Shown: one piece after another, positions 1 through 42,975 of the stretch | Layout of the letters: each line of letters starts with the position of its first letter | Position numbering within the stretch: the stretch's first letter is position 1 | Assembly: GCA_017935185.1 (NCBI GenBank) | Contig: JAGBIC010000031.1 | Coordinates: forward strand, 1-42,975 | Reading direction: 5' to 3' | DNA: 42,975 nucleotides | From: Alistipes sp. | Lineage (GTDB): Bacteria; Bacteroidota; Bacteroidia; Bacteroidales; Rikenellaceae | Notes under the pieces: generated by a model | What the model was told of the DNA's origin: nothing | The model's database searches: none | What the model saw: the letters and a program-made list of their open reading frames with translations, nothing else | Position numbers and translations under genes: made by a program

Positions 1-2058
1 ATCGGGATGAGCCTTCTCTATCTCGTCAAGCAACACCACCGAATATGGCTTACGACGCACCGCCTCGGTTAGCTGACCGCCCTCATCGTAACCCACATAC
101 CCCGGAGGCGCTCCCACCAGTCGCGAAACACTGTGACGCTCTTGATACTCGCTCATATCGATACGGGTCATCATAGAGTCATCGTTAAAAAGAAACTCGG
201 CCAACGCACGTGCCAACTCGGTCTTTCCCACTCCCGTTGTGCCGAGGAATATAAACGAGCCGATAGGCTTGCGGGCATCGTTAAGTCCTGCACGAGAGCG
301 GCGCACGGCATCCGAGATAACATCTATTGCTTGCTGCTGACCCACCACACGTTTGTGAAGTTCATCCTCCATATGTAGTAGCTTCTCTCTCTCCGACGAG
401 AGCATACGCTGCACCGGAATTCCCGTCCAGCGAGATACCACCTCGGCAATATCCTGCGAGTCGACCTCCTCCTTTATCATGGCATCGCCCGCAGATGTAG
501 TCATGCGAAGCTGCTCCTGAAGAGCCTCTATCTGTCGCTCGGCCTCGACAATCTTACCATATCTGATTTCGGCAACGCGGCCATAGTCGCCTGCACGCTC
601 GGCCTGCAGGGCCTCGACCTTCAAATGCTCGATAGAGTCTTTGTTCTGCTGAATCTTCTGCAACAAATCTCGCTCGCCTTGCCACTTTGCACGCAAAGCC
701 GCCTCTTTCGATTTCAACTCCTCAATCTCGCGGGTAAGGCTCTCGACACGCTCCTGGTCATTCTCACGACGGATGGCCTCACGCTCAATCTCAAGCTGGC
801 GGATTCTGCGGTCAAGGTTATCGATATCCTCCGGAACTGAGTTCATCTCCAAACGCAAGTGCGCAGCTGCCTCGTCAATAAGGTCAATAGCCTTATCAGG
901 CAAGAAACGCGATGTGATATAACGATGCGACAACTCCACCGCCGCAATTATAGCCTCATCCTTGATGCGCACTTGATGGTGGTTCTCGTAACGCTCCTTC
1001 AATCCTCGCAAAATAGATATTGCATCCTCGGTTGTAGGCTCGTCAACCATCACCTTCTGAAAACGGCGCTCCAAAGCCTTATCCTGCTCGAAATATTTTT
1101 GGAACTCATCGAGTGTGGTAGCACCTATTGTGCGCAACTCGCCTCGCGCCAAAGCCGGTTTCAGGATATTGGCCGCATCCATAGCTCCACTGCTCTTGCC
1201 CGCACCAACCAAAGTGTGAATCTCGTCGATGAACAAGAGAATTGAGCCATCGCTGGCAATAACCTCCTGCACAACGCCCTTCAATCGCTCCTCGAACTCG
1301 CCCTGATACTTGGCACCGGCAACCAGCGCACCCATATCAAGCGAGAATATCAACTTCGACTTAAGGTTCTCGGGTACATCTCCATCAACAATACGGTGGG
1401 CAATACCCTCGGCAATGGCTGTTTTTCCCACTCCGGCCTCACCCACAAGGATGGGATTGTTCTTTGTACGGCGTGAGAGAATCTGCAACACACGACGAAT
1501 CTCTTCATCACGGCCAATAACGGGGTCGAGTTTGCCGTTTCGCGCCATCTCGTTGAGGTTGATGGCATACTTACCCAGCGCATTGAACTCCTGCGACGAG
1601 GTCTGGCTATCGACCGTTGCGCCCTTGCGGAACTCGCGTATGGCCGTTATCAACTCCTTCTCGGTTGCACCATTGCGCTTGAGCATATCGGCCACAGCAC
1701 CTCGCTCGGCAACAAGTGCCAACAGCAGATGCTCCACCGAGGCATATTTATCATTAAAGGTGCGAGTGAAATCAACAGCACGCTGAATAACTTTGGTGGT
1801 ATCTCCCGAAAAATATTGCTCGCCATTCCCACCCGAAACGCGGGGCATGGCATTGAGCGCTTGGGCGAGTTCGCTCTTGAGCATTGAAACATTTACCCCC
1901 ACACGACCCAACAGGAAACAGGCCAGAGAGTCCTCCTCTTTGACCATAACGCTTACAAGATGTATGGGTTCAACGGCCTGCTGGCCGCGCTCGGCGGCAA
2001 GAGCCACTGCGCCCTGCAATGCCTCCTGCGCCTTGATGGTTAAAGTATTGATGTTCAT
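1..2058 (-). CDS. clpB: ATP-dependent disaggregase ClpB, C-terminal part missing at window edge
   Basis: ClpB is a cytosolic hexameric AAA+ chaperone that threads aggregated proteins through its pore together with DnaK. The frame is open from the ATG at 2058 to the window edge, giving 686 residues beginning [14 protein letters not shown]; the family is about 860 residues, so roughly the last 170 lie outside. Visible in order are the Clp N-terminal repeat domain (about 1-150), first P-loop GEAGVGKT (near residue 206) with Walker B LLFIDEIH, a long charged coiled-coil middle domain (about 410-530, which separates ClpB from ClpA/ClpC), and the second P-loop GTTGVGKT (near 607). It is transcribed alone. 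No TAnnTTTG element is obvious upstream; instead there is a repeat array at 2151-2200 that may give heat-shock control. Identification is secure. Confidence 0.97.
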
Positions 2059-2150
2059 ATCTATAAGATTTTTATTGTTTTCAATCGCTTTTTACCAACC
2101 ATCAACGCAAATCTTTTGCCAATAGCCCAAATCAGACATCCGGTACTCAT

Positions 2151-2200
2151 TTTGGCAGAATATGGCAGAACTTTATGCCGCAATACGACATTATGTCAGG
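2151..2200 (-). promoter_or_regulatory. Repeat array upstream of clpB, candidate stress operator
   Basis: About 95-140 bp upstream of the clpB start, two nearly identical 10-bp units stand side by side (TTTGGCAGAA at 2151-2160, TATGGCAGAA at 2161-2170). They are followed by a related TTTATGCCG and the perfect 11-bp palindrome GACATTATGTC (2187-2197). Read toward clpB the units are CTGACA, CGGCAT, CTGCCA and CTGCCA. The clustering before a heat-shock gene that lacks a clear -7 element suggests a regulator or special sigma-factor site. That is inference; no known regulator is assigned. Confidence 0.4.
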
Positions 2201-2241
2201 TAGTTCATTCGGGCTATATAAAATACAGCTCTACCCAAACA

Positions 2242-2274
2242 AAAATCCCGAAGCCTCCAAAGCTTCGGGATTTT
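2242..2274 (-). terminator. Rho-independent terminator after the fimbrillin-like gene
   Basis: A perfect 13-bp inverted repeat (2242-2254 and 2262-2274, core ATCCCGAAGC / GCTTCGGGAT) has a 7-nt loop. The arms are A-rich and T-rich on the outside, so it can act in both directions. It lies 20 bp beyond the stop codon of the lipoprotein gene and separates it from clpB. Confidence 0.85.
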
Positions 2275-2294
2275 GTGTTTCTTCTACGAAACTA

Positions 2295-3146
2295 TTACTC
2301 TAATTCAAACTCAGAAATCTTGGTAATCTTACCACGCTCAACAACCAATTGATGATTGGTCTCTATAGTTGTTGCTGCACCATTCTCGAGGGTATACACA
2401 ATGTTGATGGTTGAGTAAGTGCCCACCCAAGCAGGAATAAATATTGAAGTTGCCTCAGTGGTACTCAATTCAATAGGAGTGTCGATATCTGCACCTGACT
2501 CAAAATAACCATAAGTGTCATATATTGAATATGGGGCTATAGGCGAGACATGGAAATAGCCACAAAGAGCTGTATTAGACACTTGTGAATCCAATTTAAT
2601 ATCTTTTAATTTAAGGCCGCTAGTTTTCGCCTTTACGGGAATTTCAACAACACCCACAATATGATGCACAACTGCAACAGAACTCTCGGCAGTAGCAGTA
2701 AAAACATCTGAGATTATCGGCAAATACTCCTCAATGCCTGTTCCGTTCTTTAATTGTAGAGCAACATTTGAACTGCCCTCGCTATCATTATTAACAGAGA
2801 TATTGAGTGTTTCAGCACTTGAGGTTACAAAATAGTTTTTTCCTACTTCTAATTTATTGTCATCACGGTCATTTTGAGGCTTGAACGAACCGGATGAAGC
2901 ATCATACACAAGATTTTTTGCCGGAGCTGTAGTATTTTTATCCTCCCAAACATAAATCACATCGCCATCACTCCATGAATATTCAAGTCCTGAGGCGTTA
3001 GGAGTTGCGCTCACACGGGTATCGCCCTCGAAATTAACCTTCAACTCCGACACATACTGTACTCCCTCTGATGCAGCATCATTTTTGCTGCAACCTACTG
3101 CTGCCAACGCTACTGCAGCAGCAAACAAAAACATAATCTTTTTCAT
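2295..3146 (-). CDS. Fimbrillin-family (Mfa/FimA-like) lipoprotein
   Basis: This 283-residue protein is predicted to be exported as a lipoprotein: a basic and hydrophobic start (MKKIMFLFAAAVALAAVGC) ends in a lipobox with the lipidated Cys at residue 19. The mature part is rich in beta-type sequence, with the W-x-x-GD-x-I pattern at about 58-64 (SWSDGDVIYVW) and threonine-rich strands. This fits the Bacteroidota fimbrillin-like superfamily, whose members form surface fimbriae or their anchors. It is preceded by a 44-residue ORF (23-bp gap) and followed by a strong terminator. Assignment to fimbrillins rests on overall layout and the GD motif, not on a precise match. It could instead be a generic surface lipoprotein of unknown role. 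Confidence 0.7.
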   Translation of the reverse strand: MKKIMFLFAAAVALAAVGCSKNDAASEGVQYVSELKVNFEGDTRVSATPNASGLEYSWSDGDVIYVWEDKNTTAPAKNLVYDASSGSFKPQNDRDDNKLEVGKNYFVTSSAETLNISVNNDSEGSSNVALQLKNGTGIEEYLPIISDVFTATAESSVAVVHHIVGVVEIPVKAKTSGLKLKDIKLDSQVSNTALCGYFHVSPIAPYSIYDTYGYFESGADIDTPIELSTTEATSIFIPAWVGTYSTINIVYTLENGAATTIETNHQLVVERGKITKISEFELE

Positions 3147-3169
3147 TGTTCTCTTGTTGTTTTAATTTG

Positions 3170-3304
3170 TTACTGCCAATTGTGGTTACCATAACCCATG
3201 TCGTCAAAACCATCACCCGACTGGGCAAAACCCTGTTCCACCTCAACTTCGAGCACCTCAACTGTCGGGGTCTCGTAAACCATTTTCTCGTTGATTTGTT
3301 TCAT
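3170..3304 (-). CDS. Small 44-residue protein preceding the fimbrillin-like lipoprotein
   Basis: An ATG at 3304 opens a 44-codon frame starting MKQINEKMVYETPTVEV and ending in YGNHNWQ. The middle is acidic (EVLEVEVEQGF) and the tail is glycine- and aspartate-rich. Short proteins with the pattern Y-x-x-P-x-(V/I)-E-(V/I)-x-E-(V/I)-x-x-x-x-G are common in Bacteroidota just before fimbrillin or surface lipoprotein genes, and this matches it closely. It has no signal peptide or transmembrane segment. The gap to the next gene is 23 bp, so they are probably co-transcribed. Function is unknown; a role in assembly or regulation of the surface protein is a guess. Confidence 0.7.
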   Translation of the reverse strand: MKQINEKMVYETPTVEVLEVEVEQGFAQSGDGFDDMGYGNHNWQ

Positions 3305-3384
3305 AGCATTTAAGTTCTTAATGCCTCACAGTCCCCAAGAGTCGGCGGATAAACACAAAAAAATAAGTGTGGGAACTTATTGCT

Positions 3385-3579
3385 TTATCCTAAAATCAGG
3401 CTCTCGCATTGCCTTGGCACAGATAAAACAATAGCCCACACCGTTAATGATACTATTACAATGCATCGCCACAAAAACGGTGCTAACATTGGTATCAAAT
3501 ACGATGTGGTGCTACTGCCATCATCTTCGTGCCTTTCAAATTTGCGAGATTTGATTTTAGAAGATAATTTCAATAACAC
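3385..3579 (-). CDS. Doubtful 64-residue ORF, possible small membrane protein
   Basis: A GTG-started frame (64 residues) lies just downstream of the -7 element at 3622-3629. Its first 28 residues are charged (KIKSRKFERHEDDG), followed by a hydrophobic stretch (LAPFLWRCIVIVSLTVWAIVLS) that could span the membrane once. I do not recognise a family. The start codon is weak and the opposite strand carries an open frame of similar length over the same bases, so chance is quite possible. The alternative is that this DNA is an untranslated leader of about 310 nt for the small ORF at 3170-3304. The remainder of the 3305-3732 interval holds only a promoter and the ATPase terminator. Confidence 0.2.
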   Translation of the reverse strand: MLLKLSSKIKSRKFERHEDDGSSTTSYLIPMLAPFLWRCIVIVSLTVWAIVLSVPRQCESLILG

Positions 3580-3621
3580 CTAATATGTAACACGCTGACC
3601 ACTATGCGGTAGCGCTTAATA

Positions 3622-3629
3622 CAAAGTTA
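3622..3629 (-). promoter_or_regulatory. Bacteroidota-type promoter for the fimbrillin-like unit
   Basis: TAACTTTG on the minus strand matches the TAnnTTTG -7 consensus. A CTTG element lies 20 bp upstream. The first clear downstream gene is the 44-residue ORF, about 318 bp away, so the leader would be long unless the 64-residue ORF is real. Confidence 0.5.
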
Positions 3630-3682
3630 TGATAAAAAAATGCATTTTTCAAGAAAAAGTAATTTTTTTTGATATACTGCAC

Positions 3683-3712
3683 AAAAAAACGCCCCTCGGA
3701 AACCGAGAGGCG
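3683..3712 (-). terminator. Terminator of the V-type ATPase operon
   Basis: The arms at 3690-3699 and 3703-3712 form a 10-bp GC-rich stem with a 3-nt loop. In the minus-strand RNA the single non-Watson-Crick pair becomes a G-U wobble, and the stem is followed by seven U residues (3683-3689). In plus-strand RNA the same position would be a C-A mismatch with no U run, so the direction is minus. It starts about 20 bp after the atpK stop. Confidence 0.9.
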
Positions 3713-3732
3713 TCGTAGTTGCAGCAAACAGA

Positions 3733-4203
<471 letters not shown>

Positions 4204-4223
4204 TTATTAAATTTTACTTTTGT

Positions 4224-6089
4224 TTATTTATTTTCCTGATTAGTTAACGGCTCGAATGAACGGGTGGTCATCTCGAAACCAGCATTTTTATAAAACTCCA
4301 CAAAGGTGAGTCGCATGGGGTGAACAAACGACGATATCGACGACATGAAGAGGTTGATACCATGGCCCACAAGCAAGATGGCGGTAGCTCCCAAAATCTG
4401 GAATATTGTACCTACACCAAACTGCTCGATACCGCTATCAAGACCGGTAAGACCCAACGCCAACGAGTTAAACACCTGCGCCAGCACACCGCCCGACAAA
4501 CCAATGGCGAATAGACGGATATATGAAAGCACATCGCTCAACAAACTTGTGACATTATTATATGTATCCCACAAGCCGCTTGCAAAGTTTATAATGGGGT
4601 TGCGCTTGATATCGCTCAAGAACAACATCAACACCGCACCGACACCCAACGCTGCATAGAAAGCAGGTGATGAGGTAGTGAAGCCCGGAATAACCCATGC
4701 GGGATTGAGCATCTGAAGACCGCCCGCCAGACATGCCGACAATAGCACTATAAACCAGCCTAACTGTGCAAAGACAGTGGTAATACCGAAATAACGAGCC
4801 TTGAAGCAGATATTAAGCAACATTCCGAACAGAATCTGAACAACACCCAAAGCCAAAGCCAATGAGAAGAAGTCGTTCTGGAAATCGAGGAATGGTGACT
4901 CGGCAATGCTCTCATAGCCCATCATATCGGGGATACTCAAACCGAACAACGAGCCGGTATAGAAACCAAAGAGAGTAGTAGCTCCACCACACACCATCGT
5001 AAGGATTGAAGCCTGACGCATAGCCTTACCACCCTTGAGGAATAGTGCCAGACCCAACAAGAAGAGGATTGAGCCATATCCTGCATCGTTCAAACATATT
5101 GCGAAGAACAACATGTAGAAAGGTGCAAAGAAAGGAGTCAAATCCAATGTTCCATACTTGGGCAGGGCATACATGCCGCCAATAAGCTCGAAGAGTCGTG
5201 CGAAACGATTATTCTTCAGCTTAACAGGGGTATCATCCTCGGGAGTGGGATCGCTCTTAAGGTAGACAACACCGGGGAACTCCTCCAGCAACGCATCCAC
5301 CTCTGCAGACTTATCGCTCTCGGCCCATCCCTCCATAACAGCCAATGCACCGTCGGCAGCCATGGTGGCAGCACCGTTAATCTTCACCTTCTGCAAGCGA
5401 TACAACAACGACGAATACTCCTTCTCGATTTTATCAATGCTGGCTGCACAACGAGCGAAATCGCCATTGAGCTGCTGCAACTGCTGCTCGGCATCCTCAG
5501 CCTCGGCCTTTGCTGCACGATAGTCCATCGCAGGCGCTTTAATCTCCTGTGCATCAATCATAATATCGGCCTCGGGGCTGGCTATAACCACGAAATAGGC
5601 TTGAGTTGCAGTACGGCTAATCTCAACCACGGTGTGTTCTGCACCCCATGCCTCGACATTCTCATCGAAATCTGATGGAGAAGCCACGAAATAACGCAAC
5701 GCAATACCTCCCGACTGCAAAGCCTCACGCGATGCAACAGTAAACTCGCCCCACGGCTCAAGCTCTTCCGAGAGTTTCTCCATGCGGGCAACCTCGGCCA
5801 CCAATGCGGCACGACGCTGCTGCGCCTCAACATAAGCCTCATAAGCCTCCTCGCCCGACGCATAAGCCTCGGCCGACACATTCATATCCTCTGAAGCAGC
5901 AAAATCCTTCAAGAAATCGATAGCCTTGCGATAATAGTCTATGTCGCTCACAAGCTGACGATCCTGCTCCTGCGGTTCCCAGCCTGTTGTGGTGATATCC
6001 ACCAGCCCGAGATCTCGCAAACGAGCAACAAACTCATCACTCTGCGTTGCCTGCAACACAAAGTCGTAACGTGACATCTTTACTATCAT
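4224..6089 (-). CDS. atpI: V-type ATP synthase subunit I (membrane stator)
   Basis: Subunit I (the 116-kDa or a-type subunit) forms the half-channels beside the rotor ring and ties it to the peripheral stalk. The protein has 621 residues. About the first 300 are soluble and charged with coiled-coil segments. The rest is a membrane domain of about seven or eight helices, including LFFAICLNDAGYGSILFLLG and the conserved SYIRLFAIGLSGG, whose Arg525 should be the ion-channel arginine. The ATG at 6089 overlaps the atpD stop (ATGA), which implies translational coupling; an alternative start is the Met at residue 5. Length and order are typical for bacterial V/A-type enzymes. Confidence 0.95.
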   Translation of the reverse strand: MIVKMSRYDFVLQATQSDEFVARLRDLGLVDITTTGWEPQEQDRQLVSDIDYYRKAIDFLKDFAASEDMNVSAEAYASGEEAYEAYVEAQQRRAALVAEVARMEKLSEELEPWGEFTVASREALQSGGIALRYFVASPSDFDENVEAWGAEHTVVEISRTATQAYFVVIASPEADIMIDAQEIKAPAMDYRAAKAEAEDAEQQLQQLNGDFARCAASIDKIEKEYSSLLYRLQKVKINGAATMAADGALAVMEGWAESDKSAEVDALLEEFPGVVYLKSDPTPEDDTPVKLKNNRFARLFELIGGMYALPKYGTLDLTPFFAPFYMLFFAICLNDAGYGSILFLLGLALFLKGGKAMRQASILTMVCGGATTLFGFYTGSLFGLSIPDMMGYESIAESPFLDFQNDFFSLALALGVVQILFGMLLNICFKARYFGITTVFAQLGWFIVLLSACLAGGLQMLNPAWVIPGFTTSSPAFYAALGVGAVLMLFLSDIKRNPIINFASGLWDTYNNVTSLLSDVLSYIRLFAIGLSGGVLAQVFNSLALGLTGLDSGIEQFGVGTIFQILGATAILLVGHGINLFMSSISSFVHPMRLTFVEFYKNAGFEMTTRSFEPLTNQENK

Positions 6090-6694
6090 AACATAGACCC
6101 CTCCGCGGCCTGCTGCTGACGTGTTTTAACAATCTTCTGTGCCGATTTTGAAAGATTCTCCTCATCCTCCATAAATCGTTTGATCTTGCGAATGGCATCC
6201 TCGTAACCCGGAATCTGCACCTTCTCATAAAGGTTTACCTTCTGGGTGGTCTTACGGCGTGCATAATCGAGCAACTCCATTTTACGATTGTAGACCTCAC
6301 ACTCGATACCCAATCGTGCCATGCGCTTCAACAAATCGACTCCATCGGCATACCACACCGGCGACGAAAAGAGGTTGTAGGGCTTCTCTGCGAAGCGAAC
6401 CTCCTCAAGCACAGGTGTGCGTACTCCCGCAATCTTCTGCTCGGCAAGAACGACATCCTCAACACCCAACAGTGTAGAGTCGAACTCACCCCACAGAGCC
6501 ACCATATACTCGTACTCGGCGGCAAGAGCCTCCAGACGATTTTGGTAGTCGCGAGCCGTATCCTTCGCCTTTTTAACCTCGGAACGCAACGCCGACTCCT
6601 TACTCTTGATGGTAGGGAGTGCTGCTTTACGCATCTTCAGCTGCTTGCCGAGCTCTCCGAGCGAAGTTTTGTTATATTGAAATTTAATTGCCAT
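6086..6694 (-). CDS. atpD: V-type ATP synthase subunit D (central stalk)
   Basis: Subunit D is the long antiparallel coiled coil inside the A3B3 head that transmits rotation. The 202-residue protein fits: charged heptad-like helices at both ends (residues about 5-75 and 135-195) flank a less regular middle. It begins MAIKFQYNKTSLGELGKQL; the N-terminal pattern of Lys, Leu and Arg/Lys (LKMRKAALPTIKSKE) is typical of the family. It lies 23 bp after atpB and overlaps atpI by 4 bp. No separate subunit F gene follows, although D normally pairs with F at the base of the rotor. Confidence 0.93.
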   Translation of the reverse strand: MAIKFQYNKTSLGELGKQLKMRKAALPTIKSKESALRSEVKKAKDTARDYQNRLEALAAEYEYMVALWGEFDSTLLGVEDVVLAEQKIAGVRTPVLEEVRFAEKPYNLFSSPVWYADGVDLLKRMARLGIECEVYNRKMELLDYARRKTTQKVNLYEKVQIPGYEDAIRKIKRFMEDEENLSKSAQKIVKTRQQQAAEGSML

Positions 6695-6717
6695 AATAAG
6701 TTATTTTCTGTTAGCTG

Positions 6718-8037
6718 TTACGCCTTCCAGTACTTTGCAATAAGCTCGGCCTTAATGGCAACCTCCTCCTGTGAGAAGTACTCTGCAAAGAGAGTCCATG
6801 CGGTATCGAGCATCTGCTCAATCTCGATATTAACATCGATGGCAAGCAGTTTCTCTGAATAGTCGTGAGCAAACTTCAAAGCACGCTCGTCGTAATCCGA
6901 CAAATCGAAACCATTCTCCAACTTTGTCTTTGCATTGGCTGCATCGGCATACAGACGCACACAGGCATTCATCACCTGAGGATGATCCTCGCGGGTCTTC
7001 TTACCAATTACCAGCTGCTTCAGACGAGAGAGCGAACGGAAGGGGTCAACAATAACCTTACCTGTATCAGAATCGTTACGCAAGAAGAGCTGACCCTCGG
7101 TGATATAACCTGTGTTATCGGGGATAGCGTGAGTAATATCACCACCAGAAAGGGTTGTAACGGCGATAATGGTGATAGAACCGCCATTAGGCAACTGCAC
7201 GGCCTTCTCGTAGATCTTTGCCAAATCCGAATAGAGAGAGCCGGGCATAGAGTCCTTTGACGGAATCTGGTCCATACGGTTCGACACGATAGCGAGAGCA
7301 TCGGCATACAAGGTCATATCGGTCAAAAGCACCAAAACCTTCTCGCCCTTATCAACTGCGAAATACTCCGCAGCGGTCAATGCCATATCGGGAACCAACA
7401 GACGCTCAACGGGAGGATTCTCGGTTGTATTTACGAATGAAACGATACGATCCAAAGCACCTGCATTCTCGAATACCTGCTTGAAATAGAGGAAATCGTC
7501 GTTGGTTAGACCCATACCTCCCAAGATAATCTTGTCGGCCTTGGCACGCAAAGCCACATTCGCCATCACAGCGTTATAAGGCTGGTCGGGATCGGCAAAG
7601 AAGGGAATCTTCTGACCCGACACGATGGTATTGTTAAGGTCGATACCTGCAATACCTGTTGCAATAAGCTCTGAGGGCTGCAAACGGCGGAAAGGATTCA
7701 CTGTGGGGCCACCAATCTCGCGTGCCTCGCCTTCGATAGGCTCGCCACCCTCAAGCGGCTCACCATAAGCATTGAAGAAACGGCCTGCCAGATTATCCGA
7801 CACACGCAACTTTGGAGCCTCACCGTGGAAAACAACCTCTGAGTTGGTTGCCAAGCCCTCGGTACCGGCAAATACCTGCAAGGTAACATTCTCACCCATA
7901 ATTTTTACCACCTGCGCCAACTTGCCGCCAACGGTAGCAAGCTCGTCGTTACCAACACCTGTTGCACGCAATGTGATGGTGGCCTTGGTGATATTATCAA
8001 TCTTTGTATATACTTTTTGAAATGCTCGTGTTGTCAT
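6718..8037 (-). CDS. atpB: V-type ATP synthase subunit B (non-catalytic head)
   Basis: Subunit B alternates with A in the soluble head. It carries a nucleotide-fold domain but lacks the P-loop Gly-Lys-Thr, as expected; the region IVSGQKIPFFAD stands in its place. The 439-residue length is normal for bacterial and archaeal B subunits (about 430-465). Recognisable stretches include ARGYDRT-like replacement regions, LVPDMALTAAEYFAVDKG and the GYITEGQLFLRND motif near residue 310, followed by DPFRSLSRLKQL. It is 8 bp downstream of atpA, and both are surely co-transcribed. Confidence 0.96.
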   Translation of the reverse strand: MTTRAFQKVYTKIDNITKATITLRATGVGNDELATVGGKLAQVVKIMGENVTLQVFAGTEGLATNSEVVFHGEAPKLRVSDNLAGRFFNAYGEPLEGGEPIEGEAREIGGPTVNPFRRLQPSELIATGIAGIDLNNTIVSGQKIPFFADPDQPYNAVMANVALRAKADKIILGGMGLTNDDFLYFKQVFENAGALDRIVSFVNTTENPPVERLLVPDMALTAAEYFAVDKGEKVLVLLTDMTLYADALAIVSNRMDQIPSKDSMPGSLYSDLAKIYEKAVQLPNGGSITIIAVTTLSGGDITHAIPDNTGYITEGQLFLRNDSDTGKVIVDPFRSLSRLKQLVIGKKTREDHPQVMNACVRLYADAANAKTKLENGFDLSDYDERALKFAHDYSEKLLAIDVNIEIEQMLDTAWTLFAEYFSQEEVAIKAELIAKYWKA

Positions 8038-8045
8038 GGCTGCAC

Positions 8046-9803
8046 CTATTTTGTGAGTTGATTATTAACGGTCTGCTCAATCTGATTCTTATAGTCAAAG
8101 AACTTCTCGCTCTGCCACTCGGCATAGTTCATCTGACGGAAGAGGTTGATAAGACCCTTAAAGAATTTAGAACATGACTCGAAATCCGAGAAATCGAAAT
8201 CCTTGCGACATACATCCAACACCATCTCATACATCATCTTCTGACGCTCAATGGGGCAGTTGGCATCAATATCATCGAAGGCATCCTGCTGCAAAATAAC
8301 GAAGTCAAGAAGCTCCGACTTCCAGAAACGCTCGTGGTATGATACGGGAACACCGTCATCACCCAAAATGTTAATCTGGTCGTTAGCCTCTTTACCGCGC
8401 TGCACGATGGTCTTACCCTCATACACCTCGTTAACCCAACTCTTGCCGATATGCTCGTCAAGATACGAGGCAACCTCGGGATACTCCAAATACTTTGAAT
8501 AAGAGTCCAGCGGGTCGATAGCGGGATAACGCTTTGAATCGGCACGGCCCTGTGAAAGTGCATAGAAACAACGTGCAGCCTTCTTTGTAGACTCGGTAAC
8601 GGGCTCCTTCAGGTTACCACCCGCGGGTGATACTGTTCCGAGGAAAGTCACAGAACCTGTCTGGCCGTTATTAAGTTTAACCAAACCTGCACGAGAGTAG
8701 AAGTTAGAGATAATTGCCGAAAGGTCCATAGGGAAGGCATCCTGACCCGGGAGCTCCTCCAAACGGTTTGACATCTCACGCAAAGCCTGTGCCCAACGTG
8801 AAGTAGAGTCGGCCATAACCAACACCTTCAGACCCATAGCTCGATAATACTCTCCGATGGTCATACCGGTATATACCGATGCCTCACGAGCCGCAACGGG
8901 CATGTTTGAAGTGTTGCAGATGATGATAGTTCGCTCCATGAGCTTGTGGCCGGTACGAGAATCGATAAGTTCGGGGAACTCGGCGAAGATCTCCACCACC
9001 TCGTTTGCACGCTCACCACAAGCTACGATGATAATAACGTCGGCATCAGCCTGCTTTGAGATTGCATGCTGAAGCACTGTCTTACCTGCACCGAAAGGAC
9101 CGGGGATAAATCCTGTACCACCCTCAGCCAAAGGATTGAAGGTATCGATAGCTCGCACACCTGTCTCCATCACACGTGAAGGACGGGGTTTCTCGATATA
9201 GCTGCGAACAGCCTGCTTAACAGGCCACTTCTGCACCATGGTTACATTATACTCGTTGCCATCCTTATCGGCAAGCACAGCAACGGTGTCGGTTACCTTG
9301 TACTCACCTGCAGCAGCTACGCTCTTTACTGTGTAGTTACCCTGCATGATAAAGGGAACCATAATCTTGTGATCAACCCACTGCTCCTTTACCTGACCGA
9401 GCCAATCGGCAGCTGTCACCTTGTCACCAACATTGGCCAACGGAGTGAACTCCCAGGTCTTATCAAAATCAATGGGGTCGGTAATAGAACCACGATTGAT
9501 GAACAAACCATCCATCTTCTCCAAGTCGTTCTGCAAACCATCATAGTTGCGTGACAACAGACCCGGGGCAAGTGTAGCCTCCAACATGTGGCCCATAAAC
9601 TCTACCTTGTCGCCGATCTTAAGGCCACGGGTGCTATCATACACCTGAACATAGGCATCATCGCCAATAACCTTAATCACCTCGGCCATCATACGCGTAT
9701 CACCACAATATACGAAACATATCTCGTTCTGACCCACTGCGCCGTCGGCCTTCACGATAACGATGTTCGAGATGATACCGTTTACACGTCCTAAAGTTTT
9801 CAT
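8046..9803 (-). CDS. atpA: V-type ATP synthase subunit A (catalytic)
   Basis: This is the ATP-hydrolysing or -synthesising subunit of the head. In 585 residues it shows the N-terminal beta-barrel (1-75), the bulge domain characteristic of V/A-type A subunits (about 110-195), then the P-loop GPFGAGKT at 235-242. The catalytic glutamate region CGERANEVVEIFAEFPEL and the ADSTSRWAQALREMSNRLEELPG motif follow. The C-terminal domain is helical. The bulge and length distinguish it from F-type alpha or beta. It lies 11 bp after the DUF2764 gene. EC class 7.1.2.2 for proton pumps, or the sodium equivalent if the rotor reading is right. Confidence 0.97.
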   Translation of the reverse strand: MKTLGRVNGIISNIVIVKADGAVGQNEICFVYCGDTRMMAEVIKVIGDDAYVQVYDSTRGLKIGDKVEFMGHMLEATLAPGLLSRNYDGLQNDLEKMDGLFINRGSITDPIDFDKTWEFTPLANVGDKVTAADWLGQVKEQWVDHKIMVPFIMQGNYTVKSVAAAGEYKVTDTVAVLADKDGNEYNVTMVQKWPVKQAVRSYIEKPRPSRVMETGVRAIDTFNPLAEGGTGFIPGPFGAGKTVLQHAISKQADADVIIIVACGERANEVVEIFAEFPELIDSRTGHKLMERTIIICNTSNMPVAAREASVYTGMTIGEYYRAMGLKVLVMADSTSRWAQALREMSNRLEELPGQDAFPMDLSAIISNFYSRAGLVKLNNGQTGSVTFLGTVSPAGGNLKEPVTESTKKAARCFYALSQGRADSKRYPAIDPLDSYSKYLEYPEVASYLDEHIGKSWVNEVYEGKTIVQRGKEANDQINILGDDGVPVSYHERFWKSELLDFVILQQDAFDDIDANCPIERQKMMYEMVLDVCRKDFDFSDFESCSKFFKGLINLFRQMNYAEWQSEKFFDYKNQIEQTVNNQLTK

Positions 9804-9814
9804 TTACTTATATT

Positions 9815-10648
9815 TTATTGTTTATTTATCATATCCTTACCATCCAGCTCTGCCATAATACGCTCCAGCATCTCACGACCTCGCTTGGGATCCAACAAAC
9901 TCCATCGTGCCACGATATTTATCTTGGCAAGATACGACAGAATTGCATCGAGGTTAAAATAGTCAAACGCAGCCAATTCGCCCGCCTGCTCCCAACGTAT
10001 AAGGTCGATTTTATGCTCCTTCTCAACCATGTTGGTCTCGTCATTCACAGCCGAAATTACCGCATCGATATATGAGAGTTCGCCTCGCAGACCGAAATCG
10101 GCAGCCGACGAACGCTGCAACTGATCTACGATATCGCCACCGCCTACCAATGAGTCGGCCACCACACGATCGGTAGCTCGCGCCACAGCGGCTGCAGCCA
10201 CATTGCGCAGGGTGCGGTCAAAATCCGACCAGTTTCGCATATAGCGGCTCTTCGAGCGAGCGCACTCCTCATAATAGGCAGCCAGCAGAGCCTTCTCGAA
10301 ACCAATAGTCATATCAACCTTCTCGGCATCCTCTCCCTCGGGCTCGGCATAGGCTCTTACAACCGTTGCCATAGCCTCGGGCATGCTCTGTGGAGATACC
10401 AACTCATCGGCCAACGCCTCCTGGGGAATATTACCCAGAGGATTATACGCGGCACGACCTGCATGCTTTGCTATAAGGTTCTCGCAATCGTAATAACCGT
10501 ATAGTAGTCGCACCACGGCAGCATCACCCTCCGAAATCTGCTCAAGAATCTCGGCCACAATCTCGGTGGCATCAAAACCCTTGGTATCAGAATCGAGTGT
10601 ATACTCACGCAGTCCGGCAACTAACGAATAATAGTTTTTATCAAACAT
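9815..10648 (-). CDS. DUF2764 family protein of the V-type ATPase operon
   Basis: This 277-residue soluble protein (MFDKNYYSLVAGLREYTLD...) belongs to the family found between atpE and atpA in V-type ATPase operons of Bacteroidota, and in the same slot in Chlamydia and spirochaetes. It is largely helical and acidic, with YYEECARSKSRYMRNWSDFDRTLRN near 130-150. It has no signal peptide or membrane segment. In Thermus-type operons this position holds subunit C, the socket joining rotor ring to central stalk, so a subunit C role is a reasonable inference, supported by length and helical character rather than by recognisable sequence. It has 11-bp gaps on both sides. Confidence 0.85.
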   Translation of the reverse strand: MFDKNYYSLVAGLREYTLDSDTKGFDATEIVAEILEQISEGDAAVVRLLYGYYDCENLIAKHAGRAAYNPLGNIPQEALADELVSPQSMPEAMATVVRAYAEPEGEDAEKVDMTIGFEKALLAAYYEECARSKSRYMRNWSDFDRTLRNVAAAAVARATDRVVADSLVGGGDIVDQLQRSSAADFGLRGELSYIDAVISAVNDETNMVEKEHKIDLIRWEQAGELAAFDYFNLDAILSYLAKINIVARWSLLDPKRGREMLERIMAELDGKDMINKQ

Positions 10649-10659
10649 AAATCTTCTGC

Positions 10660-11265
10660 TTAAAAAATGAGTTGAGCCACCTTATCACGCAGATATCCGC
10701 TCATCAAAGCCTCAAAGCTCTCGTTAGAGAATGAGATATAGTAGCTACCGTTCTTCTCACCTACCTTAAAGCCACTCTTAACATCGGCAGAATAACCAAC
10801 CTCGATACCCTCTGAAAGAAGTGATTTTACGGCAGCCTCAAATGCAGCACCCAACTCGGCCTTCTTGACCTCGGGGAGCAATGCAACAAGCTCCACTTTT
10901 GCACCGTTGTTCCAATTCTTGGCAACAGACAAGAGCATCTCTTTAATGAATGATGCATCAAGATTGGCACTCTCAACACCCTCACCCACACTCTTGGCAA
11001 CAATAAGATTCTCTATCTCGGCCTTAATCTTTGCTACTGCCTGCTTGCCGGCCAATGAAATCTCTGTCATGGCATTTTTCTCTACATCGGCGGCCTTTGC
11101 CTCGGCCTCGGCAATAATCTGTGCAGCCTTCGCCTCGGCGTCAGCTACAATTTTCTGTGCTTTGCTCTTGGCCTCGGCTACAAGGTTATCGGCCTCGGCA
11201 CGTCCTTTTTCCAAACCCTCCTGGAACAGACGGTCTGTTAATTCCTGCAGTTTTGAATTTCCCAT
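10660..11265 (-). CDS. atpE: V-type ATP synthase subunit E (peripheral stalk)
   Basis: Subunit E forms the peripheral stalk holding the head still against rotation. I choose the ATG at 11265 (MGNSKLQELTDRLFQEGLEKG), giving 201 residues, over an ATG 33 bp upstream, because family members start close to this KLQELTD stretch. Residues about 15-85 are a long alanine-rich right-handed coiled coil (EAKSKAQKIVADAEAKAAQI). The C-terminal third is a globular domain that contacts the head. It is the first gene of the operon. Between the promoter at 11364-11371 and the start lies a roughly 90-nt leader containing a perfect palindrome. No partner subunit G/H gene is seen nearby. Confidence 0.92.
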   Translation of the reverse strand: MGNSKLQELTDRLFQEGLEKGRAEADNLVAEAKSKAQKIVADAEAKAAQIIAEAEAKAADVEKNAMTEISLAGKQAVAKIKAEIENLIVAKSVGEGVESANLDASFIKEMLLSVAKNWNNGAKVELVALLPEVKKAELGAAFEAAVKSLLSEGIEVGYSADVKSGFKVGEKNGSYYISFSNESFEALMSGYLRDKVAQLIF

Positions 11266-11320
11266 TTTATCTATCTTTAATTTATGTTTATTTATCAAGC
11301 ACTATTTTCTTGCGCAACAC

Positions 11321-11340
11321 AACAATACTAAAGTATTGTT
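11321..11340. promoter_or_regulatory. Perfect palindrome in the V-ATPase operon leader
   Basis: Nine-base arms (AACAATACT at 11321-11329, AGTATTGTT at 11332-11340) are separated by 2 bp. They lie 23 bp downstream of the -7 element, so just inside the transcript. The site could be a dimeric repressor operator. On the plus strand it is followed by TCCTTTTTTT and could be a weak terminator, but no plus-strand gene ends here. Confidence 0.4.
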
Positions 11341-11363
11341 TCCTTTTTTTGCAAAATATTGGA

Positions 11364-11371
11364 CAAAGATA
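11364..11371 (-). promoter_or_regulatory. Promoter of the V-type ATPase operon
   Basis: TATCTTTG (minus strand) matches TAnnTTTG exactly, and a TTTTG element stands 20 bp upstream, the expected -33 position. It is about 100 bp before the chosen atpE start. Confidence 0.75.
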
Positions 11372-11548
11372 CGACAATTATTCGGCTCTATCAAAATTTG
11401 TATCATCTTTTTCTTAACTAACAAGGCCTTACAGAACATATTCCACCCAAAAACAACCATCACACACCAATTTACACGACACTAATGACCTAAATATAAA
11501 ACATTTTGACCTCTCCGCACCAACTTTCAGATTACCAAAGATTTTTAG

Positions 11549-11556
11549 TATATTTG
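11549..11556 (+). promoter_or_regulatory. Promoter of the GH16 gene
   Basis: TATATTTG fits the -7 consensus and lies 33 bp before the ATG. The -33 region (ACTTTC, about 22 bp upstream) is a poor match. The rest of the 11372-11589 interval is AT-rich with no gene seen. Confidence 0.6.
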
Positions 11557-11589
11557 CACATGTAAATACACAATCTAAAATCATTTGTT

Positions 11590-12429
11590 ATGACGCACAA
11601 AATTCTACTGCCACTCATCCTCACCGCCTTACTTTTACCAGTAGCCACATCGGCACAAAAAAGTGACATCAAACACAAAATCAATACCACCAAACCCTAC
11701 AAACCACGCACTGCCCACAAAGGTTGGAAACTTGTTTGGGCCGACGAATTTAATGGCAACAAAGTCGACACATCATCATGGGAGCGATGCCCCCGCATCA
11801 ATGCCCCATGGGGCCGACACATGTCAAATCTCGATTCGCTTTGCCAGGTGAAAGATGGCGTTTTAGAGCTACACGGCATTTGTACCCCGCAGGGTATAGA
11901 CGAGAAGATCCCTTATCTGACCGGAGGGCTGCAAAGCCGCTCTCGTCACTCGATACGCAACGGCAGAGTAGACGTACGCGCAAGATTCGAGTGTGGCAAA
12001 GGTTTTTGGCCAGCGATATGGCTTATGCCCGACATCAACATTCCATGGCCACAAGGGGGCGAGATTGACATTATGGAGCATTTGAATTACGATGACATCA
12101 TCTATCAAACTGTACACTCAACCCACACCCGTCAGCAGCGCGAACCCATATCAAAAACAAGCCAAACAACACCCATAAACAGAGATGATTTCAACATCTA
12201 TTCAGTAGAAGTAAATGAAAATGAGATAGTGTTTTATGTCAATAACGAAAAGCAATTCTCATACCCGAAGATGAATCCCACACCCGAGGGGCAATATCCA
12301 TTCTCCGACCACCCATTTTATGTGATTCTCTCGGCGCAATTGGGTGGCGACTGGGTAGGCGAGATTGACCCGGCCGATTTACCTGTAAAAATGGAAATCG
12401 ACTATGTGAGATTTTACAAAAAGCGATAA
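11590..12429 (+). CDS. Exported glycoside hydrolase family 16 (laminarinase/lichenase-like)
   Basis: The 279-residue protein carries a Sec signal peptide (about 1-22, cleavage near TSAQ) and a single GH16 beta-jellyroll domain. The retaining catalytic signature E-x-D-x-x-E is intact as GEIDIMEH, with Glu158 the likely nucleophile, Asp160 assisting and Glu163 the acid/base. WADEFNG (50-56) at the start and the aromatic cleft residues (GFWPAIWLMP) are also typical. Members with this compact form usually cut beta-1,3 or mixed beta-1,3/1,4 glucans in the periplasm or at the surface; agarose or carrageenan specificity cannot be excluded. It stands alone with its own promoter and terminator and no SusC/D pair nearby. 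Confidence 0.9.
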   Translation: MTHKILLPLILTALLLPVATSAQKSDIKHKINTTKPYKPRTAHKGWKLVWADEFNGNKVDTSSWERCPRINAPWGRHMSNLDSLCQVKDGVLELHGICTPQGIDEKIPYLTGGLQSRSRHSIRNGRVDVRARFECGKGFWPAIWLMPDINIPWPQGGEIDIMEHLNYDDIIYQTVHSTHTRQQREPISKTSQTTPINRDDFNIYSVEVNENEIVFYVNNEKQFSYPKMNPTPEGQYPFSDHPFYVILSAQLGGDWVGEIDPADLPVKMEIDYVRFYKKR

Positions 12430-12430
12430 A

Positions 12431-12464
12431 CAGAAAATCCCGAAGCAATCTTCGGGATTTTCTG
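12431..12464. terminator. Bidirectional terminator between GH16 and DUF4301 genes
   Basis: A perfect 15-bp stem (12431-12445 with 12450-12464) has a 4-nt loop CAAT and T-rich or A-rich outer arms. It lies between two convergent genes, 1 bp after one stop and 2 bp before the other, and serves both. Confidence 0.9.
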
Positions 12465-12466
12465 TT

Positions 12467-13903
12467 TTATGACTGATGTTCGGGGCGTAGCAAATCTTGT
12501 ACGACCTTAACGGGCGAGAAGGTGGTGATAGGCACCTCCACCAGCACCGTATTCCACTTGGCCATAGCGCCATTCCACAGGCCCGGCAACTCCTGCGCAC
12601 GCAAGTCGCGACCACCGCTTGATTTCTGTGAGATAAAACCTGTTTCGGGGTCGGTATATTTCGTAAGATCATATTTGCCACCATCAGCACTCTTCACGCC
12701 ACACACCAAATCAACGGGGTTGAAATGGGTTGCCGACTTCATCAGGTGCATATCCTCGGGAGCAATCTGACTCGACTCGGCAATTTGCAAAGATTCCGTA
12801 CCATCCTCGGCGGCTACCCAGAAAGGACCGCCACCCGGCTCACCTTGGTTGCGCACCACACCGCATACGCGAATAGGGCGATTGAGCAGGTTCTTCAGCA
12901 ACTCTGTATCGTAAGTTGCGGGCAACTTCACACATAATTTCTGCTCAACAAACTCTGCCACAGCCACCTTATCAGCCTCACCCTGCTCAAGAGCTTTCAG
13001 ATATGCAGAGGCCTGCTTCTGCAAGTCAAGCAGCAGACCAGCCAAAGCCTTTTTATATTTAATCGTATCGCCGCGACGAGCCTCTGTTGTGACATTATCA
13101 ATATTCTTCACAAAAATAATATCGGCATCGATATCATTCAGATTCTCAATAAGTGCGCCATGACCCGCAGGACGGAACAACAACGCACCATCCTCGGTTC
13201 TGAATGGAGTATTGTCGGGATTAACCGCAATGGTATCCGTTGAAGACTTCTGCACCGAGAACGAGATATTGTACTTCACACCAAAGTGCTCCTCATAATA
13301 GGGTTGCGTGGCGCCCAACACGTCCCAAAAACCACCCATATGCTCGGCCGAAACAGTAAAATGGATAAATACCTCATCCCCCGAACGTGCATACTCGGCG
13401 CCCTCGACCAAATGCTCCTCCACAGCCTTGCGATTGCCCTCGGCATAGCTATGGAACGTAACAAGGCCCTTCGGTTTGCTACCATAGTTCAAGCCTTGCT
13501 TTACGATAGCCTCAACAATCTCTTCATCCGATGAGTCGGGCACAAGATACTGCGACAATTCGGGCCAGAATGCAAATTTCTCGATATTATCAAGCAGGGT
13601 ATCGATACCCTTACCTCGCTTACCCTCATTCACAAACTCAAACAGCTCTTTGAACATTCGTGTTGCCGCACCCGATGCCGGCACAAATTTCACAACTCTC
13701 AATTTATCCACCTGTGACTCATAACGAGCTACGGCAGCCTCAACAGCCTTATCATCAAGCACCAACACACCATCGCCCGCTGCTGCGGCACGCACAACTT
13801 TAAGAAAGGGGAATCCTTTGCGGAAATTCTCTATCTGCTGCTCAACCTGTTGCAACGACAAACCATGTTGGTTGATCTGCTGCAAATCCTCTTTACTGAA
13901 CAT
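12467..13903 (-). CDS. DUF4301 family protein, putative sugar nucleotidyltransferase fold
   Basis: This is a 478-residue soluble protein of a Bacteroidota family without assigned function. I see three stretches in the order found in UDP-sugar pyrophosphorylases. FVPASGAATRMFKEL (73-87) resembles the nucleotide-binding GxGTRM loop. RPAGHGALIENL (244-255) resembles the GHGD segment. VKNIDN (265-270) resembles the metal-binding DN after it. Between them SVQKSSTDTIAV fits the F-x-Q-x-x-x-P region. I infer a nucleotidyltransferase acting on a sugar phosphate, or a relative that lost activity. The first residues MFSKEDLQQINQHGLS are typical for the family. It is a single gene with a promoter about 85 bp upstream. 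Confidence 0.85.
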   Translation of the reverse strand: MFSKEDLQQINQHGLSLQQVEQQIENFRKGFPFLKVVRAAAAGDGVLVLDDKAVEAAVARYESQVDKLRVVKFVPASGAATRMFKELFEFVNEGKRGKGIDTLLDNIEKFAFWPELSQYLVPDSSDEEIVEAIVKQGLNYGSKPKGLVTFHSYAEGNRKAVEEHLVEGAEYARSGDEVFIHFTVSAEHMGGFWDVLGATQPYYEEHFGVKYNISFSVQKSSTDTIAVNPDNTPFRTEDGALLFRPAGHGALIENLNDIDADIIFVKNIDNVTTEARRGDTIKYKKALAGLLLDLQKQASAYLKALEQGEADKVAVAEFVEQKLCVKLPATYDTELLKNLLNRPIRVCGVVRNQGEPGGGPFWVAAEDGTESLQIAESSQIAPEDMHLMKSATHFNPVDLVCGVKSADGGKYDLTKYTDPETGFISQKSSGGRDLRAQELPGLWNGAMAKWNTVLVEVPITTFSPVKVVQDLLRPEHQS

Positions 13904-13987
13904 TTTACTCTACATTTTATATTTAGTTATTATATATTCTATCCAATATTGCAACACCTAATATGCCGCAATGCTCCAAAAATTATT

Positions 13988-13995
13988 CAAATTTA
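13988..13995 (-). promoter_or_regulatory. Promoter of the DUF4301 gene
   Basis: TAAATTTG on the minus strand fits TAnnTTTG, 84 bp before the start codon; no good -33 element is seen. It lies 12 bp from the divergent plus-strand element at 14008. Confidence 0.5.
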
Positions 13996-14007
13996 CGAAA
14001 TATTTCC

Positions 14008-14015
14008 TAACTTTG
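14008..14015 (+). promoter_or_regulatory. Promoter of the tricorn-like protease and following genes
   Basis: TAACTTTG fits the -7 consensus and lies 61 bp upstream of the ATG at 14077. The -33 match is weak. It is back to back with the minus-strand promoter at 13988-13995. Confidence 0.6.
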
Positions 14016-14076
14016 TCGGAAATGAAACGATTTTATTATTCAATTTACTGCAAAATAAACCATAACCCACAATAAC

Positions 14077-17000
14077 ATGAAAAAGTTTACTTTAATTTTT
14101 GCTTTGCTATCAATAGCTTTAAGCACTTCGGCCGCCCCATTGTGGATGCGCTATCCAGCAATATCTCCAGACGGACAAAAGATAGCCTTCACATACAAAG
14201 GCGATATTTATGTCGTTGCCGCCAATGGCGGCGAGGCTGAATGTGTAACACCCGCCGAGTGCTATGATGTGGCCCCCGTGTGGTCACCCGACTCAAAGCA
14301 TCTGGCATATGCCAGCGACCGATACGGCAACTATGATATTTTTATCGTCAATGCAAACGGCGGCGCATCAAAGCGCGTGACGACCAACTCGGCAAAAGAG
14401 TTTCCCCATGCCTTCTCAACCGATGGCTCGCAGATTTACTACGAAGCCACAATCGCCGATGCAGCACAGAGTGCACTATTCCCCAAGTCATCACTTGGCG
14501 AATTGTATGCCGTCAGCACAAACGGTGGTCGTCCGACACGCGTATTGGGCACTCCGGCGCAGGCTGTAAATTTCAGCAATGACGGCAAGCAGTTCCTCTA
14601 CCATGACCGCAAGGGCGTTGAGGACGAGTGGCGCAAACACCACACATCATCTATTACCCGCGACGTATGGCTCTACGACACCACTTCAGGCAAGCACACC
14701 CAACTGACCGACTGGGCCGGCGAGGACCGCAACCCTATATTTGCCGACAATGACAAGACCGTTTATTTTCTCAGCGAGCGCGGCGGCACATTTAACGTAT
14801 GGTCGTTCCCGACAGTAAACCCCGCACAAGCAAAGCAGGTGACAAATTTCAAGACCCATCCTGTTCGTTTCTTGTCGCTCGCCGACAACGGTACACTCTG
14901 TTTCGGCTATAATGGTGAGATTTATACTATGCAGAAAGGCGGCTCACCAAAAAAACTTGCCGTAGAGATTATTGAGAAGGAACCCACATCAAAAAGCACG
15001 CTTCTTAATGTTTCAGGCGGAAGCTATGGTACCGTATCACCCGACGGCAAGCAGATTGCTTTCGTATCGCGTGGCGAGGTGTTTGTAACCTCGGTAGAGT
15101 ATCCCACAACCAAACAGATTACCAACACTCCGCAATCGGAAATATCGCCCAGCTTTGCAGCCGACAACCGCACGCTGGCTTATGCTTCGGAGCGCAACGG
15201 CAAATGGAATATCTATACCGCCACAATCCAGCGTAATGAGGAGCCCAACTTCCCCAACGCTACGTTGATTGACGAAAAGCCCCTATTCAAAGAGAACAAA
15301 ATTGATCGTTCATATCCCGCCTACTCACCCGACGGCAAGGAGCTTGCCTTCGTTGAAGACCGTTGCCGACTGATGGTGCTAAACCTTGAATCGGGAAAAG
15401 TTCGTCAGATTACTGACGGCAGCAAGCACTACACCACCGACGGCTCAATGGAGTTCGCATGGTCACCCGACAGCAAATGGTTTGCCATCAGCTACACCGG
15501 CAACCGCCACGAGCCCTACTCTGACGTGGGCATTGTTAGTGCACAGGGTGGCGAGATTCACAACCTCACCAACACAGGTTATTTCGACTATGAGCCTCAT
15601 TGGGTGATGGACGGAAATGCCATTCTCTTCTCATCTGACCGTTACGGCATGCGCAGTCATGCATCATGGGGCTCGCTTAATGATGTTATGATTATATATC
15701 TCAATCGCAAGAGTTTCGAACTGAGCAAAATGAGCAAAGAGGAGTATGAGATGTATAAGGAAGATGAGAAAAAAGCCAAGGAGAACGAGAAAAAATCAGA
15801 TGACAAAGATTCTGCCGACAAAAAGGATAAAGAGAAAAAAGAAGAAATAGAGCCCATCGTTGTCGAGCTGGAAAATATTGAAGACCGTATTGTTCGTCTG
15901 ACACCGAACTCTGGCTCATTAAGTTCTTTTACAATAAACAAGGAGGGCGACAAGCTATTCTACATAATCTCTTATGAGGGTCACTACGATATGTGGCAGA
16001 AAGATTTGCGCACCGGCGATAACAAGGTTCTGCACAAATCTATCGGTAGCGGATCGATGCAATGGGACAAGAAGATGGAGAATCTGTTCCTTTTGGGCGG
16101 AAACATGAAGAAGCTCAAGGGTGGTTCAGGCGCTCCCACGACAATCACAGCACGCGGAGATATGCGTTTAGACCGTGACACCGAGCGAGAATATATGTTC
16201 GACCGCGTATATCGACAGGAAAAGCAGCGTTTCTACACCGAAAAGATGCATGGCGTGGATTGGGACGCCATGCGTGACAACTATGCTCGTTTCGTTCCAC
16301 ATATCAACAACAACTACGATTTCGCAGAGATGTTGAGCGAGTGGCTCGGCGAGTTGAACGTATCGCACACAGGTGGTCGTTACACTCACCCCACCACAAC
16401 CAGCGACGACCAGACAGCCGATTTGGGTCTTATCTACGACTTCAACCACTCAGGTGATGGCCTGCTCATTGATGAAGTATTGGTCGGTGGACCTTTCGAC
16501 CGCGCCTCATCAAAGGTAGCCAAAGGCGATGTTGTAGAGAAGATTAACGGAACCGCTATTACGGCAGGCAGCGACTACTTCCCGCTACTGAACCGCATGG
16601 CAGGCAAGCGCACATTGATTTCGATATATCGACCCTCTGACGGCAGCCGTTGGGACGAGGTAGTCAAACCTGTAACCGCAGGTACTATAAACTCGCTTCT
16701 CTACAAACGCTGGGTAAAACAACGTGCAGCCGATGTGGAGCGTCTGTCGGGAGGTCGTCTGGGATATGTCCATATCGAGTCGATGGCCGATGGCAGTTTC
16801 CGTACAATGTACGCCGATGTTTTGGGTAAATACAACCACTGCGACGGTATTGTAATCGACACCCGATTTAATGGAGGAGGCCGTATGCACGAGGATATCG
16901 AGATATTCTTCAGCGGCGAGAAGTATCTCACACAGGTGATTCGTGGCAAGGAGTCATGCGACATGCCCAGTCGCCGTTGGAACAAACCCTCTATCATGGT

Positions 17001-17319
17001 CACCTGCGAGGCCAATTACTCTAACGCTCACGGCACACCGTGGGTATATCGCCAGCGTGGCATCGGCAAGATTGTAGGTATGCCTGTTCCGGGTACAATG
17101 ACAAGTGTTTCTTGGGAGCGTCTGCAAGACTCGTCATTGGTCTTCGGTATTCCTGTTGTGGGCTACCGCAAGGCGGATGGCACTTACCTCGAGAATGATC
17201 AATTAGAGCCAGATATTAAGGTTGCCAACTCTCCCGAAGAGATTGTAATAGGTCGTGACGAGCAGTTGGAGGCAGCCGTGAAGGCCCTGCTTGAAGAGAT
17301 TGACGCCAAGAAAAAATAG
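14077..17319 (+). CDS. Exported tricorn-like protease (S41 family)
   Basis: The 1080-residue protein begins with a Sec signal peptide (cleavage near STSAA, about residue 20). It continues with TolB/tricorn-type beta-propeller repeats (YPAISPDGQKIAF, APVWSPDSKHLAY and others, to about 540), a highly charged Lys/Glu linker (about 553-595), a C1-type domain, a PDZ domain (about 785-870) and the S41 core. The catalytic set of archaeal tricorn (Ser745, His746, Ser965, Glu1023) corresponds by motif and spacing to Ser763-His764 (NVSHTGG), Ser982 (ANYSNAHG) and Glu1039 (YLENDQ). So it should be an active serine peptidase degrading peptides in the periplasm. The murB start follows after 2 bp, so they share a transcript. 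Confidence 0.93.
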   Translation: MKKFTLIFALLSIALSTSAAPLWMRYPAISPDGQKIAFTYKGDIYVVAANGGEAECVTPAECYDVAPVWSPDSKHLAYASDRYGNYDIFIVNANGGASKRVTTNSAKEFPHAFSTDGSQIYYEATIADAAQSALFPKSSLGELYAVSTNGGRPTRVLGTPAQAVNFSNDGKQFLYHDRKGVEDEWRKHHTSSITRDVWLYDTTSGKHTQLTDWAGEDRNPIFADNDKTVYFLSERGGTFNVWSFPTVNPAQAKQVTNFKTHPVRFLSLADNGTLCFGYNGEIYTMQKGGSPKKLAVEIIEKEPTSKSTLLNVSGGSYGTVSPDGKQIAFVSRGEVFVTSVEYPTTKQITNTPQSEISPSFAADNRTLAYASERNGKWNIYTATIQRNEEPNFPNATLIDEKPLFKENKIDRSYPAYSPDGKELAFVEDRCRLMVLNLESGKVRQITDGSKHYTTDGSMEFAWSPDSKWFAISYTGNRHEPYSDVGIVSAQGGEIHNLTNTGYFDYEPHWVMDGNAILFSSDRYGMRSHASWGSLNDVMIIYLNRKSFELSKMSKEEYEMYKEDEKKAKENEKKSDDKDSADKKDKEKKEEIEPIVVELENIEDRIVRLTPNSGSLSSFTINKEGDKLFYIISYEGHYDMWQKDLRTGDNKVLHKSIGSGSMQWDKKMENLFLLGGNMKKLKGGSGAPTTITARGDMRLDRDTEREYMFDRVYRQEKQRFYTEKMHGVDWDAMRDNYARFVPHINNNYDFAEMLSEWLGELNVSHTGGRYTHPTTTSDDQTADLGLIYDFNHSGDGLLIDEVLVGGPFDRASSKVAKGDVVEKINGTAITAGSDYFPLLNRMAGKRTLISIYRPSDGSRWDEVVKPVTAGTINSLLYKRWVKQRAADVERLSGGRLGYVHIESMADGSFRTMYADVLGKYNHCDGIVIDTRFNGGGRMHEDIEIFFSGEKYLTQVIRGKESCDMPSRRWNKPSIMVTCEANYSNAHGTPWVYRQRGIGKIVGMPVPGTMTSVSWERLQDSSLVFGIPVVGYRKADGTYLENDQLEPDIKVANSPEEIVIGRDEQLEAAVKALLEEIDAKKK

Positions 17320-17321
17320 AG

Positions 17322-18332
17322 ATGATAACAAGATATACAGACTATCCGCTGCACGACCTCAACAGTTTTCATGTTGAGGAGCGGGCGGATTGTATCATAG
17401 AGTTCGACTGCGCAAACGATTTGGCCGAAATTTTTACCAATGGCGACATAGGCCAGAAGTGGTATGTGCTGGGCGGAGGAAACAACATCCTTTTCACAGG
17501 ACGTTACTGCGGCACACTTATTAAACCTGTCGGCAAAAACATCACAATATTAGAGGAGGACAACAGTTCTCTTTTGCTTGAGGCCGATGCCGGCGTTGAG
17601 TGGGACGACATGGTTGCATGGTGTGTTGAACGTAATCTATGGGGTGCCGAGAACCTCTCGCTCATTCCGGGTTCGGTGGGCGCATCGCCGGTGCAGAACA
17701 TTGGCGCTTACGGCGCCGAGGCCAAGGATATTATCGAAAGGGTGCACTACTTCGACACCACAGAAATGGAGAGTCGCACCCTAACAAATCGAGAGTGCCA
17801 TTTTGCCTACCGCGAAAGTATATTTAAAAACAAATTGCGCCGGCATGCCATTATCACTTCGGTTGAGTTCCGCTTAAGCAAGATTCCCACGCCAAACCTC
17901 GGATACGGCGATTTAATACACGAGGTTGAGAGTCGCGGAGAGGCATCGTTGCAGAACATTCGTGACGCGGTATGTTCAATACGCCGCAGCAAGCTTCCCG
18001 ACACCGCCCTGCTGGGAAATGCGGGCAGTTTCTTTAAAAATCCCATTGTGGATATAGCCACAGCCGACGGGCTAAAGGCCCAATACCCGAATATGCCTAC
18101 ATATCCGCTATCGGAGCAGCGATGCAAAATTGCCGCAGGATGGCTTATTGACCAAGCGGGAATGAAGGGATATAGACAGGGCAGCGTTGGAGTACACGAG
18201 CGTCAGGCCCTTGTATTGGTTAATTTTGGCCATGCCACAGGCAACGAGGTGATTGCATTGGCCGAGCATGTCATGCAAAGAGTATTCGACAAATTTGGCA
18301 TAAGAATAGAGCCAGAAGTTAATATATTGTAA
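17322..18332 (+). CDS. murB: UDP-N-acetylenolpyruvoylglucosamine reductase MurB
   Basis: MurB reduces UDP-GlcNAc-enolpyruvate to UDP-MurNAc with FAD and NADPH in the cytoplasmic phase of peptidoglycan synthesis (EC 1.3.1.98). At 336 residues it is of the longer E. coli (type I) kind. The FAD-binding loop GGGNNILF (51-58), IPGSVGASPVQNIGAYG (115-131), substrate arginine Arg164 (YRESIFKN), catalytic Ser236 (GNAGSFFKNP) and C-terminal EPEV (330-333) are all present. The start ATG lies 2 bp after the protease stop, and tilS follows after 9 bp, so this is the second gene of an operon. Confidence 0.98.
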   Translation: MITRYTDYPLHDLNSFHVEERADCIIEFDCANDLAEIFTNGDIGQKWYVLGGGNNILFTGRYCGTLIKPVGKNITILEEDNSSLLLEADAGVEWDDMVAWCVERNLWGAENLSLIPGSVGASPVQNIGAYGAEAKDIIERVHYFDTTEMESRTLTNRECHFAYRESIFKNKLRRHAIITSVEFRLSKIPTPNLGYGDLIHEVESRGEASLQNIRDAVCSIRRSKLPDTALLGNAGSFFKNPIVDIATADGLKAQYPNMPTYPLSEQRCKIAAGWLIDQAGMKGYRQGSVGVHERQALVLVNFGHATGNEVIALAEHVMQRVFDKFGIRIEPEVNIL

Positions 18333-18341
18333 CATACTGCT

Positions 18342-19682
18342 ATGTTGTTAGATAAATTCCAAAATTACGTGACTCGTCACGAGCTTTTTACACATCAAGA
18401 CAAGATTCTGCTGACCGTTTCAGGCGGAGTCGACTCTATGGTATTGATGTCGCTTTGTGTAAACAGCGGATTTAGGGTGGGTGTTGCACACTGCAATTTC
18501 GGTTTGCGGGGCAACGAGAGTGACGAGGATGAAATTCTGGTTCAGGAACATGCCAGAAAATATGGTATTGAGTGCCACAATCGCCGTTTCGACACACTCC
18601 ACGAGATGGAACTCACGGGTGAATCTATGGAGATGGCCGCACGTCGCCTGCGATATACATGGTTTAACGAATTGTGTACCACACACGGCTACACGGTAAT
18701 AGCTGTCGCTCATCATATAGACGATTCTATAGAGACCTTCTTTATCAATCTGTTACGAGGCACGGGATTACGAGGCCTTACAGGCATCAGCAAGCAAATA
18801 GGACGAATCGTACGCCCGCTGATGTTTGCCACGCGCAAAGAGATTCTCGACTATGCCATGCAAAAGCATATACCATATCGTGAAGACTCGTCAAACAAAT
18901 CAACAAAATACCTGCGCAACAAGATTCGCTTGGGCATAACACCCCGTATTAAGGAGATAAATCCCCGCTTTCCGTTCATTATGCAGCGCAATATCGAACG
19001 ACTGGAAGCAGCACAGAACTTCATCGATTACGCAATAGACTATTTTTCACAACAAGTCATTGATTACAACGGTGATATCTGCACTCTACACGCCAACGGG
19101 CTATCAAATGCCCCCTCACGCGATTTCATCATTTACGAGATACTGAATTCTCGATTCGGATTTAAAGGCGACACTGTTGATGGTCTGTGTCGTGCACTCA
19201 ATGCCGAAAATTCGGGAAAGCGTTTTTACTCGCGCAGTCATGTGGCATATATCAATCGAGGCACAATTGTCATCGCACCTATTGAAGATAATGATTTATG
19301 TGAAACGCTAATAACAGAGGGACAACAACGAGCCTATTGCGGCAATGCGGTATTGTATTTCGATATTTGTGATGTAGACCTGCTCTCAACATTCAACACC
19401 CCCGATAATGTAGCACTGCTTGATGCCGACAAAATATCATTCCCGCTAACATTGCGCCGCTGGCAGGATGGTGACAGTTTTACTCCGTTTGGTATGACAG
19501 GCCGCAAAAAGATTAGCGACTACCTGATTGACCGTAAAATATCCATGGCAGAGAAACGTCGTCAGTTTGTTCTTCTTGTCGGCGATGAGATAGCATGGCT
19601 TGTCGGCCAACGAATAAACGACTCATTCCGAATAACAGATAAGACAGAGAGGGTTCTGCGTATAACAAAAGAGATTATCTAA
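18342..19682 (+). CDS. tilS: tRNA(Ile)-lysidine synthase TilS
   Basis: TilS ligates lysine to C34 of the CAU-anticodon tRNA-Ile using ATP, switching it from AUG to AUA reading (EC 6.3.4.19); it is essential. The P-loop-like PP motif SGGVDS sits at residues 27-32, followed by conserved HCNFGLRGNESDEDE and the AHHIDDSIETFFINLLRGTGLRGLTG stretch near 125-150. The C-terminal third (FPLTLRRWQDGDSFTPFGMTGRKKISDYLID) is the tRNA-binding TilS C-terminal domain. The 446-residue length is normal for Bacteroidota. It sits in the murB operon, with holA 3 bp downstream. Confidence 0.98.
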   Translation: MLLDKFQNYVTRHELFTHQDKILLTVSGGVDSMVLMSLCVNSGFRVGVAHCNFGLRGNESDEDEILVQEHARKYGIECHNRRFDTLHEMELTGESMEMAARRLRYTWFNELCTTHGYTVIAVAHHIDDSIETFFINLLRGTGLRGLTGISKQIGRIVRPLMFATRKEILDYAMQKHIPYREDSSNKSTKYLRNKIRLGITPRIKEINPRFPFIMQRNIERLEAAQNFIDYAIDYFSQQVIDYNGDICTLHANGLSNAPSRDFIIYEILNSRFGFKGDTVDGLCRALNAENSGKRFYSRSHVAYINRGTIVIAPIEDNDLCETLITEGQQRAYCGNAVLYFDICDVDLLSTFNTPDNVALLDADKISFPLTLRRWQDGDSFTPFGMTGRKKISDYLIDRKISMAEKRRQFVLLVGDEIAWLVGQRINDSFRITDKTERVLRITKEII

Positions 19683-19685
19683 AGC

Positions 19686-20756
19686 ATGGCAAAATCTACA
19701 ATAAAGTTTAACGACACAGTTGCCGAATTTGAGCGACTGAAACAGAAAATAGCTCGCAGGGAGTTCTCCCCCGTCTACCTATTTATGGGCGAGGAGAGCT
19801 ATTTTATTGATTCGCTATGCGAAGCGCTCAGCACTACTATTCTGACCCCCGCCGAGCAATCGTTCAGCCAGGTTACGCTCTACGGCAAAGACAGCAATGC
19901 CGCACAGATTGTGAATCTTTGCCGTCAGATGCCTATGCTCGGCGCATATCAGGTGGTTATATTGAAGCAGGCCCAGCAGTTGGATAAGCTGGAGGTGCTT
20001 ACCCACTACACCTCGAAGCCTCAGCCTTCAACCATACTCATATTATGCCATCACGAAAAGAATCTCGACAAACGCTCTGCACTCTACAAACAATGTGTCG
20101 CATCGGGCGTAGTTTTTGAATCGGTAAGACCACGTGATTACGAGATTAAGCAGTGGCTGGCGTCGTTTATCGGCAGCAAGGGATTACATATTGACGACAA
20201 GGCCATACAGATGCTGACCGACCACCTGGGATGCGACATTGCTAAAATATCGAATGAGATTGACAAACTTTTGGTATCGCTACCCGCCGATACCAAAGCA
20301 ATCAACGACATGCACATCGAGCAGAATGTGGGCATATCGAAAGATTTCAACAATTACGAATTATGTAAGGCCGTAGCCACACAGAATATGGCACAGGCGA
20401 TGAAGATTGCCGACCACTTTGCCCGTAACCCGAAGGCTAATCCGCTATTGGTGACCATAATGACTCTCTTCGGTCTGTTTCGAGATATTTTTACTATAAA
20501 CTACCTACGTTGGCTGGCAAAATACAAGAACATGCCAATGCCTAACGATATGGAGCTAATGCGCATACTAAAGAAGAGTAACATATATGCCATCAACGAG
20601 TTAAAGCAACAATCCTCGATGTGGAACAACCGCAAGGTCTTCAACATTCTTGGACTTTTGCGAGAGTACGACGGAAAAAGCAAAGGTATCGACAATGGCG
20701 GCATGAGCGATGGTGAATTACTGCGAGAACTGTTGCTTAAAATTTTCATGCAATAA
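19686..20756 (+). CDS. holA: DNA polymerase III subunit delta HolA
   Basis: HolA is the clamp-loader subunit that opens the beta sliding clamp. The 356-residue protein has the family start (FSPVYLFMGEESYFIDSLCEAL, about 28-49), the clamp-binding QMPMLGAYQVVILKQAQQL region and the C-terminal helical collar (ANPLLVTIMTLFGLFRDIF, about 257-275; LLRELLLKIF at the end). It lacks the Walker motifs of the ATPase subunits, as delta does. It is 3 bp after tilS and 12 bp before the next gene, consistent with one transcript. Confidence 0.95.
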   Translation: MAKSTIKFNDTVAEFERLKQKIARREFSPVYLFMGEESYFIDSLCEALSTTILTPAEQSFSQVTLYGKDSNAAQIVNLCRQMPMLGAYQVVILKQAQQLDKLEVLTHYTSKPQPSTILILCHHEKNLDKRSALYKQCVASGVVFESVRPRDYEIKQWLASFIGSKGLHIDDKAIQMLTDHLGCDIAKISNEIDKLLVSLPADTKAINDMHIEQNVGISKDFNNYELCKAVATQNMAQAMKIADHFARNPKANPLLVTIMTLFGLFRDIFTINYLRWLAKYKNMPMPNDMELMRILKKSNIYAINELKQQSSMWNNRKVFNILGLLREYDGKSKGIDNGGMSDGELLRELLLKIFMQ

Positions 20757-20768
20757 TCCGAAAAGGTT

Positions 20769-21548
20769 ATGGGAGTAGACAATCACAAACAAATGATTAT
20801 GAACGGCGTGATGCAATCATGGCAACACATCGACACTCCCTTTGTATACCAAAACATCCACACATTGGGGTATCAACCCAAAAATCTGGCCGAGCACATT
20901 ACCGTTCTAAACAATACCGCGAACAAACTATTCCGGCAACAGCTAAACACTTCCGAAAGGAATATCAAAGAGCAGATATACACGCTGCTGTCAATGCAAC
21001 GTCTATCGCTGAATGTTACAATATGTGTAGTGCTGAAGCTATATGCCACAGGAGATTACTCGCTCGAATATGAAGAGCCATCAATCTACCGAGGATATGC
21101 CTTAAGAGGCCTGCGCCCCGAGGCTTGTTATCTGAATCTCAAACCAGATATAAGCGGACCTTCGAGTTCCGTATCGCTAGCTGCCCGCAAAATGGCTGAT
21201 GCCATAGCAAAAAGTCGGCATGCACATATTGCAATTATGCTCGATGCCGATAACAATCTGATTTTCGAACCTTCATTCCCGCTGTTTTGCGTTATAAACG
21301 AAGTTATCGTTCTACCGCAGGATGCCGCAGAATCGGCAGAGTTGAAATTAGTCGAAAAGGCAGCACGAAGTTGCGGGCTCAAAATCTGTCAAAGAACCAT
21401 CTCAAAAGAGTTGATAAACTCGGCTGACGAGGTTCTGATTGCATCATGGCAGGGAATAACATCAATCAGCAATATCAACAATCAGATAGAATATTATTGG
21501 ACTATAATAGCCGAACGACTTGCAGAAAAAATGCAATCAACGGAATAA
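20769..21548 (+). CDS. Divergent class IV (BCAT/PabC-like) PLP aminotransferase
   Basis: The C-terminal half resembles fold-type IV PLP enzymes such as branched-chain aminotransferase and aminodeoxychorismate lyase. Lys125 (YLNLKPDIS) would carry PLP. The stretch DADNNLIFEPSFPLFCV (159-175) matches the G-x-(V/I)-x-E-x-x-x-x-N-x-F segment with Glu167. The stretch LINSADEVLIASWQGITSI matches the conserved E/L-x-x-ADEVF-x-x-S-x-x-G-I end. At 259 residues the length is slightly short. The reaction cannot be told from sequence; no other folate or branched-chain gene is near. It follows holA by 12 bp and probably ends that transcript. Confidence 0.7.
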   Translation: MGVDNHKQMIMNGVMQSWQHIDTPFVYQNIHTLGYQPKNLAEHITVLNNTANKLFRQQLNTSERNIKEQIYTLLSMQRLSLNVTICVVLKLYATGDYSLEYEEPSIYRGYALRGLRPEACYLNLKPDISGPSSSVSLAARKMADAIAKSRHAHIAIMLDADNNLIFEPSFPLFCVINEVIVLPQDAAESAELKLVEKAARSCGLKICQRTISKELINSADEVLIASWQGITSISNINNQIEYYWTIIAERLAEKMQSTE

Positions 21549-21606
21549 CGTATTAAATATTTTTATATTTTTTATATCAACTATCAAATATCTAAAATTT
21601 TTGTTA

Positions 21607-21614
21607 TATCTTTG
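21607..21614 (+). promoter_or_regulatory. Promoter of the plug-protein/coaD pair
   Basis: TATCTTTG matches the -7 consensus exactly, 30 bp before the ATG at 21645. An upstream in-frame TTG at 21612 overlaps this element and so cannot be the start. Confidence 0.65.
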
Positions 21615-21644
21615 AAGAAACAAACATTTAAAACATCCGCAAAT

Positions 21645-22331
21645 ATGAAACGATTTCTACTATTGATTGCCGCCACAAGTATTGCATTCAACGCCATGGC
21701 TCAAGATGAAAACCTATTCAACGGTCTATTGATTAACGGCGATTTAAAAGGAATCAAAGCACGTGTAGAGGTTAAACACCGCTCTATTCACACAAACACT
21801 AACGCACAGGGCAAATTCGGTTTCTACAACATCGAAGCATCCGATACCCTTATCATCAAAATCAAGAAAGAGGAGTATGTTGTTCCTGTTGCCGGCCGTA
21901 AAAGTATTAAGGTCGTTATCAACACCGAAACCCCAAGCTCTGATTTCGATGCAGCAGAGGATGATCAGCTTATCGCCTACGGACGTGACTTTGTAAAACA
22001 TCGTGATATAAGCAACGACCCCAACGTATTGCTGGGTGATGTTATGCGCCATTATGGCTACACCACTCTCGGAGCTGCTATACAAGGAAAAATCGCTGGT
22101 GTCTCATATGATCCCCAATCTGGTGCCATCACTATGCGCGGTAAAACATCGCTGAACCTGAATACTTCGGCTCTGATTATCTGCGAGGGTCAGGAGATGC
22201 GCTCGATTGATGACATTGACATCCAGCAGGTTGACCGTGTTGAGGCTCTGCAGGCTCCCAATGCATATGGCGTCAAGGGTGCAAATGGTGTATTGATCGT
22301 ATATTTGAAACGACGCACATCTGCAAAATAG
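21645..22331 (+). CDS. Exported SusC-like plug-domain protein without a beta-barrel
   Basis: From the ATG at 21645 the protein has 228 residues: a Sec signal peptide (1-20, AMAQ cleavage), a carboxypeptidase-regulatory-like beta domain (about 25-92), and a TonB-receptor plug (about 125-222). The plug motifs are clear: LGAAIQGKIAGV, ITMRGKTSLN and VDRVEALQAPNAYGVKGANGVLIV parallel the SusC stretch with Q-G-K-V-x-G-V, R-G-x-x-S-L and YG-x-x-GANGVI. The outer-membrane barrel of about 700 residues is absent and the stop is clean, with no barrel-like frame after it. It may be a soluble periplasmic partner, or a decoy plug. It is separated from coaD by 1 bp. Confidence 0.8.
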   Translation: MKRFLLLIAATSIAFNAMAQDENLFNGLLINGDLKGIKARVEVKHRSIHTNTNAQGKFGFYNIEASDTLIIKIKKEEYVVPVAGRKSIKVVINTETPSSDFDAAEDDQLIAYGRDFVKHRDISNDPNVLLGDVMRHYGYTTLGAAIQGKIAGVSYDPQSGAITMRGKTSLNLNTSALIICEGQEMRSIDDIDIQQVDRVEALQAPNAYGVKGANGVLIVYLKRRTSAK

Positions 22332-22332
22332 C

Positions 22333-22806
22333 ATGGACAAGATTGCAATATTCCCCGGCTCTTTCGACCCTTTCACTCGTGGCCATCAGGCAATTGTCGA
22401 GAAGGCTCTTACTCTTTTCGATAAGGTTATTGTCGCCATCGGGGAAAATGTGCAAAAAAACTCCTTGCTTGCCATTGAACAGCGAGTAAAACTAATCGAA
22501 GAACTTTACGACAACGACCATAGAGTTGAATGTGTCACATATAAAACCTTGACTGTTGACTTGGCTCGTCAAGTAAAAGCCTCGGCTATAATCAGAGGTG
22601 TGCGTAACACTATTGATTTCGAGTATGAGCGCAATATGGCTCAAACCAACAGCAGGCTGGCAAACGACATCACAACCATCTTGCTACTGACGCCCCCTGA
22701 ATTCGCCGATATATCTTCGTCAACCGTCCGCGAGCTACTCAAATTCGGGCACGATGTAGGTGAGCTAATGCCACAAGGGATTGATTTAAGGGACTATTAC
22801 AAATAA
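22333..22806 (+). CDS. coaD: Phosphopantetheine adenylyltransferase CoaD
   Basis: CoaD makes dephospho-CoA from 4'-phosphopantetheine and ATP, the fourth step of CoA synthesis (EC 2.7.7.3). The 157-residue protein has the nucleotidyltransferase GSFDPFTRGH motif (9-18, catalytic His18), the conserved RGVRNTIDFEYE segment (substrate contacts, near 90) and the ISSSTVRELL motif near 130-140. The length is normal (about 155-165). The ATG comes 1 bp after the stop of the plug protein, so they are co-transcribed, and a strong terminator follows. Confidence 0.98.
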   Translation: MDKIAIFPGSFDPFTRGHQAIVEKALTLFDKVIVAIGENVQKNSLLAIEQRVKLIEELYDNDHRVECVTYKTLTVDLARQVKASAIIRGVRNTIDFEYERNMAQTNSRLANDITTILLLTPPEFADISSSTVRELLKFGHDVGELMPQGIDLRDYYK

Positions 22807-22818
22807 GCTCTAAAGTGC

Positions 22819-22856
22819 AATAAATACCACAGAATACACATTCTGTGGTATTTATT
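22819..22856 (+). terminator. Terminator after coaD
   Basis: A perfect 17-bp inverted repeat (22819-22835 and 22840-22856, core ACCACAGAAT / ATTCTGTGGT) has a 4-nt loop and a T-rich 3' arm. It sits 12 bp after the coaD stop. Confidence 0.9.
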
Positions 22857-22900
22857 TATCAATTCATATAGGTGGCGTTGCAAGGTTTGATAATTGTTCC

Positions 22901-22908
22901 TATCTTTG
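22901..22908 (+). promoter_or_regulatory. Promoter of lpxD and the TlpA-like gene
   Basis: TATCTTTG at -7, with GCGTTG ending 20 bp upstream as the -33 element; 25 bp before the lpxD ATG. A close match to the Bacteroidota consensus. Confidence 0.75.
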
Positions 22909-22933
22909 CAGTTAAATTTAAACCACACAGAAT

Positions 22934-23971
22934 ATGGAATTTACAGCAGAAATGATTGCCGGACTTTTGAACGGCACCATTGTCGGAGATAAAAATGCAG
23001 CCGTTCACACAGTCTCTTCGATAGAAGGTGGCAAGAAGGGCTCTTTAACTTATCTGACCAATCCAAAATACGAGCAGTATATTTATACCACCGAAGCCTC
23101 TATCGTTTTGGTAAATGACTCTTTCGAACCAACTGCTCCCGTGGCCGCCACGCTTATCAAGCTTCAGGATGTTGGCGCGGCCGTGCTTAAACTTCTTGAG
23201 ATGTATAATGCCATGAAACCCCAAAAGAAGGGTATCAGCAAGATGGTCTCTATCTCAGAGAAGGCCACCGTTGCCGAGGATTGCTATATCGGAGATTTTG
23301 CTGTTATCGAGGCAGGAGCTGTTATTGAATCAGGAGCAAAGATATATCCTCAGGTCTACATTGGCGATGGTGTGAAGGTTGGCACAGGCACAACTCTATA
23401 TGCCGGTGTTAAGGTATATGAGGGCTGCAAGATTGGCGCTAACTGTATTATTCATGCCGGTGCTGTTATCGGTGCCGACGGCTTCGGCTTCCTACCAAAA
23501 CCCGACGGAACATTTGATAAAATTCCACAATTGGGCAACGTGATTATTGAGGACAATGTTGAGATCGGCGCAAACACATGTATTGATCGCGCAAAGACCG
23601 ACTCAACAATCATTCGCAAGGGCGTGAAACTCGATAACCTGATTCAAATCGGCCACAATGTTGAGATTGGCGAGAATACCGTATCTTCGGCCCAGATGGG
23701 TATAGCAGGCACATCAAAAATCGGTCGCAACTGTTTTCTGGCAGGTCAGGTGGGTATTGCCGACCACGTTACTATTGGCAACTATGTTAAGATTGGTTCC
23801 AAATCGGGTCTTGACAAAGATGTTCCCGATGGCGAAATCCGTTTCGGCTACCCTGCGCTGCCGGGCATGAACTACCACCGCTGTTTTGCAGTGTTCAAGA
23901 ATCTGCCCGACTTGCAGAATCGCGTGCGCGCACTTGAGAAGAGCATAAAAGATATTACTGAAGAGAAATAA
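22934..23971 (+). CDS. lpxD: UDP-3-O-acylglucosamine N-acyltransferase LpxD
   Basis: LpxD adds the N-linked hydroxyacyl chain in lipid A synthesis from an acyl-ACP donor (EC 2.3.1.191). The 345 residues show the N-terminal uridine-binding domain (about 1-100, with GSLTYLTNPKYEQYI), a left-handed beta-helix of hexapeptide repeats (about 105-300), the catalytic His241 in IQIGHNVEIG, and a C-terminal helix. The length is normal. In many Bacteroidota lpxD is next to lpxC-fabZ and lpxA; here a thioredoxin-fold lipoprotein gene follows after 18 bp instead. Confidence 0.97.
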   Translation: MEFTAEMIAGLLNGTIVGDKNAAVHTVSSIEGGKKGSLTYLTNPKYEQYIYTTEASIVLVNDSFEPTAPVAATLIKLQDVGAAVLKLLEMYNAMKPQKKGISKMVSISEKATVAEDCYIGDFAVIEAGAVIESGAKIYPQVYIGDGVKVGTGTTLYAGVKVYEGCKIGANCIIHAGAVIGADGFGFLPKPDGTFDKIPQLGNVIIEDNVEIGANTCIDRAKTDSTIIRKGVKLDNLIQIGHNVEIGENTVSSAQMGIAGTSKIGRNCFLAGQVGIADHVTIGNYVKIGSKSGLDKDVPDGEIRFGYPALPGMNYHRCFAVFKNLPDLQNRVRALEKSIKDITEEK

Positions 23972-23989
23972 TTTATAAAACCAACACTT

Positions 23990-25030
23990 ATGAAAAAGAT
24001 TTTTATCATTGCAATGACAGCTGCAGCCATGATTAGCTGCGGCAGCGCCTCGAAGTACACCATCACCGGCACCTCAGAGGAGTTCGCTGATGGCAAGTGG
24101 GCATTCCTCACAATCGAGGAGGGCCGTGAGTTGAAGAATATCGACTCAATGGCTATCACAGGCAACTCATTCAAATTTGTCGGCGAAGTTGAGAATCCCT
24201 ATTCTGCTTATGTTATCATTAAGGATGCCGAGGCTGATCGTCCCGAGTTGTATGCAGAAATCTATGTTGAGCCCGGAACTATTGAAGTTAAGAAGCTCGA
24301 TCCCGAGTACCAAGCTTATAGCGCAGTAGGCACACCGCTCAACGACCTCACCTCAGAGATGAATGCGAAGATGGCAGAACTCATGAAGGATGAGAACGCC
24401 AGCAACGAGGACATTATGAAGTTGTATGCCGATTTTATCATGGCAAATGCAGCAAATCTCGCAGGTCAGAACATGCTGAAGCAAAACTACTACATGCTTG
24501 CACCCCAGCAGGTACTGGATGCTGTTGCTGCTATCCCCGCCGAGAAGCAGGAGGAGTTTGCCGACATGAAGAATGCCGCCGAGCAGGCATTGAAGGTTGA
24601 GCCCGGAAATGCCTATATCGACATCGTAGAGCCCACACCCGATGGCAAGGAACTTTCACTTAAGAGCGTGGTTGAGAACAAAAAGAACAAGTATGTTCTA
24701 CTCGACTTCTGGGCTTCATGGTGTGGCCCTTGCATGGCTGAGGTTCCCTACTTGGTTGAGACTTACAAGAACTACAACAAGAAAGGTTTCGAGATTTTTG
24801 GTGTATCATTCGACCGTAACCGCGATGCATGGCTTAAGGCTATCAAAGATAAGGAGCTCAATTGGTTGCATGTAAGCAACGTGAAATATTGGGACACCCC
24901 CTCACGTCACGCATATGCTGTAAACTCAATCCCCGCCAACTTCCTTATCGACTGTTCAACAGGCAAGATCATCGCCAAGGGTCTTCGCGGCGAGGAGCTT
25001 CAGAAGAAGATTGCCGAGCTGTTGAAATAA
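23990..25030 (+). CDS. TlpA-like thiol-disulfide oxidoreductase lipoprotein (DUF4369 + thioredoxin fold)
   Basis: The 346-residue protein starts with a lipoprotein signal (MKKIFIIAMTAAAMISCG, lipidated Cys17). Residues about 20-130 match the beta-rich DUF4369-type domain often fused to TlpA proteins (ITGTSEEFADGKWAFL). A thioredoxin domain occupies about 205-346 with the redox motif WCGPC (Cys245 and Cys248, within LLDFWASWCGPC) and the cis-proline region NSIPANFLID. It should reduce or shuffle disulfides in the periplasm, as partners in cytochrome maturation or stress. It follows lpxD by 18 bp and is closed by a terminator. Confidence 0.93.
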   Translation: MKKIFIIAMTAAAMISCGSASKYTITGTSEEFADGKWAFLTIEEGRELKNIDSMAITGNSFKFVGEVENPYSAYVIIKDAEADRPELYAEIYVEPGTIEVKKLDPEYQAYSAVGTPLNDLTSEMNAKMAELMKDENASNEDIMKLYADFIMANAANLAGQNMLKQNYYMLAPQQVLDAVAAIPAEKQEEFADMKNAAEQALKVEPGNAYIDIVEPTPDGKELSLKSVVENKKNKYVLLDFWASWCGPCMAEVPYLVETYKNYNKKGFEIFGVSFDRNRDAWLKAIKDKELNWLHVSNVKYWDTPSRHAYAVNSIPANFLIDCSTGKIIAKGLRGEELQKKIAELLK

Positions 25031-25043
25031 CAGATATATAGGC

Positions 25044-25081
25044 AAAAAAAGCGTGTTTGAAGTTTCAAACACGCTTTTTTT
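25044..25081. terminator. Bidirectional terminator between convergent genes
   Basis: A perfect 17-bp stem (25044-25060 and 25065-25081, core AGCGTGTTTGA) has A7 and T7 at its outer ends and a 4-nt loop. It lies 13 bp after the TlpA-like stop and 12 bp before the stop of the minus-strand oxidoreductase gene, so it serves both transcripts. Confidence 0.93.
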
Positions 25082-25093
25082 GTCATAATAAGA

Positions 25094-26473
25094 TTATTTC
25101 TGGGCAGCGCTCTTGGCCTTAGCCATATCGAGTGCCGATGTTGTTACATAATATTTTGCCAACATGTTAGGCACCTCCCAATCGGGCAGCTTGCCATCCT
25201 CAAGATACTGCAAGAAATTCTCGGTAACCTGACCGAAGTGAGCCTCATGGCCAACACGATAGCTGTCGGGAATCACAACCTGCCACATCTTATCGCTCTT
25301 CTTCTGCAGTTTCACGCCGGCATACTTCTCCTCAACCTTTGCAAAGGCTGTCGCCAACTCCTTCTCATAAGCAGCAGCATCAACACCCTCTACAAGCTCG
25401 ATAAAGAGCTCGGGCTTATAGTTCTGCTCCTTACCCTGCAAGATAATAAGATCGGCCTTTGAGCCCTTCATCTTCGAATAGTGGGTGTCGCCACCACCCT
25501 CGGGGAAAGTGTAATTCCAGATTACAGATACCTTAGCTGTGATGCCACGCAATTTGTAAAGGATATCGCCATTGCAATACACATTCAAAATATCATCCTT
25601 GACATCCTTCTGAAGATAGTCGGGATACTCATCAAAACCTGTCACCTGCTTGAACTCCGCACGGGTCATAGGGGTAGTCCAACGGTTGGCATCCAACAAC
25701 TCAACCTCCTTCTCGTAGTTGATAATTTCGCCAGGGAATGCCTCCCACTGTACCAAATCAACGAGGTGGGTTGTAACGTCAACAATACCCTCACCCTCTT
25801 GATTTACATCGAAGAACCATGCAGGACGCTTCAAAGGATTACCCGACACCTCCTTAAAGAAGTGGTGTACGCTCTCCTTGATGATTGCAGGATCCTCGGC
25901 CGAGCCTGGTAACTGCTCGCCATAAATTGCAGGAATGAGCGAGAGCTCACGCTGCAAGATGGTTGTAATCTCATGGCGCTCTGTCATAATATCATACAAC
26001 ATCACACCATTCTTCTGCGCGATATCGAAACACTCCTTCAACAGCTTGAAATTCTCGCTGGTAATAGCCATCGGCTTATCGGCCAAGACGTTGATACCTG
26101 CCTCAAGAGTCTTCTTGATATACTCGGTCTTCTTACCGTTGTTACCGGCAGTAACCATCACGTTACCACGCTTCTCGGCAATCATCTTCTCCATGAAATC
26201 ATCCCCGAGATACACATTCTCGTTCCACTGTGTGGGCGACTCGCTGCGGGTATTATAACCCTCGATACGCTTTAAGTGCTCTGCCACGTCATCACCTTCG
26301 GGAGCATACACATAAACCTCGTTGGAAACCTGCTCGTAAGAGTTCTTCTGTACCAACGCTGCATGGAAATGACCGGGGTCGAGTGTTACGATGGTCACCT
26401 TTGACTCCTTATCCGATGAACATGAGGTAAGCGCCATAAGCGATACTGTTACAAATAAAAAAAATCTCTTCAT
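25094..26473 (-). CDS. Gfo/Idh/MocA-like lipoprotein with altered Rossmann loop
   Basis: I choose the ATG at 26473 (MKRFFLFVTVSLMALTSCSS), giving 459 residues with a lipoprotein signal and lipidated Cys18; the frame extends 14 codons upstream but that would destroy the signal. The body follows Gfo/Idh/MocA oxidoreductases: beta-alpha Rossmann-like N-terminus, then DKP (132-134, usual EKP, Lys133), and a C-terminal alpha/beta domain with VDVTTHLVDLVQWEAFPG. The dinucleotide loop GxGxxG is not there; LDPGHFHAAL (31-40) stands in its place. It is the last gene of the six-gene operon, 88 bp behind uxuA across a hairpin. It may bind a carbohydrate without NAD, or receive cofactor in the periplasm. 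Confidence 0.85.
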   Translation of the reverse strand: MKRFFLFVTVSLMALTSCSSDKESKVTIVTLDPGHFHAALVQKNSYEQVSNEVYVYAPEGDDVAEHLKRIEGYNTRSESPTQWNENVYLGDDFMEKMIAEKRGNVMVTAGNNGKKTEYIKKTLEAGINVLADKPMAITSENFKLLKECFDIAQKNGVMLYDIMTERHEITTILQRELSLIPAIYGEQLPGSAEDPAIIKESVHHFFKEVSGNPLKRPAWFFDVNQEGEGIVDVTTHLVDLVQWEAFPGEIINYEKEVELLDANRWTTPMTRAEFKQVTGFDEYPDYLQKDVKDDILNVYCNGDILYKLRGITAKVSVIWNYTFPEGGGDTHYSKMKGSKADLIILQGKEQNYKPELFIELVEGVDAAAYEKELATAFAKVEEKYAGVKLQKKSDKMWQVVIPDSYRVGHEAHFGQVTENFLQYLEDGKLPDWEVPNMLAKYYVTTSALDMAKAKSAAQK

Positions 26474-26504
26474 TACTAAACAATTTTTACATCTAATATT
26501 ACCA

Positions 26505-26532
26505 ACGGGCGGCACCTGTGGGTACCACCCGT
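26505..26532 (-). other. Intercistronic RNA hairpin between uxuA and the lipoprotein gene
   Basis: In minus-strand RNA the 12-nt arms (26521-26532 and 26505-26516) pair fully, with two G-U wobbles, around a CACA loop. No U run follows, so it is not a standard terminator. It sits in an 88-bp gap within an otherwise tight operon and could stabilise or process the mRNA, setting a different level for the last gene. Confidence 0.6.
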
Positions 26533-26561
26533 CTACTATTGTTTTGTGGCTTATAGTCTAT

Positions 26562-27773
26562 TTAACATTTTTCAGCCATACTGCGCTCGATACCCATCTG
26601 CAGGCCATCAATCTCGGCCAGGCCCTTCAAGCGACCCACCAAAGGATATCCCGGATTGGCTTTACGTGTGTAGTCATCCAGCATCTTCAGTCCATGGTCG
26701 GGACGGAAAGGAAGTCTAATATCCTTACGACCCTCCTGAATACGACGCTGCTGCTCCTCAAGCAAAGCCTTCACAACAGCATACATATCGACACTGCCCT
26801 TCAAGTGGCCTGACTCATAGAAGCTACGCTCGGCCATAAAGGCTGTGTTACGCAAATGCACGAAATGGATACGTGGAGCGAACTCCTTAACCATAGCGAC
26901 CAGATCGTTGTCGGGACGTGTTGAGAGCGAGCCTGTACAGAAAGTGATACCATTTGCAATAGACTTATGCTCATTCATGAGCCAACGCAAATCGTCCACA
27001 GTACCTGCAATGCGAGGTAAGCCCAACAAGGGGAACGGAGGATCATCGGGATGGATACAGAGGTTCACACCTGCCTGCTCGGCAGTAGGCAACACATCGC
27101 GCAAGAACATCGACAAATGCTCACGCAGACGCTCCTTACCGACATCGGCATAGGTCTTAAGATAAGCAAGGAACTGCTGCTTATAGTCGCCGCCCTCGCC
27201 TACCACGCCATGGATAAAGGCTTGTGTTACGACGATAATATTGTGAGCAAGTTCCTCCTTCTGCTCCTCGGTAAGCCCTGCAACTATACGCTCGGCCTGC
27301 TCCAGCACCTCGGCAGGATAATCCTCGCTGGCGTTCTCACGCTTAAGGATATAGATATCGAAAGCCGCAAAGGTGGGATAATCAAAGAGCATAGACTCCG
27401 AGCCTGCCTGATTCTTGTAATGCAAATCGGTACGTGCCCAATCCAACACAGGCATGAAGTTATAGCACACGGTATCGATACCACACGCACCCAGATTACG
27501 CAACGACTCGCAATAGTTATCAATCAAACGCTGACGGTCGGCAGAACATATCTTGATACCCTCCGATACGGGAAGGCTCTCGACAACGCTCCAGCGCATA
27601 CCGTAACTCTCGATCTCGCGCTGCACGGAACGAATCTCATCAATTGACCACACCTCACCAGAAGGGATGTGGTGGAGAGATGTTACTACTCCCTCCACAC
27701 CCATCTGCTTCAAGTCGGCTAAAGTTACTGTGTCATTGCGGCCAAACCACCGCCATGTTTTTTCAAGTGCCAT
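26562..27773 (-). CDS. uxuA: Mannonate dehydratase UxuA
   Basis: UxuA removes water from D-mannonate to give 2-keto-3-deoxygluconate (EC 4.2.1.8), a cytoplasmic step in glucuronate breakdown. The 403-residue protein has the TIM-barrel metal-site motifs of the family: HPDDPP (241-246), CTGS (279-282) and HFVHLRNT (303-310). It opens with MALEKTWRWFGRNDTVTL as in other UxuA proteins, and has no signal peptide. It lies 2 bp after the SDR gene, which supports a paired fructuronate reductase/mannonate dehydratase function. No uxaC, kdgK or kdgA is in the window, so the rest of the pathway must be elsewhere. Confidence 0.97.
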   Translation of the reverse strand: MALEKTWRWFGRNDTVTLADLKQMGVEGVVTSLHHIPSGEVWSIDEIRSVQREIESYGMRWSVVESLPVSEGIKICSADRQRLIDNYCESLRNLGACGIDTVCYNFMPVLDWARTDLHYKNQAGSESMLFDYPTFAAFDIYILKRENASEDYPAEVLEQAERIVAGLTEEQKEELAHNIIVVTQAFIHGVVGEGGDYKQQFLAYLKTYADVGKERLREHLSMFLRDVLPTAEQAGVNLCIHPDDPPFPLLGLPRIAGTVDDLRWLMNEHKSIANGITFCTGSLSTRPDNDLVAMVKEFAPRIHFVHLRNTAFMAERSFYESGHLKGSVDMYAVVKALLEEQQRRIQEGRKDIRLPFRPDHGLKMLDDYTRKANPGYPLVGRLKGLAEIDGLQMGIERSMAEKC

Positions 27774-27775
27774 AA

Positions 27776-28582
27776 TTATACGCCGCCAAATGAGCTGAAT
27801 CCACCATCAACGGGGATAATAGCTCCGGTGATAAAGCTTGCATGCTCCGAGCAAAGGAAGTGCACCAGGCCGTTAAGCTCCTTGATGTCGCCAAAACGCT
27901 TCATGGGAGTACGGGCCAACACCTTACGGCTACGCTCGGTCAAAGAGCCGTCAGGGTTAAGCAACACTGCACGGTTCTGGTCGCCGATGAAGAAACCGGG
28001 GGCCAAGGCATTAACACGAATCTTCTCGCTGAACTTCAACGCCATCTCCATTGCCAACCACTGTGTAAAGATGCTAACACCACTCTTTGCCACTGAATAG
28101 CCGGGAACGCGGGTGATAGCTGAATATGTAGCCATCGATGACACGTTGATGATACTACCAGAGCCACCCTCGGCCATAGCCTTACCAAATACGAGGCAAG
28201 GATATACAGTACCGTTCATGTTAAGGTCGGTAACACGGTTGAAATCCTCAACCTTCATATCGAATACGGTCTGATCCTCACGCAATGTAGCACCGGGAAG
28301 GTTACCACCGGCAGCGTTTACAAGGATGTCTACCGAGCCCCATGTCTCTAGAAGTTTCTCGCGAGCGGCCTCAAGGCTTGCGATATCAAGCACGTTGCAC
28401 TGCAAACCGATTACCTCGCCCAATGGGCTCAACTCCTTTACTCTATTATCGAGCTGCTCCTGACGAATATCAAGAATAGCTACCTTAACACCATTCTCTA
28501 CGAGGCTGCGAGAGATGCTGCCTCCGAGCACGCCGCCACCACCGGTAACGACAGCTACTTTACCTTTCAAGTTAATATCCAT
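27776..28582 (-). CDS. SDR-family oxidoreductase, probable D-mannonate (fructuronate) oxidoreductase
   Basis: This is a classical short-chain dehydrogenase of 268 residues. It has TGGGGVLG (13-20) for NAD(P), NAAG (89-92), and the catalytic Ser149, Tyr162 and Lys166 (SSMATYS...GYSVAKSG). The C-terminus NALAPGFFIGDQNRAVLL resembles SDRs placed beside uxuA in Gram-positive and Bacteroidota genomes, which replace the unrelated UxuB by interconverting fructuronate and mannonate. Substrate is inferred from the 2-bp spacing to uxuA and that precedent. It has no signal peptide and acts in the cytoplasm. Confidence 0.88.
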   Translation of the reverse strand: MDINLKGKVAVVTGGGGVLGGSISRSLVENGVKVAILDIRQEQLDNRVKELSPLGEVIGLQCNVLDIASLEAAREKLLETWGSVDILVNAAGGNLPGATLREDQTVFDMKVEDFNRVTDLNMNGTVYPCLVFGKAMAEGGSGSIINVSSMATYSAITRVPGYSVAKSGVSIFTQWLAMEMALKFSEKIRVNALAPGFFIGDQNRAVLLNPDGSLTERSRKVLARTPMKRFGDIKELNGLVHFLCSEHASFITGAIIPVDGGFSSFGGV

Positions 28583-28587
28583 AATGG

Positions 28588-29484
28588 TTATTCGTTTTTA
28601 TATTGCTCAAACAAATTTGCGATACCTGCCTCGGTAGTGTTACCACCGTGAACAACAACACGATAGCGAAGCTTGATAGTCTCGCCCTTCTTCAAATTGG
28701 TTGCCTTATCATCCTCGGGCCAATACATCGGGGTGGGTGACATAAAGCCATAGTCACGAGTGAACCAAGGTGAAGGATACCAGCGGTTAGAGGGGTGCTG
28801 CATAATGGCTATACCCTCAACACCTGTCTTACGCTGACCATAGCAGTCAATCCATGCTGAACCTACACCAAAAGTACCCTTCTCGCCGGTCTTACCCTCA
28901 GAGTTGATCATAGTTCCGCCTTGTGTCACTGTCAAATCGGGATCTACACGAGCACTGAAAAGTGAGTGGTTGGTCTTCAAGATTGTAACATCGATAAGCA
29001 TCTCCATCTCAACATCGAAGTCGATGAAATAAAGATTCTTCGATGGCGATGAAATGGTAATCTTACGGCGGTCAATAATGGGAGCCGGAGCATCAGGGCG
29101 CTTCCAAATACACTCATCCTCAATAACAACTCTTTCACCTTTGGCTTCGATGATGCGGGCTCCCACTGATACGATTTGACCACGGTTCAAACCCTCCTGC
29201 CAATAGTTGCCGCCATTTACTCGGTCACAACCGAAGAAAAGCGAACTATGGTGGGGGTATGTACCATTACGCATTGATGTTGTTGAACCACCAGATATGG
29301 GGCCGTTTACAGGATAGAAGAAAGGATACTTCTCATCAGGCTGAAAACGGTAGCTGGTAAAGAACTGGTTACCAACATTTATATCAATACGATTACCTAT
29401 TTTTGTTGCAGATACCTGCTGCGGCTGTGCCATAACACCTACAGCCACAAAGAGGGCCAATGCACTCAATATAATCTTTTTCAT
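28588..29484 (-). CDS. Exported DUF6807 (PmoA-like) family protein, first paralog
   Basis: The 298-residue protein carries a Sec signal (1-20, GVMAQ cleavage) and so is periplasmic. It shows the family hallmark of a His pair before an aromatic and a Trp: YPHHSSLFFGCDRVNGGNYW (76-95, His78 and His79), followed by beta-rich sequence with GVEGIAIMQHPSNRWYPSPWFTRDYGFM near 230-255. Databases name this family after methane monooxygenase PmoA, but there is no real link to methane oxidation and the activity is unknown. It lies 5 bp upstream of the SDR gene. With the second paralog and two Gfo/Idh proteins it likely acts on the same periplasmic sugar. Confidence 0.85.
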   Translation of the reverse strand: MKKIILSALALFVAVGVMAQPQQVSATKIGNRIDINVGNQFFTSYRFQPDEKYPFFYPVNGPISGGSTTSMRNGTYPHHSSLFFGCDRVNGGNYWQEGLNRGQIVSVGARIIEAKGERVVIEDECIWKRPDAPAPIIDRRKITISSPSKNLYFIDFDVEMEMLIDVTILKTNHSLFSARVDPDLTVTQGGTMINSEGKTGEKGTFGVGSAWIDCYGQRKTGVEGIAIMQHPSNRWYPSPWFTRDYGFMSPTPMYWPEDDKATNLKKGETIKLRYRVVVHGGNTTEAGIANLFEQYKNE

Positions 29485-29512
29485 TTTAAATTTATTTTAA
29501 TATAGCACCTTA

Positions 29513-30742
29513 CTATTTAACCTTAACAATAGGGGGATTTGCAAAATCGTTCCACAAACGGTCGGCACGCTCCTTGGTCATCTCACCATCGTAAGAAAGC
29601 ACACGATAGCAGAGCTTATAGCGACCACCAGCCTCCAAAGTCCAATCCTCATTCTTGGTGGGACATAGGCCGATAAAAGTATCGCCACGACCACCATTTG
29701 CATTTTCGTCCCAGATACGAACCGGCTCGGGAGCCTTACGATTCTGCGGATGGCTCATGAAGAGCAAACCTGAACGACCATTATCGCACTGACCTGTAAC
29801 ATAGATCCAGCGAACATTTGTGCCATCAATCTGCTGACGAGTATTACCCTCTGAAGTGAACATCTCACTATTGTGACGAGTCCACTCCTGCGGGCCACGC
29901 CAACCGAAACCAGCATAACGATAGGCTCGGAGGATTACCGGCAGGTCGGTAGAGGGATGGAGCTCTGACTCAAAATCCCACAGGAAACCACCCTCGAGAT
30001 TGTATGCCTTCACATTCCAGGTCTCGTCCATGATGGCCTTCTCTCCCTCGGGGGTAAAGATGTAGTGATAGAGATGTGCCTTATAACCGGCGCAAATATC
30101 ACCCTGATAGGTACGGTCGTAACCACGAGCACGTACAGTACCTTTCATATCACGAAGATTCCACAAGTCGTACATCTTTCCATCATACTCAACGCGGGTC
30201 CATGGGTTCCAAATACCATAGTGGTGGTAATGGTCACGAGGCTGGATTCTTGTCAAGACATTACCCGACGGAGAGTATGCGGGGTGAATATAACCGCTAC
30301 GACGATAAGCAGGATGCACACCTTCGGGAGGGAATGTGGTAGTGTAGTTATACTGCAACACAGCCTTTCCATCCTTGCTCAACACCAATGCCTCGTTAGT
30401 GTCCTTTACAGTCATAGAACCACTTTGGTCTACGGTATCGGTACTGCTTGCTACAAAATAACGTGACGCTCCGGCAGGAGTATCACCATCCAAAACCCAG
30501 TACAACACAGGATTCTTGCCGTCGGCCCATACGAGTTGGCACTCAACGGGACGCTTTTCACCATCAACCTTCTCGAAAAGAACAACACCATTGTTCTTTG
30601 TAAGGTTCATTTTAGCAACGTCGGCAGCAACAATGCAATCCTTACGAGCAAAGTCGCCGGCGTTGACCTCGATCTTTATGGTCGAGGCCAACAACGACGT
30701 GAGTGAAAAGCAGAAGCATAATAGCAAAACTGCTTTTTTCAT
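29513..30742 (-). CDS. Exported DUF6807 (PmoA-like) family protein, second and longer paralog
   Basis: The protein has 409 residues with a Sec signal (about 1-20). An N-terminal beta-rich domain of about 110 residues is absent from the shorter paralog. The DUF6807-type core follows: PRDHYHHYGIWNPWTRVEYDG (169-188, His171, His173, His174), GFLWDFESELHPS, and GRSGLLFMSHPQNRKAPEPVRIWDENANGG near 320-350, which parallels the MQHPSNRW segment of the other paralog. The two are clearly related but diverged, suggesting different roles rather than recent duplication. It lies 13 bp after the Tat-type oxidoreductase gene. Activity is unknown. Confidence 0.82.
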   Translation of the reverse strand: MKKAVLLLCFCFSLTSLLASTIKIEVNAGDFARKDCIVAADVAKMNLTKNNGVVLFEKVDGEKRPVECQLVWADGKNPVLYWVLDGDTPAGASRYFVASSTDTVDQSGSMTVKDTNEALVLSKDGKAVLQYNYTTTFPPEGVHPAYRRSGYIHPAYSPSGNVLTRIQPRDHYHHYGIWNPWTRVEYDGKMYDLWNLRDMKGTVRARGYDRTYQGDICAGYKAHLYHYIFTPEGEKAIMDETWNVKAYNLEGGFLWDFESELHPSTDLPVILRAYRYAGFGWRGPQEWTRHNSEMFTSEGNTRQQIDGTNVRWIYVTGQCDNGRSGLLFMSHPQNRKAPEPVRIWDENANGGRGDTFIGLCPTKNEDWTLEAGGRYKLCYRVLSYDGEMTKERADRLWNDFANPPIVKVK

Positions 30743-30755
30743 AGTTAATTTAATT

Positions 30756-32132
30756 TTAGAAGTTATAGGGAGGTCTCATATGACGAGAAAGCATTGCATT
30801 TGCCTGGTCGTCATTCTTGAAACGCTCGGTAACGGGATCCCAGTAAAGCTTACGGTCGCTGAGTTTCATTGCAATGTGCTGCAACAAACATACAGAGCAT
30901 GAACGGTGAGCAACCTCAACGGGAGTGATAGGAGCCTGACGGGTGCGGATAGCCTCCAGCCAGTTACCATGGTGATCCTTGCTATTGTAGAGGTGGATTT
31001 CATTCTCGCCAATACCTGAAGTAAGGATCTTGGGGTCTGAAGCCTGCAAAGAACGCTGATTAGCAGCCTTAACAGGATCGCTGGCAGATGCCACGTAGTT
31101 ACCACGGCAAACGAAAATCCAACCCTCGGTACCCTTGAACAATACACCATTAGGCTTCTCTTTGCTATCAGTCATACCGCGAACGATTACACCGTTAGCA
31201 TAACGCATTTCGGTCTGGAAATCTGACATGTGAACATCCCACAAACCGCCTGTAGCAAATGTAGCGCGACCTGAAACCTCGACAGGACCAGAGTACTCGG
31301 TATCCATTGCCCAATGAGCGATATCGAAATGGTGGTGGCCCCAACCTGTAATCATACCGGCACCAAACTGCTCGCAACGCAACCAACCCGGACGAGCGTT
31401 AATATCCTCGGGGTGAACACGGTCACGAGTGTAGGGAACATAAGGAGTCTGACCCAACCACTTCTCGTAGTTGAAACCCTCGGGGATAGGCATCTCCTCG
31501 GCATTACCACCTGCGGGATCACCCGGCAGACGAACCTCGATCTCCTGAAGCTGACCGATACGACCATTGCGAACCAACTCACATGCGTAGCGGAACTGCT
31601 CCATAGAACGCTGCTGGCTACCAATCTGGAAGATACGACCTGATGCATGAACAGCGTTACTCAACTTACGACCCTCCTCAACTGTGAGTGAAGTGGGCTT
31701 CTGCATATAGATATCCTTACCTGCATTGGCAGCATCGATACCGATTTTTGCATGCCAGTGGTCGGGAGTACTGATCAATACGGCGTCAACATCCTTGTTT
31801 GCCAACAACTCCTCGTAGTGCTCGTAAGTCTTAACATCAACATCCGACTTACCATACTTCTTGGCATAATAACCCTCGATTGCACCCTTGGCAGCAACAA
31901 CACGCTTTGCATCCAAATCACAAGCTGCAATAATGCGAACATTGTCATATTTCCAAACGCCAGGCATATCGTGAGTACGTGAGATACGACCTGTACCGAT
32001 AGCACCGATATTGATTCGGTTAGAAGGTGCATTGGCACCAAAAACTGAAGCGGGAACAATTGTAGGAGCTACGAACAAACCTACGCCTGTTGCCAAAGAT
32101 CTCTTCAAAAAATCCTTTCTTGTCATTGTCAT
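30756..32132 (-). CDS. Exported Gfo/Idh/MocA oxidoreductase with Tat-like signal
   Basis: This 458-residue protein begins MTMTRKDFLKRSLATGVG, a twin-arginine-like signal in which the second Arg is Lys (RK), with a hydrophobic part and an AxA-like site near residue 33. The Rossmann loop GAIGTGRIS (43-51) is intact. Lys145 (QKP, usual EKP) and Asp270/His273 (GHHHFDIAHW) form the catalytic set of sugar-oxidising members. A Tat route allows export with NAD(P) already bound, as in glucose-fructose oxidoreductase. It is the first gene of the operon. The likely reaction is oxidation of a ring hydroxyl of a sugar or glycoside; substrate unknown. Confidence 0.9.
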   Translation of the reverse strand: MTMTRKDFLKRSLATGVGLFVAPTIVPASVFGANAPSNRINIGAIGTGRISRTHDMPGVWKYDNVRIIAACDLDAKRVVAAKGAIEGYYAKKYGKSDVDVKTYEHYEELLANKDVDAVLISTPDHWHAKIGIDAANAGKDIYMQKPTSLTVEEGRKLSNAVHASGRIFQIGSQQRSMEQFRYACELVRNGRIGQLQEIEVRLPGDPAGGNAEEMPIPEGFNYEKWLGQTPYVPYTRDRVHPEDINARPGWLRCEQFGAGMITGWGHHHFDIAHWAMDTEYSGPVEVSGRATFATGGLWDVHMSDFQTEMRYANGVIVRGMTDSKEKPNGVLFKGTEGWIFVCRGNYVASASDPVKAANQRSLQASDPKILTSGIGENEIHLYNSKDHHGNWLEAIRTRQAPITPVEVAHRSCSVCLLQHIAMKLSDRKLYWDPVTERFKNDDQANAMLSRHMRPPYNF

Positions 32133-32167
32133 AGTAGTAAGTTTTTAGGTTTATACTGCTTTTAATG

Positions 32168-32175
32168 CAAAGATA
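32168..32175 (-). promoter_or_regulatory. Promoter of the Gfo/Idh-DUF6807-uxuA operon
   Basis: TATCTTTG (minus strand) fits the -7 consensus, 35 bp before the operon's first ATG. The -33 region is weak, as expected for a promoter needing an activator; the AraC-type gene is the next gene upstream. The rest of 32133-32331 is very AT-rich. Confidence 0.65.
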
Positions 32176-32331
32176 AAGATATAAAAAATCTCTAACGCAT
32201 ACTATTTTTGCAAATGTTTATACTTTATTGAGCAAATTAAGCTATGACAAAGGCCCAAAACCTCTAACTTTTTTTTTAAAACTTTTTATTATATAATAAG
32301 GTAAATATTACACCAAATGCAAAAGTCTCCC

Positions 32332-33204
32332 CTATCGTGTAAACTGCTTACGATACTCGGTGGGCGTAAGGCCCGTATAGCGTTTGAAAATTCTGTTGAA
32401 ATGTGCCGTAGAGTTAAACCCGCTTTCGAGACACACCTGCACAACATCCATGGTACTCTCTACCAATAATTTACACGCATGTCCAATACGCAGGTTCATT
32501 ATATATTCCTGAAAAGTCTTACCGAAACTCATCTTAAAATAGCGGCTGAACGACGAGGTATTCATCGCCACAAGCGAAGCCATGGTGGTCAAATCGATAT
32601 TCTCTCTGAAATGCGCTGTTGCATAAGTAAGAATCTTCTCCATGCGCTGATTCATGGCTGTCGACGACGATTTATGGAAAAGCTGTGTACCCAGCAGCTT
32701 GCGATCCTCGATTTCGGCCATAACATCCAACAGTTGTAACAGACCAATGATACGCATCTTGCCGCTATAACTCGGCATCTTCTCGATAAGCTTTACAACC
32801 TCTCGATTCACAGCAGGAGGGAAATAAATTCCGCGAGCAGACTCCTCAAGCAGAACTTTCACATGCGACAAATCGGCGTAATTGTTAATGGCATGCGCCA
32901 TAAAGTTCTCCTCGAATTGTATGATAGTGCCCTTCACACGCCCCTTTGCAACACCATTACGATAATCGTCGGCACTACGCAAATAGTGAGGCACACCATG
33001 CCCGACAACTATCACATCTCCCGGGCCAAACGGCCCCATACTATCGGCAACAAACATGTCGCCAACGCTCTCTTTGACATGTATAATCTCAAATTCATTG
33101 TGCAGATGCCAATTATACGTAAACATATCGTAGTCATAATGTCTTGCGATAATCGGCATGTCGGCAGAAATAGGCAGCTGCTCATGTATAAATCTGTTGC
33201 TCAT
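32332..33204 (-). CDS. AraC-family transcriptional regulator
   Basis: This 290-residue protein has a cupin-type sensor domain at the N-terminus (HLHNEFEIIHV near 33-43, GDVIVVGHGVPHYL near 62-75) and two helix-turn-helix motifs at the C-terminus. The latter run from ENIDLTTMASLVAMNTSSFSRYFKMSFGKTFQEYI to CLESGFNSTAHFNRIFKRYTGLTPTEYRK, the latter being the AraC signature. Cupin-AraC proteins usually sense a sugar and activate a nearby operon. It lies directly upstream of, and in the same direction as, the Gfo/Idh-uxuA operon, which has its own promoter. Control of that operon is a strong but untested inference. Confidence 0.95.
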   Translation of the reverse strand: MSNRFIHEQLPISADMPIIARHYDYDMFTYNWHLHNEFEIIHVKESVGDMFVADSMGPFGPGDVIVVGHGVPHYLRSADDYRNGVAKGRVKGTIIQFEENFMAHAINNYADLSHVKVLLEESARGIYFPPAVNREVVKLIEKMPSYSGKMRIIGLLQLLDVMAEIEDRKLLGTQLFHKSSSTAMNQRMEKILTYATAHFRENIDLTTMASLVAMNTSSFSRYFKMSFGKTFQEYIMNLRIGHACKLLVESTMDVVQVCLESGFNSTAHFNRIFKRYTGLTPTEYRKQFTR

Positions 33205-33225
33205 CGAAGATTAGTTTAGTTTTAG

Positions 33226-33256
33226 CAAATATACATAAATTTTTACGCAGAACAAA
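33226..33256 (-). promoter_or_regulatory. Promoter of the AraC-family regulator gene
   Basis: TTTG (33253-33256) and TATATTTG (33226-33233) on the minus strand are separated by exactly 19 bp, a perfect match to the Bacteroidota housekeeping promoter, 21 bp before the start codon. Confidence 0.85.
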
Positions 33257-33309
33257 GACGGAACGCCATTTATAGATATGCCGGCACTTTCTTATTGACA
33301 AAAAAAGAT

Positions 33310-33317
33310 TAAATTTG
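33310..33317 (+). promoter_or_regulatory. Promoter of ruvC
   Basis: TAAATTTG fits the -7 consensus, 16 bp before the ATG; a CTTT lies 19 bp upstream. The short distance implies a very short leader. Confidence 0.55.
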
Positions 33318-33333
33318 CACTATATTAACTGAG

Positions 33334-33948
33334 ATGGAGAGTCGGCAGAATACATATCGCATCATGGGCATCGACCCGGGCACCAACTACATGGGCTACG
33401 GCATAATCGAGATTGAAGGCAAGCAGCTTCGCTCGGTTGTGATGGGCGACATTGATTTGCACACAATGAGCGACCCTTATCGCAAATTACACTATATCTT
33501 TGAGCGTGTGAGCAAGCTCATCGAAGACTATGACCCCCAGGAGGTCGCACTCGAATCCCCATTTTTTGGCACAAACGTGCAGAGCATGCTCAAGCTGGGA
33601 CGCGCACAAGGTGTTGCCATGGCAGCAGCATTGAATCATGAGCGAGATGTTTTCGAATACGCCCCCACCCGCGTAAAGCAGGCCATAACAGGTTCGGGTG
33701 CCGCATCTAAAGAGCAGGTGGCAGCCGTAGTAAAACGCATGCTCAAACTGGAATATATGCCACGCCGATTGGATGCTACCGACGGCATGGCTGTAGCTTT
33801 GTGCCACTATTTCACTGCCCGCACCCCCATATCACTTGCAATGGGCCCTGCCAGAGTAAAAGGTCTCGGCGGTGGAAAAAAGGCAGCAAAAGGCTCCTCA
33901 TCGTGGGAAGCCTTTATCAAAAAAAATCCTGAAAGGGAGATAAAATAG
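33334..33948 (+). CDS. ruvC: Holliday junction resolvase RuvC
   Basis: RuvC cuts four-way DNA junctions after RuvAB branch migration (EC 3.1.21.10). The RNase H-like fold shows its acidic metal ligands: Asp14 (GIDPGTN), Glu74 (ALESPFFG), Asp147 and Asp150 (LDATDGMAVALCHY). The 204-residue length is longer than E. coli RuvC (173). The extra part is a Gly/Lys-rich tail (KGLGGGKKAAKGSSSWEAFIKKNPEREIK) common in Bacteroidota. It is a single gene, convergent with a small membrane protein gene 16 bp away, with no clear terminator between. Confidence 0.97.
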   Translation: MESRQNTYRIMGIDPGTNYMGYGIIEIEGKQLRSVVMGDIDLHTMSDPYRKLHYIFERVSKLIEDYDPQEVALESPFFGTNVQSMLKLGRAQGVAMAAALNHERDVFEYAPTRVKQAITGSGAASKEQVAAVVKRMLKLEYMPRRLDATDGMAVALCHYFTARTPISLAMGPARVKGLGGGKKAAKGSSSWEAFIKKNPEREIK

Positions 33949-33964
33949 ATTATCGCAATTACAC

Positions 33965-34234
33965 TTATTCCTCCTTACGGAACCACCTCTTGACTCTTTT
34001 GACGCCCTCTGCACCGAGAATCAGCAGACCGCCATATTGTGCGCTTTTGGCAAGGCCAAAGAATGTAGCCCACAATGCACCTCGCCATCCTGCCCCAATC
34101 GGCAAAGCCAAAGATGCAAAAGAGAGCAGATAAAATATCACGCACGAAAACAACACAATCGCACCCGTACGAAATGACAAACCCTGCAAAAACCGCTTGG
34201 CACGCCCCCACAACAAGGTCAATCGCTCTTTCAT
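33965..34234 (-). CDS. Small two-helix membrane protein of unknown function
   Basis: Of its 89 residues, the first 20 are basic (MKERLTLLWGRAKRFLQGL). Two hydrophobic segments follow (about 22-45, TGAIVLFSCVIFYLLSFASLALP; about 50-75), and a basic tail (EGVKRVKRWFRKEE) should stay in the cytoplasm. I do not recognise a named family. It starts 1 bp after the stop of the cysteine-rich small gene, so the two are co-transcribed and perhaps work together. The frame is supported by this coupling and by the membrane layout. Confidence 0.75.
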   Translation of the reverse strand: MKERLTLLWGRAKRFLQGLSFRTGAIVLFSCVIFYLLSFASLALPIGAGWRGALWATFFGLAKSAQYGGLLILGAEGVKRVKRWFRKEE

Positions 34235-34235
34235 G

Positions 34236-34421
34236 TTAATATTTGTAAAACGAATATTTTTCTCGCAAATATTGCTTCACCTCCTCGGGCAACGAAGTGA
34301 AATATGCCTTCCAACCCGGACAAAAATTGATATGCCAACGCCAAAATCTGCCTATAAGCGATTTGGGATTAACATCATACTTTGCTCTTAACGGACAATT
34401 TTCACATTTAGAAGTAGCCAT
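34236..34421 (-). CDS. Small conserved cysteine-containing protein
   Basis: I choose the ATG at 34421 (MATSKCENCPLRAKYD), giving 61 residues; the longer frame to 34517 runs through the promoter. It has a CxxC pair (Cys6, Cys9) and a later Cys in RFWRWHINFCPGWKAY, and ends in charged helix-like sequence (LPEEVKQYLREKYSF). Three Cys plus a His suggest zinc binding. I recall similar short proteins in other Bacteroidales but know of no function. It is the first of a two-gene unit behind the promoter at 34445-34452. Confidence 0.75.
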   Translation of the reverse strand: MATSKCENCPLRAKYDVNPKSLIGRFWRWHINFCPGWKAYFTSLPEEVKQYLREKYSFYKY

Positions 34422-34444
34422 AATTGAGAAATGATTTCTTTTTA

Positions 34445-34452
34445 CAAATATA
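34445..34452 (-). promoter_or_regulatory. Promoter of the two small genes
   Basis: TATATTTG (minus strand), 23 bp before the chosen ATG, with ATTG 20 bp upstream. It also decides the start of the 61-residue gene, since the longer frame would begin upstream of it. Confidence 0.65.
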
Positions 34453-34556
34453 AATATTTGTACTGATATACACAATGTCGGTCTACAAAAACGATGTAAT
34501 TTATTTTTATGGATCAAAAAACAAATCCCTTTGGGCGCTCTTTCACTTTTTTTTCG

Positions 34557-34564
34557 TAACTTTG
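34557..34564 (+). promoter_or_regulatory. Promoter of the GNAT-gcvT pair
   Basis: TAACTTTG fits the -7 consensus, 68 bp before the ATG at 34633. A TTTG lies upstream but at about 23 bp, wider than usual. Confidence 0.55.
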
Positions 34565-34632
34565 AAAATTAAATGGCGTCATAAATATTTTTACACCCAC
34601 CCAAAAAAAGCAAACAACAAACAATATATATT

Positions 34633-35844
34633 ATGAGCAATAATAAGTACACCTTAAAAGAGGTGACCGACAAAGCGTTGGAGAAAGAGTTTATAGATTT
34701 GCCCAAACGCTTATATAAAGGCAATCGCAATTGGGTTTGTCCTTTGGATGATGACATCAAGGGCGTTTTCGACCCCGCAAAGAACAAACTCTACGCCGAT
34801 GGCGAGGCTATACGTTGGATTGCCTACGACCAGAAAGGCGAGGTTGTTGGCCGCATCGCTGCATTCTACGACAACGAGCATGCATACTCTTACGAGCAGC
34901 CCACCGGCGGTTGCGGATTCTTTGAGGCTATCAACGACCAAGAGTTGGCCAACCTCCTATTCGACACCGCCCGTATGTGGTTGGTAAGTCGCGGCATGGA
35001 GGCAATGGACGGTCCCGTAAACTTCGGCCCTCGCGATTCATGGTGGGGACTTTTGGTGGAGGGCTACGAATTCCAGCCGCTCTACGCCAACCCCTACAAC
35101 CCGCCATACTACAAGGAGTTGTTCGAAAACTACGGTTTCCAGAACTACTTCAACCAGAATACCTATCTATGGCGAGTGTATGACGATGACATCAACAGCA
35201 GCATCCACGAGCGAGCAAAACGCCTGCACAACACCCCCGGTTACAGCTTTGCCAACATTCAGGGTCGCGACTTGGAGGAGGTCGCCGAGGATTTCCGTAT
35301 CATCTACAACAAAGCGTGGTCGCTCTTTACAGGCGTGAAACCCATGCCGAAAGAGGAGGCACAAGAGATTGTCAAGACATTGCGTCCCATTGTCGATCGC
35401 AACATTATCTTCTTCACATACTTCAACAACGAGCCTATCGGATTCTTTATCATGGTGCCCGATATCAACCGCATCATCGGCAAGTTCAATGGCAAGTTGA
35501 ATCTGCTGAACAAACTGCGCTTGATATGGGATTTGAATGTAAAGAAGAATTGCGACCGTATCTTCGGTATGATCTTCGCCGTAACACCCGAATTCCAGGG
35601 TAAGGGCGTTGAGTCGGGAATGATTCAGTACATCTACGAGACATACATCCGTACCGACCGCAACAACTACAAGACCGTTGAGTTTGCATGGATTGGCGAC
35701 TTCAACCCTGTAATGAATCGCATGATTCAGACCTATGTATGCGCCACTCGACACAAGATGCACACAACTTACCGTTACCTGTTCGACCGCAACAAACCAT
35801 TCACACGCTGTCCGCGATTGGGTATTAAGCGTAGCGAGAAATAG
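34633..35844 (+). CDS. Tandem GNAT-fold protein of unknown substrate
   Basis: The 403-residue protein appears to hold two acetyltransferase-like domains. The first (about 1-190) has GEVVGRIAAFYDNEH and MDGPVNFGPRD. The second (about 225-380) has NEPIGFFIMVPDIN and the acetyl-CoA loop VTPEFQGKGVESGMI. Only the second keeps a clear Q-x-x-G-x-G/V binding motif, so the first may be degenerate. Proteins of this build are common in Bacteroidota and annotated only as GNAT or hypothetical. gcvT follows after 27 bp, so they probably share a transcript; I see no metabolic reason for the pairing. Confidence 0.75.
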   Translation: MSNNKYTLKEVTDKALEKEFIDLPKRLYKGNRNWVCPLDDDIKGVFDPAKNKLYADGEAIRWIAYDQKGEVVGRIAAFYDNEHAYSYEQPTGGCGFFEAINDQELANLLFDTARMWLVSRGMEAMDGPVNFGPRDSWWGLLVEGYEFQPLYANPYNPPYYKELFENYGFQNYFNQNTYLWRVYDDDINSSIHERAKRLHNTPGYSFANIQGRDLEEVAEDFRIIYNKAWSLFTGVKPMPKEEAQEIVKTLRPIVDRNIIFFTYFNNEPIGFFIMVPDINRIIGKFNGKLNLLNKLRLIWDLNVKKNCDRIFGMIFAVTPEFQGKGVESGMIQYIYETYIRTDRNNYKTVEFAWIGDFNPVMNRMIQTYVCATRHKMHTTYRYLFDRNKPFTRCPRLGIKRSEK

Positions 35845-35871
35845 AGAATAACCAAATAAAATAATAACCTA

Positions 35872-36966
35872 ATGAAAACAACAGCTTTTACAAAGTATCA
35901 CATCGCTGCCGGCGCAAAGATGGCCGAGTTTGCGGGATACAATATGCCCATCGAGTTCTCGGGCATCAATGATGAGCACATGACCGTACGCGAAAAGTGC
36001 GGCGTGTTTGACGTGAGCCACATGGGCGAGATATGGATTAAGGGCGAGAAGGCCCTCGACCTATTGCAGCATATCGCCTCTAACGACGTGTCAAAGCTTT
36101 TCGATGGCAAGGTGCAATATGCCACCATGCCCAACGGCAAGGGCGGAATCGTAGATGATATCCTCATCTACAAATTCAGCGACACCAAATATATGCTATG
36201 CGTAAACGCTGCCAACACCGATAAGGATTGGGCACACATCTGCGCCGAGGGTGCAAAGTTCGGCATGGAGCCCGGCAAGGAGCTGGAGAATGCATCCGAC
36301 AACATCGCACAGCTCGCCATCCAGGGTCCTTTGGCCATGAAGCTCGTACAGAAGATGTGCGAGGAGCCTGTGGAGGATATGGTATACTACACCTTTAAGC
36401 AGACCAAAGTTGCAGGCTGCGACGTGATTCTCTCTGCCACAGGCTATACAGGTTCTGGCGGCTGCGAGATTTACATGTATAACGCCGATGCCGACACAAT
36501 TTGGGAGGCCATGTGGAAGGCCGGCGAGGAGTTCGGCTTGAAGAACATCGGTTTGGGTGCACGCGACACGTTGCGTTTGGAGAAGGGCTTTGCTCTCTAC
36601 GGCAACGATATTGACGACACAACCTCTCCATTGGAGGCCGGCCTCGGTTGGGTTACAAAATTTGTTGAAGGTAAAGAGTTCATCGACCGCGAGTTTTTGG
36701 CAAAGCAGAAGGCCGAGGGCGTACAGCGCAAGCTCGTAGGCTTAAAGATGATAGACAGAGGCATTCCTCGACACGGATACAAGCTTGCCAACCTTGAGGG
36801 CGAGGAGATTGGCGTGGTTACATCAGGAACAATGTCGCCTATGCTTAAGGTTGGTATTGCGTTGGGATATGTAAAGACTGAATATGCCCCCATCGGCACA
36901 ACCGTGGCCGTCGTTATCCGTGACCGCCTACTCAAAGCCGAGGTGGTGAAATACCCCTTTGTATAA
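35872..36966 (+). CDS. gcvT: Glycine cleavage system aminomethyltransferase GcvT
   Basis: GcvT (T-protein) releases ammonia from the aminomethyl-lipoyl H-protein and passes the one-carbon unit to tetrahydrofolate (EC 2.1.2.10). The 364-residue length is standard. EFAGYNMPIEFSG (19-31), VFDVSHMGEI (45-54), the catalytic Asp96 in GGIVDDILIY, and GLGARDTLRLEKGF are all present, with the C-terminal barrel at about 280-360. gcvH and gcvP are not in the window. It sits downstream of the GNAT gene and is closed by a bidirectional terminator. Confidence 0.98.
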   Translation: MKTTAFTKYHIAAGAKMAEFAGYNMPIEFSGINDEHMTVREKCGVFDVSHMGEIWIKGEKALDLLQHIASNDVSKLFDGKVQYATMPNGKGGIVDDILIYKFSDTKYMLCVNAANTDKDWAHICAEGAKFGMEPGKELENASDNIAQLAIQGPLAMKLVQKMCEEPVEDMVYYTFKQTKVAGCDVILSATGYTGSGGCEIYMYNADADTIWEAMWKAGEEFGLKNIGLGARDTLRLEKGFALYGNDIDDTTSPLEAGLGWVTKFVEGKEFIDREFLAKQKAEGVQRKLVGLKMIDRGIPRHGYKLANLEGEEIGVVTSGTMSPMLKVGIALGYVKTEYAPIGTTVAVVIRDRLLKAEVVKYPFV

Positions 36967-36987
36967 ATCGGTTGCCAAGACAATAAA

Positions 36988-37023
36988 ATAAAATAGGCGC
37001 AGGTTAATCTGCGCCTATTTTAT
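36988..37023. terminator. Bidirectional terminator between gcvT and the rhodanese gene
   Basis: A perfect 15-bp stem (36988-37002 and 37009-37023, core ATAGGCGCAG) has a 6-nt loop GTTAAT and AT-rich ends. It is 21 bp after the gcvT stop and 12 bp before the convergent rhodanese stop. Confidence 0.92.
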
Positions 37024-37035
37024 ATGTATATCTGA

Positions 37036-37431
37036 CTATTTCTCTGTAGCTCCACCGGCCTCCACCCAACCATTATAGCCTTTGTCGAGTTCTATCACAC
37101 GATAGCCGTTACCCGCAAGAACTCCCGCCACCTGCTTGCTGCGACCCCCGCCACGGCAATAGACCGCAATAACCTTGTCTTTCGGGAGAACCTGATAAGC
37201 CTTAAAGAAATCGGCACTACGAACGTCAATATTATAATCGACACCCACAAGCCGCCCCTCGGCATACTCTTCGGGGGTACGAACATCCACCAGCACTACA
37301 TCTTCGCGCTCCAGACATGAGGCGAATGTCTCAACATCCAAAGAGGCATAGCTCACCCTACCGCTGCGAAGTGGTGAACACGATGCAAAGAGGAGCATCG
37401 CCACACCGACGACAAATAATCTCTTCATCAA
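37036..37431 (-). CDS. Rhodanese-domain lipoprotein
   Basis: The 131-residue protein has a lipoprotein signal (MMKRLFVVGVAMLLFASC, lipidated Cys18) and one rhodanese domain. VLVDVRTPEEYAEG (46-59) and the active-site loop Cys92-RGGGRS are intact, so it could carry persulfide sulfur in the periplasm. It lies 6 bp after glpF and so is probably the third gene of the glycerol unit. Such small exported rhodaneses are frequent in Bacteroidota, and a link to glycerol use is not evident. The ATG pair at the start leaves a one-residue uncertainty. Confidence 0.9.
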   Translation of the reverse strand: MMKRLFVVGVAMLLFASCSPLRSGRVSYASLDVETFASCLEREDVVLVDVRTPEEYAEGRLVGVDYNIDVRSADFFKAYQVLPKDKVIAVYCRGGGRSKQVAGVLAGNGYRVIELDKGYNGWVEAGGATEK

Positions 37432-37437
37432 AACACT

Positions 37438-38178
37438 CTAAAAATTATATACCGCTACATAAGCCAAAGAAGCCAATACAGCACCTACCAACGGGCCAAA
37501 GGCCGGCACCCATGAATATGACCACTGACTTGAGCCTTTACCTTTTATGGGAAGCAATGCGTGGGCAATACGCGGACCGATATCACGAGCAGGGTTCAGT
37601 GCATAACCTGTTGTACCACCCAAAGTCATACCCACTGCCATGATAAGCATAGCTGTCGGGAAGCTGCCGATACCACCAAGACCCACCTCTGGAGTATTCT
37701 CATTATTACCGATAGCCAAGATAACAAAAATCAGCAGCATGGTAGCCACAACCTCGCAGAAGAAGTTGCGAGGGTGATTCTTGATTGCGGGAATAGTACA
37801 GAAAATACCCAATTTTGTATCTTTATCATCGGTAATATCAAAGTGGTCTTTGTAATAGAGGTACACAATCACACCACCACAAAATGCGCCCAACATCTGA
37901 GCTACGATATAACCCAGCACTTGCGACCATGGGAATGTGCCCGCCACAGCGAAGCCCAAAGTAACAGCAGGACTCAAATGCGCACCCGAATAGGGTCCAG
38001 CAATGAGCACTCCGCACATTACAGCCAAACCCCATGCGATGGTAATGACTATCCAACCGCCATTATTACCTTTAGTACCTTTCAGCGTATTATTGGCCAC
38101 AACGCCATCGCCCATCAATATCAACACCAATGTGCCGATAAATTCAAACAGACATTTTGTAAAAAAAGGAGTCTCCAT
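37438..38178 (-). CDS. glpF: Glycerol facilitator GlpF (aquaglyceroporin, MIP family)
   Basis: GlpF is a channel for glycerol across the inner membrane. The 246-residue protein has six membrane helices plus two half-helices. The second signature is NPARD (195-199), where the Asp marks glycerol-type channels. The first signature is SPA (Ser69) instead of NPA in SGAHLSPAVT, an unusual change at the constriction. The insertion DHFDITDDKDTKLG between helices is typical of bacterial GlpF. It lies 24 bp after glpK and 6 bp before the rhodanese gene, in one operon. Confidence 0.95.
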   Translation of the reverse strand: METPFFTKCLFEFIGTLVLILMGDGVVANNTLKGTKGNNGGWIVITIAWGLAVMCGVLIAGPYSGAHLSPAVTLGFAVAGTFPWSQVLGYIVAQMLGAFCGGVIVYLYYKDHFDITDDKDTKLGIFCTIPAIKNHPRNFFCEVVATMLLIFVILAIGNNENTPEVGLGGIGSFPTAMLIMAVGMTLGGTTGYALNPARDIGPRIAHALLPIKGKGSSQWSYSWVPAFGPLVGAVLASLAYVAVYNF

Positions 38179-38202
38179 ATAAGTTTTGTTTAGGTTTAGT
38201 AA

Positions 38203-39693
38203 CTACTTTTCATCATGCAACACCCTACGCACTGCATCGTGCCAGCCATCGATGGCGGCGTTGATTTGCGCACGCTCAACAGTGGGCTCAAAGACCATTT
38301 CGGCCTGCCACTGCTGCTTGATATCATCAATACTCTTCCAATATCCAACGGCAAGGCCGGCCAGATACGCTGCACCCAGGGCTGTGGTCTCGGTTACACA
38401 AGGACGAATAACCTTTGTATTGAGCAAATCCGACTGGTACTGCATAAGCAGATTGTTACGCGCCGCACCACCATCCACCTTCAACTCACAAAGTTCTATG
38501 CCTGCATCTCGTTGCATAGCATCTACAATATCCAAAGTCTGGTAGGCGATACCCTCCAATGCAGCTCGGGCAATATGAGCTGCCGTCGTACCGCGGCTTA
38601 TGCCACTTATGCTGCCTCGTGCATACTGATCCCAATATGGAGCAGCCAGACCCGTCAGAGCCGGTACGAAATAGACTCCGGCAGTATCGGGAACAGAAGC
38701 AGCCAACTCCTCAATCTCAGCCGACGACTTGATTATACCAAGGCCATCACGCAACCACTGCACAACAGAGCCGCCAACAAAAATACTGCCTTCGAGAGCA
38801 TAATTGACCTTATCGCCAATTTTCCACGCCACGGTAGTTAGCAGATTATTCTTCGAGTCGATAGGTTTTTCGCCACTATTCATCAACAAGAAACATCCCG
38901 TTCCATAGGTATTCTTCACCGCACCGGGCTCGACACACATCTGGCCAAACAGAGCCGCCTGTTGGTCACCGGCAATACCTGCAATAGGAACACGATGGGC
39001 AAAGATGGTGGTTTTTGTAGCTCCATACACTTCGCTCGATGAACGCACCTCGGGCATCATCGAAAGAGGGATATCAAACAAACGCAAAAGTTCCTCATCC
39101 CACTGCAAAGTGTGAATATTAAAGAGCATGGTGCGTGATGCGTTACTAACATCGGTTACATGCACCTCGCCACGAGTCAGACGCCAAATGAGCCATGTAT
39201 CCACAGTACCAAACATCAGCTTACCCTTCTCTGCACGCTCACGAGCCCCGGGAACATTATCCAAAATCCACTTAACTTTGGTGGCACTGAAATAGGCATC
39301 AATAATAAGGCCCGTACGAGAACGGATAAACTCGGTATAACCTTCTGCTTTCAATTTATCACAGTACTCCGATGTGCGGCGATCCTGCCAAACAATTGCA
39401 TTATAGATGGGCTCCTCGGTTTCGCTATCCCACACAATTGTGGTCTCGCGCTGATTTGTTATTCCGATACCGGCAATATCCAGACCCGTAATATCAATTG
39501 ATGCGATTGCCTCGGCAATCACAGAGGCCTGTGACGACCATATCTCATGAGGATTATGCTCAACCCAGCCGGGTTTGGGAAAATACTGCGTAAACTCACG
39601 CTGCGCCATAGCTTTAATTTGGCCCTTGTGGTCAAAAACTATTGCTCTAGAGCTGCTGGTACCCTGATCGAGCGAAAGAATATATTGTTCCAT
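38203..39693 (-). CDS. glpK: Glycerol kinase GlpK
   Basis: GlpK phosphorylates glycerol to sn-glycerol 3-phosphate, trapping it in the cytoplasm (EC 2.7.1.30). The 496-residue FGGY-type kinase has the phosphate-binding DQGTSSSR (9-16), [10 protein letters not shown], the [13 protein letters not shown] segment with the catalytic Asp, and [20 protein letters not shown] near the C-terminus. The length is normal. It is the first gene of the glp unit; glycerol-3-phosphate dehydrogenase is not in the window. The promoter region carries a repeated CCATACAA that may be an operator. Confidence 0.98.
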
Positions 39694-39739
39694 AAAATTG
39701 AAGTTTTTGGTTTTAGGTTACAATAGCAAACGTTGCCAA

Positions 39740-39767
39740 CCATACAATATTATTGACAGCCATACAA
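39740..39767. promoter_or_regulatory. Direct repeat at the glpK promoter, candidate operator
   Basis: CCATACAA occurs at 39740-39747 and again at 39760-39767, spaced 20 bp start to start (about two helical turns). The second copy overlaps the -7 element, so a protein bound there would control glpK initiation. Inference only. Confidence 0.4.
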
Positions 39768-39796
39768 ATTTATTAAATTTTTATTTCATAATCAAA
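39765..39796 (-). promoter_or_regulatory. Promoter of the glpK-glpF-rhodanese operon
   Basis: On the minus strand TAAATTTG (39765-39772) is preceded by TTTG with a 20-bp spacer, a full Bacteroidota consensus, 71 bp before the glpK start codon. Confidence 0.75.
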
Positions 39797-39812
39797 CAGA
39801 ATACCATATTAA

Positions 39813-39839
39813 CAAAAAAAGCAGGCCTATAGCCTGCTT
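39813..39839 (-). terminator. Terminator after the class I aminotransferase gene
   Basis: An 8-bp stem (39819-39826, AAGCAGGC, with 39832-39839) has a 5-nt loop. Minus-strand RNA continues into a run of U (the A tract at 39814-39820). It is 17 bp past the aminotransferase stop and ends the exopolysaccharide-linked transcript. Confidence 0.88.
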
Positions 39840-39856
39840 AAATCATACTGCTTTAT

Positions 39857-41059
39857 CTACTCTAAAACTCTGCCCGGATATTGTTCCAAAGCCTTGCCTA
39901 GAATGAATAACGCCCGTCGCAGATCCTCCTTGTTGAGAACATAGGCTATACGCACCTCATTGCGACCCTTCTCGACATCGGTATAGAATCCTGATGCCGG
40001 TGCCATCATGACAGTCTCGCCCTCATACTCAAACTCCGAAAGACACCACGCACAGAACTTATCGCTATCATCAATAGGCAGACGGGCCACCGTATAAAAT
40101 GCTCCCATAGGAATAGGTGAATACACCCCGGGAATCTTGTTCAACCCATCAATAAGACAATTTCGGCGCTCGATATACTCCTCGTAGGTATTGATCATAT
40201 ATTTGCGCGATACATCCAACGACGCCTCCGCAACAATCTGGCCGATAAGCGGCGGGCTCAATCGTGCCTGACAGAATTTCATCACCGCATCACGCAACTT
40301 ACGATTTTTGGTGATTAAAGCACCAATACGGATACCACACTCGGAGTAACGTTTTGACACAGAGTCAATCAAAACCACATTCTGCTCGATACCTTCCAAA
40401 TGGCAAGCCGAGATATATGGCGAGCCTGTATAGATAAATTCGCGATATACCTCATCCGAGAATAGGAACAGATCGTATTTCTTGACCAAATCACGAATCA
40501 GATTCATCTCCTTACGGGTGTAGAGATATCCTGTGGGATTATTGGGATTACAGATTAGAATGCCACGAGTACGCTCATTGATCAAAGCCTCAAATTGTTC
40601 TACTTTAGGCAATGAGAAACCCTCCTCGATAGAGGTTGAAACAGTTCGTATAACAGCTCCTGCCGATATGGCAAACGCCATATAGTTGGCATAGGCCGGC
40701 TCGGGAACAATAATCTCATCCCCGGGATTCAGACATGACATAAATGCAAAAAGCACCGCCTCAGAGCCACCGGTGGTGATGATGATATCCTCGGGAGATA
40801 ATTTAATCTGATATTGGTCATAATAGCCCACAAGTTTCTCGCGCAACGACAGATATCCATCGCTTGGGCTATACTCCAGCACCTTGCGATCGATTTTCTT
40901 CAGCGCATCCAAACCCTCCTGCGGGGTGGGCAAATCGGGCTGACCGATATTCAGGTGATATACTTTTGTACCACGACGTTTTGCCGCGTCTGCAAGTGGC
41001 ACCAACTTACGAATAGGCGAGGCAGGCATCTGCACCGCACGTTCCGATATTTGTGGCAT
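39857..41059 (-). CDS. Class I/II PLP aminotransferase (aspartate aminotransferase-like)
   Basis: The 400-residue fold-type I enzyme has NPNNPTG (171-177), Asp202 and Tyr205 (FSDEVYREF) for the PLP ring, the Schiff-base Lys236 (DSVSKRYSECGIRIG) and Arg244 for PLP phosphate; the substrate carboxylate arginine is expected near RIAY at the C-terminus. It could use aspartate, alanine or aromatic amino acids; the family is annotated broadly as aspartate aminotransferase. It lies 35 bp after the wzz gene with no promoter evident, so it is likely carried on the same transcript and ends it. A role in exopolysaccharide synthesis is not implied by the sequence. Confidence 0.92.
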   Translation of the reverse strand: MPQISERAVQMPASPIRKLVPLADAAKRRGTKVYHLNIGQPDLPTPQEGLDALKKIDRKVLEYSPSDGYLSLREKLVGYYDQYQIKLSPEDIIITTGGSEAVLFAFMSCLNPGDEIIVPEPAYANYMAFAISAGAVIRTVSTSIEEGFSLPKVEQFEALINERTRGILICNPNNPTGYLYTRKEMNLIRDLVKKYDLFLFSDEVYREFIYTGSPYISACHLEGIEQNVVLIDSVSKRYSECGIRIGALITKNRKLRDAVMKFCQARLSPPLIGQIVAEASLDVSRKYMINTYEEYIERRNCLIDGLNKIPGVYSPIPMGAFYTVARLPIDDSDKFCAWCLSEFEYEGETVMMAPASGFYTDVEKGRNEVRIAYVLNKEDLRRALFILGKALEQYPGRVLE

Positions 41060-41094
41060 AACGTTTCTCTTTTTTCCCTAACTAACCTATAATA

Positions 41095-42267
41095 CTAATT
41101 CTCTGCCTTCTCCTGCTCCTCGGGTAATGGCTTTACCCACTGTCTTATGCGCTCATTACCTAAAATATCGGCTACGGTGGGAATTACCAATACACCGCCC
41201 ATACCGGCAGCGATACCCAAGAATGTAAACGCAAACAGAATCATCATACGCTGCGGCTTACTCTTTTTGTAAGGCACGGTCACAGGTTTGATTATAGTAA
41301 GAATCGGAGTTGTCTCCTTAACGTTGATTTTCGCCTGCTCAAGCTGCGTTGCCAGCTCACTTGTAACAGTCATAGCCAACGAATACTCCGCATCCAACTT
41401 CTCGAGCTGAATTCGCGCTGTATGGCGAGATGCATCCTGATTGGCGTCGCGATATTTTGCTCGGCGGGCCTGAATATCCTCCAAATTACGCTTGGCCTCA
41501 TCGTAACGCTCCTGAACGAAATCAAGATTCGACTGAACCTTCTCCACCTTAAATTCGGTGATATACTTCTGCAACAACGACACAGTGGCTTGTGCCAACT
41601 GCGCTGCCGCAAGAGGCTCTGGCATACTGGTAGAGATGGTTACATAACCCTTCTTATCGTCCAAAGACAATGAAACGCATTCTGAAAGGATTTTCAAAGC
41701 ATTGTATTCATCTTTAGACGTTGTCTCGATTTTTGCACCATCACCCTCGTCCGATATATTATAAACAGGCTCAGGTTGCTCACCACGAATGGCATTCAAA
41801 ATAACGAAAGGAAGGCCAATGGTGTATTTTACCACATAGTCCCCTATTCCCGGCTTATTATACTCCTCACTTGTGTAGTACTCAAAAAAACTCACCGGCT
41901 TACCCGCTTTCTCGAAATCGATAGGAGTCTGCATCAGCTCCTTACGGAAGGTGGTGCTTGCCATGATATTCTCATACACCAACGGCGACAGGGTCGCACC
42001 GCTCTGCTGCTGATTGAGATTGATACCCGCCAAAGCAGCCAACGAACTCATGCGCGATGAGCTCTGCGAATTAGAGGTCTGGGGCACCATATCGCAACTT
42101 GCATTGTAGACCTTGGGGCTGAATAGCGCTACCAATACACCTATTACCACAAATACCACAGTACACTTGATAATAAGCCAACGATTCACCCACATTCGGC
42201 GGATAAGTTCCACGAGATCAATCTCCTCCTCTACGGGCACGTTATTTTGATTAAGCATTTGATCCAT
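41095..42267 (-). CDS. Wzz-type polysaccharide chain-length determinant
   Basis: This is an inner-membrane polysaccharide co-polymerase that controls chain length of exported polysaccharide. Its 390 residues have the expected architecture. The N-terminal Wzz domain has EIDLVELIRRMWVNRWLIIK and a first membrane helix (about 33-52). A long periplasmic part with coiled coil follows (about 245-320, QSNLDFVQERYDEAKRNLED). A second membrane helix (about 340-362, MMILFAFTFLGIAAGMGGV) precedes a short cytoplasmic tail. The tail has no tyrosine-kinase domain. It lies 22 bp after the SLBB export gene, in one operon. Confidence 0.93.
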   Translation of the reverse strand: MDQMLNQNNVPVEEEIDLVELIRRMWVNRWLIIKCTVVFVVIGVLVALFSPKVYNASCDMVPQTSNSQSSSRMSSLAALAGINLNQQQSGATLSPLVYENIMASTTFRKELMQTPIDFEKAGKPVSFFEYYTSEEYNKPGIGDYVVKYTIGLPFVILNAIRGEQPEPVYNISDEGDGAKIETTSKDEYNALKILSECVSLSLDDKKGYVTISTSMPEPLAAAQLAQATVSLLQKYITEFKVEKVQSNLDFVQERYDEAKRNLEDIQARRAKYRDANQDASRHTARIQLEKLDAEYSLAMTVTSELATQLEQAKINVKETTPILTIIKPVTVPYKKSKPQRMMILFAFTFLGIAAGMGGVLVIPTVADILGNERIRQWVKPLPEEQEKAEN

Positions 42268-42289
42268 TGTTCACAATTTTAAGCGTTTA

Positions 42290-42975
42290 CTATCTTGCGA
42301 GATTTATAGCCGAAAGTATAACTGCGGCGGTAGAAGCCGTTGAAGACAACATTCCTACAACATCGCTCCACTTGACAGGCTCTGAAGGCGATTTTGATGG
42401 AACGATCACAATACATCCGGGACGAACCTTTGCCGACTTACCCGCATCAACCATTCCGTTCACATATATTACAAATGCACGATTTTTGCGAGCGCGGTTA
42501 TCAAATCCACCCGCAGCCTTGATGCAATCTTTAAGCTTCATTCCATCTTTATATGTCACAGAGTTGGGATATAGTACCGCACCCATCACGCGAACTGTTC
42601 CGTTGTAAAGCGGAATCGAGAGAGCGTCACCATCACGCAGCACCACATCCGAATCCGATCCCGGATTAGCCAAAGCCTCCTCGAGATTGATGCCGACTGT
42701 ATAGATTGAAGCCAAATCCTCCGCACGCAATGCAAGACTATCGGTAGGATCTTGCGCCTGCTTGCTAATCAAGCTCTTCAAGGCACTATTTTGAGTACGC
42801 TCCTCATCTGTCATTCTGCGCAAGAGATAAGCACCTTCGACAAATGCCCCAGGAGTTACTCCTCCCGCAGCAGCAACCACCTCCGAAAGACGCATATTGC
42901 GATGCGAAAGCGGATAATTACCCTCAAAGGCCACCTCGCCCTGAACAGATACGCTACTCTGGCTGATATAAACCG
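42290..42975 (-). CDS. SLBB-domain polysaccharide export protein, N-terminus beyond window
   Basis: The frame is open to the right edge, with no stop between 42934 and 42975, so a start inside the window is not real; at least 227 residues are visible. Two SLBB beta-grasp repeats are clear: one opening VQGEVAFEGNYPLSHRNMRLSEVVAAAGG, and one with VRVMGAVLYPNSVTYKDGMKLKDCIKAAGG. A hydrophobic C-terminal segment (WSDVVGMLSSTASTAAVILSAINL) could anchor it. These fit Wza/OPX-type proteins that form the outer-membrane exit for capsule or exopolysaccharide. The missing part should hold the signal peptide and poly-export domain. Confidence 0.9.
   Translation of the reverse strand, partial: VYISQSSVSVQGEVAFEGNYPLSHRNMRLSEVVAAAGGVTPGAFVEGAYLLRRMTDEERTQNSALKSLISKQAQDPTDSLALRAEDLASIYTVGINLEEALANPGSDSDVVLRDGDALSIPLYNGTVRVMGAVLYPNSVTYKDGMKLKDCIKAAGGFDNRARKNRAFVIYVNGMVDAGKSAKVRPGCIVIVPSKSPSEPVKWSDVVGMLSSTASTAAVILSAINLAR

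Follow-up and report, generated by a model that had tools for sequence, protein, structure and literature searches.

Glucuronide-3-dehydrogenase P2B11 (PDB 8tdi), whose parent paper is reportedly a study by the Withers group in Nature in 2024, is a Gfo/Idh relative that, by its PDB name, oxidises glucuronides at C3. Rhizobial thuAB, whose ThuB we take to be a Gfo/Idh protein, is associated with 3-keto derivatives of trehalose and others in the part of the literature available for it, and places ThuA beside the dehydrogenase.

The BT2156-BT2160 route of Bacteroides begins with a periplasmic dehydrogenase and continues with cleavage of the 3-keto-glycoside; in the available text of both reports, BT2158 is the glycoside 3-dehydrogenase and BT2157 a DUF1080 protein (PMC11300592, PMC9007349). 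A precedent for oxidation, elimination, hydration and reduction by four enzymes encoded together is found in the AtOGE/AtHYD and PuCGE/levoglucosan operons, where, according to the accessible part of the source, the eliminases are a sugar-phosphate-isomerase-like or a heterodimeric Mn enzyme (PMC10628242).

The locus analysed here lies in a 42,975-nucleotide stretch of an Alistipes genome, which we call the window. Its proposed chemistry resembles that of BT2156-BT2160, but the window Gfo/Idh protein scores far below the cut-off of the BT2158-type glycoside 3-dehydrogenase model (NF058561, 124.3 bits, cut-off 750), and the operon carries DUF6807 genes instead of a DUF1080 gene and is joined to SDR and UxuA genes. 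With only 32.8 bits against P2B11, the protein is no close relative of that enzyme either. Compared with the AtOGE/AtHYD and PuCGE/levoglucosan operons, the window has DUF6807 proteins in the corresponding positions, and its proteins look exported. Unlike thuAB, the window has no ThuA, but the ThuA family replaces its short DUF6807 protein in relatives. A UxuA equivalog and a mannonate-oxidoreductase SDR are shared with the Uxu hexuronate pathway, whereas their genes lie here inside an exported redox cassette and not with UxaC.

Gene order, export and hexuronate enzymes

All seven genes of the run were confirmed on the minus strand with family-model matches. In the order of transcription, and together with two sequence signals, they are:

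32332 to 33204, minus strand: gene for an AraC-family protein that putatively regulates the run (PF12833 87.9 bits, cut-off 33.6)
32168 to 32175, minus strand: -7 box TATCTTTG of the Bacteroidales type, which precedes the first structural gene by 43 nt
30756 to 32132, minus strand: exported Gfo/Idh/MocA oxidoreductase with Tat-like signal (R-K) and GFO_IDH_MocA domains
29513 to 30742, minus strand: long DUF6807 protein with Sec-like signal, combining an N-terminal domain with DUF6807 (PF14100 223.1 bits, cut-off 27)
28588 to 29484, minus strand: short DUF6807 protein, Sec-like signal (PF14100 203.3 bits, cut-off 27)
27776 to 28582, minus strand: cytoplasmic SDR of the D-mannonate oxidoreductase (fructuronate reductase) type (NF006132 351.7 bits, cut-off 281)
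26562 to 27773, minus strand: uxuA, D-mannonate dehydratase (TIGR00695 equivalog 487.5 bits, cut-off 199.55)
25094 to 26473, minus strand: Gfo/Idh-like PF16490 lipoprotein (PF16490 437.9 bits, cut-off 27)
25043 to 25082, unstranded: perfect inverted repeat of 19 bp, flanked by A/T-rich sequence; it closes the run and lies between the operon and tlpA

The intergenic gaps inside the six-gene run are 13, 28, 5, 2 and 88 nt, and 199 nt separate araC from the first structural gene. The operon of the original prediction is upheld. The inverted repeat is a probable bidirectional terminator; pattern scans for sigma-70 promoters and terminators gave no more matches than shuffled sequences. We infer control of the run by AraC. 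The araC gene is co-directional with it in the window and divergent in relatives, and an AraC homologue lies near 13 of the 80 core loci described below. The -7 box follows what we take to be the Bacteroidales consensus, TAnnTTTG; this box was not seen in two of 12 upstream regions and lies elsewhere in several others. A direct repeat, AAAA[TC]CTCTAAC at 32185 and 32257, was considered as an AraC operator and dropped, since none of 11 upstream regions from relatives contained it.

Export had been predicted for four of the proteins, and their N-termini, by eye, are consistent with it. The signal of the Gfo/Idh enzyme is best called Tat-like: the window protein has R-K (TRKDFLK), whereas seven of nine aligned members have R-R and one K-R. 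The lipoprotein had been assigned a start at GTG 26515; an ATG at 26473 with a lipobox Cys is most likely the correct one. This protein matches a solved structure over nearly its full length (4oo3, E 2.9e-226). Its invariant motifs are PGHFHA, DKP and DxTTH, and it retains Lys-Pro and a D-x-x-x-H-like motif. Because its alignment shows the invariant PGHFHA in place of the canonical GxGxxG nucleotide loop of active Gfo/Idh enzymes, NAD use by the lipoprotein is uncertain.

UxuA matches PDB 4eac (E 3.7e-135), and an orthologue of the SDR in Parabacteroides acidifaciens is 90% identical (NF006132 358.9 bits). The window encodes both UxuA and D-mannonate oxidoreductase, the pair by which the glucuronate branch of the Uxu pathway is recognised. 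The one uxuA found in the genome is the copy in this operon. Another contig of the same genome (C47) carries UxaC (equivalog, 658.1 bits, cut-off 387) and KDPG aldolase (equivalog, 371.9 bits, cut-off 275) alongside an MFS transporter gene and a gene that is KDG-kinase-like by similarity only (best model 511, under its cut-off of 700).

The gene set is an insert between tlpA on one side and ruvC on the other. The long DUF6807 gene is missing from each of the 36 same-genus genomes compared. We rejected a binning artefact because the genes on either side belong to the genus and keep their order there. A search of a plasmid collection returned one distant homologue of the long DUF6807 protein, from Hymenobacter (40%), and no plasmid source for the cassette.

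DUF6807 proteins and their alternation with ThuA

The long DUF6807 protein has the invariant residues D170-H171-x-H173-H174, H226, E240 and R282, and the short protein is homologous to it (hhalign 97.3%). In contig scans of genomes, relatives were found with an alignment as query and none with the single long protein. Since profile searches of the PDB gave a chance-level match for the long protein (E 0.039, U3 snoRNA-associated protein) and no match up to E 5 for the short one, we claim no fold for DUF6807. The N-terminal domain of the long protein may be that of DUF4861, with 72% probability against a profile of two sequences. In none of the seven proteins did Pfam report a DUF1080, sugar-phosphate-isomerase-type or CGE domain that passed its cut-off; for AP_endonuc_2, UxuA scores 29.8, short of the required 31.1.

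Among the 80 core loci, 27 carry a short DUF6807 gene and 23 a ThuA gene (L037 and L116, for example), and none carries both, nor do the short-DUF6807 loci contain a weaker ThuA match. The two replaced each other at least seven times on the Gfo/Idh tree; an independent-pairs test of this swap was not significant, with too few pairs. Natural fusions join the long DUF6807 protein to ThuA and also to the short DUF6807 protein. Because they exclude each other and both occur fused to the long protein, short DUF6807 and ThuA probably fill one slot and perform the same step, which suggests that they are functional equivalents. Their mutual exclusivity, their repeated switching and the fusions of each to the long protein are new here.

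Neighbourhoods of the core across Bacteroidota

The core, consisting of Gfo/Idh and DUF6807 genes, is scattered through Bacteroidota. Conservation of the gene order, the lack of which would have spoken against the original prediction, was found in five further Bacteroidales loci with exactly the same six genes in the same order (L051, L055, L061, L064 and L111). L061, from the cultured Massilibacteroides vaginae, holds the full run, whereas in Parabacteroides acidifaciens the contig stops within the last gene. At 80 non-redundant core loci, UxuA is a neighbour in 16 cases, the SDR in 17, both in 13 and either in 20, compared with none of 20 control windows of 20 kb; this bears out the proposed coupling to hexuronate catabolism of the glucuronate branch. 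One could argue that an ordinary uxuA/SDR pair simply landed in an unrelated exported Gfo/Idh cluster, and the pair is indeed missing near most core loci in the stretch examined. Against such a coincidence stand the empty controls and the recurrence of both genes in arrangements that vary in order and strand, and we consider it highly improbable.

UxaC, KdgA and KduI were found in none of the 80 core stretches as first fetched. Six loci, but not the controls, were extended beyond this stretch, and only then did UxaC and its neighbours appear at L224; the other five yielded no further hexuronate gene. L224, with the order UxuA-DctM-DctQ-DctP-aldolase-PfkB-PfkB-UxaC, and L184 belong to one genome, where SusC-SusD-glucuronoyl esterase-DUF6807::ThuA-Gfo/Idh-PF16490 lies beside the UxaC cluster. 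UxaC-KdgK-DUF6807-ThuA are arranged head to tail in L021, a 3.5-kb contig without a Gfo/Idh gene and hence outside the 80. TRAP transporter genes accompany two core loci, and L191 has the order core-SDR-TRAP. Among Bacteroidales genomes, 21 of the 23 with a long DUF6807 gene encode UxaC, compared with 105 of the 370 that lack the gene; stratified by a fucose-isomerase control, the Mantel-Haenszel odds ratio is 23. Because this control also associates with long DUF6807 (16 of 23 versus 77 of 370), part of the UxaC signal reflects genome size or lifestyle. By gene context, the glucuronate link of the core is well supported.

UxuA and SDR are both missing from the examined stretch at 60 of the 80 core loci, and the core may serve several glycosides. 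This would suit a general exported 3-oxidation of assorted glycosides, which uxuA and SDR genes join only where the sugar is a uronate. The varied neighbours (GH78, GH43, GH9-like, DUF2264 and URO-D-like) fit this explanation, as does the requirement for BT2158 on several disaccharides in the available text of PMC11300592. It is harder to reconcile with a hexuronate label for which the tree requires no fewer than 15 changes, with the UxaC, kinase or TRAP genes that join the core in other lineages, and with the UxaC frequency given above. We regard it as unlikely, though deserving of some weight. DUF2264 beside L033 and L124 was also considered as a hint of a glucuronidase and dropped; the searched literature did not contain the term.

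The window genes submitted to Pfam include no glycosidase and no adjacent SusC/SusD pair, the mark of a polysaccharide utilisation locus. The original prediction had built on the missing SusC/D and transporter, an argument that fails for the system as a whole: SusC lies near 22 and SusD near 15 of the 80 core loci, and two have TRAP genes. Their absence is peculiar to the window copy. In some relatives the core has genes for glycosidases or for a glucuronoyl esterase next to it, so the route may cooperate with hydrolases.

The lack of a glycosidase among these window genes would also agree with exported proteins that interconvert free sugar acids before uptake, for example by epimerising or deoxygenating a rare uronate or aldonate via a keto form, with no glycosidic cleavage. 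Free polyols and sugar acids are common substrates for oxidation or epimerisation by Gfo/Idh enzymes, and the SDR and UxuA likewise act on free acids. However, SusC/D genes beside the core and the esterase in L184 point to oligomeric or esterified substrates, and the family of the slot partner ThuA is implicated in 3-keto-disaccharide use in the accessible part of the source (Ampomah 2013). This makes an interconversion of free acids rather improbable.

A candidate route to glucuronate

The explanation we favour, to which we give an even chance, is that a laterally gained cassette releases D-glucuronate, possibly as its 4-O-methyl ether, from a periplasmic glucuronide without a hydrolase and passes it to the KDG pathway. 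Oxidation followed by cleavage is the chemistry we infer for the operon by analogy. The Tat-like Gfo/Idh enzyme would oxidise C3 of the glycuronosyl residue with bound nicotinamide. The long DUF6807 protein would then eliminate the aglycone across C1-C2, or alternatively act as hydratase, and the short DUF6807 protein, or ThuA in other lineages, would hydrate or isomerise the enone. The resulting 3-keto-uronate could be reduced to glucuronate by the Gfo/Idh enzyme or by the PF16490 lipoprotein, which may be a 3-keto reductase or serve an auxiliary step. After uptake, the presumed flux would run through UxaC, encoded elsewhere in the genome, SDR and UxuA to KDG kinase and KDPG aldolase, enzymes assigned by family models or similarity.

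The type of route is already known; what is new is DUF6807 as its candidate lyase or hydratase, which offers a concrete function for PF14100. More tentatively, and with rather less confidence than in the route itself, DUF6807 may represent a new class of 3-keto-glycuronide lyases or hydratases with short DUF6807 and ThuA as interchangeable second step, forming a complete exported route that needs no hydrolase and yields (4-O-methyl-)glucuronate from xylan- or lignin-type glucuronides across Bacteroidota, on a cassette mobile between genera. If true, this would be a second chemistry, beside beta-glucuronidases, by which plant or host conjugates could be stripped of glucuronate, relevant to fibre use and possibly to drug glucuronides.

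In the searched literature, which covers few subscription papers, we found no mention of 3-keto-glucuronide, glucuronide 3-dehydrogenase or PF16490; one paper cites DUF6807 as a number, and two give PF14100 with a methane-oxygenase label. The available text of a lake metatranscriptome study counts DUF6807 (PF14100) as PmoA (PMC10291797). The legacy name of PF14100, 'PmoA / methane oxygenase', is misleading.

Layout and conservation of the cassette

An operon of an araC regulator gene and six further genes had been predicted, and we located all seven on one strand with matching families.

32332-33204, minus strand: araC regulator gene (family match)
30756-32132, minus strand: Gfo/Idh/MocA enzyme gene (family match)
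29513-30742, minus strand: long DUF6807 protein gene (family match)
28588-29484, minus strand: short DUF6807 protein gene (family match)
27776-28582, minus strand: SDR gene (over the D-mannonate oxidoreductase model cut-off)
26562-27773, minus strand: uxuA (over the equivalog cut-off)
25094-26473, minus strand: PF16490 lipoprotein gene (family match)

From araC to the PF16490 gene, the intergenic gaps measure 199, 13, 28, 5, 2 and 88 nt. A –7 box matching the Bacteroidales-type consensus lies 43 nt upstream of the Gfo/Idh gene, and a perfect 19-bp inverted repeat (25043-25082) between the cassette and the convergent tlpA gene is probably a bidirectional terminator. Because SDR and UxuA both exceed their model cut-offs, this cytoplasmic pair represents the enzymes leading from fructuronate via mannonate to KDG, in agreement with the original prediction.

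The other four operon proteins look exported, as had been proposed, judged by eye from their N-termini: the Gfo/Idh enzyme begins with a Tat-like signal, each DUF6807 protein with a Sec-like one, and the PF16490 protein has a lipobox cysteine (C18, invariant in the alignment). The Tat motif of the window enzyme, however, reads R-K instead of the R-R found in seven of nine aligned members. The PF16490 protein, a near-full-length match to the solved structure 4oo3, retains the Lys-Pro and D-x-T-T-H motifs but carries PGHFHA at the position of the GxGxxG loop, so that its redox role is putative only.

The long DUF6807 protein occurs in 23 of 393 Bacteroidales genomes and, by profile, in 39 of 395 genomes drawn from the phylum, the window's own included in both. 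We read 121 loci, namely the window, the best 80 of 519 from named genomes, 20 stretches (L021 among them) and 20 of 47 places from the phylum. Both the Gfo/Idh and the long DUF6807 gene are present in 88, leaving 80 core loci after removal of seven duplicates and the window. Neighbor counts are lower bounds since many contigs are short: PF16490 is near at least 60 of the 80, SusC at least 22, SusD and a URO-D-like gene at least 15 each, and AraC at least 13. Conservation of the gene order, on which the prediction had been staked, was found in five further loci with the exact six-gene order, from P. acidifaciens (L051, last gene truncated by the contig end), a Tannerella MAG (L055), Massilibacteroides (L061, L111) and Dysgonomonas (L064). 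The cassette is conserved and biologically coherent.

The araC gene is co-directional with the operon in the window but divergent in P. acidifaciens, Massilibacteroides and Dysgonomonas, a difference that is a local inversion. Where a URO-D/MtaA-CmuA-like methyltransferase gene is found (L036, L037, L042, L043, L097 and others), it mostly lies immediately before the long DUF6807 gene; one idea is demethylation of a methylated sugar. A DUF2264 gene adjoins the core in L033:11955-14096 and L124:5460-7595 (81% identical).

Genomic background of the probable insertion

The window is an entire contig from a genome of 1.8 Mb that is 75% complete, which limits absences in that genome accordingly. None of the 36 same-genus genomes searched contains a match to the long DUF6807 protein. 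The four relatives whose RuvC is closest (G016, G014, G015, G001) keep the order coaD-lpxD-tlpA-ruvC, and all of them lack the cassette in the tlpA-ruvC gap; the gap holds one or two other genes in three of them and none in G016. The flanks are therefore native, and the whole cassette was acquired or lost in one piece. We favor acquisition because its nearest kin among the matches listed is in P. acidifaciens (57-90% identity per protein), so the cassette was apparently moved laterally.

Another contig of the same genome (C47) encodes UxaC and KDPG aldolase, both over equivalog cut-offs, together with a KduI-family protein and with an MFS transporter and a KDG-kinase-like protein whose best models stay under cut-off. 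Besides the window uxuA, no other was found in this 75% complete genome; a different uxuA, 48-52% identical to it, is present in 12 of 24 same-genus genomes searched. Elsewhere in the window, V-type ATPase genes occur with a DUF2764 gene (3733-10648), and a short protein (21612-22331) has a TonB-receptor plug domain as its sole Pfam match.

Apparent exchange of short DUF6807 and ThuA

By hhalign (97.3%), the long and short DUF6807 proteins are homologues, and aligning eight sequences jointly shows that they have an invariant His-His pair in common, along with other residues. The short form occurs in 27 of the 80 core loci and ThuA, counted at ≥38% identity, in 23; none has both and 30 have neither (Fisher p 1.2e-5, kinship ignored). 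Weaker ThuA relatives appear in seven of those 30 and in no short-DUF6807 locus. On a quick Gfo/Idh tree with open forks, the state switches at least seven times, with ThuA loci (L079, L080) nested in a short-DUF6807 group and short-DUF6807 loci (L185, L190) in a ThuA group; an independent-pairs test of the swap was not significant, with too few pairs.

Nine loci encode the long DUF6807 protein as a fusion with ThuA (L103, L108, L122, L184, L187, L193, L194, L197, L201; L193 and L194 belong to one genus). Single cases of fusion to short DUF6807 (L102) and of DUF6807 to PF16490 (L104) were also seen, and Pfam recovers both domains in all ten fusions submitted to it (every one of the eleven but L194). 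Draft assemblies may contain spurious fusions, an unlikely explanation for nine of one kind. Most simply, ThuA and short DUF6807 would perform the same step beside long DUF6807, a putative equivalence supported by this comparative evidence.

Probable hexuronate link and proposed chemistry

The predicted coupling to hexuronate catabolism was borne out in part of the core loci: UxuA is near at least 16 of the 80 (1.22 Mb in all), SDR at least 17, both at least 13 and either at least 20. By comparison, ten genomes that also carry long DUF6807 supplied 20 control windows of 20 kb each (0.40 Mb), none of which has either gene. Neither gene lies within the stretch examined in 60 of 80, which counts against the link. 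Mapped onto the Gfo/Idh tree, whose 80 rows include the window but not L057 (too short), the hexuronate label shows at least 15 changes. In one genome (L224/L184), UxuA-TRAP-aldolase-PfkB-PfkB-UxaC diverges from SusC-SusD-glucuronoyl esterase (PF22244)-DUF6807::ThuA-Gfo/Idh-PF16490; its UxaC side was seen only after extending six loci, the control windows being kept unextended, and the other five gave no further hexuronate gene (that in L225 is a uxuA already counted). L191 combines SusCD, core, SDR and a TRAP transporter. The 3.5-kb contig L021 shows UxaC-KdgK-DUF6807-ThuA head to tail and is not a core locus because it lacks a Gfo/Idh gene.

Among Bacteroidales genomes, 21 of the 23 that have long DUF6807 encode UxaC, versus 105 of the 370 that lack it (Fisher p 1.7e-9, kinship ignored). 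Fucose isomerase, our control, is also enriched (16 of 23 versus 77 of 370, p 1.8e-6). When the genomes are stratified by fucose isomerase, UxaC is still associated with long DUF6807 in each stratum (p 0.002 and 0.005; Mantel-Haenszel odds ratio 23). Taken together, comparative evidence supports a probable hexuronate link of the core. Since UxuA and mannonate oxidoreductase recur, we tentatively place the product on the glucuronate branch. Glucuronoyl esterases usually target the 4-O-methyl-glucuronoyl ester of xylan and lignin; the esterase of L184, found in one of 80 core loci, makes this ester a plausible but weakly supported candidate substrate.

The enzymology of the cassette is inferred. 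A glucuronide 3-dehydrogenase is already represented in the PDB (8tdi) and scores 32.8 bits against the window Gfo/Idh enzyme. One study describes oxidation, elimination, hydration and reduction in other 3-keto-glycoside systems (PMC10628242), four steps that the four exported proteins would fit. No operon protein matches a known lyase or hydratase family over the Pfam cut-off, leaving DUF6807 as candidate for those steps; its two members would take the lyase and hydratase roles. The periplasmic glycoside 3-dehydrogenase BT2158 of Bacteroides is reported to be required for several disaccharides (PMC11300592) but not for raffinose-family sugars (PMC11501099); the window enzyme stays under the cut-off of that family's model (124 of 750 bits) and by this measure is not a member. 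DUF1080 proteins are known or proposed 3-keto-glycoside hydrolases in Bacteroides (PMC9007349). The pathway type is already known, and what would be new is the unassigned DUF6807 family at its center.

Older resources keep the name PmoA/methane oxygenase for PF14100 (DUF6807; window 28588-30742), which was used to count PmoA in a metatranscriptome study of a lake (PMC10291797); what counts of this kind reflect is probably sugar catabolism. Another glycoside context is the Lac161 cosmid from a Verrucomicrobia clone, where a PF14100 gene lies in a putative operon with newly found β-galactosidase genes (PMC5342196). In L181 (11786-12907), a DUF4861 gene lies near UxaC and a KduI-family gene of the host, and the N-terminal part of its product resembles that of long DUF6807 (hhalign 72%, two-sequence profile).
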